Source: a virus
IMG/VR virus record: IMGVR_UViG_3300025012_000043
Coordinates: 48,590-112,589 of that record
DNA: 64,000 bases
Direction: 5' to 3' (one strand)
Both the position numbers and the translations under genes were made by a program. Below are positions 1 to 64,000 of the stretch, in pieces (position 1 is the stretch's first letter; the number at the start of each line of letters is the position of its first letter). The notes under the pieces were generated by a model. The model made no database searches, was not told where the DNA came from, and worked only from the letters and a program-made list of their open reading frames with translations.

Positions 1-582
1 AAGAAATGCAAACTCAAAAGTTGGAATTGCTTCTAATGATTTAATGGAGGGAAAATTCTTAGATTGATTGCTTATCATTCTACTATTATTAAACTTTGCT
101 TCAACAAATGGTAGATGAGCAAACAACACGAATTTTATACCCATCATTCTTAAATCATTACATTTAAACTCAAACCATTCAACCGTATTAGTCCTACGAT
201 GTACTTCCCACGGCAACATAACGGCAACAATATCATCTTTAATACGAAATGTTGATTGCATTGTATCATATAAAAATACATTACTATGCAAATCAAGTGT
301 TTTTATTTCACTTAATAAATTTCTATCATCTGACAAATCATGATTACCAGTTAATATATGAACTCTAGTCCAATAAGGGAATGACTCCAGGAATTTATGA
401 AATCTTAATTCTTCTGCTCCGCCTTTCTGTATATCTCTACGATGATAGATATCACCAAGCAACACAACATTCTCACATCCGTGCTCATTAACAAATTTAA
501 TAATTTTATCTAAACACTCATCGGTGTCACTAACCCATTGTGAATCTAAATGAATATCTCCGACTATTAAAACTTTGGACAT
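1..582 (-). CDS. Metallophosphoesterase (3' end outside window)
   Basis: N-terminal 194 codons of a calcineurin-like phosphoesterase; the stop lies beyond the left edge. The protein opens MSKVLIVGDIHLDS. Metal-binding motifs are visible: GDIH (residues 8-11), GDIYH (43-47) and GNHD (79-82), followed by an AHLPF histidine motif, so the dinuclear metal core looks intact. Such phage enzymes are phosphodiesterases or Mre11/SbcD-like nucleases; the substrate cannot be told from this fragment. The ATG at 582 overlaps the TGA of the upstream tnpB by one base (TGATG). Its Shine-Dalgarno (GGGAGG) lies inside the last tnpB codons, so translation is probably coupled. Confidence 0.85.
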   Translation of the reverse strand, partial: MSKVLIVGDIHLDSQWVSDTDECLDKIIKFVNEHGCENVVLLGDIYHRRDIQKGGAEELRFHKFLESFPYWTRVHILTGNHDLSDDRNLLSEIKTLDLHSNVFLYDTMQSTFRIKDDIVAVMLPWEVHRRTNTVEWFEFKCNDLRMMGIKFVLFAHLPFVEAKFNNSRMISNQSKNFPSIKSLEAIPTFEFAFL

Positions 583-1658
583 CAGGCTACCTCCCTAATT
601 TCTGACGCTACCTCACGATAGCTCTCGTGGCTGATCCCCAGCCCGGCAATAAGAGTGTTGATCGCAGCATTAACATCGCGATCATGAACCGTCCCACAAA
701 CGTTACACTCCCAGTACCTTACCTTCAAGCCTGATTTCCCTGTTGGACCAGAACGCGCCCCACAGGTAGAACAGGTCATGGTGGAAAACTTAGATGGCAC
801 TTCGATATACTCTCTACCGCCTGCACGGCATTTGTAAGAAAGCATTGATCGAAGTTGTCCGTGGGCAGCTGCTCCCACGGACTTGCCAAACCCTGAACGA
901 GCCAAACCACCCAAATTATCCTTACTAATCGCAATGACTTGATTCTTGGACACTAATTCACGAGATATCTTATGATTTCTGTCCTTGCGCTGATTCTTAA
1001 TCCTTTCATGAAGTCTAGCAACTTGTTTACGATTTATACCACGCTGGGCTTGGCCCAAACGGATTAAATTATTCTGTAATTCCTTGGGGTGTTCAATCTT
1101 TTCACCAGTTGAAAGTGTAAGTAAGGTAACATATCCAGGGTCTATACCAACCTGATCATCAGAAACATGAGGGATAACATTAGGTTGGGCATTTATATTT
1201 AAACACAAGTACCAGCCAGAAGCCCGTTTAATAATGCGGCCTGAATTTATCTTGCCTTCAGGGATATCCTGTTTATGGAATTTTACTAAACCTAGCAATG
1301 GCATTCTAACCCTATTATTTAGGGGTGGTTTAATGGGGTCTGGAAATGGGATAGAATTTAACTTATTTCGACGGCCCTTAAATCTTGGCTTCCTAGAAAT
1401 TTTCTTAAAACAACGTTGCCAAGATAACCAAGTTTGATCTAACATGCCCTGTATAGTATGGCTGGGGATGCCAAGTTTGCCACTATGGCCAGTGAGTAAA
1501 TTCTGAAATGTTTTTCGTGAATAATAAACCTTATCCCTGGCATCTAACTCAATTTTACGAATAGCCCAATTCCAGACAGAAGTAAGATGAAACAGCCAAG
1601 TATTTAACTGGGCCTCTTGAACCTTGGTTAACTTTAATTTACGTTGATATTGAATCAT
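582..1658 (-). CDS. tnpB: TnpB family RNA-guided nuclease-like protein (IS605/IS1341 OrfB)
   Basis: 358 residues, normal for TnpB. An N-terminal OrfB helical domain is followed by a RuvC-like fold: RuvC-I Asp in GIDPG (D173), a C-terminal four-cysteine zinc finger (C296, C299, C318, C321) and RuvC-III HDRDVNAA (D326/D328). At the usual RuvC-II position the sequence reads ISKDNLGGL with no Glu. A Glu (E286, in YIEVPSKF) lies on the strand before the zinc finger and could be a relocated catalytic residue. TnpB proteins cut DNA guided by an omega RNA made from the element's 3' end. No tnpA transposase is near, so this is a stand-alone copy. The next gene starts on its stop codon, leaving no free right end. 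Start ATG 1658, with weak ribosome binding. Confidence 0.93.
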   Translation of the reverse strand: MIQYQRKLKLTKVQEAQLNTWLFHLTSVWNWAIRKIELDARDKVYYSRKTFQNLLTGHSGKLGIPSHTIQGMLDQTWLSWQRCFKKISRKPRFKGRRNKLNSIPFPDPIKPPLNNRVRMPLLGLVKFHKQDIPEGKINSGRIIKRASGWYLCLNINAQPNVIPHVSDDQVGIDPGYVTLLTLSTGEKIEHPKELQNNLIRLGQAQRGINRKQVARLHERIKNQRKDRNHKISRELVSKNQVIAISKDNLGGLARSGFGKSVGAAAHGQLRSMLSYKCRAGGREYIEVPSKFSTMTCSTCGARSGPTGKSGLKVRYWECNVCGTVHDRDVNAAINTLIAGLGISHESYREVASEIREVA

Positions 1659-1679
1659 TCTTATTTTATCGTAGTACTT

Positions 1680-1889
1680 TCATTTGTCGTTAAACGACAC
1701 ACGAATTTTAATGCCTTCTTTTTTACCTAAAGAAATTAATATATCAGCTAAATCTTTAAGTGCAAATTGAATTTGGTCATGTAAATGATACCCAGTTGGT
1801 TTATTACATTTCTCATTTATATATCTTTTCATAACATCTCGTACATCAACATTAACTTCAATATTTGTGGTGACTGATACCATTGTCAT
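1680..1889 (-). CDS. Hypothetical protein, 69 aa
   Basis: Small soluble protein of unknown function, beginning MTMVSVTTNIEVNVDVRDVM, with a helical middle and a basic C-terminus. ATG 1889 follows the dnaE stop by two bases and is preceded by GGGAG from the end of dnaE. It sits between dnaE and tnpB and probably belongs to the dnaE transcript. No recognisable domain. Confidence 0.7.
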   Translation of the reverse strand: MTMVSVTTNIEVNVDVRDVMKRYINEKCNKPTGYHLHDQIQFALKDLADILISLGKKEGIKIRVSFNDK

Positions 1890-1891
1890 GT

Positions 1892-4800
1892 CTACTCCCT
1901 AATTACCGCATATATAGTCTGCCCAACAATATCTGTTAACGCTTTGGCTATAGTATTATTCAATATATCGAGATTCACAATATCACCAACAACCTGCTTA
2001 ATTAACATCCCCTCCATTTTTGATGGTTGCTTCATAAACCCAAGATTCTTGATCTTAATACCATATTGTGGCAATATTGGTTTACCAATTAATGTAAGCC
2101 CCTTGCCACGCTTACTACTGTATTTTACTATTGCCTTCAAAATAACTGGCGCAAATTTTTTGGCTAATGATGTCTTAATACACCCATAATTCACTCCACT
2201 AATAATCTTGTCATCTAAGTCTTCCGTATTAACATTAATATTCCTATCATGACATCCCTCTCGATCTATTAAAGAAACTGACCCAAATTTATTCCATGTT
2301 TGATCTTTCTTTGGATATATAACCTCAATCCCATTATTAATCCCATATATATATACGACTGATTGTGTTGGTAATGCTAGTGCCTTAGTAAGGGAGATGG
2401 CACCAACTGAATCTGCTAATGCCTGATACAAATCCAATACTGGATCAACATCAAGAAGTCCTATAGTACCTGATTCATTTTCCAATATCTCAGCCGACTC
2501 ATACTCTTCTTGCTTAACAAACCATGGCATAGTAATCATATTATTTGGTAGATCTAAACTAATCTGCCCATTCTCCATTGCTTTTTTATAGGCTGGCTTG
2601 TCAAATGCCCCAGATTCATTATATTTAATTGTCGCAGTTTTAATAGCTATACTCTTAGTACGTACATATTTCTTAATCTCTTGTATGTTTTTAACGATAT
2701 CCTTCCTATTTAATGTGGGATCAAACAAAAACGCTCCAGCCAATGCTAATTGTGAAATCTGGTTAGATGGGACGCTTTTGTTACGATTAATAAAATCAGC
2801 AAAACATTTATATTCTCCATTCATCTCACGTTCTTTAATAACCACTTTAGCCGATGATTCACCGATTCCCTTCACAGAAGACAAGCCAATATAAATAGTA
2901 TCTTTGAAAGCAGAAAATACTAGTTTTGACTTATTAATATTTGGCCTAGAGATCTTAATCCCCAATTTCTTACAGTCCGCTATTATAATTGAATGCTGGT
3001 CTGAATCAGTCATTATAAGATTGGCGCACATAAATTCTGTAGGATAATTTGCCTTCAAATATGCGGTTATATAAGTAATAACACCATACGCCGCAGCATG
3101 AGCCTTCGGCCACATATACCTTGCTGATGGCTTAATAAGCCCAAATATATATTCAGCGAATTCTTTTGTTTTGCCAAATCTAATAGCACTAGTTATAAAT
3201 TTCTCACCCTCTTCGTCAATTTCTTTGACTAATTTTTTACCAACAACCTTGCGCAAATGATCGGCTTCGGCCATTGAATATCCAGCCACCCTACGTGCTA
3301 TTTCCATGATCTGTTCTTGAAATAACATCATATAATGTGTAGGCGCAAGAACATCATCAATACATGGGTCAATTTTTGTCGGTGGCATCAACCCATTTTT
3401 AGTTCTTATATATTTCTCAGCCATAGACATTTTGATTACTTCATCATATGCCAAGGCCCCTGGCCTATATAAAGCATTCATGGCTATGATATGCTCAAAT
3501 TCTGTAGGAATCAATCCTTTCATCATATTTGTAAACCCATCACTTTCAGCCTGGAAAACACGACACGTATTGCCATCTTGTAATAATTTAAACGTTTTCA
3601 TGTCATCAAGCGGAAGTGTATATGGGTCAATATTAACCCCGTGATTTTCTTTGATCAACTCACATGTGATCTTAATAATATCTAATGTTGTTAAGCCAAG
3701 CAAATCAAATTTAACCAGCCCTACCTTTGATGCGACATACATATCACACATAAGCGCTGTTTCTGACTCACTATTTACCTTAAATGTTGGTATTATATCA
3801 CTAAACCGATCTTTTGAAATAATAACTCCCGATGCATGGATAGACACCGATTTAGGATTACCAGATAATCCCATAGCAAAATCATACCAGCTTTTATCAA
3901 CACGTGGGGATTTAAAGGCTTTCATCTTCTCCATAGCAGATATGATACTCTCTTCTTCTCTTTTGGCGGTCTCTTCAAATAACTCCTTGGGTTCCAATTC
4001 ATCCAATGCCCCGAGATCTTTAATTAAATCATCTACTCGCCTACGATCTGGTTCTATTGCTCGGATGGCCTCACGAATAGCTAACTTAGTAGTCATATTA
4101 TTAAATGTTGCAATCTTAGATACCTTGTCAGCACCAAAGATTGATTGAACTATCTCAATTACTTCTGGCCGCCGCCGTTGTTCAAAATCAATATCAACAT
4201 CTGGAAGATCAATACGACTGGGATTTAAAAACCTTTCAAACATGAGTTTATATTTAATCGGATCTATACCAGAAATCCCGAGAGCAAACAATACAAGACT
4301 ACCAGCACTACTTCCCCGGCCCGGTCCAATCAAGATCCCTCTTTTACGCACTTCCTTAATAACAATACCAAGGATTAGAAAGTAAGAAGAAAAATTGAGT
4401 TTCGAAATAATCCCCAATTCATATTCTAATCTATCTTTGTACTCCTTGGTGGCAACCCCTCTAGTTTTAAGGCCCTCATAAGCAAGAGTCTTTAAATATT
4501 CATCATTGGTCTCTATGTTTGCAGGTAAGAACGACTTGGGTAATTCTGGCATATACTTACCCATTTTGAACTCTATATTATAATCTTCTAACTTTTCATA
4601 GATCTCCATGGTATTATCAAATGCTACCTTAGGAATATTTGACGCAAACTTCTCTAATTCACCACGAGTCTTCATATAATATTCAGCATTCAGAATAGCT
4701 GGCTTACTTATGTCGTCTGGAAATTCACCATATACTACCCCACGTTTTCTATCTAAAATATGTGTACCAAACTGAAGTGATAACAGTGCATCCTGAACTT

Positions 4801-5428
4801 CAGCATCACTTTTATTTAAATAATGAACATCATTAGTAATAATCGGCTTAATATGAAACTTTTCTGCCATTTCTAACATAACATCTACCCAACCAGCTTG
4901 CATTGGTACGCCGGTTTCCATGACTTCCACATAAAGGTCATCTTTAAAAATTGATTTTAAACGAGATACTGTGGCCACAGCCTCATCAGCTTTATCATTA
5001 TAAATGTCTCTAGCAATTAACCCGTGTAAACATGCAGTTGAACAGATAATGCCCTCACTAAATCTGGCAATAACATCTAATGACATTCTTGGCTTATAAT
5101 AAAAATATTCAAAAGCATCAGACACTATCTTTATTAAATTTTGATATCCAATACGATTCTTAGCGATTAAAACTATATGCCCAAGTTTCTCTCTACCTTC
5201 AAATTTCCTCTCTTTTGATACATACCCCTCAATGCCTATGCCGCACTTCAAATCAAACTCTTTGCAAGCCTCGTAAAATGGAATGGCACCAAACATTGTG
5301 CCATGGTCAGTTAAACAAGCCCCCTGAAACCCAAGCTTCTTGGTATGCTCTACTATTTTCTTAGGTGATGTGGTGCCGTCCATCAATGAATAAAATGAGT
5401 GCTGGTGGCAATGTATGAAATCTTGCAT
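1892..5428 (-). CDS. dnaE: DNA polymerase III alpha subunit (family C, DnaE type)
   Basis: Replicative DNA polymerase of 1178 residues, close to cellular DnaE length. The N-terminus is a PHP domain (HCHQHS near residue 6, then LTDHGTMFGA and TNDVHYLN). The palm carries the catalytic PDVDIDF motif (about 409-415) and the later FDLLGLTTLDII aspartate, followed by a helix-hairpin-helix (SVKGIGESSAK). I chose ATG 5428 because it follows the upstream stop by one base and has AAAGGA at proper spacing; an upstream in-frame start at 5464 would add 12 residues overlapping the glycosyltransferase. It presumably replicates the phage genome together with the primase-helicase at 12220-14865. A family C polymerase is notable beside a PurZ-type gene, whose known partners are often family A enzymes. 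Confidence 0.97.
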   Translation of the reverse strand: MQDFIHCHQHSFYSLMDGTTSPKKIVEHTKKLGFQGACLTDHGTMFGAIPFYEACKEFDLKCGIGIEGYVSKERKFEGREKLGHIVLIAKNRIGYQNLIKIVSDAFEYFYYKPRMSLDVIARFSEGIICSTACLHGLIARDIYNDKADEAVATVSRLKSIFKDDLYVEVMETGVPMQAGWVDVMLEMAEKFHIKPIITNDVHYLNKSDAEVQDALLSLQFGTHILDRKRGVVYGEFPDDISKPAILNAEYYMKTRGELEKFASNIPKVAFDNTMEIYEKLEDYNIEFKMGKYMPELPKSFLPANIETNDEYLKTLAYEGLKTRGVATKEYKDRLEYELGIISKLNFSSYFLILGIVIKEVRKRGILIGPGRGSSAGSLVLFALGISGIDPIKYKLMFERFLNPSRIDLPDVDIDFEQRRRPEVIEIVQSIFGADKVSKIATFNNMTTKLAIREAIRAIEPDRRRVDDLIKDLGALDELEPKELFEETAKREEESIISAMEKMKAFKSPRVDKSWYDFAMGLSGNPKSVSIHASGVIISKDRFSDIIPTFKVNSESETALMCDMYVASKVGLVKFDLLGLTTLDIIKITCELIKENHGVNIDPYTLPLDDMKTFKLLQDGNTCRVFQAESDGFTNMMKGLIPTEFEHIIAMNALYRPGALAYDEVIKMSMAEKYIRTKNGLMPPTKIDPCIDDVLAPTHYMMLFQEQIMEIARRVAGYSMAEADHLRKVVGKKLVKEIDEEGEKFITSAIRFGKTKEFAEYIFGLIKPSARYMWPKAHAAAYGVITYITAYLKANYPTEFMCANLIMTDSDQHSIIIADCKKLGIKISRPNINKSKLVFSAFKDTIYIGLSSVKGIGESSAKVVIKEREMNGEYKCFADFINRNKSVPSNQISQLALAGAFLFDPTLNRKDIVKNIQEIKKYVRTKSIAIKTATIKYNESGAFDKPAYKKAMENGQISLDLPNNMITMPWFVKQEEYESAEILENESGTIGLLDVDPVLDLYQALADSVGAISLTKALALPTQSVVYIYGINNGIEVIYPKKDQTWNKFGSVSLIDREGCHDRNINVNTEDLDDKIISGVNYGCIKTSLAKKFAPVILKAIVKYSSKRGKGLTLIGKPILPQYGIKIKNLGFMKQPSKMEGMLIKQVVGDIVNLDILNNTIAKALTDIVGQTIYAVIRE

Positions 5429-5429
5429 G

Positions 5430-6488
5430 TTATCCTTTCTTACTGTTTCTTCTTGCGTACACATTATTAAATATTACATCCATAGTTTCTGGTAATAAAG
5501 TACTGGTTATAATATTCAATTGTTTCTTTTCTATCGTATTCATGGCCTCCATAACCATTGATCTAATATTACCTGGAGCATGAATTAGTCCTGATATGGC
5601 ATTATACCAATCACGAGGCCGTTGCTCTTCTACTAATATACCATTTACACCATTAGTAATAACTTCTTGATATGGAACAATATTAGATGCCACTGTAACC
5701 GCACCAACCGCCGTATACTCTAACCATTTAATATTACTCTTACTCTTATTAAAAATATTGTGTTCAAGTGGTACTATACCAATATGTGGCTGAATAGATA
5801 CCAATGTTTGTAGATAGTCTTTAACTGGTAACCAAGGTATATACTTAATACGAGTATCATCCTTTAGCCCTGCTGGTATCCATCCCATAAAAAACAATTT
5901 AATCTTATCACCAAAGGTATCGAGTAACTTAATAATCGCTCCCTCTACACCCTTAAAATCATCAATATGTGAAGGCCCTCCAGCATATACTATGCGTATT
6001 TCTTTATCAACATTATATGGGCGCTGAGCAATAAAATTTTTGTCTAATTCAATCATATTAGGGATACAATAAATATTCCTATTATAACATTTCATTTGAT
6101 TCTTTAAAAATTCGGTAGAAACTATAACTGCATCCGCTGATTTCATAAAATTTCTAACATTTTGCTTAGCATTATTATCTATAAACTTATAGGCAGGATT
6201 TATGGGCCGTACATTAAAGAAATCATCATCAGTTTCATATCCCACTATTGCACCAGATTCCTTTGCGGCATTCCATAACGGTTTAACTTTGTCCTCAAAA
6301 TGCCTTTGGAATATAATCATATCATAACAATACATATCAGCTATCTGTAATTCAGTAGCACAAACTATATGATATATATCAGTATTTAATTGTAAATACC
6401 AGGCTGGTAACATACACCGATAGTTTCCACAGCCTTGCCGATCGGAAAGCGTATATAACAATTTTCTTTTATTTACTCGCTTCCTCAT
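5430..6488 (-). CDS. GT-B glycosyltransferase (GT4-like)
   Basis: 352 residues. The C-terminal half has the nucleotide-sugar-binding pattern of GT4 enzymes: IRIVYAGGPSH at the start of the second Rossmann domain and an E-x7-E-like segment (WLEYTAVGAVTVASN...YQEVITNGVNG). The N-terminal half (TLSDRQGCGNYRCMLPAWYL) resembles acceptor domains of phage and O-antigen glycosyltransferases. It would transfer a sugar from an NDP-sugar to an unknown acceptor, possibly modified DNA bases or cell-surface glycan; the sequence does not decide. Its start overlaps the upstream gene by 20 bases and its stop is one base before dnaE. Confidence 0.85.
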   Translation of the reverse strand: MRKRVNKRKLLYTLSDRQGCGNYRCMLPAWYLQLNTDIYHIVCATELQIADMYCYDMIIFQRHFEDKVKPLWNAAKESGAIVGYETDDDFFNVRPINPAYKFIDNNAKQNVRNFMKSADAVIVSTEFLKNQMKCYNRNIYCIPNMIELDKNFIAQRPYNVDKEIRIVYAGGPSHIDDFKGVEGAIIKLLDTFGDKIKLFFMGWIPAGLKDDTRIKYIPWLPVKDYLQTLVSIQPHIGIVPLEHNIFNKSKSNIKWLEYTAVGAVTVASNIVPYQEVITNGVNGILVEEQRPRDWYNAISGLIHAPGNIRSMVMEAMNTIEKKQLNIITSTLLPETMDVIFNNVYARRNSKKG

Positions 6489-7011
6489 CCTTCTTCTCCT
6501 CAGGCCATATATAATTAAGTATGGGCTCTATATCATCAGTAATATCTGTTGGTAATTTCTTTAACTGGGCCTTATCTACTACTGATAAACTTCCATCAAA
6601 CCCATTAAATGAATCGCCAGTCCAAAAACTAACAGTAAATTTTTGTGATGGCGAACTATCGGAACCAAGTGTAGCAATAATTTTAACCTTGTCCGTGTTT
6701 TTATATAATTTATTATTATTAGATAATTTCCATCCACGACCCAAAAGATGTATAAATATTTTTTCTTTCTCTATAACTAATACGGCTTTCTTAAATTGAA
6801 CAGTAGGTGGGGATGGTAATATTATAGAGGGGACTTCTTCCTTCTTAGATTGCTTAATAGACACCACTTTAACATCTTGTTTCCTAGATATTTTCTTATC
6901 TGTCTTCTTGCCCCTATGCTCTTCACATTTATCTAAATATGGATTAAATTTAGATTTCTCAAATACTATACCACATTGAACACACTTTTGCTGTATTTTG
7001 GATGGCGACAT
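6469..7011 (-). CDS. Hypothetical zinc-finger protein, 180 aa
   Basis: The N-terminus carries a small zinc site (CVQCGIVFEKSK...CEEH). A lysine-rich linker (residues 35-65) follows, then a compact beta-rich domain (VLVIEKEKIFIHLLGRGW ... FTVSFWTGDSFNGFDG). This looks like a nucleic-acid-associated protein, but I recognise no family. The 3' end overlaps the glycosyltransferase start by 20 bases. Confidence 0.7.
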   Translation of the reverse strand: MSPSKIQQKCVQCGIVFEKSKFNPYLDKCEEHRGKKTDKKISRKQDVKVVSIKQSKKEEVPSIILPSPPTVQFKKAVLVIEKEKIFIHLLGRGWKLSNNNKLYKNTDKVKIIATLGSDSSPSQKFTVSFWTGDSFNGFDGSLSVVDKAQLKKLPTDITDDIEPILNYIWPEEKKDEEASK

Positions 7012-7034
7012 ATTCTCCCCATACGATTATTTAC

Positions 7035-7337
7035 TTATTTTATCGTATTAGTGGATTCATCTAAATACTGTGGTTTGATTGGTTTGTCTTCTGGGATCTC
7101 TTTATTCTTAAAAGCTTCCCAATTTAATACTGGCTTATTTAATGCTGCAACCATATACGACAAATCATTCTTTAATTCTTCTAATGTTTCACCATATGGT
7201 GACATATAATCCGTTGTAATGGCAGTAGGTACACCATCTTTATTATAATAAGTTTCATAAATAGCAAATTGCACATTCTCATTCAAACATTTGCCATGAT
7301 AAGTGCGCTTACGAACTACGCGGTAGTTCCATGACAT
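7035..7337 (-). CDS. Hypothetical protein, 100 aa
   Basis: Starts MSWNYRVVRK at ATG 7337, one base after the upstream stop. The Y-R-V-V-R-K start and the later FAIYETYYNKDG and LEELKNDLSYMVAAL segments match the general look of small phage and cyanobacterial proteins of about 100 residues (a beta sheet plus a helix), but I cannot name the family. An in-frame extension to 7379 would overlap the previous gene heavily and is less likely. Confidence 0.65.
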   Translation of the reverse strand: MSWNYRVVRKRTYHGKCLNENVQFAIYETYYNKDGVPTAITTDYMSPYGETLEELKNDLSYMVAALNKPVLNWEAFKNKEIPEDKPIKPQYLDESTNTIK

Positions 7338-7338
7338 A

Positions 7339-7536
7339 TTATTTAGTTTCCACATTAGGAGTTCCCTCAATAACATCAATCTCTAAATTAACAATTTGAA
7401 TAACGGCTTCCTTGTGTCTATTAATCATCTCACCCACAATACGTTGAAAATAGGGGTCAATCAATCCTAGTGTCTGAAAAATACTTACTTCGAATTCCTT
7501 GAACTTCTTGTCAATCTTTGCTTCCATCTCTACCAT
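7339..7536 (-). CDS. Hypothetical helical protein, 65 aa
   Basis: Small, mainly helical protein (MVEMEAKIDKKFKEFEV...). ATG 7536 is favoured by GAGAGGG five bases upstream. An ATG at 7563 overlapping the previous stop would add nine residues. Unknown function. Confidence 0.65.
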   Translation of the reverse strand: MVEMEAKIDKKFKEFEVSIFQTLGLIDPYFQRIVGEMINRHKEAVIQIVNLEIDVIEGTPNVETK

Positions 7537-7555
7537 ATGAACCCTCTCTTTTGAT

Positions 7556-7786
7556 TCAGTCATTATTTTTACCCTCCTCGTGGGCTCCTGCCTTAGTTTT
7601 TGCCGTTGGTTTAATACTTAACAATGTTATTAACCTATCTAACTTTTCATTCGTACGTTGTAATTCTTTCATTTTTAAAACTTCTATCTGTATGCGGACT
7701 ATCCCCATCTTAGCATTTTCCATATAAACTTCTGGTGAGTCAATGTCATCAATACTACTAACATCCCAAAGATTTTTAGCGCTCAT
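7556..7786 (-). CDS. Hypothetical coiled-coil protein, 76 aa
   Basis: Acidic N-terminus (SSIDDIDSPEVYMENAK) followed by a coiled-coil-like helix (IQIEVLKMKELQRTNEKLDR). AAGGAG precedes ATG 7786. Lies in the cluster of small genes downstream of the reductase. Function unknown. Confidence 0.65.
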   Translation of the reverse strand: MSAKNLWDVSSIDDIDSPEVYMENAKMGIVRIQIEVLKMKELQRTNEKLDRLITLLSIKPTAKTKAGAHEEGKNND

Positions 7787-7906
7787 TTATTCTCCTTTTT
7801 TAATAATGGGGTCTAATTTAATATTCACCTTATTCTTATTACGACTACGCTTATTGGATAAGCGTATATTGTACGGAGTCTTATATTTTGGATCGTCTTT
7901 AATCAT
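7787..7906 (-). CDS. Small basic protein, 39 aa
   Basis: A 39-codon frame fills the space between the reductase stop (7908) and the next start (7786). It begins MIKDDPKYKTPYNIRLSNKR one base after the reductase stop and ends in lysine-rich sequence; its TAA abuts the next ATG. The protein is strongly basic and could bind nucleic acid. Support is tight packing and charged, protein-like composition. Confidence 0.55.
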   Translation of the reverse strand: MIKDDPKYKTPYNIRLSNKRSRNKNKVNIKLDPIIKKGE

Positions 7907-7907
7907 T

Positions 7908-10652
7908 TTATTTGCAGCGACTCCATCCGCAAGCCGAGCACTCTATACACTTTGACATATGCACTACGGGATTTCCACACTCAGGACAAGCTTGTTTATA
8001 TGTAATCGCTGAATCATGTTTATCCTTATTTTGAACCAATTTATTTTTATTCTCTTTTGCTCCTACATGAGTTTCTATCGCCACACATATGGCATCAGAT
8101 AATGATGTAATGGTACGCCCACCCTTATAGAAAGCCGTCTCCCCAGCGGAGATACCACGAAGTTGTTTCGTGATATATTTTGTAGACACACCACACCGCA
8201 TAAGTAACGATACCAACCTACCAAGTGCTTCGGCTTCTGCTGCGATCGGTGACCCGGACCGCCCGGCCTTAATAATAACCTCACACAACCCAATATCATC
8301 TTCATTGACAGTGATTAGTGCGTCACCGAACCCAAAAGGTATCTCATATGTACGACCAGTTGGGGCCTCGATTCTAACTCTTGGCCCAAACCCACCATTC
8401 TGCTCAATTGGTTTGGCCTGTTGTCCGGAAGTCAAAACCTGCACACCCTTTGATCCATCACGATAAATAGTTACACCTTTACAACCAAGTTTATATGATA
8501 AACGATATGCCGCATCAATATCTTCTATTGTTGCGTCCTTCTTCATATTAATAGTCTTACTAATTGAATTACCAACATATTTCTGAAATGCTGCTTGCAT
8601 ACGTACGTGCCACTCGGGAGCAATATCATGTGCAGTAACAAATATATACTTAATATCTTCTGGTATATTCATCTTCTGTACTGATCCATTGTGTTCATTA
8701 AATATGACATCAAATAGATCTGGGATATTTAAATTGCGTCTACGTATTTCCTCATCAAAATCGCCATGCAATTCACTCAATTTTTTATCGCCAAACGCCA
8801 TACGATTATATGCAACGGCGTATAAAGGTTCAATGCCTGATGATACACCAGCAATAAGAGCTATTGACCCAGTTGGGGCAATGGTAGTAACAATTGCATT
8901 TCTGCGGGCCTCACCAATCTTATCTAACTCCCAAGCTGGGAATATGCCTTTCTCTTTGCCTAATTCAATACTGGCTTCAATCGCACGAGTATTAATATAC
9001 CCCATGATATGTTCTGCTTGCTCTAGCCCTTGCATTGAATTATATTGAATCCGCATCTTAATAAGTGCATCAGCAAAACCCATGACACCAAGACCAATCT
9101 TTCTGGTCTTCATGATGGCATCTTTAATCTCTTGAAGAGGTTGTGGGCTAACATCAAGCACAGCATCCAAAAACCTAACAGCCAATGGTATTAACTTATT
9201 TAATTTTTCATAATCCCACTCATAGATAACTACACCTTCTGAATCAACCTTTTTCTTTAGCATAGCAACAAGATTAATAGACCCCAATACACATGATTCA
9301 GAGGGATATAATATTGTCTCACCACAATTTCGCCCAAACACACCACTAGAAACAACAAATTTACCATCTTTTTTGCTCGTTATTATCCCATAATTATGAT
9401 TGTCATCCACAGTTATATTATATACATCATCATATCCATAGAATCCCACTGATTTTACTTTATGATTATAATATTGAACCGCCTCATCTAAGTTTTTATT
9501 ATATTTATATTTATCTCTATGCCTATGTATATTGGCAACACTATTACTATTAAATGGCATTAAACTATCGCCTTCTTTTAACTCCTTAAGTTCTACCTTC
9601 TCACCATTACGCCTAATAAATTTGTGATCTGGTGTCGCAATAACCGTCGAATCGTCATCGAGTGTGAGCTTCCAAACTTCCTTCTTTTCTCCCGTAAGCC
9701 TAGGATTTTTGCCCCATTTGATCTCTACCTGTCCATTCTCCAAATTACGTGAATACACTGGCACATCATTACCCTCTTCAACTAATTGTCTAATACTAAC
9801 CGCATTACGTCCATCAGCAACGGCAATTAGTGTATCTCCAACGACACATGGGTTTGATGCTCGCAAAATCCCAAGCGATGGCGTTGGATTGTCACGATTA
9901 ACTCTATCAATCCACAATACACCTGGGTCACCAATACGCCACGCCATCGACACAATCTTATCCCATACTTCTTTGGCATCTAATTCTCCGACTTTCTCTT
10001 TATTACCATAGACAGGAAAATATAAATTATATTTCTTACCCTCGTCTCTTGCCTTCATAAATTCATCGGTAACAGCAACTGAAATATTCATATTCTGCGC
10101 AGCACCAGAATGCTTCATATTAATAAATTCAAGAATGTCTGGATGATGGACAGATAAAATACCCATATTGGCTGATGGTCTAATACCACCTTGATCAACT
10201 ACTGACATTGCATCAGCATAAATTTTAATAAACTGAACAACACCACGAGTCTTATATCCGGTTGACTTAATAATAGTATCTCGTGGTCTAATATTAGACC
10301 AGTCCATCCCGACACCACCACCAGCCTTTTGAATTAAGGCAGCCTTGCGATAAGTACTAAAAATATCATCTAATGAATCCTGGACATCCAACACAAAGCA
10401 CGCTGGATAGGAACATCCATTCCCAGTACCAGCGTTTACTAATGTTGGGGTATTTGGTAAAAATTCTAGATTGGCCATCATGTTAGTATATGATTCAACC
10501 AATTCTTCTTTCTTCTTCTTGGGAAGCTCTTCACAACTGGCTATATCCTTAGCTACCCGTGAAAACAATTCCTCTGGCGTTTCATATGTAGACCCCTTTT
10601 TACGAAGGTACCTTCTACGCAGTACCGTAAGAGCATTTTGGCTTAAGTGCAT
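7908..10652 (-). CDS. nrdJ: Adenosylcobalamin-dependent ribonucleotide reductase (class II) with mini-intein
   Basis: Reduces ribonucleotides to deoxyribonucleotides with a B12-generated thiyl radical. The precursor is 914 residues; removing a 174-residue intein (269-442) leaves 740. The exteins show the family motifs: NTPTLVNAG, the redox cysteine in YPACFVLD (C85), the active-site NPCGE interrupted by the intein so that the radical cysteine becomes C443, the partner cysteine in SESCVLGSINL (C454), and APTGSIALIAG. A C-terminal zinc ribbon (CPECGNP ... CSACGWSRCK) holds the shuttling cysteines. No N-terminal ATP cone is evident. Start ATG 10652 is preceded by GGGAG. It works with dUTPase, the nucleotide kinase and the deaminase to supply dNTPs. 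Confidence 0.96.
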   Translation of the reverse strand: MHLSQNALTVLRRRYLRKKGSTYETPEELFSRVAKDIASCEELPKKKKEELVESYTNMMANLEFLPNTPTLVNAGTGNGCSYPACFVLDVQDSLDDIFSTYRKAALIQKAGGGVGMDWSNIRPRDTIIKSTGYKTRGVVQFIKIYADAMSVVDQGGIRPSANMGILSVHHPDILEFINMKHSGAAQNMNISVAVTDEFMKARDEGKKYNLYFPVYGNKEKVGELDAKEVWDKIVSMAWRIGDPGVLWIDRVNRDNPTPSLGILRASNPCVVGDTLIAVADGRNAVSIRQLVEEGNDVPVYSRNLENGQVEIKWGKNPRLTGEKKEVWKLTLDDDSTVIATPDHKFIRRNGEKVELKELKEGDSLMPFNSNSVANIHRHRDKYKYNKNLDEAVQYYNHKVKSVGFYGYDDVYNITVDDNHNYGIITSKKDGKFVVSSGVFGRNCGETILYPSESCVLGSINLVAMLKKKVDSEGVVIYEWDYEKLNKLIPLAVRFLDAVLDVSPQPLQEIKDAIMKTRKIGLGVMGFADALIKMRIQYNSMQGLEQAEHIMGYINTRAIEASIELGKEKGIFPAWELDKIGEARRNAIVTTIAPTGSIALIAGVSSGIEPLYAVAYNRMAFGDKKLSELHGDFDEEIRRRNLNIPDLFDVIFNEHNGSVQKMNIPEDIKYIFVTAHDIAPEWHVRMQAAFQKYVGNSISKTINMKKDATIEDIDAAYRLSYKLGCKGVTIYRDGSKGVQVLTSGQQAKPIEQNGGFGPRVRIEAPTGRTYEIPFGFGDALITVNEDDIGLCEVIIKAGRSGSPIAAEAEALGRLVSLLMRCGVSTKYITKQLRGISAGETAFYKGGRTITSLSDAICVAIETHVGAKENKNKLVQNKDKHDSAITYKQACPECGNPVVHMSKCIECSACGWSRCK
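9327..9848 (-). mobile_element. Mini-intein in the NrdJ active-site motif
   Basis: The intein starts at Cys269 (CVVGDTLIAVADG, block A), has the TxxH-type block B (ATPDHKF), block F (YDDVYNITVDDNHNYG) and ends VFGRN before extein Cys443. At 174 residues it has no room for a homing endonuclease, so it is a splicing-only mini-intein. The insertion splits the N-P/C-G-E active site, a classic intein site in reductases. The penultimate residue is Arg instead of the usual His. Confidence 0.92.
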
Positions 10653-10670
10653 CTATAGTCTCCCATCTTG

Positions 10671-11126
10671 TTATTCTGAAAATCCCGCTGTACTTCCGAA
10701 ACCATTCTCACCTCGTTCAGTCTTGGGCAATTCATCAACATATTCTATACGATATACAACCGATTGATGTAGCACTAACTGCGCCAGTCGGTCTCCCCTA
10801 TTAACCACTACATCATATTTATTGGGATTCAATGCAAACACAAGCAAAGCGCCAGTAAAGCCCTCATCTATTGTCCCATCCATAATAAGTAACTTCTTTT
10901 TAGCAAATGTTGAACTACGAGGTCTGATTGATGCCCACGTTCCCCAGGGCAATTTTATACTAATTCCAGTTGGGATATTTATCATACCACCACTCGGGAC
11001 AATAATTTTCTCTTCTTCAATACATACAACCAAGTCTAAACCTATATCACCTTCTCGGGCTGGCTTTAATACCGGGGGTATAAATGCCGCATTATCTAAT
11101 ACTTTTACCTGTAGCCTATTGCTCAT
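10671..11126 (-). CDS. dut: dUTP diphosphatase (dUTPase)
   Basis: Hydrolyses dUTP to dUMP, keeping uracil out of DNA and feeding dTMP synthesis. All five trimeric dUTPase motifs are visible: GDIGLDL (1), RPRSSTF (2), DGTIDEGFTGALLV (3, catalytic Asp), RGDRLAQLVL (4) and RGENGFGSTA (5, P-loop-like). About 151 residues from ATG 11126, the usual size. That start is chosen because GGAGGAGAG lies just upstream; an earlier in-frame ATG at 11144 overlaps the previous gene more. It overlaps the deoxyribosyltransferase-like gene by 11 bases and is followed by nrdJ. Confidence 0.95.
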   Translation of the reverse strand: MSNRLQVKVLDNAAFIPPVLKPAREGDIGLDLVVCIEEEKIIVPSGGMINIPTGISIKLPWGTWASIRPRSSTFAKKKLLIMDGTIDEGFTGALLVFALNPNKYDVVVNRGDRLAQLVLHQSVVYRIEYVDELPKTERGENGFGSTAGFSE

Positions 11127-11628
11127 TAAACTCTCCTCCTTCACAAATATTCAATGACTCACCAAGCGTAAACTCCTCTGTGAGCTCTATAAAATTTTCA
11201 GCATTTATCTGCACAATCTTATTATTTAAAATATTCCCTAATTCTCTATAATTAGTAATCCATCTAGTATTAAATTGTTTGGCGACCCATTTCATATATA
11301 CTGATATCTTTACATCTGCGTCCGCGCACAAAATGACCGATTGATGTAATTTGTTTTTATTATCTATACACCACGAAACCTCTAACCACGTACCAACAGT
11401 TGGTATTCCATTGATATAAACTACAACAATGTTGGCCCTTTCTAAGGCCAAACGATTAACATCAACTATATAATCTGGGTCCACATCACCCATTGGTATA
11501 AATGCCCTGCCTGGCATAAATAATGTAACATTTTGGTCCTTGTTAACTAAATTGTTAATTACATCATAATAAGCCAATTTATCGGTATTATTATCAACAT
11601 TCCCCGCACAATATACAGAGACTGACAT
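11116..11628 (-). CDS. Nucleoside 2-deoxyribosyltransferase-like protein
   Basis: 170 residues with the layout of the deoxyribosyltransferase / Rcl superfamily: N-terminal VYCAGNVDNN strand-loop, a middle ALERANIVVVYINGIPTVGTWLEVSWC segment carrying the substrate-binding and catalytic-like Glu (TWLEVSW), and a C-terminal helical part. Family members cleave or exchange the base on deoxynucleosides or deoxynucleotides. Here it sits between a nucleotide kinase and dUTPase, so a salvage or pool-editing role is likely. The sequence does not separate transferase from hydrolase. GGAGGAG precedes ATG 11628. Confidence 0.65.
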   Translation of the reverse strand: MSVSVYCAGNVDNNTDKLAYYDVINNLVNKDQNVTLFMPGRAFIPMGDVDPDYIVDVNRLALERANIVVVYINGIPTVGTWLEVSWCIDNKNKLHQSVILCADADVKISVYMKWVAKQFNTRWITNYRELGNILNNKIVQINAENFIELTEEFTLGESLNICEGGEFNEQ

Positions 11629-12180
11629 TTACTCCTCCATCATCCTAAGTAGTGTCATCACCCTATCAACCTCTGCCGAAGTATTCCCATTAATTAGTGA
11701 CTCTAAAAACTTAATTTTATCGTGTCTAAGCATATTGAAACATATGTCTCTAATTTGTTGCATATTTGTTTCATCCTTAGTAATCCTCTTCATTATTACT
11801 TCAGCAGTATCATAATCATCACGATTCCTTTTAATTAAGCGCCCAATCCGTTTAATCGCTGGCGCATCAATATAGACCACGCTCCATAAATATGCCTTGA
11901 GGTTCTTGCTAATCCAGGTAACCTGTCCCTCTGTCCTAGGAACTCCATCAACCAATATAATTTCCCTATTCGTTCTATTAATGCGATCACTGATCCCTCC
12001 CATGATAGCATCATCATTATAATAAAGATCACCATTAGCCAGATCCTTATGTGAATCAGCAAGACTTCTAACTATATCGCCAGATGAAATAAATTCTGCC
12101 CCAACTATGGCTGATACTTGTTTAGAAATGGTAGTCTTACCCGAACCAGCCGGACCGATTACCCAGAGAATTCGTCTCAT
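11629..12180 (-). CDS. Adenylate-kinase-like nucleotide kinase
   Basis: P-loop kinase of 183 residues. Walker A is GPAGSGKTT (residues 9-17). SSGDIVR matches the NMP-binding TGD-like motif, and DGVPRTEGQ corresponds to the FPRT nucleotide-binding motif of adenylate kinase. The lid (RLIKRNRDDYDTAEVIMKR) is short, as in the lidless class. It phosphorylates a nucleoside monophosphate using ATP; which one is not evident. Next to reductase, dUTPase and, further on, a PurZ-type enzyme, a (d)AMP or aminoadenine monophosphate role is possible but inferred. Confidence 0.8.
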   Translation of the reverse strand: MRRILWVIGPAGSGKTTISKQVSAIVGAEFISSGDIVRSLADSHKDLANGDLYYNDDAIMGGISDRINRTNREIILVDGVPRTEGQVTWISKNLKAYLWSVVYIDAPAIKRIGRLIKRNRDDYDTAEVIMKRITKDETNMQQIRDICFNMLRHDKIKFLESLINGNTSAEVDRVMTLLRMMEE

Positions 12181-12219
12181 TATATACCCCTAAAAATTTA
12201 TACTATACCCTTTGTATCG

Positions 12220-14865
12220 TTACACATATGTTGGTATAATATTTGTGTCTATATTAATCTCCTTACCAAAATTTGCTGCCTCTCCAGCCCTAAGCGACCC
12301 AACATTAGGGTCTTTATCATAAAACACATCAATCATTATATCAGAAGGTCCCATTCTAACCTTGGCTATATTCATTGTAATATTGCCACGTTTTCCACCA
12401 AATCTACCAATATCATCTAATGATTTTTTAGTAAAAATAACGACCTTGGCCGCGTCTTGTGATAATTTGTACGCACCACCAACCCCCTCAACTGATCCAA
12501 ACGCTTCTGATTTATCTTTATTCTGTTGTGCAACGGTAACAATACACAACGGATCACGAGGATTCATTGCTCTATTTTGTAATAGTGAACTAGCAACATC
12601 TAATACTTCCCATTTCTTCCCTACTTTATTATCTGATTTAATTAATTGAACATAATCAATAAACACATGTTTACATCCAAATTTTAATCTATGATATTCA
12701 ATGATGCCCATGATCTCTGAAATAGTAAAATTATTTGGCACTATAACATATCCAGGAGAAGAACGAAGCCGATTATATGAATCCATCATCTTTTGCCATT
12801 CTACTGACCCTTGAGGATACTTCCCAAGCCTAATCATCGTATTTGAAAGATCACAATCAATAGATATCATTCTTGTCCAAATGTCATCCCTAGACATTTC
12901 AGCAGAAATGAACAATGATGGTTCCTGTGATATGGTGATGACATCATTAAACCAATTTACGGCGACAGATGTTTTACCAACACCAGTATGCGCGGCTACC
13001 ATATGCACATATCCTAATTCCAACCCAGACCAAGCTGTATTAAGTGTCGCCCATCTCTCAGATAATGGTGTACCAAGAATCGCCTTGCCGGATTTAGACC
13101 GCTCTATGTAAAGGTCTGAGAACCTATCAGCTAGATCTTGTGTTGATGATGTAACCATAGTATTTCTACGATCATTAATCTCAACTATTGAAGCACGATG
13201 TTCCTGCATGATAACATCTACTGGTTTGTCTATATCCATAGACTCTGCCAATAATTTCGCCGCCACCTTGCTAGCACTACGTCGCATATGCAATTCTTTA
13301 ATCTGTTGAATACAAAACTCAACATCTAAATTATGTTTCTGTAACGTTGCCCAATATTGTTGCAATGGTTTTTTAATGGTACTTAGTAAAATTTCTTCAG
13401 ATATGGTGCTATATTTCATCAAACATGAACACACAGTCTTATATAGATCTGAATTATTACGTACATAAAATTCGTGCTCAGCGATCTCGTGCCTGACAGT
13501 ATAGGCAAATTCCTTATCTTCGACCATTAATTTAATAATAGTACTCTCGGCTTCCTTATTATGTATGTCCCTTGGATTTGACGAATATGTGATGAAATAA
13601 TCAAGCGCATTACAAATATTATACTTGATCTCTATATATTTAGATGCCATCTCACGATAAACCGTACTAAATTTATTAATATATTTACACACTACATCCA
13701 AGAATTTTATCTCTTCCGTTAATCCAGGTACCACACTATAAGCATTATCAATATAGAAATGGATGGGATGTACACTGGCATTAATATATTTACCAATCCC
13801 ATCGGCCCCAAATTCTTTCAATATCTCATCTGGATCTCCGCCCTGCAATACAACAAATGATACAAATATATTACCATATATAGTAAACTCATCAGCGATT
13901 TTTATCAACTCTCTCTTACCTGGCTCATCACCATCTGGTATTAATACTACTTCATTAACTTTATATTTAGACAACGCCCCAATTAAAACTGGTGATAGAA
14001 ATTTAGACAGACCACAAGTAGCTATTGTATTTTTAAGCCCGTGTGAATACATCTGTAATAAATCAATTTGTCCTTCTACCACGTTCAATTTATAATTATT
14101 ATTTCTCAATTCCTTTCTAGCTAAATTAAGCCCATAAATCGAAGTCTCATCATACATCTGAGAACTTGATGATGACCCGACATATTTAACACTACCAGAA
14201 AATGGTCTTGTATAAAATTGTGTGGCGTGTCCACTACTATTAAACACTGGGAATACTATGGCATTATCCCACATCATTGGATTACATAAATCAATGTCCT
14301 TCAAATCAGTGTATGGTATGGTAGTACCAAGTTTCCTAGTAATGGCTTCATGTAACCACTGGGTGGATACCGTATACCCTATCTTAAATGTTTTTAGGGT
14401 TTCAATATCAATCTTACGTTCATTTACCATAAAAACAGATGAATCACCCAAATCCCCGAGAAGCGCTTCGTGGCATACTTCAACCACAGCATCATAAATT
14501 TTAGAGTGGAAGATGTGACGGGAGTCTTGCGAGGAATCGAGGAAGGGGGTTAGATCTATATTATATCGTTCAGCAAGTAACTGAGTGGCCTCAATTACTT
14601 CAACACCCTCAGCAAACTGTACGAAGTCAATCGCATTGCCGCCACGTTTACATCCGAAACAGTAAAAATAATGTTCACTTATTTCACCCGTAGTATTTAC
14701 TTTGAACGATGGCACACTCTCCGAATGAAATGGGCAACAGAAGGCAGAATTAACACCCTGTACCTTACCATCTTCTCCAGTGTGCTGTTTGACCAACTCA
14801 ATCAAACTTACCTTATTTAGAACTAAACCTATAGCACCAGTCAGATTAGTTAAACGTAATCCCAT
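12220..14865 (-). CDS. DNA primase-helicase (DnaG-Toprim plus DnaB-type helicase)
   Basis: Bifunctional replication protein of 881 residues. Residues 44-72 form a CHC2 zinc finger (CPFH ... YCFGC) for template recognition. A Toprim primase core follows, with E264 in VVEGQIDLL and the D311/D313 pair in IPDGDEPG. A long linker leads to a RecA-fold hexameric helicase domain with Walker A AHTGVGKTS (625-633) and Walker B VFIDYVQL (734-741). It unwinds the fork and makes primers, partnering DnaE. Start ATG 14865 has GAGGT upstream. The organisation matches T7 gp4-type primase-helicases. The replication initiator candidate is immediately upstream. Confidence 0.95.
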   Translation of the reverse strand: MGLRLTNLTGAIGLVLNKVSLIELVKQHTGEDGKVQGVNSAFCCPFHSESVPSFKVNTTGEISEHYFYCFGCKRGGNAIDFVQFAEGVEVIEATQLLAERYNIDLTPFLDSSQDSRHIFHSKIYDAVVEVCHEALLGDLGDSSVFMVNERKIDIETLKTFKIGYTVSTQWLHEAITRKLGTTIPYTDLKDIDLCNPMMWDNAIVFPVFNSSGHATQFYTRPFSGSVKYVGSSSSSQMYDETSIYGLNLARKELRNNNYKLNVVEGQIDLLQMYSHGLKNTIATCGLSKFLSPVLIGALSKYKVNEVVLIPDGDEPGKRELIKIADEFTIYGNIFVSFVVLQGGDPDEILKEFGADGIGKYINASVHPIHFYIDNAYSVVPGLTEEIKFLDVVCKYINKFSTVYREMASKYIEIKYNICNALDYFITYSSNPRDIHNKEAESTIIKLMVEDKEFAYTVRHEIAEHEFYVRNNSDLYKTVCSCLMKYSTISEEILLSTIKKPLQQYWATLQKHNLDVEFCIQQIKELHMRRSASKVAAKLLAESMDIDKPVDVIMQEHRASIVEINDRRNTMVTSSTQDLADRFSDLYIERSKSGKAILGTPLSERWATLNTAWSGLELGYVHMVAAHTGVGKTSVAVNWFNDVITISQEPSLFISAEMSRDDIWTRMISIDCDLSNTMIRLGKYPQGSVEWQKMMDSYNRLRSSPGYVIVPNNFTISEIMGIIEYHRLKFGCKHVFIDYVQLIKSDNKVGKKWEVLDVASSLLQNRAMNPRDPLCIVTVAQQNKDKSEAFGSVEGVGGAYKLSQDAAKVVIFTKKSLDDIGRFGGKRGNITMNIAKVRMGPSDIMIDVFYDKDPNVGSLRAGEAANFGKEINIDTNIIPTYV

Positions 14866-14914
14866 CCAGATACCTCACTTAATAAGATAAATACTTATCG
14901 CTACAAAAATCAAT

Positions 14915-15649
14915 TTAACTACTCGTCCCATAATAAGGTACATCAACCTCGAACATTTTACCTAGTTGACACATATCACACTTCCATTCCCATGAAAGAT
15001 GTTCCTCCACTGGAATCCAAGTATTCGTCCAATAAAACCCAGGTTCTAATAAACCAGACTTAGGGTCGTAATCTTTACCAGTAGGTAATACACGTTTGTG
15101 AGATTTGTCTTTGATTTTTAATACCTCCTCTTGGTTTGGAGGGGGGTTAGGAGGAAGTACTAAAAACGAATCTACTACTTTTGGATCTACTGCTATGGAT
15201 CTACTAAAATCGGATCCGGATTGTTTTCCGGTTATTGGCCCGGATCGCTTTCCGGTGTCAGGCCCGGATCGCTTTCCGGTTCCGGAACCGGATCCTTTTC
15301 CGGAAGGTTGTTCTTGCTTAACGTCTTCATCAAATGTTTCTTTCCATAAAAACTTATATTCATTATTATAATGTTTTAATCTATTAATGCCACTAGGTGG
15401 GATAATTTTAATATATCCACCCATACTTAATATATGCAATAAACGATAAACTGTGTCCTCTTTCAACTTAACTTTTTCAGCTATTACAGCCTGTGATGGG
15501 TAACATCTACCATTTTTGCCGCTATAACTTGATAATACACCATATAATAATTTGGCCGAAGGTGGTAAATCTTCGGCCTCTAATACACAATTTGGTATAA
15601 ACACACCTATAAATACTTTATATGGGATAAATACATCTCCTTCTTTCAT
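14915..15649 (-). CDS. Winged-helix replication initiation protein candidate (phage O-like)
   Basis: 244 residues from ATG 15649 (GAGGT upstream). Residues about 25-95 form a helix-turn-helix_36 type winged helix (LPPSAKLLYGVLSSYSG, CYPSQAVIAEKVKLKEDTVYRLL), common in phage replication initiators. The middle (about 113-150) is a Gly/Ser/Lys-rich linker of eight-residue repeats (TGKRSGPD-like) produced by 24-bp DNA repeats. The C-terminus has CDMCQLGKMFEV. It lies directly upstream of the primase-helicase, as lambda O precedes the helicase-loading gene. By analogy it would bind the repeats inside its own gene and recruit the helicase. Function is inferred from context. Confidence 0.6.
   Translation of the reverse strand: MKEGDVFIPYKVFIGVFIPNCVLEAEDLPPSAKLLYGVLSSYSGKNGRCYPSQAVIAEKVKLKEDTVYRLLHILSMGGYIKIIPPSGINRLKHYNNEYKFLWKETFDEDVKQEQPSGKGSGSGTGKRSGPDTGKRSGPITGKQSGSDFSRSIAVDPKVVDSFLVLPPNPPPNQEEVLKIKDKSHKRVLPTGKDYDPKSGLLEPGFYWTNTWIPVEEHLSWEWKCDMCQLGKMFEVDVPYYGTSS
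15215..15310. repeat. Four 24-bp iterons; candidate replication origin
   Basis: Four direct repeats with exact 24-bp period (15215-15238, 15239-15262, 15263-15286, 15287-15310). Each contains the dyad CCGGA-N6-TCCGG. Between units 3 and 4 there is a 12-bp perfect palindrome, GGTTCCGGAACC. The stretch is GC-rich in an AT-rich genome and lies inside the winged-helix protein gene, like the iterons inside lambda gene O. A role as origin is inferred; the repeat structure is directly visible. Confidence 0.75.
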
Positions 15650-15665
15650 ACTCACCTCTTTATTA

Positions 15666-16352
15666 TTATTTTAGCCCCCATTTACGTTTATTAATCTCTC
15701 TCACCTCTCGCATAGCCTTTTCTGTGGCTTGTCTCTCCCTAACTTCCCTAAATTCTGCGTCCATAAGTGCGACTTCTAACACAGTTGCCTTTCTAGTTGG
15801 GATATTTTTAATCCATTGTTGAGAGCGTTCCATGGCCTCAAGCCTTCTTTGAAATTGAACTTCCTTTAATTGTTTCTGTCGTTTTAGTGCCGACATAATA
15901 TATGGTAATTCTGTGCCACCATCTCTATTTTTAATATTTTCTATTATTTGTTGTACATCTTGAATATTAAATTCTGATCCAATGTCTAAAATCATTTTAA
16001 ATTCTGTTTGATTAAAATCGTGCTCTAATACAGTATTACATAAATAGTGATATACTTGTTTATGCTCATCACCCCAATCCAGCGGAAACTCTTTAACTAC
16101 AGCTTTCTTATCACACATATATTTCAATAAATTATTATAATCTGCTGACCCCATGATCGGCAAATACCAATCCTGTGTACCACCATAACTATTACAATTG
16201 TCTGATTTTTTACGATTCCACCATGCAGCAATTACTCTAAGTACATAATTATTACCATAATATTCTATATCACAAATATCATATTGGATATCTGGGCGGA
16301 TATCTTGTAAACGTTCTAACAATTCCCTGCCAAACTTTGACATTACTCGCAC
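15666..16352 (-). CDS. Hypothetical protein, about 229 aa
   Basis: Unknown protein with a mixed N-terminal domain (DICDIEYYGNNYVLRVIAAW), and a strongly helical, charged C-terminal third (about 160-229, many Arg/Glu/Lys) suggesting a coiled coil. GTG 16352 is favoured because GGAGG lies five bases upstream; ATG 16343 or TTG 16364 are alternatives. First gene downstream of the 16378-16405 hairpin, and upstream of the replication initiator candidate. Confidence 0.7.
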   Translation of the reverse strand: MRVMSKFGRELLERLQDIRPDIQYDICDIEYYGNNYVLRVIAAWWNRKKSDNCNSYGGTQDWYLPIMGSADYNNLLKYMCDKKAVVKEFPLDWGDEHKQVYHYLCNTVLEHDFNQTEFKMILDIGSEFNIQDVQQIIENIKNRDGGTELPYIMSALKRQKQLKEVQFQRRLEAMERSQQWIKNIPTRKATVLEVALMDAEFREVRERQATEKAMREVREINKRKWGLK

Positions 16353-16377
16353 ATATGCCTCCAAAACAGATTAAATT

Positions 16378-16405
16378 GCCCCCACACCTTGATAGGTGTG
16401 GGGGC
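16378..16405 (-). terminator. Perfect 12-bp GC-rich hairpin between transcription blocks
   Basis: GCCCCCACACCT and its exact complement flank a four-base loop (TGAT). It separates the small helical gene cluster from the replication genes. The sequence after it on the minus strand is AATTTAATC, without a true U tract, so it is a weak intrinsic terminator or an RNA-stabilising hairpin. Confidence 0.6.
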
Positions 16406-16413
16406 AGGTAATA

Positions 16414-16605
16414 CTAATGTTCTCCGCGCAGCACTCTGATCATATATCCTCTAAGAGCTACTATCCTATATCTAAATTCCGGGCTTATATCTATTTTACT
16501 AGCTCTTAAAGGATTTAGTGCTACATCAGTATCTAATACTAAGTTAGTAGCTTGACGCAATCTTTCCTTTTTAGATTGAAATCCATAAATCATTGTCATA
16601 ACCAT
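16414..16605 (-). CDS. Small helical protein, 63 aa (tandem cluster)
   Basis: Last member of a run of short overlapping genes (16414-17538) encoding two-helix proteins. Composition is helical and basic (SKKERLRQATNLVL ... YRIVALRGYMIRVL). Start ATG 16605 overlaps the previous stop; ATG 16599 is an alternative. Unknown function. Confidence 0.55.
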   Translation of the reverse strand: MVMTMIYGFQSKKERLRQATNLVLDTDVALNPLRASKIDISPEFRYRIVALRGYMIRVLRGEH

Positions 16606-16766
16606 ATGACAAAATCAATCCTTTCTATTAAATCAGTAATTCTCATACGAATATTTATCGCGTCATCAATGATGTACAAATATTTATTGGCATTGCGCAA
16701 CTCACTCATAATCTGTATCATCCTATGTATTCGAAATTCCATTTCACTAATACTTGGTGACATCAT
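16596..16766 (-). CDS. Small helical protein, 56 aa (tandem cluster)
   Basis: Starts MMSPSISEMEFRIHRMIQIM from ATG 16766, followed by two amphipathic helices. A longer frame opening at 16835 would overlap the upstream gene by 89 bases and is less likely. No strong ribosome-binding site; translation may be coupled to the upstream gene, whose end it overlaps by 20 bases. Unknown function. Confidence 0.5.
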   Translation of the reverse strand: MMSPSISEMEFRIHRMIQIMSELRNANKYLYIIDDAINIRMRITDLIERIDFVIWL

Positions 16767-16944
16767 AAGGCTTATGTTGTAAATATGGAAAGCTTTTGCG
16801 TTGTAATTTATTAATATCTCTATATAAATCATCAATCTGATGAGCTATGTCACAAAATATATCATCATTTGTGGTATATAGTTGATATGCGGCTCCTATT
16901 AATCGCATCTTTACCCTGGCCAAATAAAGTAATTTATTTTCCAT
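16747..16944 (-). CDS. Small helical protein, 65 aa (tandem cluster)
   Basis: Begins MENKLLYLARVKMRLIGAAY, then a second helix IAHQIDDLYRDINKL. The first helix resembles that of the next upstream gene (MRNKWMYLSRVRGKL), indicating tandem duplication. GGGAG precedes ATG 16944. No known domain. Confidence 0.65.
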   Translation of the reverse strand: MENKLLYLARVKMRLIGAAYQLYTTNDDIFCDIAHQIDDLYRDINKLQRKSFPYLQHKPYDVTKY

Positions 16945-17125
16945 ATTTTTGCTCCCAACCCAAATCTAAAATTAATACCCCAAGTTTGCAAGTAGCATTA
17001 TAGATAGCCATAATATTAACATATAATTCAGAAAATTCTCCCTTATTATCCCATTTGGAAACCAAAAGAGCAGCGATTGATAATTTGCCTCTCACCCTAG
17101 ATAAGTACATCCATTTATTTCTCAT
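16934..17125 (-). CDS. Small helical protein, 63 aa (tandem cluster)
   Basis: Begins MRNKWMYLSRVRGKLSIAAL, with a second helix LYVNIMAIYNATCKL. It is a paralogue of the 16747-16944 product (M-x-N-K-x-x-Y-L-x-R-V pattern). It overlaps both neighbours by about 11 bases. Function unknown. Confidence 0.65.
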   Translation of the reverse strand: MRNKWMYLSRVRGKLSIAALLVSKWDNKGEFSELYVNIMAIYNATCKLGVLILDLGWEQKYGK

Positions 17126-17351
17126 ATATACCCAATACGCGTAATTTATTAATATATATATATAATACCACTATTCTTCTTGTTATTTTATAAAAAGGTT
17201 CTTTAGACTTTGCAAGATATATTGTTCGTCTAATATCGTCATATGGCATAACAGCCTGTGCATCTAATAACTTATTTTCTATCTGTTCTAACCAGAGTTC
17301 TTTATTGATCATATTTTCTATCTGTTCTAACCAGAGTTCTTTATTGATCAT
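17115..17351 (-). CDS. Small helical protein with duplicated N-terminus, 78 aa
   Basis: The first 13 residues (MINKELWLEQIEN) occur twice in tandem because of an exact 39-bp duplication, so either ATG (17351 or 17312) could start translation. The remainder is helical (IVVLYIYINKLRVL) and resembles the neighbouring tandem genes (M-x-N-K start, I-x-K-L end of helix 2). Unknown function. Confidence 0.65.
   Translation of the reverse strand: MINKELWLEQIENMINKELWLEQIENKLLDAQAVMPYDDIRRTIYLAKSKEPFYKITRRIVVLYIYINKLRVLGIYEK
17274..17351. repeat. Perfect 39-bp tandem duplication
   Basis: Two identical adjacent units (17274-17312 and 17313-17351). The unit is 13 codons, keeps the reading frame and includes the start codon, so the downstream protein remains intact. 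Perfect identity suggests a recent event. Confidence 0.95.
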
Positions 17352-17538
17352 ATTTACACAAATTCTTACATAAATAATGATGTAATTTCCATATCTTTTT
17401 AAAAATTTTGCGACTAATTCCTTTTGAATTATTGTGTTGCCATTGACATGCCCTTAATAATAATGTGTTTATTTCTGCTAATTTTTCATGTTCGGGCCTC
17501 ATATAAACACTCATCATTTTTTCCTCTTTATCGGCCAT
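17341..17538 (-). CDS. Small helical protein, 65 aa (tandem cluster)
   Basis: Charged N-terminus, then two helices (PEHEKLAEINTLLLRACQW and IFKKIWKLHHYLCKNL). An internal ATG at 17517 has GAGG upstream and may be the real start. Overlaps the next gene by 11 bases. Unknown function. Confidence 0.55.
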   Translation of the reverse strand: MADKEEKMMSVYMRPEHEKLAEINTLLLRACQWQHNNSKGISRKIFKKIWKLHHYLCKNLCKYDQ

Positions 17539-17539
17539 A

Positions 17540-17701
17540 TTATATTATATCAGGCCGTACTAAAAACATATTGTTGATTAATTTATCAAATTTTAGTATT
17601 AAAACTGTATTATGCGGAAATATGCCATTCAAAATCCATTGACAATGAAAAAGCTTGTTGCCTAAATAATAATCAATACGTTTACCCACTTTCTTTTTCA
17701 T
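17540..17701 (-). CDS. Hypothetical basic protein, 53 aa
   Basis: Starts MKKKVGKRIDYYLGNKL at ATG 17701, preceded by GGGGA. Short, basic, with beta-like segments (NTVLILKFDKLI). An earlier in-frame start at 17776 lacks a ribosome-binding site. Unknown function. Confidence 0.5.
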   Translation of the reverse strand: MKKKVGKRIDYYLGNKLFHCQWILNGIFPHNTVLILKFDKLINNMFLVRPDII

Positions 17702-17824
17702 ATTATTCCCCAATAATAACATTCGAATGACAATCAACCAAATTAATAAGTTTTGTGATAAGTATTTGTGACACATTCATCGCACTTAAGAGATATAAAG
17801 CATAATGTAATTTATAATTTAATT

Positions 17825-18320
17825 TTAACTTAATATTTTCTTCATTTCGCATATCATCTCCTCCACCCTTTCTATCGCAATTGGTGTATAATTAATTTGC
17901 TCAACTGATACACATATATGTATACCAGCAATATTGGTATTATTATTATGGGTGTGCCCGTGTATATTTGGCAATTCTGGATCGATCACTGGCTGATGGC
18001 TAAATATCATATTATCAACTATAATTGGCCTTTTGTGTGCCACTATCCCCAATTTAGCCCAAAATCCTACCGATTTATGATCATGGTTACCCGTAATTAA
18101 GACAATAGTACCCTTCAATTTCCGTGGCCATTCCCTTAAATTCTCGGCCCGGCCTAAGGCAAAATCACCAAGATGGTACACGACATCGCCCTGATTGACA
18201 ACTGAATTCCATCGCCCTATAATTTCATCATTCATTTCTTCAACAGATGCAAAGGGTCTATTACAATATTTAATAATATTAGCGTGGCCGAAAATGAGTG
18301 TCAGCAATTAGATAAATCAT
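17825..18320 (-). pseudogene. Metallophosphoesterase with an apparent +1 frameshift
   Basis: ATG 18320 has a near-perfect Shine-Dalgarno (AAAGGAGGT) and reads MIYLIADTHF, then hits RPR-stop. Skipping one base, C at 18290, restores GHANIIKYCNRPF and an open frame to 17825 with GDVVYHLGDFALG, LITGNHDH, IFSHQP and NIHGHTHN, all metal motifs of a small YfcE-like phosphoesterase. The joined product would be about 164 residues. The break may be a sequencing error, a recent mutation or recoding at TTT-CGG. If translation instead begins at an in-frame codon in the downstream frame, the first metal motif (D-x-H) is lost. Confidence 0.8.
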
Positions 18321-18522
18321 GCGGACCACCTCCTTTATACTTAGATTTAACATTCCTTGAAACAAATTTAAGATCAATTTTGTCCCATTTTCGGTCCAAT
18401 ATTGGGATTTTTAATTCTAAAGTTTTTTGTTTTAAAAATTTATTAGTTTCCGTATTGCCAATTAATAATGTAGCATATCCTTGCGTATTAATTTTTGGTG
18501 GTCTAACATCAAGATATATCAT
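18301..18522 (-). CDS. Hypothetical basic protein, 73 aa
   Basis: Starts MIYLDVRPPKINTQGYATLL from ATG 18522, overlapping the previous TGA (ATGA). Beta-rich N-terminus, basic C-terminus. An alternative start at 18555 adds 11 Arg-rich residues. Its end overlaps the phosphoesterase start by 20 bases and supplies that gene's ribosome-binding site. Unknown function. Confidence 0.6.
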   Translation of the reverse strand: MIYLDVRPPKINTQGYATLLIGNTETNKFLKQKTLELKIPILDRKWDKIDLKFVSRNVKSKYKGGGPHDLSNC

Positions 18523-18860
18523 GTGCCGTCGTATCCTCCCACATCTTTTGGCCATCCAATTATTTTTAATATCTTTTCACATACATTATATATTTTGAGT
18601 TCATATTTCTCTAATCCATCATCATTATCATATTCACACGGCCTTTTAATACTAAGGATTAATTTTAACATTTTACCATCAACAAGATCCGACATAGACG
18701 TTGCCTTAACACATGAATTAAATGTCACCCAGATAAATGTTGCATCATTATCTTTTGGTCGATCATTTGCCATACTACCAACCATTTCATATAATAATAA
18801 CCAAAAATGTTGTATGTCAATAATGGCCAATCTTTCAACATCAATCATTTGTTTAGACAT
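18519..18860 (-). CDS. Hypothetical protein, 113 aa
   Basis: ATG 18860 preceded by GGAG. The protein (MSKQMIDVERLAIIDIQHFW...) has an N-terminal helix and a beta-rich middle (ATFIWVTFNSCVKA, KMLKLILSIKRP). No recognised family. Confidence 0.65.
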   Translation of the reverse strand: MSKQMIDVERLAIIDIQHFWLLLYEMVGSMANDRPKDNDATFIWVTFNSCVKATSMSDLVDGKMLKLILSIKRPCEYDNDDGLEKYELKIYNVCEKILKIIGWPKDVGGYDGT

Positions 18861-18862
18861 TA

Positions 18863-19147
18863 TTATCTCCAAAATTCATCATCGTGTTCACTATAAATGG
18901 TGTATCCATAATCCTCAAGCCCTTCGATGAATTCTATAGCAAAATTTCCACCATATCGTTCAAATGCATTATAGGATGTTTTCCCTATTTTATATATGTG
19001 TATATATCCCATACTAGTAGTAAGTAGTAAATCACCATTTTTATTTCCTTTTTTCTTTATGCGCCAACCTTTCTCACCAGCTATCCTCCGCAATATTTTT
19101 TCTGTTAAACGATGCCCACGGCCACCGATTCTATATGCTGTGCTCAT
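18863..19147 (-). CDS. Hypothetical basic protein, 94 aa
   Basis: Glycine- and basic-rich N-terminus (YRIGGRGHRLTEKILRRIAGEKGW) then beta strands (DLLLTTSMGYIHIYKIG) and an acidic tail. The shape suggests a small nucleic-acid-binding fold such as a HicA-like double-stranded RNA-binding toxin, but no catalytic histidine context convinces me. First gene after the 19277-19315 hairpin. Confidence 0.65.
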   Translation of the reverse strand: MSTAYRIGGRGHRLTEKILRRIAGEKGWRIKKKGNKNGDLLLTTSMGYIHIYKIGKTSYNAFERYGGNFAIEFIEGLEDYGYTIYSEHDDEFWR

Positions 19148-19276
19148 TAGTCATTCCCCTTTATAACTGCTTTTGGTATCTTTGGGATTGATTATTTGAC
19201 GTTGCGAATATTGGACAATTATATAAGAAATATGTAACTTATGTGTGTGCCTTAATTAGACGAAGGGAGAATGAGA
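19148..19276. other. Intergenic region, no gene seen
   Basis: AT-rich spacer between the exported-protein genes and the small-gene cluster. It holds a TATAAT-like box (minus strand, near 19225) that could serve as a promoter for the leftward genes, but no convincing -35 element at the right spacing. Confidence 0.3.
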
Positions 19277-19315
19277 AGTTATCTGGCCCAGGTTAATAGT
19301 TTGGGCCAGATAACT
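19277..19315 (-). terminator. Perfect 14-bp hairpin after the exported-protein genes
   Basis: AGTTATCTGGCCCA pairs exactly with TGGGCCAGATAACT around an 11-base loop. It follows the last exported-protein gene (stop at 19344). No U tract follows on the minus strand. Likely marks a transcript end or processing point. Confidence 0.65.
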
Positions 19316-19343
19316 ATTTAAAAATTAAGTACGTCGTACCTTA

Positions 19344-19697
19344 TTACCTGGTAATAGTCCCAATACTTGGAGCGCCAGGTATTGTACTTGGTGTATAGGT
19401 ATATGACGAAGAAGCACATGCACCTACTTGCGTCCCATTCGTTGCATTAACATAATATACAGTAGTACCAGTCGCCTGTAATGGGCCAGTAATATTTATA
19501 TTAGCCCCAGAAGTAACACTTGAAGAAGTGGCCCCATATTGGGACCCATTACATGAACCAGTCCAAGCCTTAATTTGAACTGTTATTGATACGTTATCAA
19601 TAGAATATGGGGCAATTACTGGGATAGTTTCCGCATTACTTATTCCCGCTACCAGTATTAAACAACATGTTAACAGGGCTACTAGGATCTTGTGCAT
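19344..19697 (-). CDS. Exported protein with signal peptide, 117 aa
   Basis: Classical Sec signal peptide (basic start, LVALLTCCLILVAG, cleavage likely after SNA-E). The mature part is Thr/Ser/Gly-rich, beta-type (VTSGANINITGPLQATGT), and ends in a Pro-rich segment. Start ATG 19697 has GGAG upstream and lies inside the previous gene by 62 bases. Likely periplasmic or outer-surface. Could act on the host envelope; function unknown. Confidence 0.7.
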   Translation of the reverse strand: MHKILVALLTCCLILVAGISNAETIPVIAPYSIDNVSITVQIKAWTGSCNGSQYGATSSSVTSGANINITGPLQATGTTVYYVNATNGTQVGACASSSYTYTPSTIPGAPSIGTITR

Positions 19698-20184
19698 AAA
19701 TATCTCCTTCTTTTGGGGTGGTGTTATCTAGTGCGTATGGTGGATCGGTGTATACCCATGGCACACTAAATGCTGATTTAAATTGTACTCCTTTGTCGTC
19801 TACTTTTACCGAAATGGCCCGCAAAGAAAATACTAATGATCCATTTGGTCTAGAATCGCGTATATAATCAACATTATGATTGTCCCATATATTCCAAGTA
19901 CCAACCCATTGATTTAAACTTGGGGTCCATTCTAACGGATTATTAATATAAGCAACTGGTACCAAACTAGTGGTATTTTGCCCAGCAAATATTTCATATC
20001 CTGTTATTTCTCTATCTGGTGTGTTATCCATCAATGTATTGTCATCATATACTGGAGGTTGATTAAATACAAGAATGTGAATAGCATTTGGGTCTCTGGG
20101 GGTATTATCAATAACACTCCCATCACCCCCACCCCCGCCACAGCCAATTAATATAATCAACATTATTATATAAGTATATTTCAT
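19636..20184 (-). CDS. Lipoprotein with FN3-like domain, 182 aa
   Basis: Lipoprotein signal with lipobox LIGC (Cys15) followed by a run of glycines, then a beta-rich domain. The pattern GYEIFAGQ ... GSLVFSLRAISVKVDDKG...SAFSVPW matches fibronectin type III sandwiches. It would be anchored in the host membrane. Together with two neighbouring exported proteins it may alter the cell surface, for example superinfection exclusion; that role is inference. Confidence 0.7.
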   Translation of the reverse strand: MKYTYIIMLIILIGCGGGGGDGSVIDNTPRDPNAIHILVFNQPPVYDDNTLMDNTPDREITGYEIFAGQNTTSLVPVAYINNPLEWTPSLNQWVGTWNIWDNHNVDYIRDSRPNGSLVFSLRAISVKVDDKGVQFKSAFSVPWVYTDPPYALDNTTPKEGDIYAQDPSSPVNMLFNTGSGNK

Positions 20185-20220
20185 ATATTTTGTAATACAT
20201 ACAATTAATACAAATTAATA

Positions 20221-20589
20221 TTATGGCCTACGTATTGGTGTAATTATGATCGGCTTATCTGGGGTAGTTGATGGGGTGCCAGCAGGAGGACAAGGCCACG
20301 GGAAATCTGGACTCCATGCTGACTCTTCTAGTGTGACTAACCTTGCCATGGCAGTAAATAAATGATCTTGGCCAGCATTGGTGTGTTCAATAGTACATGA
20401 AGTATTGGTTGTGGTACATATAACAACGTTATCCATTTTTACTATATAAGTAACTGGTAATTTCTCTGGTTCTATTGAAGTATTGTCAGTGTAAGTTGTT
20501 ACTGGGTCCCAGGATACAGTACGTGTTACTGCAAAAGCATTAAGAACCAAACACCCCAAAATCATTAAACATAAAAATATATGTTTCAT
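20221..20589 (-). CDS. Exported FN3-like protein, 122 aa
   Basis: Signal peptide (FLCLMILGCLVLNAFA) followed by a single FN3-like domain: TRTVSWDPVTTY, YIVKMDNVV, SCTIEHTNAGQDHLFTAMARL, ESAWS. C-terminus is Pro/Thr-rich. It resembles the adjacent lipoprotein in fold and probably shares its location outside the inner membrane. Function unknown. Confidence 0.7.
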   Translation of the reverse strand: MKHIFLCLMILGCLVLNAFAVTRTVSWDPVTTYTDNTSIEPEKLPVTYIVKMDNVVICTTTNTSCTIEHTNAGQDHLFTAMARLVTLEESAWSPDFPWPCPPAGTPSTTPDKPIIITPIRRP

Positions 20590-20598
20590 TTTGGCACC

Positions 20599-20817
20599 TC
20601 ATTCTAATAGATGGTCCAATTGGTTACATGATCTCCAAGCATATAATTCCCACGGGCCTAAATATCCGGCAATTTGGTTTTCTTTTGTGGCAAAGGTTTG
20701 AGCAGTTCGATACCCTTCTTCCCATGAAATAAAACAGTCTCTGTGCCATGGACGATCATAAATATCTTTTCTATGCCACCACCTAATTGGTCTTTTACAC
20801 CCAACGCAGGTTTCCAT
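20599..20817 (-). CDS. Small zinc-binding protein, 72 aa
   Basis: N-terminus has CVGCKRPIRWWHRKDIYDRP then WHRDC, a likely C-C-H-C zinc site. GGGAGGG precedes ATG 20817. Probably a one-zinc-finger regulator or adaptor; family unknown. Confidence 0.65.
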   Translation of the reverse strand: METCVGCKRPIRWWHRKDIYDRPWHRDCFISWEEGYRTAQTFATKENQIAGYLGPWELYAWRSCNQLDHLLE

Positions 20818-20830
20818 GATGCCCTCCCTT

Positions 20831-21004
20831 TCATTCTAGTTTAAATACCATAATAAAAGAAGTGACACTATTGAGTGCCCTAATTGTGTTCTGCATCATG
20901 CCAACTACTTCCCATCCTTGAAATAGATAGTCATCCACATAATCAGTAAGTACATATCTAAATAAGAATCGTTCTGGATAATCATGCAATTCTTGATATA
21001 TCAT
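20831..21004 (-). CDS. Hypothetical protein, 57 aa
   Basis: Frame MIYQELHDYPERFLFRYVLT... ending MVFKLE, overlapping the helicase 3' end by 23 bases. The YLFQGWEVVGMMQ segment resembles the GWE-V core of small DUF4177-like proteins. It has no clear ribosome-binding site, so it may depend on translational coupling. Confidence 0.5.
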   Translation of the reverse strand: MIYQELHDYPERFLFRYVLTDYVDDYLFQGWEVVGMMQNTIRALNSVTSFIMVFKLE

Positions 21005-22400
21005 CTATATATTCTGTACTAATTTTTTGTGGTTTTAAAAATATTTTTTCATTATGTTTTATATGTTTCTTAAATACTGGATGTTCATCGAACAAATGAA
21101 CAACAATTGCTTTTTCCTTATCTGGGTGTAATCGGATAATTCTGCCAATTAGCTGCTGGCTATCCTGCGTATCGTGTGCTATCACTACCGCTGAACACTT
21201 AGGTATGTCTATACCCTCTTTACATAGTGTTGAAATAACAAGCTCAATATCCCCATTCCTAAATTTATCAAATAGGGCCACCCTATTATAAGTTTCTGCA
21301 TATATTTCAACAGCATTTGGCAACAATGCTTTAATATTATTGCCATGTTCTATGTTTCTTACGGAAATTAGTGTAGAATGACCATTAGATGTCAATTGGG
21401 CTGCGGCGTTTGCTACCAACTCAGTTCTCTCTTTATATGAATCAATGTGAAATTCTCGCAATGTATTATATACTTTACAATTTAATAAATGTGATTTATT
21501 TGGTGGTATATATCTTGGTGGGACTTTAAGATAATAAACATGTGGGCGTACTAGCCATCCTTCATTGATGAGTCTGCGCATGTCAACTGAATAATTAATT
21601 GGCCCTGACGCTGCTTCAAGATCTAGGTCTTTTCCATCGAGTCTTCGCATAGTGGCCGTAAAAAACGCCGCGAATCGCGCATTTTTAAAACCACTTGAGA
21701 GATCAAAAATCGTTTTTGCCGCGATCCGGTGGCACTCGTCAACAATAAGGAATCTCGTATCTTCAACAAGCGTAATTTTATCACTCCTATTTGGCGACGC
21801 ATCTTCCTTGTCATAAATTCCCTCCAAAGATTGTACCATGGCTACCGTAATATCTTTTGGATCACAGATTGAATCACCAACTATGCCAATTTCAGTATTG
21901 AGCATTTCTTTTAATACTTTAACTGTCTGATACAATAAAACCGTACTATTTGTTAACACTGTCGTCTTTACACCAACTTTGGCTATTGCATCCCCCATAA
22001 TGATTGTCTTGCCACCACCAGTAGCAATTTCGTGTGCAGTCTTACGACGTTTTAAAATGTCATCAACTGCAGCAATTTGATAATCCCGTAACTTAAATTT
22101 GGCACTTATCGGTAATGGGCTGCCAATAATATCAGCCCCAATATCATCATTTTCTATATGTGAAAGTATGTTATAAGATCGAAGGATTGTTTGTACTTTA
22201 TTTAATAGGCCAACACGGAAAATCATTGTTTTACTAAACCGATAAATTGGGTGTGGGCGATAACCATACTGTCTAGAAGAATAAGCTGCTTGTTTGGAAA
22301 TATATGAGCATTCTTTTCTTAATTCATTAAATACATTCTCCGGTATTTCATCAAGTATTTGACCATAGACATTATCAACCTTAATCCGGATTATGTTCAT
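20982..22400 (-). CDS. SF2 DNA helicase (UvsW/XPB-like)
   Basis: 472 residues with the SF2 motif set: LRDYQ before motif I, Walker A ATGGGKT, DECH box, TATM motif III, LVISTLCKEGIDIP (motif V) and QQLIGRIIRLHPDK (motif VI). The N-terminal 100 residues are phage-specific. UvsW-type helicases process stalled forks and recombination intermediates and unwind R-loops. Lying with a nuclease, recA and an ssDNA-binding protein, it fits a recombination module. Its start overlaps the upstream gene by 20 bases. Confidence 0.92.
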   Translation of the reverse strand: MNIIRIKVDNVYGQILDEIPENVFNELRKECSYISKQAAYSSRQYGYRPHPIYRFSKTMIFRVGLLNKVQTILRSYNILSHIENDDIGADIIGSPLPISAKFKLRDYQIAAVDDILKRRKTAHEIATGGGKTIIMGDAIAKVGVKTTVLTNSTVLLYQTVKVLKEMLNTEIGIVGDSICDPKDITVAMVQSLEGIYDKEDASPNRSDKITLVEDTRFLIVDECHRIAAKTIFDLSSGFKNARFAAFFTATMRRLDGKDLDLEAASGPINYSVDMRRLINEGWLVRPHVYYLKVPPRYIPPNKSHLLNCKVYNTLREFHIDSYKERTELVANAAAQLTSNGHSTLISVRNIEHGNNIKALLPNAVEIYAETYNRVALFDKFRNGDIELVISTLCKEGIDIPKCSAVVIAHDTQDSQQLIGRIIRLHPDKEKAIVVHLFDEHPVFKKHIKHNEKIFLKPQKISTEYIDDISRIA

Positions 22401-22758
22401 TAATTTTCAATAACTCCATGTCAAGTGCAATATCGACATATGACATTGCCTCACTAAGACCGTCTTTGTCAACTGGTGTCCCCTCATTAAATTTAGTGGA
22501 CAACAAAGTATTAAACTCTTCAATTATTTTTTTCATATTAGTAAGTACCTGAATGTCATTACTATATGACATTTGTTTCTCCTTTTCTATAAAATGCAAT
22601 CCAAAACATTTAGTATAAGTAATAATATCATCACCATATATTGGTGCTTCCCATGACTCTCTTGGTCGTGGTTTGGCACCAGTACCGCCACAGGAGGGAC
22701 AGCGTTTACACCCATCTGGTATGCGATCATCATCAATTAGTGGTCTATATAGCACCAT
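22381..22758 (-). CDS. Hypothetical zinc-knuckle protein, 125 aa, possible internal start
   Basis: The N-terminal part carries CKRCPSCGGTG, a DnaJ-like C-x-x-C-x-G-x-G knuckle; the second half is a helical domain (MSYSNDIQVLTNMKKIIEEF). An internal ATG at 22572 is preceded by AAAAGGAG at ideal spacing, so a 63-residue C-terminal product may also be made. Overlaps helicase start by 20 bases. Function unknown. Confidence 0.65.
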   Translation of the reverse strand: MVLYRPLIDDDRIPDGCKRCPSCGGTGAKPRPRESWEAPIYGDDIITYTKCFGLHFIEKEKQMSYSNDIQVLTNMKKIIEEFNTLLSTKFNEGTPVDKDGLSEAMSYVDIALDMELLKINEHNPD

Positions 22759-23120
22759 TATTCTCCAACTCCTATATTATTCCATTTCTGTGCTGGATTT
22801 TTAGATTGTACCACAGTAAGTACCCTCGATACTGCATTATAATTCATTTCAGCACATCGAAGAGCTCGATACAATATATCTATTTTTACATTCGTTTCCG
22901 TTGATTTATTCTTAGATTTAATCGCCATCATCTTGGCGTGTAATTGTGAAAATAGATTATACTCATTAGCAAAATGAGGCAACAGCGGTGCTATAACCTC
23001 AATATTATCAGACTGAGGTATGGACTTCATGGGATAAATAAATTCTACCAAATCATTGGCATCGACATTCTCAATATTTACTACACTAACATTAAGTTTA
23101 GCCTGTGGCTCTGGAATCAT
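22758..23120 (-). CDS. Hypothetical protein, 120 aa
   Basis: Acidic N-terminal part (VVNIENVDANDLVEFIYP) and a helical middle (NLFSQLHAKMMAIKSK ... ILYRALRCAEMNYNAV). Start overlaps the nuclease gene by 23 bases; stop abuts the next gene. Position between a nuclease and a helicase suggests a DNA-metabolism partner. No family recognised. Confidence 0.65.
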   Translation of the reverse strand: MIPEPQAKLNVSVVNIENVDANDLVEFIYPMKSIPQSDNIEVIAPLLPHFANEYNLFSQLHAKMMAIKSKNKSTETNVKIDILYRALRCAEMNYNAVSRVLTVVQSKNPAQKWNNIGVGE

Positions 23121-23634
23121 TAACGGCTCCTAAAAATATTGGAAATGGTATCGCTATAAGCTCATCACCCATTGCTTCAAAGTCCCATGGTAATTCATTG
23201 TCATCTATTACCACTCTAATAGAAGACTTCAAAACCTTATGTATTACGTTTTGTTTAGATTTTGGGTACTTGCCCTCTAGTAATTCCTCAATACGCATTA
23301 TTACTACCATATTTTCATCTTGACCATATTTGGGTTTTATAATTAATACAGGAATCCTGTTTGATATCGCAGCTTCCTTTTTTATCCCTTGCCACCATTC
23401 ATTCTTTATTGAAAACAGAGGGTAAAACTTGCGTGGGTGTTTCTTTCTAAATGATCTGGGAGCGTAGTCACGTAACTTACACTCGATTAAAAATGTAGCT
23501 GTCTTTATATCACCGAGCATACTAGAGTCCTTAAATCTAGACCCCTTACTAGATTGTCCATATTGACGGCAACTACCCAATAAACTAGCTATATGACGCT
23601 CCATACCAGCCCACGTGCTCTTAGATGTAGCCAA
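23098..23634 (-). CDS. PD-(D/E)XK nuclease / Holliday-junction resolvase-like
   Basis: 178 residues. The stretch YGQSSKGSRFKD, MLGDIKTATFLIECKLRDYA gives the D-x(n)-E-C-K signature of the PD-(D/E)XK fold, with a following helix and NRIPVLIIKPK strand. Such phage enzymes cut branched DNA or remove host restriction products. Next to recA, helicase and ligase homologues, resolvase is the best guess. Family assignment by motif only. Confidence 0.65.
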   Translation of the reverse strand: MATSKSTWAGMERHIASLLGSCRQYGQSSKGSRFKDSSMLGDIKTATFLIECKLRDYAPRSFRKKHPRKFYPLFSIKNEWWQGIKKEAAISNRIPVLIIKPKYGQDENMVVIMRIEELLEGKYPKSKQNVIHKVLKSSIRVVIDDNELPWDFEAMGDELIAIPFPIFLGAVNDSRATG

Positions 23635-23668
23635 TTACAAGACTCCTTGTGTGTGTCATTATATGTGA

Positions 23669-24760
23669 TCACTCAGATATTACAGTATTTTCAGCCTCTC
23701 CTAAGAGCCCATTAGTATCTCTATTAATTAGAGCTTGTACACATTTAGCCCGTACCTCTTCCAATAATCCCAAATCAGTTACAAGCAACTCTTTAAATTT
23801 GTTCTCTCCCATTGCCTTCTTATCCCCAAATGAGAACCAACTACCAGTAGTCTTAATAATGCCGCACATTTTCGCCACACCAAATGTATCATCAACAATA
23901 TCAACACCAGTGTCTAGGTTGACAATGAACTCTGCTGGCTCATTCACACGTGCCACTTTATTCTTCATTACTCTATACGCTACCTTGATAGCGACTTCCT
24001 CTTCCACCATCTTAGTAGGAGTAAGTGGCACTTTACGTCTAATACTCTCAGTTTTACGCGCATACATTTCATATGAAATAAAAAACCCTGCCGTATTACC
24101 GCCAGCAGCCTTCTTATTAGATCCATAGGTCACCATTGGGTTTGCGCGTTCTTGGGAGATGAAGAGAACGAAACATGCCGGGTTCATATTGAGATATGAG
24201 TTGACTTTTGGTAACATTTCAGCCATTAACTGTGCTGATGCAGCCTTAAGTCTACCTTGGTCAACCGTTGCTGCTTCCATCTTTACTTTTGGCACTAAGG
24301 CAGGTATTGAATCTAAAATGATAAGATTATACTCCCTACTCTTGATCAATTCAATAAGGATATCAATCCATTCCTCCCCAAACAAGGGATCAAGTAGAAC
24401 ACCATCCTTATCTACCCTTTCATCTTTCGATGAAATAATGAACAGTTTGGCTGGATCGATACCCATATTCTTAGCAAATTTCATATCAAATGTTCCCTCA
24501 ACGTCAAGGAACGCTACCTTACCATTGTCCTTCTGAACTCTTGTGGCAAAACAAGTGGATAGTAGGGTCTTACCCGATTGCTTCTCACCCCACACTAATC
24601 CCATTCTGCCACCAAGAAATCCATTAGTACCAAGGGCTAAGTTCAAACTCAACACCCCTGAATCAAGTAAGATGGGTAGACGCTCTGTCCGGTCTACACC
24701 GGACATCATGGTCGTCGCTCCGTAGCGAGAATTAATTACATCTACAACGCTTTTTGCCAT
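23669..24760 (-). CDS. recA: RecA/UvsX-type recombinase
   Basis: 363 residues, similar to bacterial RecA. Walker A is GEKQSGKT (58-65). VAFLDVEGTFD is the adenine-pocket / motif 1a region, NLIILDSIPALVP is Walker B, and the L2-like loop region reads NKKAAGGNTAGFF. It forms filaments on ssDNA and catalyses strand exchange in recombination-dependent replication and repair. GGAGG lies before ATG 24760. The neighbouring ssDNA-binding protein, nuclease and SF2 helicase form a recombination cluster. Confidence 0.93.
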   Translation of the reverse strand: MAKSVVDVINSRYGATTMMSGVDRTERLPILLDSGVLSLNLALGTNGFLGGRMGLVWGEKQSGKTLLSTCFATRVQKDNGKVAFLDVEGTFDMKFAKNMGIDPAKLFIISSKDERVDKDGVLLDPLFGEEWIDILIELIKSREYNLIILDSIPALVPKVKMEAATVDQGRLKAASAQLMAEMLPKVNSYLNMNPACFVLFISQERANPMVTYGSNKKAAGGNTAGFFISYEMYARKTESIRRKVPLTPTKMVEEEVAIKVAYRVMKNKVARVNEPAEFIVNLDTGVDIVDDTFGVAKMCGIIKTTGSWFSFGDKKAMGENKFKELLVTDLGLLEEVRAKCVQALINRDTNGLLGEAENTVISE

Positions 24761-24831
24761 TTTTTGCCTCCTATTACAAAATGCAATTTCCTATGGCAAT
24801 TAGCGCACATGACGTCTACTACGTTACCCAT
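24742..24831 (-). CDS. Tiny ORF with HNH-like cysteine motif, 29 aa
   Basis: MGNVVDVMCANCHRKLHFV... overlaps the recA start. C-x-x-C-H-x-x-x-H resembles the last zinc knuckle of HNH endonucleases. It may be the remnant tail of a lost homing endonuclease or a chance frame in the recA leader. Confidence 0.3.
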   Translation of the reverse strand: MGNVVDVMCANCHRKLHFVIGGKKWQKAL

Positions 24832-24835
24832 TGGA

Positions 24836-26131
24836 TTAAAGCTTCGCTAATGCTTCAACTAACGCATTTAGCCTTTCTTCTGACCACGTTGTAATTGACA
24901 ATTCAGTAATGTCCTTATACGGACCATGCACAGTAGCTAGGAAATCAATCATATCCTTATCCGGCTTACCGGCAAATTTAATCTCAAATGTTTTGTTAAT
25001 CAAATCAACACGGCTGGTTGAAGTTTGACTTGTGCCACCAGTTAGCTTAGAGTAAGTAACCTTCATTCCGGGTTCTGGCTCTCCAGTAGGCTCATCAGCC
25101 TGCCTTTCACTAGGCTCTGGATTGTTTACTGCATTGATGAGCAACTGGATATTACCATTAGCACACAGATCAGAAATCCAAGCTGCTCCATTCTTAATTT
25201 CCTGCAAATTTGATGTATTGGCTAACCATTTAAAATAATCAAACTCATTTGTATCAATAAGATGACCAAACGATCTACCAGTAAAACGCTTACCGACATC
25301 TACAATTAATGCGCGAACAGCAGTATATTTATTGATATCATCTAGAGTTGGAAATCCGCCACCAAGAGCCTTGGGCTGTTCGCCCACAGGAAGGGCTGCT
25401 GATTCCCCCTCGCCAGAGATTTTACCAGTAGAGACAAATTCCCATGCCTTTACTGGATCAACGTTTTCAAATGCAAGGATCTGTTCAAATGAAATCATAC
25501 TATAATCGACATCCTCATTAAATACTGATGGATCCTGGGCCTCAGCTTTATAAGTAACCTGTTGCCCATTCTTCTCCCGCCATATGAGAATATCACGCCC
25601 AGCCAAAGAATTCTTAGCAGTAATGATCCGCACAAATTCACTACGAAGTTCGTTACCAAACTTGAGTACCATTGGTAAATTGGCTTCATAATTCCACAGT
25701 GTGATAGTGTGCTGCGGCGTCATGCCAAGATGACTATCAACCTCAACACCACCACGCTTCCGTTTCTGGTCCCTAGGGGTCAACATATTAAACATTGGGT
25801 CTAACTTACCACACAATCCTGCGGCACATTCACGCTTTGCACCACGCGCAGTACCCTGAATATTACACAAGAAAGTACGATATTTACGGACAGTCTGTCG
25901 CGTTACTGGGTTTGTAACACTGGGTACTCTATGATACCACCCCGATACACATTCAGACTCAACTAGGTCAGTGACACCGGCACTACATGCACATGTAACA
26001 TTGGGCCAATTAGGATAATATCCATCCTTACCACATTTCTTACACTTAAACGGCATAAGAATACGAACTTTATATTTCTTATTATCTTCAATCTTCATAA
26101 ACCCAAAACGGGTATCTTTCCAGGCGCACAT
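24836..26131 (-). CDS. Probable ssDNA-binding protein (gp32-like)
   Basis: 431 residues. N-terminal zinc-ribbon-like cysteines (FKCKKCGKDGYY ... CACSAG) are followed by a large domain with RTFLCNIQG, DPMFNMLTPRD and HTITLWNYEANLPMVLKFGNELR. A Gly/Pro/Ser-rich linker and a C-terminal helical region complete it. The codon use is more GC-rich than the neighbours, as expected for an abundant protein. Placement next to recA and a hairpin over its ribosome-binding site support an ssDNA-binding role, but homology is not certain from motifs. Confidence 0.5.
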   Translation of the reverse strand: MCAWKDTRFGFMKIEDNKKYKVRILMPFKCKKCGKDGYYPNWPNVTCACSAGVTDLVESECVSGWYHRVPSVTNPVTRQTVRKYRTFLCNIQGTARGAKRECAAGLCGKLDPMFNMLTPRDQKRKRGGVEVDSHLGMTPQHTITLWNYEANLPMVLKFGNELRSEFVRIITAKNSLAGRDILIWREKNGQQVTYKAEAQDPSVFNEDVDYSMISFEQILAFENVDPVKAWEFVSTGKISGEGESAALPVGEQPKALGGGFPTLDDINKYTAVRALIVDVGKRFTGRSFGHLIDTNEFDYFKWLANTSNLQEIKNGAAWISDLCANGNIQLLINAVNNPEPSERQADEPTGEPEPGMKVTYSKLTGGTSQTSTSRVDLINKTFEIKFAGKPDKDMIDFLATVHGPYKDITELSITTWSEERLNALVEALAKL

Positions 26132-26145
26132 ACTTAGTCTCCTTC

Positions 26146-26158
26146 GGGGCTCTGCCCC
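26146..26158 (-). promoter_or_regulatory. Hairpin just upstream of the Shine-Dalgarno of the 24836-26131 gene
   Basis: GGGGC-AGA-GCCCC (minus strand) ends directly before GAAGGAG. It could block ribosome access. T4 gp32 autoregulates through a structured leader, so an analogous control is possible; this is inference. Confidence 0.4.
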
Positions 26159-26179
26159 ATCATTTAATGACTACTTGGC

Positions 26180-26419
26180 TCAAATACGTGGTTCGTCTGC
26201 TAGCTTGCTCGCCAAAAATCTAATGGCACTGTCGCTAGTAACATTTGGTCCTAGTCCCTTTTCTACCTCCTTTGCTAAGTGATATGCTGCATCGAAGAGT
26301 CTTATGCGTGATTCTTCGAATGCTTCAACATAATCATCAGACTCAGAGGTAATTTCAGCCCGGACTGAATTGAAATTACCCATATTAAATGTGACACCAA
26401 GTGATACACTATATTTCAT
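26180..26419 (-). CDS. Hypothetical protein, 79 aa
   Basis: MKYSVSLGVTFNMGNFNSVR, a beta hairpin followed by a long helix (EAFEESRIRLFDAAYHLAKEVEKGL). This strand-strand-helix pattern is common in small phage proteins located next to ssDNA-binding or recombination genes. No named function. Confidence 0.7.
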   Translation of the reverse strand: MKYSVSLGVTFNMGNFNSVRAEITSESDDYVEAFEESRIRLFDAAYHLAKEVEKGLGPNVTSDSAIRFLASKLADEPRI

Positions 26420-26435
26420 CTTTTAACCCCCACAA

Positions 26436-26522
26436 TTAATGTTCAGATAATTTATCGAATACAGACCACGATTCCACAACAAATACATTTCTTTTATTCT
26501 CACCCTTATATGGCATAACCAT
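26436..26522 (-). CDS. Tiny hypothetical protein, 28 aa
   Basis: MVMPYKGENKRNVFVVESWS... begins six bases after the purZ stop with AAGG nearby. Charged, protein-like composition, but short; no similarity recognised. Confidence 0.4.
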   Translation of the reverse strand: MVMPYKGENKRNVFVVESWSVFDKLSEH

Positions 26523-26527
26523 ATACC

Positions 26528-27709
26528 TTATTCATTATAAATATCAAAATGCACTGTGTCTTCCTTTAAAGGACCAGTTGATCCCCATAGAATTGGAATA
26601 TTATACTCTTCTTCAAATGCCCTAATCCAAGCTTTAGATTCTTGTGAAAGATCTTCGGCTTTGTTAACTTTATAATCTTTGACATTTAAATAATCAAGGA
26701 AGCACAAACCGATACCAGTGAACCGATTGATCATTGCAGTCTTCTTAAATTGTTCATGAGAAAATTCAAATACCCGCCTAACCCTTTTTGTAACTGTTGT
26801 GATCTCCTTAAAAGAGCCTTCTGGTGCACCAGCCCTTCTTTCAACCTCTGCCCACGTAATTTCCTGAGAACCCATAGAACCACTATCACCAGCCACCCTA
26901 ATAGGATAAGGACGAATAACGCCAATAATGTCAGTAACCACTAGTGGTGAAATACCGGCCTCACTTACCCATCCTCCAGCGTTGGTGTCCCTTGATGTAG
27001 TTTTTGGATATAAACCGTGGTGCAATGAAAGGACTGATCCCTGCGTCCCCTCCAATAGCACCGACTCACCATCGTCGATTAACTGATTAATCATTTCTGT
27101 CGTATCACAACAGAATTCCTTAATCCCTGGCCAATCTTTAGCTAAAACCACTGGTCCACGTGGTGATGCACCACGCCAAATCTTATCTGCCAATGCAGCA
27201 CCACACCCTTCACGCGTTGATCCAACCATCTTCCATAGGTCATTAGCACTTAACTTATCACATTTTGTGCACGGATCAACGATTTCTGGAAGTCCCTGCT
27301 TAATATCCTGCCATGCCTTACATTCCATTGGCTTATGAGCATAATCACAAGGCTCAGCCTGTCCATATTCGGCCAACGTATGTTTAGGCTCAATAATAAC
27401 CACGTTTGGATGAATAAAAACACGTTTTTCAATGTTTGGATCGTATTTCTTAATCATTTCAATCTCTTTAAAGAATAACTCTGGAATGATCATCCCACCG
27501 GCACCAATGATCAACTTGGCATCCATCCGGGTCCACCCACAAGGGATTGTCTGCATGACGACTTTATCGCCATTATAATAAATTGTGTGTCCAGCGTTAG
27601 GAGCCCCAGTTCTCACGTGTACACTATAGTCGTCAGCAATAACATTGGCAATCTTGCCCTTGCCTTCTGATCCAGCGGCCCCTCCCACCAATACTGTTAC
27701 TTTAGACAT
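26528..27709 (-). CDS. purZ: PurZ-type adenylosuccinate synthetase (2-aminoadenylosuccinate synthetase)
   Basis: 393 residues of the PurA fold. The GTP/IMP loop reads GGAAGSEGKGK: Ser14 replaces the catalytic Asp of PurA, the diagnostic change of PurZ. The catalytic His is kept in PNAGHT (His41). Further PurZ-like motifs are EGTQGSVLSL, YPKTTSRDT (PurA has SSNTT) and TTVTKRVRRVFEFS. PurZ joins aspartate to dGMP, the first step to 2-aminoadenine (Z) nucleotides; host PurB then removes fumarate. The NAGG after TSRDT is PurA-like, so it may belong to a deep PurZ branch. Strong Shine-Dalgarno (TAAGGAG) before ATG 27709. Plain PurA activity cannot be excluded without biochemistry. Confidence 0.85.
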   Translation of the reverse strand: MSKVTVLVGGAAGSEGKGKIANVIADDYSVHVRTGAPNAGHTIYYNGDKVVMQTIPCGWTRMDAKLIIGAGGMIIPELFFKEIEMIKKYDPNIEKRVFIHPNVVIIEPKHTLAEYGQAEPCDYAHKPMECKAWQDIKQGLPEIVDPCTKCDKLSANDLWKMVGSTREGCGAALADKIWRGASPRGPVVLAKDWPGIKEFCCDTTEMINQLIDDGESVLLEGTQGSVLSLHHGLYPKTTSRDTNAGGWVSEAGISPLVVTDIIGVIRPYPIRVAGDSGSMGSQEITWAEVERRAGAPEGSFKEITTVTKRVRRVFEFSHEQFKKTAMINRFTGIGLCFLDYLNVKDYKVNKAEDLSQESKAWIRAFEEEYNIPILWGSTGPLKEDTVHFDIYNE

Positions 27710-27772
27710 TTAGTCTTCTCCTTATTATTTCTTTTTATGGTTACAATTAGCACATTGATACTTAAAACAATC

Positions 27773-28024
27773 TCAATTTGGGATTACTTCTTCTCCTTCT
27801 TCCTCGCTCTCATATTGATCCTTTAGTATATCCATAATAAGATATTCAATAAACATTTCTACTTCATCCTTTGCCTTCACACTAAGCTGTACATTTAAAT
27901 TCCCAATTGCCTCCTTAACCAGTGCGTCCCGGATTTCCTCATATCTTGGGAAAAGATATTCGGCTATTTGTGCTTCCTGTTCATCTGTCAATCCTGGTAA
28001 TGCATCATATTCTTCATCAGTCAT
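27773..28024 (-). CDS. Acidic hypothetical protein, 83 aa
   Basis: Highly acidic helical protein (DEEYDALPGLTDEQEAQIAEYL) with an acidic tail. After its TGA the frame continues open for 15 codons with a C-x-x-C pair (QCANCNHKKK), see findings. Possibly a DNA-mimic or protein-binding adaptor; function unknown. Confidence 0.65.
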   Translation of the reverse strand: MTDEEYDALPGLTDEQEAQIAEYLFPRYEEIRDALVKEAIGNLNVQLSVKAKDEVEMFIEYLIMDILKDQYESEEEGEEVIPN

Positions 28025-28025
28025 A

Positions 28026-28241
28026 TTACTCTCCCTCTCCTTCTTCTGATGTCTCTTCTTCTATATCCCCTGAATCAATCTCAAACGCAATATAGGTTTT
28101 ACCACTCTCCTCGTCTACAATAATCTGTGCCTCTGGTCCCTCCTCATTAGCCTCCTCTGTAGGCTCTTCCTCTGAAGCCACTACCGGAACTGGCTCACCT
28201 GGGTCTATCGCAGTTTCAAACTTGTCATCATCACTAGGCAT
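28026..28241 (-). CDS. Very acidic hypothetical protein, 71 aa
   Basis: MPSDDDKFETAIDPGEPVPV followed by Glu-rich low-complexity sequence. ATG 28241 has GGAGG upstream inside the end of the ligase-like gene. Strong negative charge suggests DNA mimicry or disorder. Function unknown. Confidence 0.6.
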   Translation of the reverse strand: MPSDDDKFETAIDPGEPVPVVASEEEPTEEANEEGPEAQIIVDEESGKTYIAFEIDSGDIEEETSEEGEGE

Positions 28242-30055
28242 CAATTACTACCTCCATTCGCTTGTTCAACAAGCTTATTAAACTCCTCTTCTGAATATAT
28301 CGCAACATCTTTGTGTGTTGACAACTGTCTAACAGTATTTACTATAGCACTATTACCAAATTTGCCATAAATAAATCCAGTAATATATGGAGCAAACTGT
28401 GAAACAACCCTACCGCCATATTTATTTATAATGTTTTCATATTTAATTCTATCTCTATCATAGAGTAAACCATCGATAAAAAAGGTTTTATTATATAGTG
28501 GATGGTCAAGGGATTGCTTGAAATATTTAAACATTGTTCGGACAAATTGAATTTTATTGGTCTCCATAAATCCTAAAAGTTTACTGATGGTGATACTATC
28601 AAACCCAATACGTGATAATGTTGTATCGGTAAAAATGTGCTTGGTAATTAAATTTATATACATACTATTAAAATTTTTCATGATCTCGTTGCATTCTTTG
28701 ATATTTAAAAATGGAATAATGATATTTAAAAATTCACCAGGCATCTCTCTACTTTTTTGAACTCCCTCAAATATTAATTTGTATTCATTATCCACTATCT
28801 CTATTGAATCTATGACTGTATAAATATCATTTAAGTTAATTATATCATGTCTGTGTAAAAAATCGGCCATCACATATTTATCAACTGTCGGACAAAATTT
28901 GTCAATCCACACCTGAATACTATTTAATACGACTGTTGGGCACCTAGGATTAATACAATATATATTGCCATTACTAATATCAACACTATGCTTACATTTT
29001 GGACACGAAGATGTGATGAAGGGTGTTTTATTACTCCCATACTTTTTGTCTAAAACCAACACATCATTTACATTTGTACCAGTAAACATATCACCAACAC
29101 AATAATTACCAATATCCTTAGTAGTAAAATTGGGGAAAGTTTTGTAAAGTGTATAATTTGATTTATCTATTGTTACATATTGGTCTTTAGTATCAAACTC
29201 ACCACCAAAATTAAATGCAACTACTGGTATGATACGTACTTTACCACCATCAATCATCGTATCCCATGAGATATTAAGAACCGCCAGCAAATTATTGGCC
29301 CCTATATTAGTGGTTACACCCCATTGGTTCAATGTTTTCATAGATAAAAGTTGAATCATTTCCATACTACTATATGATGTCAATATCTTATTACATTTGT
29401 ATGGTAAATTGCCACCGCCAATCATTAACTTAGCACTTTCTATAGTACGCGTCCATTTGGGTATTGTCGTATTCAGCATAGTCGCTGTCTTAAACCCAAC
29501 ATTTCTAAATGTCTCAAATAGATCATCAATAGTATCTGCCACGGACTGAGTAAAAGAAGCATAGGTAACAATAAAATCACATTCTAATATCCGTTCATCT
29601 GGAATTGGTGAAGTAAGTAATTTATACAATTCGAGCTCTGGTAATTTAGACAAAATCGCCCCGTGGATATACCCATCAGCAGCTACCATCCGTCCAAGGG
29701 GCATATTATTCAAAAAATAAATGTTATGTGTTATATCTACATACAAACCCAGACTAACAACCCACAATGCACTAACTATTTGTTTATTCCTAATCTCTAA
29801 TCGTATGTTTGGCACATCAGGTAAAAATATTACAGACAAATAATCTGAATATTTACCAGATAATTTATAATTGATGGTTGACCAATCCGATAACTCAGTA
29901 ATATTATTAATATCATTAAATATATTACTATGTTCCATCTTGCCTTCTGGCAATACAAACTTTTCACCCCTAGCTAAATAATGATTGGGCAAAACGCTTG
30001 CTAATTTATCAACATCCTCAGTTTTAACAATATCATACAATTCTTTATTTGTCAT
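28241..30055 (-). CDS. Divergent NAD-dependent DNA ligase homologue (LigA-like)
   Basis: About 604 residues from ATG 30055 (GGAGGG upstream). Domain order fits LigA: an adenylation-like region with NYKLSGKY in place of KxDG and LYVDITHNI resembling GEDVTHNI; an OB-like part (VRIIPVVAFNF, YCVGDMFTGTNV); a four-cysteine zinc finger (CPKCKHS ... CINPRCP); a helix-hairpin-helix zone; and a C-terminal BRCT domain (KTFFIDGLLYDRD, KYGGRVVSQF). The nucleophilic Lys appears kept, but the Asp of KxDG is Ser. It may be an active but diverged ligase, a subunit working with the 30045-31034 protein, or an inactive scaffold. Confidence 0.6.
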   Translation of the reverse strand: MTNKELYDIVKTEDVDKLASVLPNHYLARGEKFVLPEGKMEHSNIFNDINNITELSDWSTINYKLSGKYSDYLSVIFLPDVPNIRLEIRNKQIVSALWVVSLGLYVDITHNIYFLNNMPLGRMVAADGYIHGAILSKLPELELYKLLTSPIPDERILECDFIVTYASFTQSVADTIDDLFETFRNVGFKTATMLNTTIPKWTRTIESAKLMIGGGNLPYKCNKILTSYSSMEMIQLLSMKTLNQWGVTTNIGANNLLAVLNISWDTMIDGGKVRIIPVVAFNFGGEFDTKDQYVTIDKSNYTLYKTFPNFTTKDIGNYCVGDMFTGTNVNDVLVLDKKYGSNKTPFITSSCPKCKHSVDISNGNIYCINPRCPTVVLNSIQVWIDKFCPTVDKYVMADFLHRHDIINLNDIYTVIDSIEIVDNEYKLIFEGVQKSREMPGEFLNIIIPFLNIKECNEIMKNFNSMYINLITKHIFTDTTLSRIGFDSITISKLLGFMETNKIQFVRTMFKYFKQSLDHPLYNKTFFIDGLLYDRDRIKYENIINKYGGRVVSQFAPYITGFIYGKFGNSAIVNTVRQLSTHKDVAIYSEEEFNKLVEQANGGSN

Positions 30056-31034
30056 AGAACCCTCCATAAATTTGTCCGCAAAGTTTCTCAATTTTAACTC
30101 TAAACTGTGGCGTATATGAATTACTTCTATTTAATAAATTAATATACAAATCATATACAGACATAGTGTCTAACATTTTAGATAACACCTTATAGTATAA
30201 AGGGTCAATAGTTTTAAATGCCACTCTCACTATACTGGTGATCTTATCATTTGGCCGTTCTTGTAACATTTTAATATGAATATCTGTAACTATTTCGTAT
30301 AATTTCCTCATCTCCATATCAACAACAAAATCTAATAATATGTCATTACGTTTTTGGTTTAATTGATTAACTCCTGCAAATGGTATGTCATCACCATTCA
30401 ATATCGCACATTTATCAATATCTGAATACCATATAGCCGGATATGCAACAATAGAGGACCGCTTGATAGTTTTGTGATCCAACATACCAATCTCACTATT
30501 CAATATGGCTACTGCTTTCTTAATCATCCCAACCTGTGTCTTTATTGGCTCACCATGTGTATATACCATTCTCATTATTCTGGTCTGATCGCACATCAAG
30601 ATATTTACTATATTAGCTTCGGTGTCTTTATTAATTATACCACTTAATATATATTCATTTGGTAAAAATGTGTACTTTTCTGGGACCATACACCTAATAA
30701 TACCATTAACATATAATATATATATATTTTCAGTATATTTACTAAATATATCATTTAAGCACCTTACTGCAAGATCATTAGATAATGATGTTAACAAGGA
30801 ATAAGTGGTAGGTCGATGAGTAAAAAGACGAGAGATGATGGGGAGTAAATAAGGGGGGACATTAAATTGAAGTTTTCTTTGTTCAGTTTTACCACCAATA
30901 TTAAAATATCCGATCGTAATATCAACCTTATCAAATGATATGAAATTAACATATACTGGGGGGACCAGTAATTCACTAAGCCCCCCAACCTTAGCATATT
31001 TAATCGCTTCCCGTAGAGATGTAAATTCAGCCAT
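30045..31034 (-). CDS. Hypothetical protein, 329 aa, possible ligase partner
   Basis: Unrecognised protein ending 11 bases inside the ligase-like gene. It has a beta-rich N-terminus (VYVNFISFDKVDITIGYFNIGG) and a helical C-terminus. Phage T5 splits its DNA ligase into two genes, and the adjacent placement invites that comparison, but I see no ligase motif here. The start follows a tnpB remnant and has no clear Shine-Dalgarno. Confidence 0.6.
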   Translation of the reverse strand: MAEFTSLREAIKYAKVGGLSELLVPPVYVNFISFDKVDITIGYFNIGGKTEQRKLQFNVPPYLLPIISRLFTHRPTTYSLLTSLSNDLAVRCLNDIFSKYTENIYILYVNGIIRCMVPEKYTFLPNEYILSGIINKDTEANIVNILMCDQTRIMRMVYTHGEPIKTQVGMIKKAVAILNSEIGMLDHKTIKRSSIVAYPAIWYSDIDKCAILNGDDIPFAGVNQLNQKRNDILLDFVVDMEMRKLYEIVTDIHIKMLQERPNDKITSIVRVAFKTIDPLYYKVLSKMLDTMSVYDLYINLLNRSNSYTPQFRVKIEKLCGQIYGGFYDK

Positions 31035-31049
31035 AAATTTTTATGGACA

Positions 31050-31136
31050 TTAGGTATTAGACACCTCTCTAATTTGGGTTTCTTAAGCCTTAGTTAATTT
31101 AAGCTTTAATTGTGTTTGAATCATTTATTATTTTAT
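31050..31136 (-). mobile_element. Internally deleted tnpB remnant
   Basis: From ATG 31124 the frame reads MIQTQLKLKLTKA-stop, 10 of 12 residues identical to the start of the TnpB at 582-1658 (MIQYQRKLKLTKV). In the same frame after the stop it continues QIREVSNT-stop, matching the TnpB end EIREVA. The upstream bases ACGATAAAATAA are also shared with the intact copy, and both 3' junctions end ATGTCC. The central roughly 1 kb is missing. Confidence 0.8.
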
Positions 31137-31152
31137 CGTTATATGGGGATCA

Positions 31153-31608
31153 TCAAATAGTATTTTCAAGACAAAATATGCTACCTAATGTTGCTTTTCT
31201 ATTTGGTCTATACATATAATTCAATTTTAAATAAAATTGAAACCAATCTTTTCCAAAATTGGCACCAGCCCATTTGTCTTTATGAAGCAAATTTGGATAG
31301 GTTAAAACTGCCCAATACAAAGCAGAATCAGACAATGTATTATTTTCATATTTGGCCTTATACCCAAATTCATGTGCACGACCAAGCCATTTAGCTAAAT
31401 TATAAACCCCATTTTGTTTAAACACCTCACATATAATATAAAACTTATGTGAATTTACCCTATGTGAGGCAGGTCCACCACAACATCCCCATGTCTTAAT
31501 CCATGATTTCATATTAATTTTCTTTATTAAATTTCTCATAGCGGGATCTACAAATTTATAATCAATATTATCTGGTGGCATAACTATAGTACCATATGAT
31601 TTCATCAT
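31153..31608 (-). CDS. Hypothetical protein, 151 aa
   Basis: Contains IKTWGCCGGPASHRVNSHKF, a Cys/Gly/His-rich turn seen in some phage proteins where it precedes a strand (FYIICEVFK), followed by a helix and an aromatic C-terminus (DWFQFYLKLNYMYRPNR). Family and function unknown. It overlaps the next upstream gene by 4 bases. Confidence 0.65.
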   Translation of the reverse strand: MMKSYGTIVMPPDNIDYKFVDPAMRNLIKKINMKSWIKTWGCCGGPASHRVNSHKFYIICEVFKQNGVYNLAKWLGRAHEFGYKAKYENNTLSDSALYWAVLTYPNLLHKDKWAGANFGKDWFQFYLKLNYMYRPNRKATLGSIFCLENTI

Positions 31609-31793
31609 CGTTGTGGTTGGTGAGTATAAAAATTACTCATGGCATCACGAATTTTACTCAATTTATTATATAATTGATTCTTATGTACTTCTATCCCAGC
31701 ATTATTTAACATAAATATTGTATCATGCATGGCACATCTTAATGGATATATCGTACTATTTTTACCTGTGTCTATCCGTATAATCCTGCCCAT
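31605..31793 (-). CDS. Small helical protein, 62 aa
   Basis: MGRIIRIDTGKNSTIYPLRC then two helices (MHDTIFMLNNAGIEV, QLYNKLSKIRDAMSNFY). GGAGGGGAG precedes ATG 31793. Similar in size and helical plan to the other small proteins of the 31.6-33.9 kb cluster. Function unknown. Confidence 0.6.
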   Translation of the reverse strand: MGRIIRIDTGKNSTIYPLRCAMHDTIFMLNNAGIEVHKNQLYNKLSKIRDAMSNFYTHQPQR

Positions 31794-32085
31794 ATCTCCC
31801 CTCCAATACCTGGCATTCATTTAGCTGCTCCTTTATATCTTCTTTCCTACGAAAATCAGAAGCTTTATTATTTTCCTTCTTTTCTTTGCCTACATTATTC
31901 ATCACGCGTAGCCGATGATGGATATATAACCCATATATATTATCTTCAAGATGCTTTATTTCTTTATATAAGCCGCGATAACGAGTCATCAAATGATAAT
32001 TATCATTTCTAAAAAGGGCATAACAATTTAATATATTCATCCACATCTCATATAAATGATGCCACGTATCTTTACCCTCGTGCAT
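31762..32085 (-). CDS. Hypothetical charged helical protein, 107 aa
   Basis: Two N-terminal helices (LYEMWMNILNCYALF, YRGLYKEIKHLEDNIYGLY) followed by a Lys/Glu-rich disordered-looking C-terminus. AAGGA before ATG 32085. Overlaps the next gene by 32 bases. Unknown function. Confidence 0.6.
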   Translation of the reverse strand: MHEGKDTWHHLYEMWMNILNCYALFRNDNYHLMTRYRGLYKEIKHLEDNIYGLYIHHRLRVMNNVGKEKKENNKASDFRRKEDIKEQLNECQVLEGRYGQDYTDRHR

Positions 32086-32284
32086 TAAACATCATCCTTC
32101 TATATAATTTTTCCAAAGCAATCACAACCTCCTCATCATCAAGCTCCTTAGCCATAATCCACTGCATAACAATTTGGAGATTAACTGGGTCAATATCTCC
32201 CTTGGGGAAAAAAGTATTTGCTAAGAAATCAGCAGTATCTTCAATTGATTCTGGTGCAATCAAAAATTTCGGTGGAATAGCCAT
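32072..32284 (-). CDS. Hypothetical helical protein, 70 aa
   Basis: MAIPPKFLIAPESIEDTADF... with helices VNLQIVMQWIMAKEL and EEVVIALEKLYRRMM. AAGGAGG precedes ATG 32284. Possibly a small regulatory subunit; no family recognised. Confidence 0.65.
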   Translation of the reverse strand: MAIPPKFLIAPESIEDTADFLANTFFPKGDIDPVNLQIVMQWIMAKELDDEEVVIALEKLYRRMMFNARG

Positions 32285-32285
32285 A

Positions 32286-32543
32286 TTATTTCCTCCTTCT
32301 ATCTAATTCAAACTGCATGTCTCTATATTTATATGCATTTATTTCCCGGTCTTCAATTATCATTGATATATTATGTACAATTATAGAAATATGATATCTA
32401 ATAGATAAAGGATTACGAAGATCACCAACTGTTATACCACAACATATACCATAAGTGAACCATAATCGCTGCCTAATATCACGTAATGCAATTAAGTTAC
32501 TATAACGTTTAATATAGGGATTACGACGATCAACAATAGGCAT
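32286..32543 (-). CDS. Hypothetical helical protein, 85 aa
   Basis: Basic start (MPIVDRRNPYIKRYSNLIAL) and two helices separated by a short loop around residues 37-45, the second SIRYHISIIVHNISMIIED. Same plan as other members of this cluster. Unknown function. Confidence 0.6.
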   Translation of the reverse strand: MPIVDRRNPYIKRYSNLIALRDIRQRLWFTYGICCGITVGDLRNPLSIRYHISIIVHNISMIIEDREINAYKYRDMQFELDRRRK

Positions 32544-32545
32544 AT

Positions 32546-32809
32546 CTATTTTAGTCCTTCTTCAATCACTTTATATAAATTATCTTCTAACATAAATATT
32601 TTACCACTTACCCCCTCTATTTTCCTATCTATAAAAGAGCTAACAATAATGATATTCTGATATCGATCATCTCGCACAATAACGCAGTTATTTGTATAAT
32701 TGTACGCATCATTTAAAAGATCTCTGATATCAGATAGACGATCAATAGCATCGAAAATTGTCAAACTAGTTTTATTAATTTGATCACAAAAAACACTTTG
32801 TTTATACAT
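32546..32809 (-). CDS. Hypothetical helical protein, 87 aa
   Basis: MYKQSVFCDQINKTSLTIFD, a helix AIDRLSDIRDLLNDAYNY and a second helix set around VSSFIDRKIEGVSGKIFMLE. ATG 32809 has GAGGTGGAG upstream; an earlier frame start at 32842 is less supported. Unknown function. Confidence 0.6.
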   Translation of the reverse strand: MYKQSVFCDQINKTSLTIFDAIDRLSDIRDLLNDAYNYTNNCVIVRDDRYQNIIIVSSFIDRKIEGVSGKIFMLEDNLYKVIEEGLK

Positions 32810-32842
32810 TATCTCCACCTCGACCAGTAAACTTCCCAACAA

Positions 32843-32953
32843 TAAGATTTTAATTGAGATATCCTTATTCTTAATCCCTTGCTTAGTGGTATATCTGTAC
32901 TGATTGATATTGATTTTTTTATATAAATAATTATATTATATAATATATCAGCC
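32843..32953. other. AT-rich intergenic spacer
   Basis: About 110 bases, strongly AT-rich (TATATTATATAATATAATTATT on the minus strand near 32940). It could contain a promoter for the small-gene cluster downstream, but I see no clear two-part promoter and no coding frame. Confidence 0.3.
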
Positions 32954-33151
32954 TTATGATAAAACATGATAGTTTATTGCCTTATTGACATCATATGTAA
33001 TATGTATTACATAATTTTTAATACTATGTATTCGTTTAAATATATGATCTGGATACCCGACATTACTGTCATATAAGTAAATTATTGCATTCCCTAATAA
33101 TCTTCTAATTTGTAAACCGACATCTTTATTAGAGCCCATATTAGAATCCAT
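32954..33151 (-). CDS. Hypothetical helical protein, 65 aa
   Basis: MDSNMGSNKDVGLQIRRLLG followed by helices (NAIIYLYDSNV, IFKRIHSIKNYVIHITYDV). Start ATG 33151 chosen from GGGTGGGATGG upstream. Part of the small helical cluster. Unknown function. Confidence 0.55.
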   Translation of the reverse strand: MDSNMGSNKDVGLQIRRLLGNAIIYLYDSNVGYPDHIFKRIHSIKNYVIHITYDVNKAINYHVLS

Positions 33152-33314
33152 TATCACCATCCCACCCATACCAATAATAATCATTAAATTTTACCTCTAA
33201 CGCTAAGATTTTATCATACAACCTATCACTAATTATTATCCCTATATTGTCAGTGGTATCTCCAAGTAGGGTTATTATTTGTGCTGTGTATATATTATGT
33301 GCTAGTGATTTCAT
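33141..33314 (-). CDS. Hypothetical helical protein, 57 aa
   Basis: MKSLAHNIYTAQIITLLGDT then ISDRLYDKILALEVKFNDYYW, the two-helix plan shared by the cluster. ATG 33314 lies inside the end of the previous gene, with GAGG close upstream. Unknown function. Confidence 0.5.
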   Translation of the reverse strand: MKSLAHNIYTAQIITLLGDTTDNIGIIISDRLYDKILALEVKFNDYYWYGWDGDNGF

Positions 33315-33684
33315 CCTCTTTCGCTTTTTCAAGACCGCCCCCATTTTCAATAATCACCTTGCGCAATTGATCTACTATAGTTTGTGGGAGGATTATTTCA
33401 CCAGATATACTGGCATGATATGCATTTATATAATTCTTTAGTATTTCCTGTTGTTTCTGTTGAATTCTATAACGTCTAACCCGGATCGATACCTGATAAC
33501 GATTGAACTCAATTTCACAGGATTCGCATCGGGCCTTCTTTGGGACCGTATCTGGCATCAAGTGTTCAAGCGGGGGTACTATAAAATACTCTTGATGATT
33601 TTTGGCCTTATTGATATTTCCTATTACATCCTTCCACCCATTACACTTACTAAATATCTTGGGGTCAAGAATGTCACGGTTCAT
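33295..33684 (-). CDS. Hypothetical protein with CxxC pair, 129 aa
   Basis: Middle segment KKARCESCEIEFNRY has one C-x-x-C pair; the rest is Arg/Gln-rich and helical (YRIQQKQQEILKNYINAYH). Could be a nucleic-acid-binding protein. Overlaps its neighbours at both ends. Confidence 0.6.
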   Translation of the reverse strand: MNRDILDPKIFSKCNGWKDVIGNINKAKNHQEYFIVPPLEHLMPDTVPKKARCESCEIEFNRYQVSIRVRRYRIQQKQQEILKNYINAYHASISGEIILPQTIVDQLRKVIIENGGGLEKAKEDEITST

Positions 33685-33916
33685 TTGATTCTTGTTCCCA
33701 TCTCCTTTTTGCCAGTTTCGCCCATTTCTCAGCCTTTATGACAAATTGATCTATAGATGGGTGGCAAATTGATTGATTCTCTGGTAATCCCTCCAATACC
33801 TCGACAATTGCATTATGTGCGATCGTTGCATGATAATTTGCTTTACTATTAACTGGTATAAGACTAATGTTATTAAGTGCCATCATCGTACGATAATATG
33901 CAGTAGATTTTCTCAT
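33674..33916 (-). CDS. Hypothetical helical protein, 80 aa
   Basis: MRKSTAYYRTMMALNNISLI followed by NYHATIAHNAIVEVLEGLP and a basic C-terminal helix (FVIKAEKWAKLAKRRWEQ). Lies directly downstream of the sigma-like gene. Unknown function. Confidence 0.6.
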   Translation of the reverse strand: MRKSTAYYRTMMALNNISLIPVNSKANYHATIAHNAIVEVLEGLPENQSICHPSIDQFVIKAEKWAKLAKRRWEQESNEP

Positions 33917-33917
33917 T

Positions 33918-34661
33918 TTATTTTTGCCCTATAAATTTATTAGCGAGACTAGTTAATTGAGCAAATATGATACCAATTCTTGCAGATGATACTCCCCAAT
34001 ATGCTCCTACCTTCTTGTTAATGTTTATGCACCCGGAGCGCCATTTACCTCTACGAAATTCAAAATCAGATATACTGCCACTACAAGTACCACCACATGT
34101 AATACATGGCCCAGTATCTTTCCCACATAGTATATTAAATAAATCAACGGCCTTCTTGGCTTTTTGTTTCCCTAAAAATTCTCTAAATTTCTCAACTTCA
34201 AGTTTAGACTCAACTATTTTATCTGTACCCGATTGTCGTGCTGTTCCAGATAAAACCTCTTCTCCAAATACTGTTGTATATTCAATTGGACCATGACATT
34301 TAGGACATTTATCATATTTCTTTACCGCCCATATCTTACATGAACAATGGGGGAGTAAATTACGATTACAAATTTTTCTTATGTAGTCCTGAACACTCTT
34401 TACACCACCATCTAATAGATATCCTAAACAAGGACTTGTACCAGTACCTTCTTTGAAAGTCTTGACTTTCTTGAGACGTTTTACAACCCCGACCATGAAT
34501 TCCTGCCGAATATCATCCGTGGTACAAAATGAAAGTAAGGATGGGGGAAATTTTACTGGTAAACCGCGTTTATTGATTTGATCATAAACTTCTTGGAATA
34601 ATTTTTCCTTGTCATCATTAGACGGCTCAGAGATAGATATGTTAGACATAGATATACCCAT
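33918..34661 (-). CDS. Putative phage sigma factor (gp55-like) with zinc ribbons
   Basis: About 247 residues. Residues 50-100 (DDIRQEFMVGVVKRLKKVKTFKEG-type, then SPCLGYLLDGGVKSVQDYIRK) resemble sigma-70 region 2 in the late factor gp55, where a basic helix is followed by a P-F-A-Y-F-type aromatic turn. A zinc ribbon (CSCKIW ... CPKCHG) and a second C-x-x-C site (CITCGGTC) follow. The C-terminus (VGAYWGVSSARIGIIFAQL) looks like a helix-turn-helix. If correct it would direct host RNA polymerase to late promoters. This is pattern-based, and an unrelated zinc protein is possible. Confidence 0.4.
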   Translation of the reverse strand: MGISMSNISISEPSNDDKEKLFQEVYDQINKRGLPVKFPPSLLSFCTTDDIRQEFMVGVVKRLKKVKTFKEGTGTSPCLGYLLDGGVKSVQDYIRKICNRNLLPHCSCKIWAVKKYDKCPKCHGPIEYTTVFGEEVLSGTARQSGTDKIVESKLEVEKFREFLGKQKAKKAVDLFNILCGKDTGPCITCGGTCSGSISDFEFRRGKWRSGCININKKVGAYWGVSSARIGIIFAQLTSLANKFIGQK

Positions 34662-34698
34662 TACCACCTACCTTTCCGGGTTGTGGACTGATAATAGC

Positions 34699-34863
34699 CT
34701 ACTTTTTGGGTTTAAGTAATTCTTCTTTGGTCGCTGTCGCTATCTCTTCTACTTTGTCCTTGAGGGTCTTACGTGTAGACTCTAAATCACCGATTACTTC
34801 CTCAAATGCGTCATCAAGTTGTTTCTGATATTCGATTTTAGGATCTACCTTAACTGTGGGCAT
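34699..34863 (-). CDS. Small coiled-coil protein, 54 aa
   Basis: MPTVKVDPKIEYQKQLDDAF followed by one long charged helix (IGDLESTRKTLKDKVEEIATATK). GGAGG precedes ATG 34863. Fills the gap upstream of the sigma-like gene. Function unknown. Confidence 0.65.
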   Translation of the reverse strand: MPTVKVDPKIEYQKQLDDAFEEVIGDLESTRKTLKDKVEEIATATKEELLKPKK

Positions 34864-34907
34864 AATAACCTCCGTAGTGAGTATTTATGTAACTCAAACA
34901 AACAATA

Positions 34908-35138
34908 CTAATGAGCAATTTGCCACATATTATTATGCCAATACAAAGACTTAGTTGCCCCAGTTTTTATGTTAAGTATGTCCACACGTACCCATTTGGC
35001 ATACTTCGTGCGCCATGATCTAGTTATTATATACCCCGATTTCCTTCTTCTATCTAACACTTCCTCTTGCTTTTGCGTTAGTTTTACTTTCTTCCAATCA
35101 TCAATTTTTATCTCTAAATATTGTCTCCTCGTATACAT
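34908..35138 (-). CDS. Hypothetical basic protein, 76 aa
   Basis: MYTRRQYLEIKIDDWKKVKL, rich in Lys/Arg with a Trp-rich beta end (TKSLYWHNNMWQIAH). Start ATG 35138 overlaps the previous gene by 38 bases. Unknown function. Confidence 0.6.
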   Translation of the reverse strand: MYTRRQYLEIKIDDWKKVKLTQKQEEVLDRRRKSGYIITRSWRTKYAKWVRVDILNIKTGATKSLYWHNNMWQIAH

Positions 35139-35376
35139 ATTGGATTGCCGCATCTAAAGACATTGATTGCCTATTAGTTGGATTGGTGATTTCGTATACT
35201 GAATACCAATCATCAGCACCAAGCTCAATAGTATAACTCTTATTACCCCTAACGGATACGAAATTATCTGGGTGTTTTGATAAATAATTTAATAATATCT
35301 TTTCATATTCAGTCCGGGTAAAAATAGTAACTTCCTGGGTTGCTCCGCCTAAATAATTATCTAATACAAGTTGCAT
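35101..35376 (-). CDS. Hypothetical protein, 91 aa
   Basis: MQLVLDNYLGGATQEVTIFT then a helix (EYEKILLNYLSKHPDNF) and beta strands with a WYSVYEI segment. GAGGAG and GAGGG precede ATG 35376. Unknown. Confidence 0.6.
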   Translation of the reverse strand: MQLVLDNYLGGATQEVTIFTRTEYEKILLNYLSKHPDNFVSVRGNKSYTIELGADDWYSVYEITNPTNRQSMSLDAAIQYVYEETIFRDKN

Positions 35377-35380
35377 ACCC

Positions 35381-35764
35381 TCATTTCTCCTCATTTAATT
35401 TAATTGTGTACATCTTTCCACCATTTGAATACACTATATCCTTAATACCACAATCACGGGCCAGTTGCAAACAACCTTTACATGGCCTAGCATTCTTTAG
35501 ACCAGCCCTAATAGACAAAAGTGTTGCGCCCTTAGTATGTGATGCCCAGTTTAAGGCCCTCATCTCTGCATGAGCCTTATCCTTAATTTTACCATAAGAA
35601 GAGGGCATGGGACAAGTTTTCCCTTGAACATTGGTGGCAATTGACAGAAAAGATCGCCCTATGACCATAGCTACATGCTTATATCTAATATGATCTGAAT
35701 TGATAGTATATGCCTCAGCACGCTTCACAAAAGCCGAAATACGTTTACTCGGTTTGTCTTCCAT
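35381..35764 (-). CDS. Cytidine/deoxycytidylate deaminase family protein
   Basis: 127 residues with the zinc deaminase signature: HAEMRAL (H65, catalytic E67) and PCKGCLQLARDCGIKDIVYS (C95, C98). dCMP deaminases produce dUMP for thymidylate synthesis, which suits a genome with dUTPase and its own reductase. The short length and Met-Arg after HAE leave open another substrate such as a tRNA base or dCTP. The start at 35764 overlaps no neighbour; the ribosome-binding site is weak. Confidence 0.85.
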   Translation of the reverse strand: MEDKPSKRISAFVKRAEAYTINSDHIRYKHVAMVIGRSFLSIATNVQGKTCPMPSSYGKIKDKAHAEMRALNWASHTKGATLLSIRAGLKNARPCKGCLQLARDCGIKDIVYSNGGKMYTIKLNEEK

Positions 35765-35766
35765 AA

Positions 35767-36009
35767 CTATTTTATCGCAAGATAAGTATTTATGTAATAT
35801 TTCATCCTTCCAATTGTTTCCTCAACAATAGTACAATGCAGTAATCCTTCCCCACTAATTGAAACAAATGCAGTACTATTACACTTGCCATGGTCTGAAC
35901 CACCGACTAATTTAGATTTTTTATACCCAGGCCCATGTTGAAATACTTTAATTAAATCTTCCGCTAAGTCCTTAATTGATAATAACGCAAATATTTCACT
36001 GCCCAACAT
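35767..36009 (-). CDS. Hypothetical protein, 80 aa
   Basis: MLGSEIFALLSIKDLAEDLI, a helix, then GSDHGKCNSTAFVSISGEGL and strands. GGGAGG precedes ATG 36009. Unknown function, directly upstream of the deaminase gene. Confidence 0.6.
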   Translation of the reverse strand: MLGSEIFALLSIKDLAEDLIKVFQHGPGYKKSKLVGGSDHGKCNSTAFVSISGEGLLHCTIVEETIGRMKYYINTYLAIK

Positions 36010-36226
36010 TCGCCTCCCTAGAGTATTTGTTAATCTGAGTTGCTTCTCCACACATATTTAATAATAATTTGTGCAATGTTGTGACATAAATTGTCATATA
36101 TGACAAAATAATTGATACATTATACGTTGAAAATGTATTTATGTCATTCAAAAAGTCATTAAATATCAATACTCGTGTTATAAAATTCTCTAATAAGTCT
36201 ATCTCTAATTTTGTCTTACCAATCAA
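35996..36226 (-). CDS. Hypothetical helical protein, 76 aa, TTG start
   Basis: Starts at TTG 36226 with AAAGGG seven bases upstream. Two hydrophobic helices (LEIDLLENFITRVLIFNDFL and MTIYVTTLHKLLLNMCG) resemble the small two-helix proteins at 16.4-17.5 kb and 31.6-33.9 kb. Unknown. Confidence 0.55.
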   Translation of the reverse strand: MIGKTKLEIDLLENFITRVLIFNDFLNDINTFSTYNVSIILSYMTIYVTTLHKLLLNMCGEATQINKYSREANVGQ

Positions 36227-36431
36227 CTTTACACCCTTTCATTTTATGGTCTGCATATACTGCGCCATAAAAATATATAAAAATATAATATAGTTCTCTA
36301 CTAATAAACCAATGTCGCGATATGTTATTTAAAGTAGGATCGACACAATGACCAGCAAATACTCTAGCGTGACCAGCAATCCAAATTAATTCTGAATTAG
36401 TTAGTGGTCGTTGTAATCCAGGCTCCTCCAT
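36216..36431 (-). CDS. Hypothetical protein, 71 aa
   Basis: MEEPGLQRPLTNSELIWIAG, helical and aromatic (WFISRELYYIFIYFYGAVYA). Overlaps both neighbours. May be membrane-associated. Function unknown. Confidence 0.55.
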   Translation of the reverse strand: MEEPGLQRPLTNSELIWIAGHARVFAGHCVDPTLNNISRHWFISRELYYIFIYFYGAVYADHKMKGCKVDW

Positions 36432-36585
36432 CGGCATCAATGTCAACCCCTTGTATATTGTGTGTAATTTTTAGATGTTCCAATAGACAGTCTAAATCTG
36501 GGAATGAAACTAACCGTTCACACGAATTACATACCCATTCCGTACCATGTAATTTTCTAAACCCAATCATTTCAAGCTGTGTCAT
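36397..36585 (-). CDS. Single C2H2 zinc-finger protein, 62 aa
   Basis: WVCNSCERLVSF ... LLEHLKITHNI gives C-x2-C-x(16)-H-x4-H, one C2H2-like finger. Two other proteins in this window (51734-52015 and 52585-52869) share the W-x-C-x-x-C start and H-L-x-x-x-H end. Probably nucleic-acid or protein binding. Confidence 0.65.
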   Translation of the reverse strand: MTQLEMIGFRKLHGTEWVCNSCERLVSFPDLDCLLEHLKITHNIQGVDIDADGGAWITTTTN

Positions 36586-36797
36586 ACTTTATTAGTAATT
36601 TTGCCATCAGCATCAGCAATAACCCTAATAAATTTATTCTGGACAAGCTCCCCATACTGAGCTTCTGTTAAGAAGTCACCAGGTAGTGGGCTATGCATAT
36701 TTACACATCTAGTGACACGAAATTGGTTGCTGGCTACACCTTTTACTCGTTCTACATATACAGTACGAAAAATAGTCAACTCACCATTTTTAACCAT
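36582..36797 (-). CDS. Hypothetical protein, 71 aa
   Basis: MVKNGELTIFRTVYVERVKG, beta-rich small protein. AAGGAG precedes ATG 36797. Unknown function. Confidence 0.65.
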   Translation of the reverse strand: MVKNGELTIFRTVYVERVKGVASNQFRVTRCVNMHSPLPGDFLTEAQYGELVQNKFIRVIADADGKITNKV

Positions 36798-36854
36798 GTA
36801 TTTCTCCTTAGTGTGGTATAAACCTATTGATACACAATAAAATAATATTCATAT

Positions 36855-37343
36855 TTATATTGTAATATTGTTCTCTGTTGAGAAATCCGCTATTAGTCGG
36901 CCCTCCAAATGATGATATTCATGTTGGAAAATCCTAGCCAAAAATCCATTGAGAGGACAATTAGTAGTTCTGTTATTATTTATATCGGTGAATGATACTC
37001 GTATATTTTCATTTCTGGCAATTAATATATTGATACCAGGTACTGACAAACATCCTTCATTAATTATTTTCATAGAAGTATCTTTATGTAAAATAATCGG
37101 GTTAATAAATATCATCTTACGTCCAGCATAATGTATTATAAATATGCGTTTATTGATACCAACCTGTGGAGCAGCCAAACCAACACCAGTAGGGTTCTTT
37201 TCTAGGGTATAATGCATATTTCGTATCATTGTTTTAATTGTTGGTGTTATTTCTTCAACCTCAGTGTTGACTCCTTTTAAAATCTTTAAATCATCAGTAT
37301 TAAACGCATTTAATATTCGTAATTTGTGTGTGTGTAGTTTCAT
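36855..37343 (-). CDS. def: Peptide deformylase
   Basis: 162 residues with all three PDF motifs: GVGLAAPQVG (53-62), EGCLSVPG (96-103, metal Cys98) and QHEYHHLEG (HExxH, 141-145). It removes the N-terminal formyl group from new proteins, an Fe or Zn enzyme. Phage copies are known in marine phages and probably speed maturation of rapidly made proteins. AAAGGAGGG precedes ATG 37343. The active site is intact. Confidence 0.95.
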   Translation of the reverse strand: MKLHTHKLRILNAFNTDDLKILKGVNTEVEEITPTIKTMIRNMHYTLEKNPTGVGLAAPQVGINKRIFIIHYAGRKMIFINPIILHKDTSMKIINEGCLSVPGINILIARNENIRVSFTDINNNRTTNCPLNGFLARIFQHEYHHLEGRLIADFSTENNITI

Positions 37344-37361
37344 ACTACCCTCCTTTATTTA

Positions 37362-37751
37362 TTACTTCTTGATTTTATACTGCCCAGCCTTCAAACGCTG
37401 TGCCTTAACCTCCGTACCTGCCCACGCAGACGCATCCTTCTTGAGTGGAAACCCGCCACATAATACTGATCCATCCTTAGCATAAACAGTCCATCCATCG
37501 TTCTCACTAGCCATTACTCCAGTAGCAGACTCGATGGTGGTTACTACTGCTGCTCCTGTGGTCTCATCAACAGTACTGGCTACTTCGTTCATCTCATCCT
37601 CCTTGGGTTGCCTAGCGGCTTTCGATTCCGCTGGCTCGTGTAGGAAACAATACGGCAACATGTTTTTGAAAATAATATCTGCTGGCGCTTTACATCTAAT
37701 ACACTTATACTTCTTTGGATCAAACTGAATTTCAGTTTCCGTCTTGTTCAA
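37362..37751 (-). CDS. Hypothetical protein with zinc knuckle, 129 aa, TTG start
   Basis: Begins at TTG 37751 with GGAGG upstream. N-terminal YKCIRCKAPADIIF ... YCFLHEP is a C-x-x-C ... C-x-x-H zinc knuckle; a Thr/Ala-rich linker leads to a small beta domain (WTVYAKDGSVLCGGFPL). Overlaps the HNH gene by 20 bases. Unknown function. Confidence 0.65.
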   Translation of the reverse strand: MNKTETEIQFDPKKYKCIRCKAPADIIFKNMLPYCFLHEPAESKAARQPKEDEMNEVASTVDETTGAAVVTTIESATGVMASENDGWTVYAKDGSVLCGGFPLKKDASAWAGTEVKAQRLKAGQYKIKK

Positions 37752-38307
37752 TCTTTTTTGCCTCCTTCCTCCCCATCAAATAATTAACAGCCTTTTCTAA
37801 AATTTCAACCGAATCACTAGCATAACCCAAAACGGAATTACACAGTGCACAAAGCAATCCCCTTATTTCTCCTGTAATATGATCATGATCCACACAAAAA
37901 CCACCTAATGGTTTGGGATCATTAGTACCACAAATAGCACAAACATACTCTTGGTCCTTTAACATGTTATCATACTGTTCGATGGTAATACCATAGACAC
38001 GTTTTAGTCTCCATCTTTTACCAGATTTCGCCATAGATTTCTTCCCATTTGGTGATGTCTGGTATTTTTTCTTAGACTTCTGTGTAACCAATTTACCTTT
38101 GGGTGTAGCCTCATATTTTTTCTTCCACTTCTTCATAGATATCTTGCCTATAGGTGTGGCCCTATATTTTTCTGAATTCGCATTCACACAAGGCTTACAT
38201 TGAGATCGTACCCCATCTTTCTTTCGCGCATCCTTATAAAATTCATCTTTAGATTTTTCAACTTTACACTTAGAGCAAATTTTCATTTTTTGCACTATAA
38301 TGCTCAT
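37732..38307 (-). CDS. Endonuclease VII-like HNH endonuclease (copy 1)
   Basis: About 191 residues from ATG 38307 (GGAAGAG upstream), overlapping the previous gene by 38 bases; ATG 38286 (MKICSKCKVEKS) is the alternative. N-terminal zinc finger (CSKCKVEKS ... CKPCVN), a central basic region with three repeats (YRATPIGK, YEATPKGK, YQTSPNGK), then the recombination endonuclease VII / HNH core: YVCAICGTN, VDHDHITGEIRGLLCALCN. Such proteins are free-standing homing endonucleases or junction-cutting enzymes. A relative is at 50415-50933. Confidence 0.85.
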   Translation of the reverse strand: MSIIVQKMKICSKCKVEKSKDEFYKDARKKDGVRSQCKPCVNANSEKYRATPIGKISMKKWKKKYEATPKGKLVTQKSKKKYQTSPNGKKSMAKSGKRWRLKRVYGITIEQYDNMLKDQEYVCAICGTNDPKPLGGFCVDHDHITGEIRGLLCALCNSVLGYASDSVEILEKAVNYLMGRKEAKKIEQDGN

Positions 38308-38614
38308 ACCATCTCTTCCGAGCCACACCTTTAACAATACAGACCTCCTTATATATCTCTCTTATTTTAACATCTGTATCATTATTAATTCGTACCAATA
38401 ACACCATTCTGTTTGTAGTCACCATATTAAAATATTTTGGTACACTGTAAAGGTGTCCTTTAGTACAATCCCACCCATATGCAAATGCAGTATATTGATG
38501 TGTAAACCCCAAATCTTCTAGTAATGCTAGTGTATTGTCGTTGTCTGTTGATGTATATACAAATACATTTGGGTCACCTACTAGCATATAAACAGCATAA
38601 TGTCTTCGCGCCAT
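38270..38614 (-). CDS. Hypothetical protein, 114 aa
   Basis: MARRHYAVYMLVGDPNVFVY, alternating beta and helix, with GFTHQYTAFAYGWD in the middle and a basic C-terminus. No domain recognised. Its 3' end is overlapped by the HNH gene, the usual pattern of endonuclease invasion. Confidence 0.6.
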   Translation of the reverse strand: MARRHYAVYMLVGDPNVFVYTSTDNDNTLALLEDLGFTHQYTAFAYGWDCTKGHLYSVPKYFNMVTTNRMVLLVRINNDTDVKIREIYKEVCIVKGVARKRWYEHYSAKNENLL

Positions 38615-38617
38615 TAG

Positions 38618-39883
38618 TTATTCTCGTACCGGTATGACTTCACCGAATGGCACCTTACTCGCACCTCCTACAACCACCCATAATACTGGATAGTCTGGTT
38701 TTTTAGAGGGGAATGAACCAAAAGTGTCTGTTAAATATACCAATACCTTTGGCTTTATCCTCTCTTTTGTTACACGCTTAAACACTGGCCGAAAATCTGT
38801 CCCACCACCTCCTTTAAATTTAATTTTGCCAGGCAATTGCCACACATTCAGTGAATTGGCCTCAATAAATTCATGTACATTGGCATCACATGTCATTATG
38901 TAGGTACGTTTAGATAAATGCGCCATACCAATTAGTTCAGCAAGAAACCTTCGTAGCATGTTGTCATCTATTGAACCACTGGTATCAATGGCTGCAACTA
39001 TATCACCAACCTGTGTACCATATGATGATGGCATGAAAAACCCAATAGCATGAGACTTCTTTGAAGGATAAAGTTTAGTACGTTGATATCCACGACACTT
39101 GGATTCCATTAAATTCTTTAGTCTCACCCACCAATCAACCTGTGGTTCCAATATCTCTTTGATCAATCTATCCAGTCCAGCGGGTAATTTACCCTGCCCA
39201 GCGGCCCTGGCAACTTGTGTAGCTTTTACAATGGCATGTTTAACCTTTGTATTTTCATGATCTTCTCTCTGTTTCTGAATATGTGTATCAAATCCTGAAG
39301 GATTGCCATGTATAGGACATTTATTATCTCCGTCACTACCATCACCATCACCATCATCAGATACACTCTGGCTATCCTTGCTATTCCCACTGCCACCACA
39401 ATTACATTTTATTTTTTTAGCTTTCTCCAGTAATACCTTATAAACTTCCTCAGCAACCACCTCATCTAATTTTATATCTTTCATAGATTGGATTTTGACA
39501 AGTGCGGCATCATTCCACAAAGATATCTCTGTATCTCGTTGATTGAATGATATACTGTTCTTCTCTAGTAGGTGATTATCAACGATGTCCGCTGCGATAT
39601 TAAATAATTGCTTGTCTTTATTCATCCCCCTTTGCATGTGATCCATAATGACATGAACTATTTCATGGCATAATGCAAATTTGATATTTTCAATGGATCC
39701 CAGCAACTTTATTCTATTTGCATTCCAATATAAATTATATCCATCTGTTCCCATGATGGATACTGATTCTGTTTCTATGATTGGAAGAGACAATAATATC
39801 GTGGCCCAAAATGGATGATCTCTTAACAGTTGGATCTTTGCTGCACTCATCATCTCTTTGGCATCAGTGACAACGGTTACCAT
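38618..39883 (-). CDS. VWA-domain protein with metallopeptidase-like N-terminus (DUF2201 type)
   Basis: About 421 residues from ATG 39883 (CAGGAGGG upstream). N-terminal part contains CHEIVHVIMDHM, an HExxH zinc motif, typical of DUF2201. A low-complexity Asp/Gly/Ser linker with C-x-C cysteines follows, and the C-terminus is a VWA domain with MIDAS residues (AAIDTSGSID ... GGGGTDFRPV ... LTDTFG). MoxR ATPases and VWA proteins act together as chaperone-like pairs assembling or remodelling protein complexes. The MoxR partner is directly upstream. The target is unknown. Confidence 0.85.
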   Translation of the reverse strand: MVTVVTDAKEMMSAAKIQLLRDHPFWATILLSLPIIETESVSIMGTDGYNLYWNANRIKLLGSIENIKFALCHEIVHVIMDHMQRGMNKDKQLFNIAADIVDNHLLEKNSISFNQRDTEISLWNDAALVKIQSMKDIKLDEVVAEEVYKVLLEKAKKIKCNCGGSGNSKDSQSVSDDGDGDGSDGDNKCPIHGNPSGFDTHIQKQREDHENTKVKHAIVKATQVARAAGQGKLPAGLDRLIKEILEPQVDWWVRLKNLMESKCRGYQRTKLYPSKKSHAIGFFMPSSYGTQVGDIVAAIDTSGSIDDNMLRRFLAELIGMAHLSKRTYIMTCDANVHEFIEANSLNVWQLPGKIKFKGGGGTDFRPVFKRVTKERIKPKVLVYLTDTFGSFPSKKPDYPVLWVVVGGASKVPFGEVIPVRE

Positions 39884-39907
39884 TAACCCTCCTGGGGCAT
39901 AAAGTGG

Positions 39908-39935
39908 TTGGGTGGGGCATTTCTGCCCCACCCAA
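39908..39935 (-). terminator. Perfect 11-bp hairpin between moxR and the VWA gene
   Basis: TTGGGTGGGGC pairs exactly with GCCCCACCCAA around a six-base loop. It sits between the ATPase stop and the ribosome-binding site of the VWA gene, with no U tract. May reduce downstream expression, giving unequal amounts of the two partners. Confidence 0.55.
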
Positions 39936-39939
39936 TTTA

Positions 39940-40989
39940 CTATTTTTGCTGCAACAGATTCATTATTTTCTTGATGATTGGCTTAAACTTGTCTTCTTGA
40001 ATCTCTACCACTTTATCCAGGAATGAGGTTTTTACATCCACGATAAACTTCATTTGAAATTCTGGTGGTATTACTTCCAGAAACATGACAAGATGTTTTG
40101 CAATCTTGTGTGACATCGTTTGTTTATTGGCATAATGAAGAACCGCATACACAGTGGCAAACTGATTTGATAGTTCCATACTTTTAAATCCATCGGGGAT
40201 TCTACCTTCCTCAACAATCGCCCGCACATCGACTTTAGCAAACGTCTCAAAATATGCTACGAAACTGACCGCAGCACCTTCACCAACACATGCATATGCC
40301 AGGTCATTAACAGTTGTTAAGGATCTCTTATCAACGTTCATCCATTTATCACCGAGAGCCCCAGTAAGAACATCAGACAACATTACCCAAGTGCGTGGAG
40401 TTGGGCTTGCATATTGATCCGGCATCAGCTTTAAGAGAAGGTCTGGCTGATAATCAAGAAACGATATAATCTGGGTGGCAACCCCAGTATCTTTTGCATA
40501 TGCTTTCCAATCTTGTAGAGATGATTCTACAATAAAATTTACTAACCGTGTCTTGAATGGTACGGAAGGCTCGTTGATATATGCGAAATCCTCGCGCCTA
40601 TTACCAGCTAGAATAATGCGGGTTTGTGGTGGGGCTTCCCAGTTGTCTAAACTACGATCTAAAACTATACGCAGAGCCGCATTCTGTACTGATGGCTCTG
40701 CGCATGAAAATTCGTCAAACATCAATATAGTAGGTTCATTGATGATAGGCAGGAAGTCCGCACGTGCCCATTTACTCACCCCATCTTTCATATAGGGGAT
40801 ACCACGTATCTCACTAGGTTCAAATTGGGCCAGCCGAATGTCAATAAATCGCATCTTGTTTTCTTTTGAAATTTGTTTAATAATACTACTCTTTCCTAAA
40901 CCTGGGGCTCCCCATAAACCTATTGAAACTTGTGGTGAATTCATTATTACTGTGCGGATCAATTCCTTAACCTTACCAATTGTCGGCAT
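39940..40989 (-). CDS. MoxR-type AAA+ ATPase
   Basis: 349 residues. Walker A GAPGLGKSS (27-35), Walker B TILMFDEFSCA, sensor-like RIILAGNRRED and an arginine-finger region (FKTRLVNFIVE). The AAA+ core is followed by a helical lid. It is paired with the VWA protein downstream in the usual MoxR-VWA order. AAGGAG precedes ATG 40989. Likely remodels a protein complex during infection. Confidence 0.9.
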   Translation of the reverse strand: MPTIGKVKELIRTVIMNSPQVSIGLWGAPGLGKSSIIKQISKENKMRFIDIRLAQFEPSEIRGIPYMKDGVSKWARADFLPIINEPTILMFDEFSCAEPSVQNAALRIVLDRSLDNWEAPPQTRIILAGNRREDFAYINEPSVPFKTRLVNFIVESSLQDWKAYAKDTGVATQIISFLDYQPDLLLKLMPDQYASPTPRTWVMLSDVLTGALGDKWMNVDKRSLTTVNDLAYACVGEGAAVSFVAYFETFAKVDVRAIVEEGRIPDGFKSMELSNQFATVYAVLHYANKQTMSHKIAKHLVMFLEVIPPEFQMKFIVDVKTSFLDKVVEIQEDKFKPIIKKIMNLLQQK

Positions 40990-41031
40990 GAACTCTCCTT
41001 AGGATAGTGTGGCACAATGGTAATACAATAA

Positions 41032-41391
41032 TTAGAAGTACTGCCCCACCGATGAATCATAAAACATGACAGACACATCATACCCAAGTGATATAAATTG
41101 AAGCAATATCGGGTAATTTAATGCATTAACACCACTAGGATAAAATATTATAAGGGTCTTACTCGGTACTAATCCTTCTCCATGAAATTTTAATACAGCA
41201 CTCACACCAATAGTTGGCCCATCCCGGATATTTTCAATCTCATCTGATTGAATCATTGGTTCACCAGGGGTCTTATGACGACGCAATGGTGTTACTCTAA
41301 CAATATTTTCATACTGTTTCACATCATTACCACATGATTCACACTTTGGCCCAACACATTCAGTTTTACAATACACACAAAAATACTTCAA
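41032..41391 (-). CDS. Zinc-ribbon protein, 119 aa, TTG start
   Basis: TTG 41391 with GGGGGTGGAG upstream. N-terminal YFCVYCKTECVGPKCESCGN is a four-cysteine zinc ribbon; the C-terminus is a hydrophobic alpha/beta segment (SKTLIIFYPSGVNALNYP). Function unknown. It lies just upstream of the MoxR gene. Confidence 0.65.
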   Translation of the reverse strand: MKYFCVYCKTECVGPKCESCGNDVKQYENIVRVTPLRRHKTPGEPMIQSDEIENIRDGPTIGVSAVLKFHGEGLVPSKTLIIFYPSGVNALNYPILLQFISLGYDVSVMFYDSSVGQYF

Positions 41392-41414
41392 CTACTCCAC
41401 CCCCTTTCAAAATA

Positions 41415-42590
41415 TCAATCTACACAAAAAATATCACCAAACCCAGCTGCCAAAAAGTTAAGTAGTATACCTCTTTTAATCTTTAACTTCTTGACATCTA
41501 ATGCCATACCAAATTCCCTATATTTCTTTATTAACCCTATAAATGTCTCCTTGCTGTGAGTATTAAATGATCTATTTTTATTATATTGTATAAGGTTTAA
41601 AAATTTAAATATACTATCCTTATTATGATATGCATGATAATCAAACATAGCCTGCCCTAATGATCGTTCTGATACATTCCATACATGAGGTTCACGTGCA
41701 GTAATAGTTAATTGCCCATTATGACACAAATAGGAAAGTATTAGCCACACATGCGGGTTGTAATACCCAGTCTTTGATGGCTGTAATCTCTCACATAAAT
41801 CCTTATGCGTACACTCCCAATGAAGTCCTCTAAATACTGAATCTAAATCAAAAACTGTTGAATTTATTCTTTGCAATACAGTTATCAGGTCAGTAATATT
41901 TTTAATATGTGTCATACATATTCGCAAATATACAGAATAATTGCCTGAATCTGGTATTGGATTATATGGAGTATCTGTTTCAAACAGATTTGCTGCAACA
42001 AGCAAATCACCCAAACAAACAATAAATGGACGTGGTAAAAATGATGGGAAATTATTCGTATCATTTATTTTGTCGATCGTTGGTAGATGTTTAACCCAAA
42101 TTGCCTCAAGAATGTATGGGCCTGGTAGAGTAATAGTGTGTTTGCGTATGTCCATTGTATATCTCTGCCATATAGCAGACAAAAATTTTAGTCTAGTTAT
42201 TATCTTTTCTACTAATATATACTCTTTTGTGCAAAAATATAAATATGACACACTATTAAATGCCAACGATATAAGCATTGGATCAACATTTAATAAAAAG
42301 TCTTTAAAAAACGTCTCATTTGGATTATCATATTTATCCATTGATTCTCTATATATGGTACGTGATTTATACATTCTATAAAATTCAGAATATACCCATA
42401 TCATTGACGCTCGATATACCACTGTATCTTGTCGTCCATTTGACGACAATACATACTTATAATGCTCAAACAATTTTAATAGTTGTGAATGTGGCTCTAT
42501 TTTATCATTAGTACCAATCGCACGTAATAAATCGATGTTGTCGTTCTTTAAATCATGCCCACTTATTAGTGCGATATCCACATTAGTCAT
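41415..42590 (-). CDS. Hypothetical helical protein, 391 aa
   Basis: Large, almost wholly helical protein, rich in Ile/Leu/Tyr, with no motif I recognise. ATG 42590 has GGAGG upstream. It begins a run of similarly styled unknown proteins (41.4-47.8 kb) and ends near a FGDIFCVD tail. Alpha-solenoid-like appearance only. Confidence 0.75.
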   Translation of the reverse strand: MTNVDIALISGHDLKNDNIDLLRAIGTNDKIEPHSQLLKLFEHYKYVLSSNGRQDTVVYRASMIWVYSEFYRMYKSRTIYRESMDKYDNPNETFFKDFLLNVDPMLISLAFNSVSYLYFCTKEYILVEKIITRLKFLSAIWQRYTMDIRKHTITLPGPYILEAIWVKHLPTIDKINDTNNFPSFLPRPFIVCLGDLLVAANLFETDTPYNPIPDSGNYSVYLRICMTHIKNITDLITVLQRINSTVFDLDSVFRGLHWECTHKDLCERLQPSKTGYYNPHVWLILSYLCHNGQLTITAREPHVWNVSERSLGQAMFDYHAYHNKDSIFKFLNLIQYNKNRSFNTHSKETFIGLIKKYREFGMALDVKKLKIKRGILLNFLAAGFGDIFCVD

Positions 42591-43668
42591 GTATCTGCCT
42601 CCGTAATATTTTGCATGCGATCATTGATGAGTCCCTGATCAAAAATGGCCCAGCTAATTCTTTATATTCAGCGATTTCTCGGTTTTCTACACAACGCTTA
42701 ATTTTAGAAAACCGTTTCTTGGTTAGCCTGATATTGGCATCAACTGCTATACCAATACCAAGTTGCCCCAATTCCTCAAATGTTCGCTTCTCCTCCACAA
42801 GTATATCATCAAAAACACCATCTAATTGTTTTTCATCTAATTCGCCCTTATACCAACTAGACAATTTTGTTGAATAATTACTAGTCAATATATATGCGCC
42901 ACCAATAGATTGACTGAAATAATATACTGCCAATCTCTCATACCTACTAGAACTGGTGTATATTTCATTAAACACATCAACATATCGAACATCTTCAGGA
43001 TTATGCAAAATATGCCGCAAATACATCTTCTTAATAGAGGGATGCGACACTAAATTAAGCGGTACTTTTATTGGTAACTCTTGCCCATTATAAATATATC
43101 TAAATATTTCACTAATCCCATATGTTCTATTATTTGCCACTTCATTAGTAATCAACGATAATGCCTCAAAAATCCTTTTAAACATTGGGATTGTGTGTTT
43201 AAATTGATCAAGCCTTTTATGTCCACATACTGCGGTAGTATATTGTTGCACACTAATTAAATTAGTCCATTCGAGATGTTGTAACCTATACATCAATCCT
43301 ATATGCGTAAGAACACGTTCACCATATAAAAAATAAAGAACAAGCAAAACACAAGCCACATAATCGTGTTTGATATGTCTTATGCTTTCAATTAGTGGAT
43401 CTGGTACATAAGTTGGTGATTTATATATATCATGTCGATATTGATACAATAAATAGGATATAGATGAAAAAGCATCATCGACTGTATATTTGTATATTGG
43501 TTGTGTATTTAATGGCCCAATATAAATTTGACTGACATCTCTAATGGGCTCAATATCTACCCATAAATCCTCTAAATCATTTAATAACATTGATATATCC
43601 TCATGTATATCATACCTATATATACTAAAAGCTACTTGTAATAGGAAATTATCAATTTCCTTCCGCAT
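42583..43668 (-). CDS. Hypothetical helical protein, 361 aa
   Basis: Starts MRKEIDNFLLQVAFSIYRYD; all-helical with many Tyr/Ile/Leu, like its neighbour downstream, and ends ACKILRRQIHD. ATG 43668 overlaps the membrane-protein gene upstream by 17 bases. No domain recognised. Confidence 0.75.
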   Translation of the reverse strand: MRKEIDNFLLQVAFSIYRYDIHEDISMLLNDLEDLWVDIEPIRDVSQIYIGPLNTQPIYKYTVDDAFSSISYLLYQYRHDIYKSPTYVPDPLIESIRHIKHDYVACVLLVLYFLYGERVLTHIGLMYRLQHLEWTNLISVQQYTTAVCGHKRLDQFKHTIPMFKRIFEALSLITNEVANNRTYGISEIFRYIYNGQELPIKVPLNLVSHPSIKKMYLRHILHNPEDVRYVDVFNEIYTSSSRYERLAVYYFSQSIGGAYILTSNYSTKLSSWYKGELDEKQLDGVFDDILVEEKRTFEELGQLGIGIAVDANIRLTKKRFSKIKRCVENREIAEYKELAGPFLIRDSSMIACKILRRQIHD

Positions 43669-44032
43669 TACTAGGCCCTTCACACTTAAACTGTTTAAGT
43701 ACTTTCTGTGTATTATCCCATTGTTCTTTTGTAAACCCAAGGTTTAGAAAAGTATTGAGATCTGGAACCTCTGCCTTTATATTCAAAAACCTACCATCAC
43801 AAATGTGTTTATTGTTAATGTATTTATCTCCACATATATATTTACCATTAAGATCAATATAATGTACATGTGTATATGGCACCATAAAAGCACGATCTAC
43901 TTCTTTTTTATAATACGATATAAGTACTATAATTGCTGCAACTGCATTAATTCCAAGGATTATCCATGGAGCAGATGCTGGGATATTACCCTTAATACCA
44001 CTTAATGGATCACTCTTCTTATTTGTCGCCAT
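43652..44032 (-). CDS. Single-pass membrane protein, 126 aa
   Basis: One transmembrane helix near residues 21-40 (APWIILGINAVAAIIVLISYY) followed by a soluble part with cysteines (GKYICGDKYINNKHICDG) and a helical C-terminus. GGAGAAG precedes ATG 44032. Inner-membrane protein of unknown role. Confidence 0.7.
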   Translation of the reverse strand: MATNKKSDPLSGIKGNIPASAPWIILGINAVAAIIVLISYYKKEVDRAFMVPYTHVHYIDLNGKYICGDKYINNKHICDGRFLNIKAEVPDLNTFLNLGFTKEQWDNTQKVLKQFKCEGPSNAEGN

Positions 44033-45401
44033 TGATCTTCTCCACCATTTGTTGTAGCCCAGTTACTGCTTGGGCCTTTTGTGCGCGTTTAATGACAAAA
44101 ATACTGATCATATTGGTCGTGAGTGGCCCAATAGACATGCCCATTTCATATAATACTGGCATATCCTTTAAGGCCCATGACAAATTAGACATCTTCATTG
44201 AATAAGACGAACCCAATACATCATCCATATTTGCGCCAATTCTCTTTGCGATCTCTGCAACATACCTAATCGGAGCATATGTATAATTAGCAACATTCAT
44301 TCGCCATATACCAGCCAATACTTTTAATATAATGTTTCTATTAATAACACTCATACCATCATTCCCCAGTGCCAAAGCACCACAATACCAAGTTTGTACC
44401 GAAATGTCTCTGTGTTTATGTAAGTTTAAATAATCTGATACAGATGGATTGATTCCCAATACGGTTTTGCCATAATTATATGAAGTAATCTGTTCGTGCA
44501 TCTCTGGGATACCTATTAATGATATTCCTGACATATTGATATTACTATCCACAAGTTTGCCCATCAATGATGTGAGAGTTTTCTTATCAGCATATCCTGG
44601 TATTTTCTTGCCCATACCCAGAATAAATCGATTGACAACTGACATATTACCACTATAATAATTCAATAATTCTTGTGGTTGTTGTAATAAACACAATTTA
44701 AATGGTGTTGAATTTAAAATTTGCTCTGGTATATCAATGATTATATTTATATATGAAGACAATATGCACATATTAACAAGTGATTTTACGCATTCAGCAT
44801 ACAGCTTTAAATAAGATGGCGTATCATATTTAGGGGATAATAACTCGAGCATATTAGTAATATCTATTTTGGGCATGGTTTTTATTACGCTTAAACAATA
44901 TTCAGCAGTGTATATTAAATGATCAACACAATTTTTATGATCAATTTGATACAATATACGGGATAACTCAAAATCATTAGAATCTCTAGCATTTCTATGA
45001 GAAAACTCACCCTTTCCCTTATAACCACTCGAATCGCTATATTGTATATTTACCGATAAAACATTTGCATATTGTTTATATCGGTCAATCACTGTTTGTG
45101 GGATGTCCCATCCATATTTCATTAATAACAAACATAATATATTGTCCAATTGTTTGTGATCACATTTAGATATTATGGGTACCCATTTATTAATCAATGG
45201 TGTTTTATCACACACATACTCAGATCGCATCAACGAAAGAGCCTCACCAATATATGGATAAAGTGGTGCCCATTTATCACCATGATATAAACTGATTAGC
45301 CGATCAATCTGATCTATTGCTAATAGCGGTACATTAATATCTTCACTGCCATCAGCCATATATCCTGGCAGAAAGATTGCTGCATCAATGTTTACCCTCA
45401 T
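44019..45401 (-). CDS. Hypothetical helical protein, 460 aa
   Basis: Largest of the unknown helical proteins. No catalytic motif; stretches such as LLMKYGWDIPQTVIDRYKQY and KMSNLSWALKDMPVLYEMG suggest helical repeats. The C-terminus overlaps the membrane-protein start by 14 bases. Function unknown. Confidence 0.75.
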   Translation of the reverse strand: MRVNIDAAIFLPGYMADGSEDINVPLLAIDQIDRLISLYHGDKWAPLYPYIGEALSLMRSEYVCDKTPLINKWVPIISKCDHKQLDNILCLLLMKYGWDIPQTVIDRYKQYANVLSVNIQYSDSSGYKGKGEFSHRNARDSNDFELSRILYQIDHKNCVDHLIYTAEYCLSVIKTMPKIDITNMLELLSPKYDTPSYLKLYAECVKSLVNMCILSSYINIIIDIPEQILNSTPFKLCLLQQPQELLNYYSGNMSVVNRFILGMGKKIPGYADKKTLTSLMGKLVDSNINMSGISLIGIPEMHEQITSYNYGKTVLGINPSVSDYLNLHKHRDISVQTWYCGALALGNDGMSVINRNIILKVLAGIWRMNVANYTYAPIRYVAEIAKRIGANMDDVLGSSYSMKMSNLSWALKDMPVLYEMGMSIGPLTTNMISIFVIKRAQKAQAVTGLQQMVEKINGDK

Positions 45402-45591
45402 TCACATCCTCCGTTGTAGGTGTAGTAGTAATCACCCTAGGATCAAAACGATATACTATTTCTGATTTGAGCAATTTATCCACAAGAATCTGCATTGCTG
45501 CAAACTCAGCATCATTCCCAGCCTGTGCCTTTATTTTCATATATAAATCAACGTTAATTTTCACATCAAATGAAGAATTATTTCGTTCCAT
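45385..45591 (-). CDS. Hypothetical protein, 68 aa
   Basis: MERNNSSFDVKINVDLYMKI, then a helix (NDAEFAAMQILVDKLLKSEI) and a Thr/Pro-rich tail. GAGGAG precedes ATG 45591. The strand-helix-helix plan is reminiscent of ribbon-helix-helix regulators, weakly. Confidence 0.6.
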   Translation of the reverse strand: MERNNSSFDVKINVDLYMKIKAQAGNDAEFAAMQILVDKLLKSEIVYRFDPRVITTTPTTEDVNEGKH

Positions 45592-45594
45592 ATA

Positions 45595-45987
45595 TCACTC
45601 CTCTGTTTGACCGTTCTTTGGTCGTATCTCCCATCGCAGATATGGAGACTTTTTGTTGTTCAATTCCGCAGTACGCCGCAATTTCAAATATTCCCCTGAT
45701 AGAAAATCATCATTTTCAATGAGGGGATAAAAAGTTTTATCAAATTCCTGCCATACTTTAGCCCAAGCAGTGTCTGTACGTGAATTACCAGCAATACTCA
45801 ATTCAAGTTTTTCTTTTGTGAATACAATTTTTTCCGATAACAACCCATGATTTTCACACAATTCTTTAATTAAAACTTCCCTACATTTTTTATTCATTAT
45901 TTCGGCCTTATCTAGAGCCTTCTTGGATAACATGTATTTACTAACTATTCCTTGTACTCTTTTAGACAATGACTCAAATATAACCAT
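45595..45987 (-). CDS. Hypothetical helical protein, 130 aa
   Basis: Charged helical protein (KRVQGIVSKYMLSKKALDKA) with a middle segment ELSIAGNSRTDTAWAKVWQE and basic C-terminus. AAGGAG before ATG 45987, inside the end of the upstream membrane-protein gene. Unknown. Confidence 0.65.
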   Translation of the reverse strand: MVIFESLSKRVQGIVSKYMLSKKALDKAEIMNKKCREVLIKELCENHGLLSEKIVFTKEKLELSIAGNSRTDTAWAKVWQEFDKTFYPLIENDDFLSGEYLKLRRTAELNNKKSPYLRWEIRPKNGQTEE

Positions 45988-46135
45988 TCTTTCTCCTTCG
46001 TATAGTTTTATTAATTTTGTTCACTATATTTACCAAACAAGAAAACACATATTCAATCATCTTCAGTATTGTTATACAAATAACAACCGACACCATAAGA
46101 AACAGATACGCAATACCCAATATAAAATATTCCAT
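45974..46135 (-). CDS. Small membrane protein, 53 aa
   Basis: MEYFILGIAYLFLMVSVVIC..., one or two transmembrane helices then a basic tail (KINKTIRRRKNGYI), an inside-positive orientation. GAGGT precedes ATG 46135. Could be a holin-like or inhibitor peptide; function unknown. Confidence 0.6.
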   Translation of the reverse strand: MEYFILGIAYLFLMVSVVICITILKMIEYVFSCLVNIVNKINKTIRRRKNGYI

Positions 46136-46155
46136 TATTACCTCTATTTATTAAT

Positions 46156-46806
46156 TTACAGGATTAAAGAAGGATTACTACAACCTAATATATCAGCACC
46201 ATAAGTAACTAGCACCAATGCATCACTATGAGATTTGATGCCCCCAGCTGCTTTAATTATTATTTTTTTACCAGAGCTTCTTATGGTGTCTCGAATTGAT
46301 AAAACATGATCATTCCTTGTGCCTCCCTTTATACCTGAAGCGGTTTTAATATTACCTCCAGTTTCTAGTATTAAATTAGTGACTGTAACAATTTGTTTCT
46401 CTGTTAATGTCGGAGTTTCTATTATCCATCGGATCTCTGCATTAGTAGATAAAAATACCTCAATTAGTTCTGTGCGTACACAATCCCACATCTCACTCTG
46501 CATATACACTGGATTGATCACAATATCCAATATAGATGCAAATCCACAAAGATCTGATATCTCTGTAAGCTTGGAAGCAATTGATGTGTCACCATTTGGG
46601 TATCCTACTACACCAATAATATCAAATTTATTCCTATAACTTGAATCCTCGATAAATTCACGCAATTCTATGATATTTACAAATGACGAAGGGAAACAAA
46701 TCCCCTTAATACCCAAAGAAGAAACTTCATTTATATATTTATAAATAGACCCCAAACTTATATTTTTATTTAGTATGGCTGCTTCTATTATTTTTGGGCT
46801 AATCAT
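46156..46806 (-). CDS. deoC: Deoxyribose-phosphate aldolase
   Basis: 216 residues with DeoC motifs: VVGYPNG near 66-72, LDIVINP (Asp94), the Schiff-base Lys154 in IKTASGI, and Lys185 in IIKAAGGI. It cleaves 2-deoxyribose-5-phosphate to glyceraldehyde-3-phosphate and acetaldehyde, ending deoxynucleoside breakdown. With adenosine deaminase and the deoxyribosyltransferase-like protein it suggests recycling of host deoxynucleosides. It overlaps the next upstream gene by 4 bases. Active-site set complete. Confidence 0.93.
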   Translation of the reverse strand: MISPKIIEAAILNKNISLGSIYKYINEVSSLGIKGICFPSSFVNIIELREFIEDSSYRNKFDIIGVVGYPNGDTSIASKLTEISDLCGFASILDIVINPVYMQSEMWDCVRTELIEVFLSTNAEIRWIIETPTLTEKQIVTVTNLILETGGNIKTASGIKGGTRNDHVLSIRDTIRSSGKKIIIKAAGGIKSHSDALVLVTYGADILGCSNPSLIL

Positions 46807-47807
46807 AGGCCCTGCAAAAATGTAGCTGCAGTTTTATCATTTTTCTTTATGGCGGCTTTAACTAACACTGGATATAAATCGCCTATCTGATCTTTAGTAA
46901 GTGGTACGGTCTTTAGCTGTTGCAACATTCGCATTAAGCAATTAAACATATGGTTTCTTTGGTATCCTTCCTGGCGAAGAGTTTCACGAAACCTATCCCA
47001 TGATTTACATATTGCCTTCGCAAATAACTCATCACTTGGCGTGCTGCCCCACATTCTTCTAAAGTGCCACAAACAAAACCATTTATATATTTCATCTGGC
47101 ACTTTCTTATCTCTAAGTATGGTTACTGTGATTGGGCGTAATAAATAAAAATCATTAAATCCATAACAAAACCGTGGCAATTTTTTATTATCACCACCAA
47201 ATTTTTTAATTAATCTATCAATTATGGCATCCCATCTATCAATCACCATTAACTTATATTTACTGCAATCTATATCCATGAAACTAGCATCCCAATTCAA
47301 TATAACTCCAACATTAGAAGCATGCCTATTCATAAACTCCATCGTTAAAAATTTGTCTGCTATTAACCCTAGTGGTTGATATAGTAGATTAGTGGCTGCG
47401 CCACCACGTATCCAATCACTAAATTCAAACTTCGTATTTTTTGCTGTTTGTATAAAAACACGTGGTATATCATCTGGCGCTACTTTACCATGATTCCACA
47501 AACTATCATCATTACCCATGGTATCTTTAATCAGTTCAATCAATATATTTAATGATTGGTCATCAATCATTGAGTTAATGGGTATATCAGAATAAAATTT
47601 CCTATATAATTCATTTAATATATGATGAAAATCGTAATATGATGTACACATATTATGCCATGAACATGTGTATATATCCATATCTTGTGATATTTTATAT
47701 AAATCAATTAAAGATATGTTGGTCATTAATCGATTAAATGATGTTTTCCCAATACCAACCATACCATATTTTTCCTTAAACTTTGCGATAAACTCATCTA
47801 CCAACAT
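46803..47807 (-). CDS. Hypothetical protein, 334 aa
   Basis: Unrecognised protein, helical with several Trp-rich segments (FSDWIRGGAATNLLYQPLG, KWFCLWHFRRMWG). The Arg/Trp-rich region could bind nucleic acid. Its gene is next to deoC, overlapping by 4 bases. Unknown function. Confidence 0.75.
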   Translation of the reverse strand: MLVDEFIAKFKEKYGMVGIGKTSFNRLMTNISLIDLYKISQDMDIYTCSWHNMCTSYYDFHHILNELYRKFYSDIPINSMIDDQSLNILIELIKDTMGNDDSLWNHGKVAPDDIPRVFIQTAKNTKFEFSDWIRGGAATNLLYQPLGLIADKFLTMEFMNRHASNVGVILNWDASFMDIDCSKYKLMVIDRWDAIIDRLIKKFGGDNKKLPRFCYGFNDFYLLRPITVTILRDKKVPDEIYKWFCLWHFRRMWGSTPSDELFAKAICKSWDRFRETLRQEGYQRNHMFNCLMRMLQQLKTVPLTKDQIGDLYPVLVKAAIKKNDKTAATFLQGL

Positions 47808-47810
47808 TGT

Positions 47811-48041
47811 TTATCGTTTCCTCCTAGTGGTTATTTTAATAACAAACATACTATATAAAAACTGGAAGAAGAGATAAACAATTACGGGCCAAAATAACAA
47901 TATAAAGCAAATATAAAAGTTGGTAAAGTATATATAATCTCTAGAAGCTCTATCATTATCCAATAAATACACAAATAAACTAGTCATACAACCACACAAT
48001 ATCCACATACCCAACCCACATATACCTATAAACAAATTCAT
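47811..48041 (-). CDS. Two-pass membrane protein, 76 aa
   Basis: Two hydrophobic helices (GICGLGMWILCGCMTSLFVYL and FYICFILLFWPVIVYLFF) with a basic C-terminus (TTRRKR), a topology seen in phage holins but also many other small proteins. Neighbours 48038-48280 and 48666-48773 are also membrane proteins. Confidence 0.65.
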   Translation of the reverse strand: MNLFIGICGLGMWILCGCMTSLFVYLLDNDRASRDYIYFTNFYICFILLFWPVIVYLFFQFLYSMFVIKITTRRKR

Positions 48042-48280
48042 TGTGTATCTTTAGTTACTTGTTCCTCCATATTTTTACGTAAAACCATTACATCATCTGG
48101 CGTAAGTTGCAATAGATCATGCAGAATTATTTCTTCCGATCTCTTCATACGTTCAATCAATTGTTGATTTTTGGTGATCATATTATCAATCATACCTTTA
48201 TAATGTATACTTGTCATCCACCATACCAAAGCTGCAATAGCTAAAACAATTACAACCAATATCCAAAGAGATATTACCAT
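48038..48280 (-). CDS. Membrane-anchored coiled-coil protein, 80 aa
   Basis: An N-terminal transmembrane helix (LWILVVIVLAIAALVWWMT) followed by a charged coiled coil. This resembles inner-membrane spanin architecture, but no lysin or outer-membrane spanin is evident here, so the call stays generic. Confidence 0.6.
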   Translation of the reverse strand: MVISLWILVVIVLAIAALVWWMTSIHYKGMIDNMITKNQQLIERMKRSEEIILHDLLQLTPDDVMVLRKNMEEQVTKDTQ

Positions 48281-48456
48281 GAATATTCACTCAAAGATTC
48301 AATTGCTACCTCTAGTGCATCTATTGCACGATCTCCCGAATCTAATATTTCTTCAATGTCTATATATATTTCTCTTAGGCGATCCCTTCTTTTCGAAATC
48401 TCAGCCTTTAGTTTTTTAATTTCTTTAATTACTTTTGGTGATATCATTTTATCCAT
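48274..48456 (-). CDS. Small coiled-coil protein, 60 aa
   Basis: Almost one continuous charged helix (KVIKEIKKLKAEISKRRDRL ... EIYIDIEEILDSG). Overlaps the next gene by 7 bases. May associate with the adjacent membrane-anchored coiled-coil protein. Confidence 0.6.
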   Translation of the reverse strand: MDKMISPKVIKEIKKLKAEISKRRDRLREIYIDIEEILDSGDRAIDALEVAIESLSEYSW

Positions 48457-48465
48457 ATTGCCTCC

Positions 48466-48666
48466 CTAGTTTATCATCATACTAATAGATGTAGTGTTTG
48501 CAACATACATCATCTTTTCATTATTAATAACATTCATAATATCTATTTCTGTATAAATGTCTGCTATACCAATACTTTTATTTTGTGCATTTTCTGCGGC
48601 CATACCATTCATAATAAGTAAAAGTCTACTTAGTCCCTCATAAACAAAAACATCGACATTAGCCAT
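48466..48666 (-). CDS. Small helical protein, 66 aa
   Basis: MANVDVFVYEGLSRLLLIMN, two helices around a short loop, Met-rich C-terminus. Its ATG shares a base with the upstream TAA (TAATG). Unknown. Confidence 0.6.
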   Translation of the reverse strand: MANVDVFVYEGLSRLLLIMNGMAAENAQNKSIGIADIYTEIDIMNVINNEKMMYVANTTSISMMIN

Positions 48667-48773
48667 TAAAATTTATCAAACCACTTGATACCACCCCAAT
48701 GTCTTGGGATAAATTTATAAAGAAACAAAATAAACCCACCAATAAGTACACCAAATGCAATCCAGTCTATCAT
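48666..48773 (-). CDS. Small membrane protein, 35 aa
   Basis: MIDWIAFGVLIGGFILFLYK followed by a short basic, aromatic tail ending IKWFDKF. GGGAG precedes ATG 48773. One transmembrane helix. Unknown. Confidence 0.6.
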   Translation of the reverse strand: MIDWIAFGVLIGGFILFLYKFIPRHWGGIKWFDKF

Positions 48774-48776
48774 CTT

Positions 48777-49007
48777 TTATCTCCCATATTTATTATCTAA
48801 AAGATCTAGATCAACAAAAACTTGAGCATTTTCATTAATACACCGCAATAATAATTCAAACCCCTTACATTGGTTTTCATGTTGTGCTTTCTGTTTTGGG
48901 TACCATTTTTTAAAACGATGGCTATAATTAGGCGAATGGATGGAACCGGAAAGAATAATAATACTATTTTGTAATTTGAGTAGCCTTCGTATTCTTGCCC
49001 CGAGCAC
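48777..49007 (-). CDS. Hypothetical protein, 76 aa, GTG start
   Basis: GTG 49007 is preceded by AGAGGAGGT, so the protein begins MLGARIRRLLKLQNSIIILS. Basic middle (FKKWYPKQKAQH) and an acidic C-terminus. It overlaps the upstream gene by 44 bases. Unknown function. Confidence 0.5.
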   Translation of the reverse strand: MLGARIRRLLKLQNSIIILSGSIHSPNYSHRFKKWYPKQKAQHENQCKGFELLLRCINENAQVFVDLDLLDNKYGR

Positions 49008-49155
49008 GATTACCTCCTCTTTGTTTAATATACTCACCCAATTCTTCTGTGAATTTAGCAAGTTTATCCATATTCTCTGTTAAATCATTCTTCTTCATTG
49101 CGTCATCCTTAAGATTTAATAATACTTCACGAATATCATCTAATTTTTCAAACAT
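48964..49155 (-). CDS. Small helical protein, 63 aa
   Basis: MFEKLDDIREVLLNLKDDAM ... LAKFTEELGEYIKQRGGNRA. ATG 49155 has GGGAGG upstream. The EELGEY segment is superficially MazG-like, but the protein is too short and lacks the second acidic motif. Unknown. Confidence 0.6.
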   Translation of the reverse strand: MFEKLDDIREVLLNLKDDAMKKNDLTENMDKLAKFTEELGEYIKQRGGNRARGKNTKATQITK

Positions 49156-49157
49156 AA

Positions 49158-50102
49158 TCACCTCCCTATGAATGAATGGTTAAGTGCACGATTCATTATA
49201 TGTTCTGATACTGGGCCACAAATACTATCAACTTTCTCACATTCTTTTACTATGTTAGTCCTACTGATGATCGGGTTATCAGTGCAAATACTAACTGGGA
49301 TTAAATGCTCAAGAAAAATTTTAATTGGGTGTACAATATCTTGTGCTACCGCACCAGTATGATAATTACTAGTAACACAACATTCAATTAATATCTGGTC
49401 TCTAGCCATCCTCTTCATTAATTCTTTATCTCTGATGGCTGAGCACCCATGCCCAATACGTTCTACACCAAGAATATCAATCGCTTCCCAGATATTCTCT
49501 GGTGGGCCATCCTCACCAGCATGACACGTTAAATGTAACTTACCAATACGTGCCAGATCAAACGCTTCTTTAAAAAGCCTGGGTGGGAATAGACGTTCCG
49601 CTCCCGCAAGATCAAACCCAACTACTCCGCATCCAGTATGCAGATGTTGTGCCTCAGACGAAGCAGCGCGTGCTAATATTTTAGCTATATGTGGTCCATG
49701 ATGCTTCATTGAGATGATGATTAATCCAAGTTTCATATCTTGGTGTGATTCTTTAAATTTATTCATACCATCTAAGATTGCGCGTGTGGTTTGTCGTACT
49801 GAAAGATCGGCAAATGTATGAATGATTGGTGACCACCTTAATTCCAAAGTACGTACACCAATATTATATGCATCACGTGCTATCACCCCTATGGCGTCTT
49901 TTATATTCCCATAAAATTGCGTCACCCACATTGGTGTATGGAAACGATTCAAATAATCGAGTAATGTTTCATTATCTGTGGCATATATCATTTCTTCAAA
50001 TTTCTCAAACTCTTCACATGGCTGTAACCCATGTTTCTTTAATCTTTCCCACATAAATGTGGTCGGTATTGAACCATCCACATGCTGATGAAGTTCTATC
50101 AT
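49158..50102 (-). CDS. add: Adenosine deaminase family enzyme
   Basis: 314 residues with the complete ADA metal and catalytic set: ELHQHVDGS (H5, H7), CHAGEDG (H194, catalytic E197), RIGHG (H218), CVTSNYHTGAV and CTDNP (D275). It deaminates (deoxy)adenosine to (deoxy)inosine; ADA enzymes also accept 2,6-diaminopurine nucleosides. In a PurZ-bearing phage it might lower deoxyadenosine, recycle purines or interfere with host signalling; these roles are inference. The start overlaps the next upstream gene by 4 bases. Confidence 0.93.
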   Translation of the reverse strand: MIELHQHVDGSIPTTFMWERLKKHGLQPCEEFEKFEEMIYATDNETLLDYLNRFHTPMWVTQFYGNIKDAIGVIARDAYNIGVRTLELRWSPIIHTFADLSVRQTTRAILDGMNKFKESHQDMKLGLIIISMKHHGPHIAKILARAASSEAQHLHTGCGVVGFDLAGAERLFPPRLFKEAFDLARIGKLHLTCHAGEDGPPENIWEAIDILGVERIGHGCSAIRDKELMKRMARDQILIECCVTSNYHTGAVAQDIVHPIKIFLEHLIPVSICTDNPIISRTNIVKECEKVDSICGPVSEHIMNRALNHSFIGR

Positions 50103-50425
50103 ACCATATTCCGATTTATTTCACTGATGGCTTCCTGTATACTGCATACTTCTTGTATTACACAATTTTCATCGATGATATCTACCACCAAAGCAAATCC
50201 CTTTTCTGTCTTTCCCCATTTATCATAAGCCTCATTTCTAATGTATATTTTATTAACACTTCTTTGTGAGTGCTCTGCTACAATATAATACATTAACTGT
50301 TTATTTACCTTATTGACCCTGTAGTAATTACTAATTAAAACTGGCCCATCTTTAGGTTCGCCCTCTTGGCACACCACTAAATCTCGAAACTGTGTTCTTA
50401 TACTGCCACTTAACTTATGCCACAT
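50099..50425 (-). CDS. Hypothetical protein, 108 aa
   Basis: Beta-rich protein (VLISNYYRVNKVNKQLMYYIV) with a C-terminal helix (VIQEVCSIQEAISEINRNM). Its start overlaps the HNH gene end by 11 bases. Unknown function. Confidence 0.6.
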   Translation of the reverse strand: MWHKLSGSIRTQFRDLVVCQEGEPKDGPVLISNYYRVNKVNKQLMYYIVAEHSQRSVNKIYIRNEAYDKWGKTEKGFALVVDIIDENCVIQEVCSIQEAISEINRNMV

Positions 50426-50933
50426 CTTCTATGTCGTTTCTAAAATCGGGCCGATTTAGATATTGGAAAATGTTAAGTTTGTTCTTTTCATACCAACCAA
50501 GTCGTCTATTACAGACACCACACAATAATCCCCTAACTTTATCAGTTTTATGACAATGGTCAACATGAAACACACCCCAATCACCTGGTTTATTAGTACC
50601 ACAAATAGCACAAACATAATCCTGATCCTTTAATATGTCGTTATATTGTTCTAAAGTAATACCATAATTACGTTTTAAATGAGAATTTCTTTTAACTTTC
50701 TTGGCCCCTGGGGTCGCCCTATATTTATTGTTAGCTTCTCTGCCCTTGGGAGTATTACTGTACTTCCTTACAGAATTTCTTATGGCTTTTCTACCCACAG
50801 GAGTCGCTATATATTTTTTGCGCCACTTATTATAACAAACTTTACAGCTAGACTTTAACCCATCCTTCGCATCCTTTCGTTTATAAAATCCACTTTTAGG
50901 TCTCTCAATTTTACACTTACTACAAGTTTTCAT
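50415..50933 (-). CDS. Endonuclease VII-like HNH endonuclease (copy 2)
   Basis: 172 residues from ATG 50933 with AGAGGA upstream. Same plan as the 37732-38307 product: zinc finger (CSKCKIERPK ... CKVCYN), repeats YIATPVGR, YSNTPKGR, YRATPGAK, then YGITLEQYN, YVCAICGTNKPG and FHVDHCHKTDKVRGLLCGVCN. The H-N-H metal residues are present. It also overlaps the end of a small zinc-protein gene. Likely a free-standing homing endonuclease. Confidence 0.85.
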   Translation of the reverse strand: MKTCSKCKIERPKSGFYKRKDAKDGLKSSCKVCYNKWRKKYIATPVGRKAIRNSVRKYSNTPKGREANNKYRATPGAKKVKRNSHLKRNYGITLEQYNDILKDQDYVCAICGTNKPGDWGVFHVDHCHKTDKVRGLLCGVCNRRLGWYEKNKLNIFQYLNRPDFRNDIEDVA

Positions 50934-51180
50934 ATTGTTCCTCTGATCTGAAGTATTGCGATTTAATATCAACCCAACATACCTTACAAATGGCACATCT
51001 TTCCCCTCCTTGTAAATGTGAAACCCTACATATCATACCAGTCCTATAGGGACATTCCACAGTCCCTGGTTCTGGCTTATCTGTGATTACTTTAATGGTC
51101 CCAAAAAATATTGCGATTTCTCCAGCTTGCAATTGTTTCCCACATGCTGCGCAATGACCACAGATCTTGGAAGTTGGCAT
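50920..51180 (-). CDS. Zinc-binding protein, 86 aa
   Basis: Several cysteine pairs: ICGHCAACGKQLQAG, ECPYRTGMICRVSH, RCAICKVCWVD, so at least two zinc sites. GGGGGAG precedes ATG 51180. Its last codons are overlapped by the HNH gene. Unknown role. Confidence 0.65.
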   Translation of the reverse strand: MPTSKICGHCAACGKQLQAGEIAIFFGTIKVITDKPEPGTVECPYRTGMICRVSHLQGGERCAICKVCWVDIKSQYFRSEEQYENL

Positions 51181-51183
51181 ATA

Positions 51184-51471
51184 TTACTCCCCCAATTTAG
51201 TAGATTCCTTGTTCTTGCCATTGGCCTTTTTGAAGATTGTCAAATCTTCTACCTGGGCGTTAAACTCAGCTGTTTCCTTTTTGAGAAGCTCAATCACTTC
51301 ATCAATCTCCTTGGAAATATGGGTGTATTTCTCATCAGATTTGATCTCATCCGCGAAATGTTCATGATAAATAGATTTAGCAGCATTCAGACACTCAGCG
51401 GCCTTAGAAAGCAGACCAGCCTTCTCGAACACGTCCTTTATTGTGATTTTATTAGTATCTGCGATCGTCAT
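51184..51471 (-). CDS. Hypothetical coiled-coil protein, 95 aa
   Basis: Helical and acidic (SKEIDEVIELLKKETAEFNAQ). AAGGAGG precedes ATG 51471. Codon use is more GC-rich than the neighbours. Unknown function. Confidence 0.65.
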   Translation of the reverse strand: MTIADTNKITIKDVFEKAGLLSKAAECLNAAKSIYHEHFADEIKSDEKYTHISKEIDEVIELLKKETAEFNAQVEDLTIFKKANGKNKESTKLGE

Positions 51472-51749
51472 ACGGCAGTCCCCTCCTTAGGATTTGGGTT
51501 AATAGCTGGTGGGAGTTCACGAATGATTGTCTGAAGATAATCCGGTACCTTGGCCAATTCTTTCTTGGTCATTACATCAAAGGTCACGTCTAAATGCATA
51601 ATTTCTTCAAAAATGTGGTATGCTATTTGGTCATTAAATGATACATAATTGCGATTTAATCTGGTCCATTTAAACATATTAGACATCTCTAACCACTCTT
51701 CATATGACAATATTATTGTGATTTTCCCATCTTTCATGCCGGTTTGCAT
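51468..51749 (-). CDS. Hypothetical protein, 93 aa
   Basis: ITIILSYEEWLEMSNMFKWT, then a helical middle and a Pro-rich end. ATG 51749 overlaps the zinc-finger gene by 16 bases; ATG 51737 is an alternative. Unknown. Confidence 0.6.
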   Translation of the reverse strand: MQTGMKDGKITIILSYEEWLEMSNMFKWTRLNRNYVSFNDQIAYHIFEEIMHLDVTFDVMTKKELAKVPDYLQTIIRELPPAINPNPKEGTAV

Positions 51750-52015
51750 TTGTGCTCCTTTTCTTCATCGATCTCAAGTAGTTTATTAGTAATTATATAA
51801 CACACATCATCAATGGTAGCCATATTTATACCATGTATCACCCGCAAATGTTCACGAATACGTGAACCTTCTATAGCATATTCTGATCCCTCATGATCAT
51901 TACTATGTGGGAGACTATGTGGTATGAAATCCCCACACAAACGACACTCCCATCCTTCTTCATCATTGTTATCTTCACATAGCTCGGCAATAATCACATC
52001 CACATTATGCTCCAT
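51734..52015 (-). CDS. Single C2H2 zinc-finger protein, 93 aa
   Basis: WECRLCGDFIPH ... REHLRVIHGI is a long-loop C2H2 finger, related in pattern to the 36397-36585 and 52585-52869 products. Acidic N-terminus and C-terminal helix flank the finger. Function unknown. Confidence 0.65.
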   Translation of the reverse strand: MEHNVDVIIAELCEDNNDEEGWECRLCGDFIPHSLPHSNDHEGSEYAIEGSRIREHLRVIHGINMATIDDVCYIITNKLLEIDEEKEHKCKPA

Positions 52016-52133
52016 CGATACTCCTTATATGCCAATTAATATAAACCAATATTTCACGTGCTGTTTTCTCTCTAGTAATCGCATTTCCTTTGTACGATAG
52101 CTCAACTTGATATAGGTACTCTTTTCTTTTCAT
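52005..52133 (-). CDS. Hypothetical protein, 42 aa
   Basis: MKRKEYLYQVELSYKGNAIT... ends RSIDGA. The ATG shares a base with the upstream TAA (TAATG). Basic strand-helix protein filling the space between two genes. Confidence 0.55.
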   Translation of the reverse strand: MKRKEYLYQVELSYKGNAITREKTAREILVYINWHIRSIDGA

Positions 52134-52588
52134 TATGGTAACTCACTGGCAGATGGTACAGCACATTTACATGGTACATGTGGCTGACCACATCCACAAG
52201 TATTTGCGGCTTGTTCCGCCTCTTCCTCTTCCTTCATCATTTCTGCCACTTCCTCATTAGTGGCAACATTTTTATTTAATTCCTCCGTCCAATCATACCT
52301 ATGGAAATCCTCAACAGTATTCATATTAACATTTTCGTGCTCAGTGTGTATTTTTTCTAGCGATTTCACAACTTTTTCATCAATATCAATCATAATCGGT
52401 ATCATCTTCTTATATACCAAGCGTTCATTCTCTTGTAATTCAGTTTCCAGGGTCTCCATATGTTCCCTGGCCATACGGACAAACTTACGCATTAATTTCC
52501 ATTCAGCAGTAGTAAATTTTACATCTATTTCTGGTAGTGGAAATGGTGCTAATGATTCAACAATAACCTGTTCAAGCATGGCTTTCAT
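52133..52588 (-). CDS. Hypothetical coiled-coil protein with Cys-rich tail, 151 aa
   Basis: Long charged helices (REHMETLETELQENERLVYK), a Glu-rich segment, then CGCGQPHVPCKCAVP, a cluster of cysteines and His that could bind metal. GGAGG precedes ATG 52588. Unknown function. Confidence 0.65.
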   Translation of the reverse strand: MKAMLEQVIVESLAPFPLPEIDVKFTTAEWKLMRKFVRMAREHMETLETELQENERLVYKKMIPIMIDIDEKVVKSLEKIHTEHENVNMNTVEDFHRYDWTEELNKNVATNEEVAEMMKEEEEAEQAANTCGCGQPHVPCKCAVPSASELP

Positions 52589-52869
52589 TTTACCTCCAGT
52601 ATTTTTTTGAGAGCCTCATAAAGAGACATTGTTGGTTTACCCATAGATTCGTTTATTTCCCACCCACTTTTATAATCACTTTGCTGCAATGTTTTGGTCT
52701 TAATATGATGAGCATCTCGTAAATGTAAGAATATCTGTTCATCAGTATATTTAAAATCCTTATCGTCACATCCCCGATTCTTCCATCCATTACATAGACA
52801 ACACGCCCACGTACCATCTGGTTCTCTACTAGCTACTTTTTCTATATTAGTACCATCATATTTACTCAT
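52585..52869 (-). CDS. Single C2H2 zinc-finger protein, 94 aa
   Basis: WACCLCNGW ... FLHLRDAHHI gives a C2H2 finger with a long loop, third member of the window's finger family. C-terminal helix (LYEALKKILEV). Overlaps both neighbours by 4-8 bases. Confidence 0.65.
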   Translation of the reverse strand: MSKYDGTNIEKVASREPDGTWACCLCNGWKNRGCDDKDFKYTDEQIFLHLRDAHHIKTKTLQQSDYKSGWEINESMGKPTMSLYEALKKILEVK

Positions 52870-53152
52870 TTCCTATCATACCAGATGGAGGAATTTTTGG
52901 TGTTATTATTGATGGTGATGTTGCCAAATCAGCCTCAATAGTCACAGGCTCATTTATCGTCACCCAATCAGTACCAACCATATCAGCCTCCGAAACGATA
53001 AGCCTTGGTATGCTACCATCCTCCTCATGGATTTTTAACAATCCTTCATGAAGGAAGATATAAATTTCCTGATTATCCCATTCTAACTTAGTAACTTTGT
53101 TGCCCTCAATAATCTCTCTAATCGCAGACGGAAAATTCATTATTCTTTGCAT
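52862..53152 (-). CDS. DUF2829 / Tad2-like protein
   Basis: 96 residues. NFPSAIREIIEGNKVTKLEW, then IYIFLHEG and IVSEADMVGTDWVTI match the DUF2829 layout (F-x-x-A-I-x-x-x-x-x-G-x-x-V-x-R-x-x-W ... L-x-S-x-x-D-x-x-A-x-D-W). Some DUF2829 proteins (Tad2) sequester the Thoeris defence signal, but many family members have no tested role. GGGAGGG precedes ATG 53152. The C-terminus is an extra Pro/Ile-rich tail. Confidence 0.65.
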   Translation of the reverse strand: MQRIMNFPSAIREIIEGNKVTKLEWDNQEIYIFLHEGLLKIHEEDGSIPRLIVSEADMVGTDWVTINEPVTIEADLATSPSIITPKIPPSGMIGNE

Positions 53153-53166
53153 CTTATCCCTCCCAT

Positions 53167-53502
53167 TCAGCTTTGAACTATTTGCTCTACTTCAACATGA
53201 ATGATTTTTACTATATGCACCAATCTAAGTAATGTTCCTTGATTTTCCTTATCATCTTTCCATTTCTTTTGTGTAATACGAAAGCACCGCATACCAATAT
53301 CTTCATTTAGAAAACAAGGAAATCCATATTTATCCCATCCTCTACAACCGGCTTCGTACACTTCTTTTGGTTGATTATCATAATTTACGGTCGTCCATTT
53401 CTTTGAATAATGGCTACTAGGATCTAACGTCCTCCATTGGAGTTGATAGAAATCTTGGTCAATAGTATCTTTCTCTATTCTATTGACTTTAAACTTTACC
53501 AT
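53167..53502 (-). CDS. Hypothetical protein, 111 aa
   Basis: MVKFKVNRIEKDTIDQDFYQ, beta-rich with YEAGCRGWDKYGFPCFLN. GGGAGG precedes ATG 53502. Unknown function, directly upstream of the DUF2829 gene. Confidence 0.65.
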   Translation of the reverse strand: MVKFKVNRIEKDTIDQDFYQLQWRTLDPSSHYSKKWTTVNYDNQPKEVYEAGCRGWDKYGFPCFLNEDIGMRCFRITQKKWKDDKENQGTLLRLVHIVKIIHVEVEQIVQS

Positions 53503-53504
53503 CC

Positions 53505-53702
53505 TTATTCCTCCCATTCATGTATTATTTCAGTGTCTATATGGTGAGTATCTACCAGCCCTTCTGGGTAAAGACTAATAGGTATGTTACTACATAACGC
53601 TCTTTCAAGAAAGTTATCAATGGAATCACCTATCGTGTGCCCAACAACACCACCCACAACTATACTAATAGTAACTTTCACTACTGCCTTAGTAGTAGAC
53701 AT
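53505..53702 (-). CDS. Small membrane-associated protein, 65 aa
   Basis: MSTTKAVVKVTISIVVGGVV, a glycine-rich hydrophobic helix, then a soluble part ending TEIIHEWEE. ATG 53702 has AAGG upstream and overlaps the previous TAA by one base. Unknown. Confidence 0.6.
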   Translation of the reverse strand: MSTTKAVVKVTISIVVGGVVGHTIGDSIDNFLERALCSNIPISLYPEGLVDTHHIDTEIIHEWEE

Positions 53703-53995
53703 TAAGCTACCTTTTTCAATACTTTCATTGTACGAGTAACACGATGTCCGACCCAACTCTTTGGTAAGAAACACACAAAACATCGAGCGCGAGCGTATTT
53801 TCCTAATTTATAGACTACAGTGGTTGGGGTCCAATATAAACCGTATGTACACTCACAAACACGTAGTACACCCTTTCTACTTAATTTGTATGTTACAACA
53901 TATTCATCCCAATTTTTAGGAATCCTGGCTCCAGTGCCCCTAAATATTTCATCTATGCCAACTCCAGAACCAGCACGGTTACCCCTTTTCCGCAC
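53702..53995 (-). CDS. Hypothetical beta-rich protein, 97 aa, GTG start
   Basis: Contains YVVTYKLSRKGVLRVCECTY and CFLPKSWVGH. The Y-x-V-T-Y-K-L strand and the later F-x-P-x-S-W turn recur in 59167-59457, and more weakly in 60418-60858, indicating a small paralogous family. GTG 53995 is the only available start and lacks a clear Shine-Dalgarno. Confidence 0.6.
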   Translation of the reverse strand: MRKRGNRAGSGVGIDEIFRGTGARIPKNWDEYVVTYKLSRKGVLRVCECTYGLYWTPTTVVYKLGKYARARCFVCFLPKSWVGHRVTRTMKVLKKVA

Positions 53996-54063
53996 TGAAT
54001 GAAAAGAGAACCGTTATCATATTGTTTAACTATCTGACTTACTACCTTAATTCTTGGTGTCAT
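53953..54063 (-). CDS. Tiny ORF, 36 aa
   Basis: MTPRIKVVSQIVKQYDNGSL..., with GGAGGAGGAAG upstream, but that purine run is also the Glu-rich tail codons of the previous gene. Overlaps both neighbours. Might couple translation of the GTG-started gene downstream. Confidence 0.35.
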   Translation of the reverse strand: MTPRIKVVSQIVKQYDNGSLFIQCGKGVTVLVLELA

Positions 54064-54406
54064 TTTCTTCCTCCTCCTCTGATCCATCAAGTTTATAGAA
54101 ACACCTGGGACAACAATTTCCAAACAGTTCTTTCTTTACTTCTTCCCAATCTTTCCAAGTCTTGGTAGCTTCTCCAGATTCAATCTCTTTTACCATCTCC
54201 TCTAATTCAAGCATCTCCTTGGTTTTAATTGGTTTAGTAATCCTGATACGAATACCAATACCCAATAATATTAATTCAAGTTCCCACGCACCCAACATAA
54301 TATCATTTTCATATGCAAATTGGATGAGAGCCAAATTCCAATTAGTCCAATTATACTTACCAAAAAGCTGCGCCCATTCATTAATAAAATTAGCATAAAC
54401 TTTCAT
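54047..54406 (-). CDS. Hypothetical protein with CxxC, 119 aa
   Basis: Helical N-terminus (INEWAQLFGKYNWTNWNLAL), middle helix and C-terminal CCPRCFYKLDG followed by a Glu-rich tail. ATGA overlap with the previous stop. Unknown. Confidence 0.65.
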   Translation of the reverse strand: MKVYANFINEWAQLFGKYNWTNWNLALIQFAYENDIMLGAWELELILLGIGIRIRITKPIKTKEMLELEEMVKEIESGEATKTWKDWEEVKKELFGNCCPRCFYKLDGSEEEEENDTKN

Positions 54407-54534
54407 TTATATCTCCTATATTTCTCCTTTATTTTACGAACCGCAGTACACTGGGAATATTTCTTGTCCCAATCTGATGGGTCACCATCATGGCGTGGGT
54501 CTAGACCAATGAACGGTTCTAATTCTTTCCACAT
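54403..54534 (-). CDS. Hypothetical protein, 43 aa
   Basis: MWKELEPFIGLDPRHDGDPS... ends KIKEKYRRYK. Trp/Asp-rich start and basic tail. It fits exactly between neighbours, overlapping 54519-54890 by 16 bases and sharing ATGA with the next. Confidence 0.55.
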   Translation of the reverse strand: MWKELEPFIGLDPRHDGDPSDWDKKYSQCTAVRKIKEKYRRYK

Positions 54535-54890
54535 ATTTTTTTAGTATTATTTATTAGCACTCTTTTAAAATCAGTGATTAATTTATCAATACCTGCGAAC
54601 TCTTCAAATGACATATCTACTGCGGCTCTTAATTCCTTCTCCTCCTTTAACATATTCCTCCTCATTGGTATTATTTCCTGCCGCAAAATAGGGTCAAAAA
54701 ACTTCCCCTTATTTTCATCTATTAACCTTATAATGCGTTCCTTTAATTTGTGATTATATTTTCTTATATTTTTTATATTATAACGTATTTCTTTTAATCT
54801 AGCTTCTTTGGTAAACATAAATGGAAACCTTATTCTATCCATTTCCTCGTACTCTTTTATGGTCGGATGAATTATTTTATATGTCGTCAA
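54519..54890 (-). CDS. Hypothetical helical protein, 123 aa
   Basis: Charged helical protein (KEARLKEIRYNIKNIRKYNH ... LKEEKELRAAVDMSFEEFAG). Long helix pair, possibly coiled coil. Unknown function. Confidence 0.65.
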   Translation of the reverse strand: MTTYKIIHPTIKEYEEMDRIRFPFMFTKEARLKEIRYNIKNIRKYNHKLKERIIRLIDENKGKFFDPILRQEIIPMRRNMLKEEKELRAAVDMSFEEFAGIDKLITDFKRVLINNTKKICGKN

Positions 54891-55308
54891 TTATACCTTC
54901 CTCCTCTTCATCCTTCAACTCTTCTTCCATTAATGCCCTAACAGCATCCTTAAAGCATTTATTCATATCAACCATATGTTGCGATATACCAATCGATCTT
55001 TCTCCCCATTCAACATTATCAGATAACGTTTTATGAAATAAGAAGGCCCTAGCTATATTATCTATCTCCTTTTTAGATAAAATACATTCCTTAATGTTGG
55101 TATTTACCATTGATCCAAGTGTAACAATATTCATAGCTGACTGTCTTTGACGCTTCAATTTCTCTACTGCGGCACCCAAAGGTTCCTTTTGGTCTGGTTT
55201 AAACTGTATATAACTATCAATCCCACCAACTAAAGCAGCAAGCTCATCAAATGGTAAAATAGCCTCATTAAGTTTCTCCTTCACCCCTCTCATCAATGTC
55301 CAATCCAT
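54877..55308 (-). CDS. Hypothetical helical protein, 143 aa
   Basis: Segments FDELAALVGGIDSYIQF and NIKECILSKKEIDNIARAFL resemble parts of the next upstream protein (55268-55615), suggesting distant paralogues. Acidic C-terminus. Unknown. Confidence 0.65.
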   Translation of the reverse strand: MDWTLMRGVKEKLNEAILPFDELAALVGGIDSYIQFKPDQKEPLGAAVEKLKRQRQSAMNIVTLGSMVNTNIKECILSKKEIDNIARAFLFHKTLSDNVEWGERSIGISQHMVDMNKCFKDAVRALMEEELKDEEEEGIIDDI

Positions 55309-55615
55309 ACTTATTTGCCCTCCCTTTAAGTCTGTGAATGATTCGGTTGATTGTGTGATAATTTGACGTACCTTCCTGCATATTAAGTTTATATAACAAG
55401 ACAGCCCTAATTATCAAACGAAATTGTTCCTCATATAATAAATAATCTCCAGAAACTAGGACTGCTGTATTATCGATTTCTATTATTTCTTTTGGTCTAA
55501 ACTGTTTATATATCCGCAATGCATCATTAATTAATACCTTTTCAGTGGACATCATTAAAGGCATTACTATTATTTGTTTATTTAAAAATAACGACTTTAA
55601 ATCGCCAACGATCAT
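55268..55615 (-). CDS. Hypothetical helical protein, 115 aa
   Basis: Begins MIVGDLKSLFLNKQIIVMPL; the helix FRLIIRAVLLYKLNMQEG parallels IARAFLFHKTL in the neighbour. Basic C-terminus. Overlaps the neighbour by 41 bases. Unknown. Confidence 0.6.
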   Translation of the reverse strand: MIVGDLKSLFLNKQIIVMPLMMSTEKVLINDALRIYKQFRPKEIIEIDNTAVLVSGDYLLYEEQFRLIIRAVLLYKLNMQEGTSNYHTINRIIHRLKGRANKYGLDIDERGEGET

Positions 55616-55812
55616 TAGTCCACCGATAGGTAAACTTTGTTACCCTTAATATGTGTTATTAAGCCAAAACACTCATGAAATACTTCATTAAATGAAGGAC
55701 CATTAATATAATCACTCCCACACTTACATAGGCTACATATGTGATTATGTTTATTCCTGGCTCTAAATGATTTCTCACATTTTAGACAGCGCCTAGTCAG
55801 CTTTTTACTCAT
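55615..55812 (-). CDS. Small zinc-finger protein, 65 aa
   Basis: MSKKLTRRCLKCEKSFRARN, CSLCKCGSDYI: two cysteine pairs forming a ribbon like C4-type transcription regulators. GGAGGAG precedes ATG 55812. C-terminus is beta-rich. Unknown role. Confidence 0.7.
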   Translation of the reverse strand: MSKKLTRRCLKCEKSFRARNKHNHICSLCKCGSDYINGPSFNEVFHECFGLITHIKGNKVYLSVD

Positions 55813-56344
55813 CAAACTCCTCCTTGTCATCAAATATGGGAAGTTTATACTTATTGCTTCCATTATAATTTATATCAGATGATAATATGTCATATTGCTC
55901 ATCTATGAAATGATCAATATTATCTTTGAGTTCCATCATCATATGAATATTAACCAAATCTTTATATTTATCTGGGATAAACCTTCTCACTATATATAGG
56001 GCAATTATCGATTTATACGCTAATTGATCCAAACTATCAGCGGCATGTTTATACTTTCCTATATCATCTTCTAATGTGCATATTTCATCACTTTTGTCTT
56101 TAATTTCATCTTTATATTCATCAATCTCAGTTTTAAAATCTCTAACTTCTTCTTCAAGATTATCTACTTGTCCCTCTAAATTTTGCCCCTCATCAACCAA
56201 TTGTTCATTCCTGTCTTTTAATTCTTTAATCTCCTGGTTTTTATCACATACTTCATTAATTAACTGATCAATTTTATCCTCTAAAGCATCAATATCCATC
56301 AAGCCAAATCCAAAAAATAATTGTCTAAAGACAGGTTTTGACAT
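55805..56344 (-). CDS. Coiled-coil protein, 179 aa
   Basis: Residues about 15-100 form a continuous heptad-rich coiled coil (LEDKIDQLINEVCDKNQEIK ... VDNLEEEVRDFKTEIDEYK); the C-terminus is helical and acidic. ATG 56344 chosen because GGTGGG lies upstream; an earlier start at 56404 is possible. Structural or scaffolding role inferred. Confidence 0.7.
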   Translation of the reverse strand: MSKPVFRQLFFGFGLMDIDALEDKIDQLINEVCDKNQEIKELKDRNEQLVDEGQNLEGQVDNLEEEVRDFKTEIDEYKDEIKDKSDEICTLEDDIGKYKHAADSLDQLAYKSIIALYIVRRFIPDKYKDLVNIHMMMELKDNIDHFIDEQYDILSSDINYNGSNKYKLPIFDDKEEFDE

Positions 56345-56404
56345 TTTCCCACCTAGATCTCCTTCATAGATATTTATGACATATATTGGGGATAAATAAC
56401 TCAT

Positions 56405-56504
56405 AGGCTAGGGTGCCTATGTTGCCCGATACTGGTGCCGCATTGCGCGGTTGTAGTTGTGGGCTGGCCGGGTATTTATCCGCCCCCGGCCAAGGCGGTG
56501 ATAC
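56405..56504. other. GC-rich intergenic segment
   Basis: About 100 bases much richer in G+C than the surroundings, following the GC-rich gene 56505-56861. It includes the hairpin at 56465-56492. I find no tRNA cloverleaf and no coding frame on the minus strand. Confidence 0.45.
56465..56492 (-). terminator. 8-bp GC hairpin after the 56505-56861 gene
   Basis: TGGCCGGG pairs with CCCGGCCA around a 12-base loop. It follows the stop of the upstream gene. No U tract. Possible terminator or transcript stabiliser. Confidence 0.4.
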
Positions 56505-56861
56505 TTACGCTACCGATTTGAACCCAAGCGCATCCAGGACCTTCTCTTCACTGATGTCATTAAGCTCGACTGGAAGATTGAGCTCCCACTTGGCAAGCTC
56601 TTGCTTGGTCTTCCGTGTCACACTGAGTTGCGCGGTCAGGTTTTCGGTGTTCACGGAAAAGTAAATCGGAACTTTCCGTGTCGGATCTTGGGAGTGACTG
56701 ACCAGCATCCACACCCATTTCCCATTTTTCTCCTTGGGCTCATGAAACTGACCAAGCTTAGCGGGACCAACATGCAAAAGCTTCATCACCCGTACCAACA
56801 TCCGCTTGGCCGTCGCAAACTTGAGGTCTTTCTGCTGCACTCTGGTCACTGTCGCTTGCAT
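56505..56861 (-). CDS. Hypothetical protein with GC-rich codons, 118 aa
   Basis: MQATVTRVQQKDLKFATAKR; soluble alpha/beta protein with KWVWMLVSHSQDPTRKVPIY. AAGGAG precedes ATG 56861. G+C at third codon positions is far higher than in neighbouring genes, suggesting recent transfer or high expression. Unknown family. Confidence 0.75.
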   Translation of the reverse strand: MQATVTRVQQKDLKFATAKRMLVRVMKLLHVGPAKLGQFHEPKEKNGKWVWMLVSHSQDPTRKVPIYFSVNTENLTAQLSVTRKTKQELAKWELNLPVELNDISEEKVLDALGFKSVA

Positions 56862-56918
56862 AATAAGCTCTCCTTTTGCGGGATAACCCGCCTGTGTGTG
56901 TGCGTCGCACAATCACCC

Positions 56919-57038
56919 TTATTTCTTTCTAAAGATCTCAGCAGTTAGCTTGTCTATGACAAGCCGCAATACAAATAGCACTTCCATATATTCACGGTCT
57001 CTTTCAAAAACAATACATTTACTACAGCCCTTACACAA
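56919..57038 (-). CDS. Small zinc-knuckle protein, 39 aa, TTG start
   Basis: TTG 57038 with GGGGGT upstream; reads MCKGCSKCIVFERDREYMEV... ending IFRKK. C-x-x-C-x-x-C at the N-terminus then a helix. The frame stays open to TAA 56919 and looks protein-like. Confidence 0.5.
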   Translation of the reverse strand: MCKGCSKCIVFERDREYMEVLFVLRLVIDKLTAEIFRKK

Positions 57039-57054
57039 TATTTACACCCCCAAT

Positions 57055-57273
57055 TCATATTTGCTCATTATTACTTTGCCCCTTTCTACCAGGACGAGCA
57101 GCCTGGTGAGTTAACCTCGCATCTCCAAGCATTTCGTATATATTACAGATAGTATTTAACAATAGCTTCTGGCCAAATATTAACTTAAATTCATATACAA
57201 ATAAATACGCGGCTCCAATATCAGAATGTGTCGCAATTAAGTATTGATAATGATCACATTTCTCCTGTGCCAT
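57055..57273 (-). CDS. Small helical protein, 72 aa
   Basis: MAQEKCDHYQYLIATHSDIG ... LLLNTICNIYEMLGDARL, the two-helix plan with a basic tail (RPGRKGQ). Overlaps the upstream gene. Unknown. Confidence 0.6.
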   Translation of the reverse strand: MAQEKCDHYQYLIATHSDIGAAYLFVYEFKLIFGQKLLLNTICNIYEMLGDARLTHQAARPGRKGQSNNEQI

Positions 57274-57448
57274 ATACTTCTTCAACAATCTTAATGGATT
57301 TGTCTATTAAATCACGAAATTTGTCTTTCATAGATATGGGTACACTTATCTTAAACCTAACCCCTGATCTATGATCACACAACACTAAACAAGTGGTATT
57401 TGTATATTCGATATTTATCCTATATTTACTAAGCTGGGTATCATCCAT
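57254..57448 (-). CDS. Hypothetical protein, 64 aa
   Basis: MDDTQLSKYRINIEYTNTTC, beta-rich with VRFKISVPISMKDKFRD then a helix. ATG 57448 overlaps the previous stop (ATGGATGA). A longer frame from 57586 would lie inside the upstream gene. Unknown. Confidence 0.55.
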   Translation of the reverse strand: MDDTQLSKYRINIEYTNTTCLVLCDHRSGVRFKISVPISMKDKFRDLIDKSIKIVEEVYGTGEM

Positions 57449-57728
57449 TTTGGCTTTTTGTCCTCCGCTGGGCTTTGTCCCACACTTCCCTGTTAATAGA
57501 TGTAATAATTTTCCTGTTATGTTGTTCATATATTTCAAATAAATCCTGCTTTGGTATGTGAGTACCCAAACATTTAAATAAACCATCTATTTGATCTTGT
57601 TGTGTTATTCCACTACACAGATTGCCACATAATACACATTTAATATATAGTGTATCATTTTTAAATACCATGATGCCAATTGTCACAATTATATACTTCT
57701 TCTGCATGTGGGTGGCTAATGTTAACAT
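57441..57728 (-). CDS. Hypothetical protein with CxxC, 95 aa
   Basis: MLTLATHMQKKYIIVTIGIM, with a C-V-L-C-G-N-L-C cluster (YIKCVLCGNLCSG) and a helical, basic C-terminus. GGAGG lies close to ATG 57728. Unknown. Confidence 0.6.
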   Translation of the reverse strand: MLTLATHMQKKYIIVTIGIMVFKNDTLYIKCVLCGNLCSGITQQDQIDGLFKCLGTHIPKQDLFEIYEQHNRKIITSINREVWDKAQRRTKSQNG

Positions 57729-57747
57729 CATGCCTCCAATAAATTTT

Positions 57748-57780
57748 GAGGGCAATGGGTATAGTATACCCATTGCCCTC
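57748..57780 (-). terminator. 33-bp perfect palindrome upstream of the 57441-57728 gene
   Basis: GAGGGCAATGGGTATA and its exact complement surround one base. The 16-bp stem lies 20 bases before the start of the gene. It could end transcripts from the right, act as attenuator, or bind a dimeric protein. No U tract on the minus strand. Confidence 0.6.
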
Positions 57781-57788
57781 ACTACCAA

Positions 57789-57969
57789 TCTACCAATAGT
57801 GAAAGAGCTTGGTTAACCCACGCAATTAACCTAAGATTTTTAACCTTAAATCATAATCATAATCTATAAGACTTAACTAGCACCTATATAGAGCCCATGT
57901 ATTAATTGTACATGGGGTATTTGTTCTTTAATTGTTGTTAACTTTTATGTCCCATATATGCACCTCACT
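57789..57969. other. Intergenic region with small inverted repeat
   Basis: No gene seen. CCCATGT (57894-57900) and ACATGGG (57910-57916) form a 7-bp inverted repeat with a nine-base loop, an operator-sized element. The surrounding sequence is AT-rich and could contain a promoter for the genes to the left. Confidence 0.35.
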
Positions 57970-58200
57970 TTACTCCTGGATCACCTCCGTACGAATACCA
58001 CATAATGCTACCACCAATGCTAATTCATCCGGTTGGCATTTGCGTAAATAATCTTCCACTCTCCTGCGAATTTTCTTTCTGTTCTCGTCGGTGGTATTCT
58101 CTACCTCCTTCATAGTTTTATCGATCCCATCGATCCCACGAACAACCTTTATAGCATGACTACGTTCTAATTGTGTTAAATTCATACTAGCTAATTCCAT
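57970..58200 (-). CDS. Hypothetical helical protein, 76 aa
   Basis: MELASMNLTQLERSHAIKVV, then basic helix RKKIRRRVEDYLRKCQPDEL. Looks like a small DNA- or protein-binding helical bundle. Unknown. Confidence 0.6.
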   Translation of the reverse strand: MELASMNLTQLERSHAIKVVRGIDGIDKTMKEVENTTDENRKKIRRRVEDYLRKCQPDELALVVALCGIRTEVIQE

Positions 58201-58230
58201 AAGTTCCCTCCAATTAAAATAATCACGATT

Positions 58231-58416
58231 TAAATATAAATCTCATGATCCAATATATTTAAGTAAAGCTCTCCCAAATAAATACATAAAATACAACGAT
58301 CCAACAAAAACCATTAATTGGATCAAAACAACAAATGCCATTGCTAGTACTTCTCCCCAATCATTCTTCATTTTTGCCCTCTTTGATATCATTTCTTGGA
58401 AATTTGCTCTAGACAT
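58231..58416 (-). CDS. Small membrane protein, 61 aa (or 46 aa)
   Basis: MSRANFQEMISKRAKMKNDW, then a transmembrane helix (VLAMAFVVLIQLMVFVGSLYF). ATG 58371 (MKNDWGEV...) has GAGGG upstream and is the better ribosome-binding site; ATG 58416 extends the frame by 15 residues. Unknown. Confidence 0.55.
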
Positions 58417-58428
58417 GGAAATACACGT

Positions 58429-58500
58429 TTAAACCGGGGAATATACACCCTGGTATTGTTGATCTAAATCAATATTTCCACTAAAGGAGCTACCTTCCAT
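58429..58500 (-). CDS. Tiny ORF with strong ribosome-binding site, 23 aa
   Basis: MEGSSFSGNIDLDQQYQGVY... with AAGGAGG at ideal spacing before ATG 58500. Too short to place; may be a leader peptide or small functional peptide. Confidence 0.4.
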   Translation of the reverse strand: MEGSSFSGNIDLDQQYQGVYSPV

Positions 58501-58651
58501 TACGCCTCCTTGGTGTGCCCATAGCATTTATACTATAGGCCGATAAAACTACTTATCCACATTACAGTATACTTAAAATATTACTCGTACAGAGCACTAT
58601 TTGAGCTTAAATGCTCAATAAGTGATGTTCTACTACACACATTATATTAGA
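58501..58651. other. Intergenic region with dyad
   Basis: Contains TTGAGC (58601-58606) and GCTCAA (58613-58618) as a short dyad, and TATAGTATAAAT on the minus strand near 58530 which is promoter-like. No coding frame seen. Confidence 0.35.
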
Positions 58652-59158
58652 TTATTTCCAAAATTGTAACCCAAGTGGATCACCATATCGTTGCCGTAAT
58701 TCTTGGCCCCGCACTCTCCACTCAAACATGTCGGCTTCATATTTTTCTCTCTGACCAGTCAATATATTAAAATCCCTAAACATTCTTGAATTGTCTGGTC
58801 TTGTTGGCTTACTAGACATATAATTTACACGATCAACAACATAATCTCCATCCACCTGCATAGAAGTGGATGGGGTTGGCGCAACAGCATTAAAGTTTGG
58901 GCCAATAACCCTTTGATTTGATATGGCCGGTACCGGCCTATATCCATCAATCACCGATATATTGATATGTTGTCTCACTTCAACCTTAATATTATGGGGT
59001 ACATTAGCTGGCACACTATCACCATAATATGGTACCCCAGTATTTGGATCCTTAAAAGTTATATAGGTACCACCAAAACTAAAATGAATCCATGCAACAC
59101 ATACGAATACAACACATGTGAGTATGACAAATAATACAAACCAGAGAAATTTATTCAT
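58652..59158 (-). CDS. Membrane-anchored exported protein, 168 aa
   Basis: N-terminal transmembrane anchor (LWFVLFVILTCVVFVCVAW), then a soluble Pro/Asn/Val-rich part (GVPYYGDSVPANVPHN, VIDGYRPVPAI) with Arg-rich C-terminus. Probably periplasmic face of the inner membrane. Function unknown. Confidence 0.7.
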   Translation of the reverse strand: MNKFLWFVLFVILTCVVFVCVAWIHFSFGGTYITFKDPNTGVPYYGDSVPANVPHNIKVEVRQHINISVIDGYRPVPAISNQRVIGPNFNAVAPTPSTSMQVDGDYVVDRVNYMSSKPTRPDNSRMFRDFNILTGQREKYEADMFEWRVRGQELRQRYGDPLGLQFWK

Positions 59159-59166
59159 GTTACCCC

Positions 59167-59457
59167 CTATACTAATTTTACCATACGATCAAAACAAGTA
59201 CCTTCTTCCCATGAAGGAGGGAATAAACATATACCAAAATTAGACACATCGCCCGATTCAACATTTATAATATCCTTCCAACTATCCCCATAATTCCTTA
59301 TGGCATATTCTCCTTCAGGATTTAATTTATATGTTACAATATAACTTCGATTAGGTACCTTCCAAAAACTACGCATACATCTAACCCCTGGGCAAGCTCC
59401 CATTCTTTTGTACTCCGTTCTTAAATGCGAATGTATGTTCCGACTTCTTTTGCCCAA
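59167..59457 (-). CDS. Hypothetical beta-rich protein, 96 aa
   Basis: Basic N-terminus (KRSRNIHSHLRTEYKR), then SYIVTYKLNPEGEYAI and ICLFPPSWEEG, paralogous in pattern to 53702-53995. Unknown function. Confidence 0.65.
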   Translation of the reverse strand: MGKRSRNIHSHLRTEYKRMGACPGVRCMRSFWKVPNRSYIVTYKLNPEGEYAIRNYGDSWKDIINVESGDVSNFGICLFPPSWEEGTCFDRMVKLV

Positions 59458-59483
59458 ATCTATCCACTCTCTTTATAAGATAA

Positions 59484-59693
59484 CTAACTTGTTGAATCCT
59501 TCTCGGCATCATTTCTCCCTATTGATTGTATTTTAATTTCCTCGACATTACACCAATCCAATGGACGCTCGTCCCAAATAAAACTACAATTTATACATTC
59601 CCTATTAATTGCTTCTTCATATTTAACACGCACAAATACATCATTAACTTGTCCACCACATTTAGGACAAGCACCAGCCGAATAAGGTCTCAT
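59484..59693 (-). CDS. Zinc-ribbon protein, 69 aa
   Basis: ACPKCGGQVNDVFVRV ... RECINCSFIWDER is a two-pair zinc ribbon of the transcription-factor type. Its ATG overlaps the stop of the 59690-59905 gene. Possibly a small transcription or translation modulator. Confidence 0.7.
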   Translation of the reverse strand: MRPYSAGACPKCGGQVNDVFVRVKYEEAINRECINCSFIWDERPLDWCNVEEIKIQSIGRNDAEKDSTS

Positions 59694-59905
59694 TTTCCCT
59701 TCTTAAGTGCTTCCTTTGCATGGACAAGTTGAATTGTTAACATAATAGTAATAACACTACTGATTGTATGATTTGACAACTTACTGACTTTATTCAAAAA
59801 TTTTTGAGTATCTTTGTCTATAGTAAAGTCTACAACAGAAGTTGGCTTATTTGGATCGATAAGCCCAAGTTGTGGGTCACTGATATCGCGCTTAATTCTC
59901 GCCAT
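59690..59905 (-). CDS. Hypothetical protein, 71 aa
   Basis: MARIKRDISDPQLGLIDPNK, then strand VVDFTIDKDT and helices (FLNKVSKLSNHTISSVITIM), a layout compatible with ribbon-helix-helix DNA-binding proteins. AAGGAG precedes ATG 59905. Tentative. Confidence 0.6.
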   Translation of the reverse strand: MARIKRDISDPQLGLIDPNKPTSVVDFTIDKDTQKFLNKVSKLSNHTISSVITIMLTIQLVHAKEALKKGK

Positions 59906-60152
59906 TAGTCTCTCCTTCATTATAATTATATTTTGTTATACTAACTATGGTAGACTTAGCAACATTAAAATCAATGCCTTCGGTTATTGAATCACCTTCA
60001 ATAACCACAAATCCCGCATTTTCTAATTTTGTTGTATCAATTTTGGCTTCTCTGCGTACCCATACCAAATGTTTAGTTATTTTCTCTTCCACTATCCTCT
60101 CTTCATCTACACCACTAATCATTCGACACAATTCTTTAATCTTACTAAACAT
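59892..60152 (-). CDS. Hypothetical protein, 86 aa
   Basis: MFSKIKELCRMISGVDEERI, helix then beta strands (KHLVWVRREAKID, FVVIEGDSITEG). Stop/start overlaps with both neighbours. Unknown. Confidence 0.6.
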   Translation of the reverse strand: MFSKIKELCRMISGVDEERIVEEKITKHLVWVRREAKIDTTKLENAGFVVIEGDSITEGIDFNVAKSTIVSITKYNYNEGETNGEN

Positions 60153-60406
60153 TAATGTGCCGTCGCTTCACATGAACATTTGCCACATGAACATCTATCC
60201 CATCTGGCCGCTTCTTCATCAGATAATTGAAGTTTAACGACTCCGCAATGATGACGATTGCACCATACGATAGCCTCACCCGAATCTGTAACCCCGACAC
60301 TTAATTTACTATATTCGGCTGGAGATTGTTCTGCCGGAAGCTCGGCCAAACATTTGTCACAATGTAACCATAATCGTGGATCACTGGTCACTTTATTTCT
60401 TGGCAT
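60152..60406 (-). CDS. Cysteine/histidine-rich protein, 84 aa
   Basis: HCDKCLAELPAEQ, VWCNRHHCGVV and a C-terminal RCSCGKCSCEATAH cluster: several possible metal sites. A similar SCGKC motif occurs in 63084-63257. Unknown role. Confidence 0.65.
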   Translation of the reverse strand: MPRNKVTSDPRLWLHCDKCLAELPAEQSPAEYSKLSVGVTDSGEAIVWCNRHHCGVVKLQLSDEEAARWDRCSCGKCSCEATAH

Positions 60407-60417
60407 TACTCCTCCTC

Positions 60418-60858
60418 TTATTTAAGTCGTTCTAATGTCTTTATTGAATTACACCATACCACACCATGTGCCCCTTCATTAGACACAAAGTCCCAATTAA
60501 CTTTCTCACCACCAAACCACCTATGAATTGTATGCCATACTTTGTCATACATAGAGTTAGTTAATTGTCCTCTGTCAGCTATTCTAACTACTTTAAACGC
60601 TTTATGTGGCATCACATTTGTGGCAACACACTTGAAAATTGCTAAATTGATGTCGTGACACCAGGTATCATGCCAAAATTCTGCAAAATCCCTGCGTCCA
60701 AATGCAAATAATTTAGTGCCTTTCTTCTTTGGCTTATTAACTTTATTTAATTTGTATTCTACCCGATAATCACTTGGCGCAAAACATGATACCAATTTAT
60801 TTCCTTGGACCTTAACTACTTTGTATACTATTTTTTCATTTGGACCAAGTGTTATCAT
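60418..60858 (-). CDS. Hypothetical protein, 146 aa
   Basis: IVYKVVKVQGNKLVSCFAPS ... YRVEYKLNKVN ... GTKLFAFGRRDFAEFW, a repeating strand pattern, likely a small beta domain seen in other phage proteins and distantly like 53702-53995 and 59167-59457. C-terminal half is Trp/His-rich. Unknown. Confidence 0.65.
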   Translation of the reverse strand: MITLGPNEKIVYKVVKVQGNKLVSCFAPSDYRVEYKLNKVNKPKKKGTKLFAFGRRDFAEFWHDTWCHDINLAIFKCVATNVMPHKAFKVVRIADRGQLTNSMYDKVWHTIHRWFGGEKVNWDFVSNEGAHGVVWCNSIKTLERLK

Positions 60859-61199
60859 TTTGTATATTTTCCATTCTGAATTTTATTTAATTCAATACCC
60901 AGTAATTTGGACGCACTGGCGTAATCACTATTAGCCACTTGTACTCTATTATACCACCCAGAAATATGTACCAAATGACCAGACCCTTCTTTCCAATAAA
61001 TCCCATCGGAACTTGTTTCGTTGGCAATTGATACATTTGTCAATTTCCATGCAGCAATCGGAGAACCATCCATCCCATATTGTACAACAATCCAATCCGC
61101 CCCCGCAGCATCGGCCCAGATAGATGAACATCCACGTCCCATTCCCGCGCACCCAGACAACAATATTAAGCACAACAATAAATACCAATATTTTCTCAT
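60855..61199 (-). CDS. Lipoprotein, 114 aa
   Basis: Signal with lipobox LLSGC (Cys17) then a cysteine-containing mature part and a beta domain (ADWIVVQYGMDGSPIAAWKL). Expected to be lipid-anchored outside the inner membrane. Its start abuts the previous stop. Candidate immunity or envelope protein. Confidence 0.75.
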   Translation of the reverse strand: MRKYWYLLLCLILLSGCAGMGRGCSSIWADAAGADWIVVQYGMDGSPIAAWKLTNVSIANETSSDGIYWKEGSGHLVHISGWYNRVQVANSDYASASKLLGIELNKIQNGKYTK

Positions 61200-61486
61200 T
61201 ACTCCTCCATACCTGGGATTATTTGTGATGGCTTGTCTGGCCTAGTGGCACAAAACTCACATGTTATATCCTTACATTTCTTTTCGGTCCAAATATCACA
61301 TGTCGCGCAATAATATGCATCATATTTATCTGAATAATTCATAGTGTCATGTTCACATACAGAGGTACTAGCTAATGGAGATATTGAAGGCCAAGGTGAT
61401 CTACTCGGACCATTTGTAAGTGTTATTACTTTAAATGTCCTTTGTACACCGTCAGCAAGTTGTTGGTCTACTATTAATGTATGCAT
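61199..61486 (-). CDS. Zinc-binding protein, 95 aa
   Basis: C-terminal half has CEHD ... YYCATCDIWTEKKC ... ITCEFCATRP, a treble-clef-like set of cysteines. N-terminal half is beta-rich (LADGVQRTFKVITLTNG). Unknown. Confidence 0.65.
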   Translation of the reverse strand: MHTLIVDQQLADGVQRTFKVITLTNGPSRSPWPSISPLASTSVCEHDTMNYSDKYDAYYCATCDIWTEKKCKDITCEFCATRPDKPSQIIPGMEE

Positions 61487-61515
61487 CTGACTATCTCCTT
61501 AGTAATGTCCTACTA

Positions 61516-62136
61516 TTATTTGGTATCCCAAGAAGCCCTATCTACCCTACCGCTCGTGCGATAAGACTGTGCACAAGCACTTATGCCACGATAGGCACTC
61601 CGAATGCCTTTTGCCGAATCGACAAACGGTATCGCATTTGCTGTTGGGATATTGAGATTTGATGCGCCAGCAAATGCATCCTGATTAGCACCAAGGAACA
61701 CAAAGTCCCACCTGTATGCTTCCTGTTGAAGCTTAATCTTTTCACGGATCTGATCAAGCGTGTATTCTCTGGATGAATTCTCCTCTCCATCCGTGATAAT
61801 TAAGAACAAAATCTTCCCAGGCCGGTCGGCTTCATTGGTATTGTGAAGTCGAAGCCCCACTTCATCCACGGTCTTGCCCACGGCATCCAGAAGAGCGGTC
61901 ATTCCACCAACCATATAAGTCTTGGCATCAAGTGGGGGGACCTCGATCAACGGTTTTCCGTTATGAACGATGTGATACGCAGTATCAAACAAAGTCAAAG
62001 TAAGCGTCGCATCACCAGGAACATTCTTCTGATCTTTTAAAAATTGGTTGAACCCTCCAATCACATCCTTGGTGCGCCGTTGCATTGATCCGGATTTGTC
62101 CACCACACAAACGATCTCAGTCAAATGATCTTTCAT
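61516..62136 (-). CDS. VWA-domain protein (TerY-like)
   Basis: 206 residues from ATG 62136, preceded by AAGGAGGG. A single VWA domain with complete MIDAS: CVVDKSGSMQRR, GGMTALLDAVG and ITDGEENSS. TerY-type proteins are metal-dependent adaptors in tellurite- and stress-resistance or defence clusters. The GC content and third-position usage are clearly higher than neighbours, suggesting recent acquisition. A longer frame upstream would run into the tRNA gene and is rejected. Confidence 0.88.
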   Translation of the reverse strand: MKDHLTEIVCVVDKSGSMQRRTKDVIGGFNQFLKDQKNVPGDATLTLTLFDTAYHIVHNGKPLIEVPPLDAKTYMVGGMTALLDAVGKTVDEVGLRLHNTNEADRPGKILFLIITDGEENSSREYTLDQIREKIKLQQEAYRWDFVFLGANQDAFAGASNLNIPTANAIPFVDSAKGIRSAYRGISACAQSYRTSGRVDRASWDTK

Positions 62137-62169
62137 TTCTTTACCCTCCTTAGGATAATTATTTGAAGT

Positions 62170-62248
62170 TGGTGCCCCCAGGTGGATTTGAACCAACCAA
62201 CCTCTCGCTTATAAGGCGAGTGCTCTTGACCAGTTGAGCTATGGGAGC
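62170..62248 (-). tRNA. tRNA-Ile (anticodon UAU)
   Basis: Cloverleaf on the minus strand: acceptor GCTCCCA/TGGGGGC, anticodon stem CTCGC/GCGAG with loop CTTATAA, T loop TTCAAAT, and encoded CCA end. Anticodon UAU reads AUA. The T stem has one mismatch (second pair). AUA-reading tRNAs are common on AT-rich phages whose genes use AUA often. Confidence 0.9.
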
Positions 62249-62254
62249 GGAAAA

Positions 62255-63043
62255 TTATGCGTTACGACGTCTAAATTTACGATCTCCAGGCGACGGCATC
62301 CTAAAACTTGTCTTGTCCATACCATGTTTATGAGCACGTACAATATCCGACACTGCAACCATTTTGGGAGTACCGACACCAAGTACTCCCCCAAGAAACA
62401 TTGAGATCTCTTGAAAAGCAGTGAAAGCATGGACAACTTTATAAAACTCAACATCTCTTAAACATGGGTTTATTGTGATAATTTTACTATACCCAAAGCC
62501 ACCTAAATCAAATCCCTTTGTATGATTTTCTTCAATAATAATAACCGGTGATTTTTCAATGTAATGAAACTCATCCACATTACGTTGTTTAAATGGAACA
62601 CTAGTAAAGAATTTCTCAATCTTCTCTCTGTATGTCGTACGCTTACGCATTGATCTAGACTTTTTATAAATCCTATTCTTACCAGTTAAATTCGTCCCAT
62701 AATATTGATCAAGCATATATTTCGTATATGTTTGATTAGCAAACATATCCGTATTCTTTACATCATATGGATACATTGTAATCGGCTTACTTCTACTCAT
62801 ATCAAACTCATTAAATATAAGCCTAAAGAATGGAAATTGTTTCCCGCAAAATAACACAACCCCTGGTTCTATGGTATACCCATTTGGGCATCCAAACATC
62901 CATTCATTCACATTCTCAAAGAACGACACGTGTTCCTCGTCAACCTGCCTAACTTTTTGCTCTCTTACATATACGAGTTCCTTGTCCATTCCGTGAGCCA
63001 TTACACCATCATAGTAATCGTGAAATTTGCTCAATATGCGCAT
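62255..63043 (-). CDS. Hypothetical phage protein, 262 aa
   Basis: Mixed alpha/beta protein with GYTIEPGVVLFCGKQFPFFR, VIIIEENHTKGFDLGGFGY and a C-terminal MFLGGVLGVGTPKMVAVSD segment, basic tail. Its plan resembles widely distributed T4-like phage proteins without assigned function. Stop is just before the tRNA. Confidence 0.75.
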   Translation of the reverse strand: MRILSKFHDYYDGVMAHGMDKELVYVREQKVRQVDEEHVSFFENVNEWMFGCPNGYTIEPGVVLFCGKQFPFFRLIFNEFDMSRSKPITMYPYDVKNTDMFANQTYTKYMLDQYYGTNLTGKNRIYKKSRSMRKRTTYREKIEKFFTSVPFKQRNVDEFHYIEKSPVIIIEENHTKGFDLGGFGYSKIITINPCLRDVEFYKVVHAFTAFQEISMFLGGVLGVGTPKMVAVSDIVRAHKHGMDKTSFRMPSPGDRKFRRRNA

Positions 63044-63083
63044 GACAATCTCCTTATTTTAATTTGGTATTCTATTATCTATG

Positions 63084-63257
63084 TCATAGTGCCGACGATA
63101 TTACTGCAGCTATAGTCATCTTTTTACGCTGATTTTCAAAATCAATATGTTTCTGTATACACTTACCACACGAACACTTTGAACAATATCCAGTATTTTT
63201 CATGATTTTAATCCGACTCAAGATTATTTTTTCTAGGTGCCCCATATCATCAGGCAT
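63084..63257 (-). CDS. Cysteine-rich small protein, 57 aa
   Basis: MPDDMGHLEKIILSRIKIMK, then YCSKCSCGKCIQKHIDF, a four-cysteine knuckle. ATG 63257 follows the upstream stop by a few bases. Unknown. Confidence 0.55.
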   Translation of the reverse strand: MPDDMGHLEKIILSRIKIMKNTGYCSKCSCGKCIQKHIDFENQRKKMTIAAVISSAL

Positions 63258-63261
63258 ATTT

Positions 63262-63630
63262 TTACCTATTTTCCATCCCAGTGATGATCTTCTGCACCTT
63301 TGCCGATAAGCCACTATATCTTGGGTTCAAATACGTTAACGATTTAACTAACGCTGTGGGAGACCCAAGAAATGCCTTTAAAATATCACCACACAATGGA
63401 GTGTGAGCATCACGATGTATGCCAATTACCCCATTATCGGCTGCATGTACCATACCAACTGCCCTCTTGATGGCAAGATATCCACCAATCGCCTTATCGG
63501 GTGGGTCTTTATATGACCGATAGGCAAATCCAAATGCAACACGCCCATCATTTAATTTGATACCAGTGATTGCTACTTCAATCAAATTACCTTCGCCTCT
63601 AAGATATTGTACTGGCGGCACGGGGATCAT
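63262..63630 (-). CDS. Hypothetical protein, 122 aa
   Basis: Beta strands (NLIEVAITGIKLNDGRVAFG) then helices and a His/Asp-containing turn (GIHRDAHTPLCGDI). No known family. Follows the coiled-coil gene at the window edge. Confidence 0.7.
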   Translation of the reverse strand: MIPVPPVQYLRGEGNLIEVAITGIKLNDGRVAFGFAYRSYKDPPDKAIGGYLAIKRAVGMVHAADNGVIGIHRDAHTPLCGDILKAFLGSPTALVKSLTYLNPRYSGLSAKVQKIITGMENR

Positions 63631-63648
63631 TTTCCCTCCCTTTAAAAT

Positions 63649-64000
63649 TTATTTTCTTGCCTCACTTGCCTTAATATACCCGGCAAATTTGGGGTGACGC
63701 TTGAGATTCTTGATCTCCTCGATTTGCTGGGCATTAAGTCTTTCAAGAATTCTTACCCTATCTTTGAATCTCTCCACATCCTTTTCAGCAATAGCACGTT
63801 CAGATTCCTTTTGTGCAATTAATCTTGGATATTCAGAACTAATCTTATCCTCTAATGCTTTAATGGTTACAATGGCAGTATCTCTAGATGATATAAGATC
63901 CAGAATATCTGTAGCAAATTGGGCAAGCCTATACTCATCCAGATTTACTGCAAGTTTCTTTTTCAGCTCCGGCGATGGCGTTAAAAGTGGTATCTTTAAT
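63649..64000 (-). CDS. Coiled-coil protein, 5' end outside window
   Basis: C-terminal 116 codons of a charged helical protein (TIKALEDKISSEYPRLIAQK ... RFKDRVRILERLNAQQIEE) ending KASEARK-stop. The start lies beyond the right edge. Function unknown. Confidence 0.7.
   Translation of the reverse strand, partial: LKIPLLTPSPELKKKLAVNLDEYRLAQFATDILDLISSRDTAIVTIKALEDKISSEYPRLIAQKESERAIAEKDVERFKDRVRILERLNAQQIEEIKNLKRHPKFAGYIKASEARK

What the first reader, a model, noticed from the sequence alone, without database searches (positions are those of the whole stretch)
26528..27709. PurZ-type synthetase implies a 2-aminoadenine (Z) DNA pathway
The nucleotide loop is GGAAGSEGKGK with Ser14 where PurA has the catalytic Asp, His41 is kept in PNAGHT, and TSRDT and TTVTKRVRRVF match PurZ rather than PurA (seen directly; motif knowledge from the aminoadenine phage literature). 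PurZ acts on dGMP to start Z synthesis, so this phage may carry Z in place of A in its DNA. NAGG after TSRDT is PurA-like, hinting at an intermediate branch.
Basis: partly seen in the sequence, partly recalled or inferred. Interest (0 to 1): 0.92.

Follow-up and report, generated by a model that had tools for sequence, protein, structure and literature searches.

The report
PurZ phage with bacterial-type replicative polymerase
A large uncultured phage carries the enzyme that starts making "Z" (2-aminoadenine), plus genes that probably strip ordinary adenine from the nucleotide pool, but copies its DNA with a bacterial-type polymerase III instead of the Pol I enzyme of almost all known Z phages, so it may be a new route to DNA in which A is replaced by Z.

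Summary
The gene is real: complement(26528..27709), 393 aa, ribosome-binding site present, dN/dS far below 1. It has Ser14 in place of PurA's catalytic Asp and PurZ-type loops. In trees it falls outside bacterial and archaeal PurA (100/99) and inside a supported group with characterised PurZ (phiVC8, SH-Ab 15497), in its own lineage of large phages (100/97). Asp339 at the donor-base position suggests GTP use, as in PurZ0, so it is neither textbook PurZ nor PurZ0. Ser14 alone proves little: hundreds of cellular homologues share it.

Context makes the Z reading convincing. An adk-NDT-dut cassette at 10671-12180 encodes a DmtZ-like protein that keeps the catalytic residues of DmtZ. A relative keeps helicase-adenosine deaminase-adk-NDT-dut as one tight cluster. 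DatZ, MazZ and Pol I (DpoZ) are not found. The only DNA polymerase found is a family C Pol III alpha, as in all five phages of this lineage and in Bacillus phage vB_BpsS-140, which shares the gene order. BpsS-140 DNA was reported uncut by DraI although it has 21 sites, but EcoRI cut it.

Z in the virion, dGMP activity and Z incorporation by Pol III are not shown. Verdict: PurZ reading supported; a new variant of the Z-DNA pathway is likely.

The parts
26528..27709 (-). purZ-type succino-(2-amino)deoxyadenylate synthetase, 393 aa; S14, H41, G163-S164-T165, R271-V272-A273-G274-D275-S276-G277 loop with W286, D339 at donor-base position; lineage-specific insert about 113-152 containing CxxC
   Evidence: AlphaFold2 model pLDDT 91, PDB matches all adenylosuccinate/deoxyguanylosuccinate synthetases
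11116..11628 (-). DmtZ-like nucleoside deoxyribosyltransferase-family protein, 170 aa; Y6, V11, D12, P39, N58, G79, E83, W114 correspond to Ghobes DmtZ Y6, V11, D12, P57, N77, G99, E103, W124
   Evidence: AlphaFold2 pLDDT 72 with PDB best matches 2-deoxyribosyltransferases, MilB, DNPH1
10671..11144 (-). dUTPase-fold protein (candidate DutZ-like dATP/dGTP pyrophosphohydrolase); ORF overlaps the NDT gene; its true start may be internal to the listed ORF
   Evidence: PF00692 E=1.4e-23; alignment with DutZ; NDT-dut order also in G001 and G023
11629..12180 (-). adenylate-kinase-like (d)NMP kinase; candidate dZMP kinase
   Evidence: PF00406/AAA_17, TIGR01351 E=1e-14 below cut-off; conserved next to NDT and dut
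49158..50102 (-). adenosine deaminase; candidate deoxyadenosine drain
   Evidence: PF00962 E=7e-60, TIGR01430 210 of 216.55 bits; in 4 of 5 lineage records, 0 of 7 other purZ records, 8 of 50,697 phage records
1892..5464 (-). DNA polymerase III alpha subunit (family C, PHP domain), 1190 aa; the only DNA polymerase found in the 112.6-kb record
7908..10652 (-). ribonucleotide reductase large chain with an intein-splicing domain
   Evidence: PF02867, PF00317, PF14890
12220..14865 (-). primase-helicase (DnaG zinc ribbon, Toprim, DnaB C-terminal domain)
20982..22400 (-). UvsW-like helicase of the conserved module
23098..23634 (-). RusA/resolvase-like nuclease of the conserved module
23669..24760 (-). 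RecA/UvsX-like recombinase downstream of purZ in the conserved module
24836..26131 (-). conserved protein between purZ and recA, no family match; detectable homologues in G001, G023, G024 and BpsS-140
28241..30091 (-). NAD-dependent DNA ligase-like protein upstream of purZ
   Evidence: phrog_3869 E=1.9e-6; also in L009

Best explanation
The gene encodes a PurZ-type enzyme that most likely joins aspartate to dGMP, probably using GTP, to make N6-succino-2-amino-dAMP. Host PurB would convert this to dZMP. The phage's adk-like kinase and host kinases would make dZTP, and the phage's Pol III alpha (DnaE) would place Z opposite T. The dUTPase-like protein (dATP/dGTP to dAMP/dGMP), the DmtZ-like protein (dAMP to adenine, perhaps moving deoxyribose 5-phosphate to Z base) and the adenosine deaminase (deoxyadenosine to deoxyinosine) would drain adenine deoxynucleotides and feed dGMP to PurZ. 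The phage's DNA would therefore contain Z in place of some, most or all A. Shown here by computation: identity of the genes, PurZ-group phylogeny, conserved active-site residues, linkage and conservation of the module, absence of DpoZ/DatZ/MazZ matches in the record. Inferred: substrates, GTP use, nucleotide-pool effect, Z incorporation by Pol III alpha, Z in the virion.
For: Tree: own five-phage lineage 100/97, grouped with phiVC8/SH-Ab PurZ 96/84, separated from bacterial PurA 100/100 and archaeal PurA 100/99. PurZ-type features: S14, GST163-165, inserted RVAGDSG...W loop in place of PurA RVGxGPFPTE. DmtZ residues Y6, V11, D12, P57, N77, G99, E103, W124 all kept (functional roles from PMC12884076), NDT fold confirmed, and the only tblastn match in 50,697 phage records is a PurZ0 phage's DmtZ (E=0.007). 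The NDT-dut pair is conserved although NDT is only 40% identical to its G001 relative; helicase-ADA-adk-NDT-dut are consecutive in G023. ADA in 4 of 5 lineage records but rare in phages. Pol III alpha in 5 of 5 lineage records, BpsS-140 and two others, with no Pol I in any of the eight. Syntenic cultured relative BpsS-140 has a Ser-type PurZ, a DmtZ-like gene and dut, and was reported uncut by DraI (PMC6483233) despite 21 TTTAAA sites.
Against: No activity or base-composition data. [quoted passage not shown] The Foldseek best match of the model is archaeal PurA (TM 0.93 by target) ahead of PurZ0 and PurZ (0.81-0.84), and phmmer likewise. Cellular Ser-type proteins of unknown function lie near the PurZ crown, and the node uniting PurZ and PurZ0 is weak (82/57). 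The dUTPase-like protein cannot be told from ordinary dUTPase. I know of no phage Pol III shown to use dZTP.
Confidence: 0.74

Rival explanations
1. It is a phage-borne archaeal-type PurA whose Asp changed to Ser without changing the job: it would make adenylosuccinate from IMP to boost adenine nucleotides.
For: Best fold and PDB-sequence match is P. horikoshii PurA; Asp339 as in PurA.
Against: Tree places it beyond P. horikoshii PurA with 100/99. PurZ-type loop and GST motif, not PurA RVGxGPFPTE and GTT. The module's accessory genes would be expected to destroy dATP/dAMP/dA, opposite to a need for more adenine.
Confidence: 0.07
2. It belongs functionally to the cellular Ser-type family (unknown role, often beside DUF7002 and an IrrE/M78 protein) and makes a modified nucleotide that is not put into phage DNA.
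For: Hundreds of bacterial and archaeal stretches encode Ser-type homologues; the 80 kept are 32-41% identical, some as close by path length as known PurZ.
Against: The main cellular clade, with DUF7002 neighbours, is a separate supported group (100/99). The window gene sits in a replication module with DmtZ-like/dut genes known from Z phages.
Confidence: 0.1
3. A sub-case of the best explanation: PurZ makes dZTP, but because the polymerase is a Pol III alpha with no known preference, Z is only partly incorporated (mixed A/Z DNA).
For: No DpoZ, DatZ or MazZ match in the record; S-2L PrimPol lacks Z preference and depends on dATP removal (PMC8342488); BpsS-140 DNA resists DraI but is cut by EcoRI.
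Against: DutZ/DmtZ-like/ADA genes suggest strong dATP depletion; restriction data are coarse and from a relative.
Confidence: 0.3

Closest known systems
[quoted passage not shown] NF038379)
   Same: Ser at the Asp13 position, GST motif, inserted RV..(x)SG..W loop, common clade 96/84
   Different: 30-31% identity; Asp339 where these have Asn; about 37-aa insert; no DatZ/MazZ, no DpoZ found in the genome
PurZ0 of Gordonia phages Archimedes/Ghobes and Arthrobacter phage Wayne (7VF6)
   Same: Ser, Asp at the donor-base position, dut and dmtZ in the genome
   Different: Not in the PurZ0 clade; those genomes encode Pol I
DmtZ (NAR 2026, PMC12884076)
   Same: NDT fold, active-site residues, neighbour of dut
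   Different: 14-27% identity to known DmtZ; found here outside PurZ0 phages, next to an adk-like kinase
Bacillus phage vB_BpsS-140 (MH884512)
   Same: purZ-recA-UvsW helicase-primase-adk-dut-DnaE gene order, no Pol I, DmtZ-like gene at 29607-30083 annotated hypothetical
   Different: 55 kb versus more than 112 kb; Asn at the donor-base position; no ADA found; PurZ 34% identical; its purA gene is not discussed in its genome paper
Cyanophage S-2L Z-cluster
   Same: Polymerase not of DpoZ type, so Z use must rely on pool control
   Different: S-2L uses PrimPol, DatZ and MazZ; here Pol III alpha and DutZ/DmtZ/ADA-like proteins

Membership tests
PurZ/PurZ0 (dGMP-aspartate ligase) | Ser in place of PurA catalytic Asp | tested here: met
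   S14; Asp in canonical PurA rows
PurZ/PurZ0 (dGMP-aspartate ligase) | Phylogenetic position outside PurA with characterised PurZ/PurZ0 | tested here: met
   node joining PurZ and PurZ0 themselves weak (82/57)
PurZ/PurZ0 (dGMP-aspartate ligase) | PurZ loop insertion after conserved Val (S-2L A242-W250) narrowing the 2'-OH pocket | tested here: met
   V272-A273...W286; role of the loop from PMC8342488
PurZ/PurZ0 (dGMP-aspartate ligase) | Uses dGMP, not IMP | not testable with these tools
   needs enzyme assay
PurZ proper (ATP-using) | Asn/Gln at the donor-base position (phiVC8 N297, S-2L Q308) | tested here: not met
   D339 in the window protein and its four closest relatives
PurZ0 proper | Member of the PurZ0 clade | tested here: not met
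   falls with PurZ, not with Ghobes/Archimedes/Wayne
NCBIfam NF038379 amino_Aden_PurZ | Score over curated cut-off (300 bits) | tested here: not met
   199.9 bits
PurA | Catalytic Asp and position within PurA | tested here: not met
   below all PurA cut-offs
DmtZ | NDT fold with Tyr6/Asn77/Glu103 triad, Asp12, Pro57, Trp124 | tested here: met
DmtZ | Member of the monophyletic DmtZ group | tested here: inconclusive
   aligned and profile-linked with DmtZ, but no tree was built; identity 14-27% to known DmtZ
DmtZ | dAMP hydrolase / dAMP-to-Z transfer | not testable with these tools
   needs assay
DutZ | dUTPase fold with dATP/dGTP specificity | tested here: inconclusive
   fold family met; 33-40% identity to DutZ, similar to ordinary phage dUTPases
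Z-cluster (datZ-mazZ-purZ) | DatZ (HD/YfbR) and MazZ/DUF550 encoded | tested here: not met
   no such Pfam match among the ORFs scanned; the record may be incomplete
DpoZ phages | Family A DNA polymerase | tested here: not met
   no PF00476 in the 112.6-kb record or in four relatives; Pol III alpha instead

The most novel reading that the evidence does not exclude
A lineage of large phages (100-180 kb), together with cultured Bacillus phage vB_BpsS-140, makes Z-DNA with a bacterial-type family C replicative polymerase and a new adenine-depletion set (DutZ-like, DmtZ-like and adenosine deaminase), showing that Z genomes do not need a DpoZ or PrimPol polymerase.
Probability: 0.5. Interest if true: 0.82.

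Novelty: new variant of a known kind. Interest (0 to 1): 0.72.

Why it matters
Z phages described in the held literature copy their DNA with a family A polymerase (DpoZ), S-2L with its PrimPol being the stated exception (PMC8342488). A Z phage that uses a Pol III alpha of the kind that copies bacterial chromosomes would show that the cellular type of replicase can work with Z:T pairs, and would point to control of the dNTP pool, not polymerase choice, as the decisive step. It adds adenosine deaminase as a likely new accessory gene, extends DmtZ-like genes beyond PurZ0 phages, and offers a third PurZ lineage, keeping the PurA/PurZ0-type donor pocket, that is useful for the PurA-to-PurZ transition. 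Because a cultured relative exists (BpsS-140 on Bacillus pseudalcaliphilus), it is directly testable.

Tried and rejected
A single-clade 'DnaE-Z' polymerase: the Pol III alphas of PurZ phages are very divergent, with at least two separate groups (window+G001+G023+G024 100/99; BpsS-140+G025 100/100) and long branches, so no specialised clade can be claimed. Assigning the dUTPase as DutZ by alignment: not decisive. Finding the NDT protein by Pfam or PDB sequence search: nothing at normal cut-offs; only fold and profile show it. Profile A1 was too divergent for a collection scan. NDT profile in controls: 0 of 7 Pol III phages (not known to carry purZ) and 0 of 4 ATP-type PurZ phages, but the tool warns that an empty answer without a positive is weak. 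Defence reading: no PADLOC match for P0001 or P0002. Literature on which enzymes cut Z-DNA (DraI in particular): nothing usable in the held library. In one search the printed column numbers are shifted by two (printed c = residue c+2).

Full report
What is there. The finding's ORF is complement(26528..27709), 393 aa, ATG start with AAGGAG upstream. Pfam, PHROGs and NCBIfam place it in the adenylosuccinate synthetase fold family, with PHROGs naming PurZ, but below NCBIfam's cut-offs for both PurZ and PurA. The window is bases 48590-112589 of a 112,589-base uncultured virus record; a capsid-protein match elsewhere in the record (PF25209) fits a tailed phage.

Which enzyme. The closest relative is 84% identical, in a 178-kb virus record, with dN 0.13 and dS 1.76. 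A profile scan found 359 virus stretches and 415 stretches on bacterial and archaeal chromosomes with Ser-type homologues, so Ser14 alone does not prove a Z pathway. In a 73-row maximum-likelihood tree, and in a 60-row tree that adds archaeal PurA from P. horikoshii (its two aligned segments taken), the window protein forms a five-phage lineage (100/97). That lineage groups with phiVC8/SH-Ab PurZ and BpsS-140 (96/84), lies outside bacterial PurA (100/100) and archaeal PurA (100/99), and is apart from the main cellular Ser-type clade. The deeper node that joins PurZ and PurZ0 is weak (82/57). Diagnostic residues agree: S14, G-S-T at 163-165, and the inserted RVAGDSG...W286 loop where PurA has RVGxGPFPTE; in S-2L PurZ the equivalent loop pulls the conserved Val toward C2' of the sugar (PMC8342488).

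Donor nucleotide. At the position that reads the donor base (phiVC8 N297, S-2L Q308), the window protein and its four closest relatives have Asp, like PurA and PurZ0; phiVC8, SH-Ab and BpsS-140 have Asn. phiVC8 PurZ is solved with ATP and archaeal PurA with GTP (titles). GTP use by the window enzyme is therefore predicted, and the protein looks like a lineage that kept the older donor pocket. PurZ0 using GTP is from my own knowledge (Tong et al. 2023); PMC12884076 states the two preferences in the opposite order, which conflicts with the ATP-bound phiVC8 structures.

Accessory genes. 15 kb away is a cassette of an adk-like kinase (11629-12180), an unannotated 170-aa protein (11116-11628) and a dUTPase-fold protein (10671-11144). 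The 170-aa protein has the nucleoside deoxyribosyltransferase fold by AlphaFold2 and Foldseek (best PDB matches 2-deoxyribosyltransferases, MilB, DNPH1). It keeps Y6, V11, D12, P57, N77, G99, E103 and W124 of Ghobes DmtZ, the residues to which catalysis, dAMP recognition, phosphate contacts and lid are assigned in PMC12884076; two phosphate-contact positions were also compared, of which V98 is kept and Q13 differs. Its only tblastn match among 50,697 phage records is the DmtZ of PurZ0 phage Archimedes (E=0.007). A profile of these proteins finds 15 further purZ records not used to build it, 12 of which keep all of Y6, D12, P, N and E, including a 'hypothetical protein' of BpsS-140. It finds none in seven Pol III phages not known to carry purZ or in four ATP-type PurZ phages. 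The NDT-dut pair is kept in the 178-kb relative though NDT is only 40% identical there. In relative G023, helicase, adenosine deaminase, adk, NDT and dut are consecutive and partly overlapping. Adenosine deaminase occurs in four of five lineage records, in none of seven other purZ records, and in 8 of 50,697 phage records.

Polymerase. The window's record has no family A polymerase match; it has a Pol III alpha subunit. The same holds for all five members of the lineage, for G025, G062 and BpsS-140, whereas 33 of the other 42 purZ records tested have Pol I. Gene order purZ-recA-UvsW helicase is shared across the lineage, G025 and BpsS-140, and continues to primase-adk-dut-DnaE in BpsS-140. The Pol III proteins themselves are too divergent to claim one specialised clade. 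A search of the held literature found no paper that mentions PurZ, phage and DNA polymerase III together, and PMC8342488 states that all Z phages but S-2L have Pol I.

Experimental hint. BpsS-140 is cultured. In its description DraI digested all genomes but BpsS-140, and EcoRI digested all (PMC6483233). Its sequence has 21 DraI and 24 EcoRI sites, close to expectation, so the DraI result is not due to missing sites. Z replacing A would fit; EcoRI cutting argues against complete substitution, or for tolerance by EcoRI. PstI and BamHI resistance was general in that study and is uninformative.

Mechanism and confidence. Most likely: PurZ makes succino-aminodeoxyadenylate from dGMP; host lyase and kinases with the phage kinase give dZTP; DutZ-, DmtZ- and ADA-like enzymes remove adenine deoxynucleotides; Pol III alpha inserts Z. 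PurZ-type chemistry about 0.85, some Z in phage DNA about 0.7, near-complete replacement with Pol III about 0.45. The genes, phylogeny, residues and linkage are shown; substrates and Z in DNA are inferred.

Noticed in passing
L116-L195 (genome-contig loci); e.g. L128:2533-3312, L128:6031-6723, L158:7584-8174: A large cellular family of Ser-type PurZ-like proteins (median about 535 aa, N-terminally extended) has a recurrent neighbourhood: DUF7002 in 49 of 80 loci, an IrrE/M78-type protein in 32, a YfbR-like HD protein in 10. Function unknown; most of the 15 genomes checked also carry canonical PurA.
   Followed up: partly
L117 (Tissierella sp. P1): Only the Ser-type homologue, and no canonical PurA, was found in this genome; if the assembly is complete, a Ser-type enzyme may serve as PurA there.
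   Followed up: no
window 7908-10652: Ribonucleotide reductase large chain interrupted by an intein (PF14890).
   Followed up: no
window 582-1658: 358-aa ORF; the set of ORFs scanned with it contains one OrfB_IS605 / Cas12f1-like TNB match (TnpB-like), possibly this protein by length (one search does not name the member).
   Followed up: no
G000:C1:16610-33961 (outside the window): A single ORF of 5,783 aa on the minus strand.
   Followed up: no
window 38618-39931 and 39940-40989: DUF2201 VWA/metallopeptidase-like protein next to a MoxR-like AAA ATPase.
   Followed up: no
window 11116-11628 versus L251:250-762: The NDT protein is 95% identical to that of a virus record whose DnaE is 100% identical to the window's, and only 40% identical in the 178-kb relative while PurZ is 84%: it evolves faster than its neighbours.
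   Followed up: partly
L002:31814-35421 (MH884512): BpsS-140 dnaE is split into two ORFs (dnaE_1, dnaE_2) by an apparent frameshift or a true split; the G025 relative also gave two ORFs.
   Followed up: no
PMC12884076: The text assigns ATP to PurZ0 and GTP to PurZ, the reverse of what the phiVC8 PurZ structures with ATP imply; probably a swapped order.
   Followed up: partly
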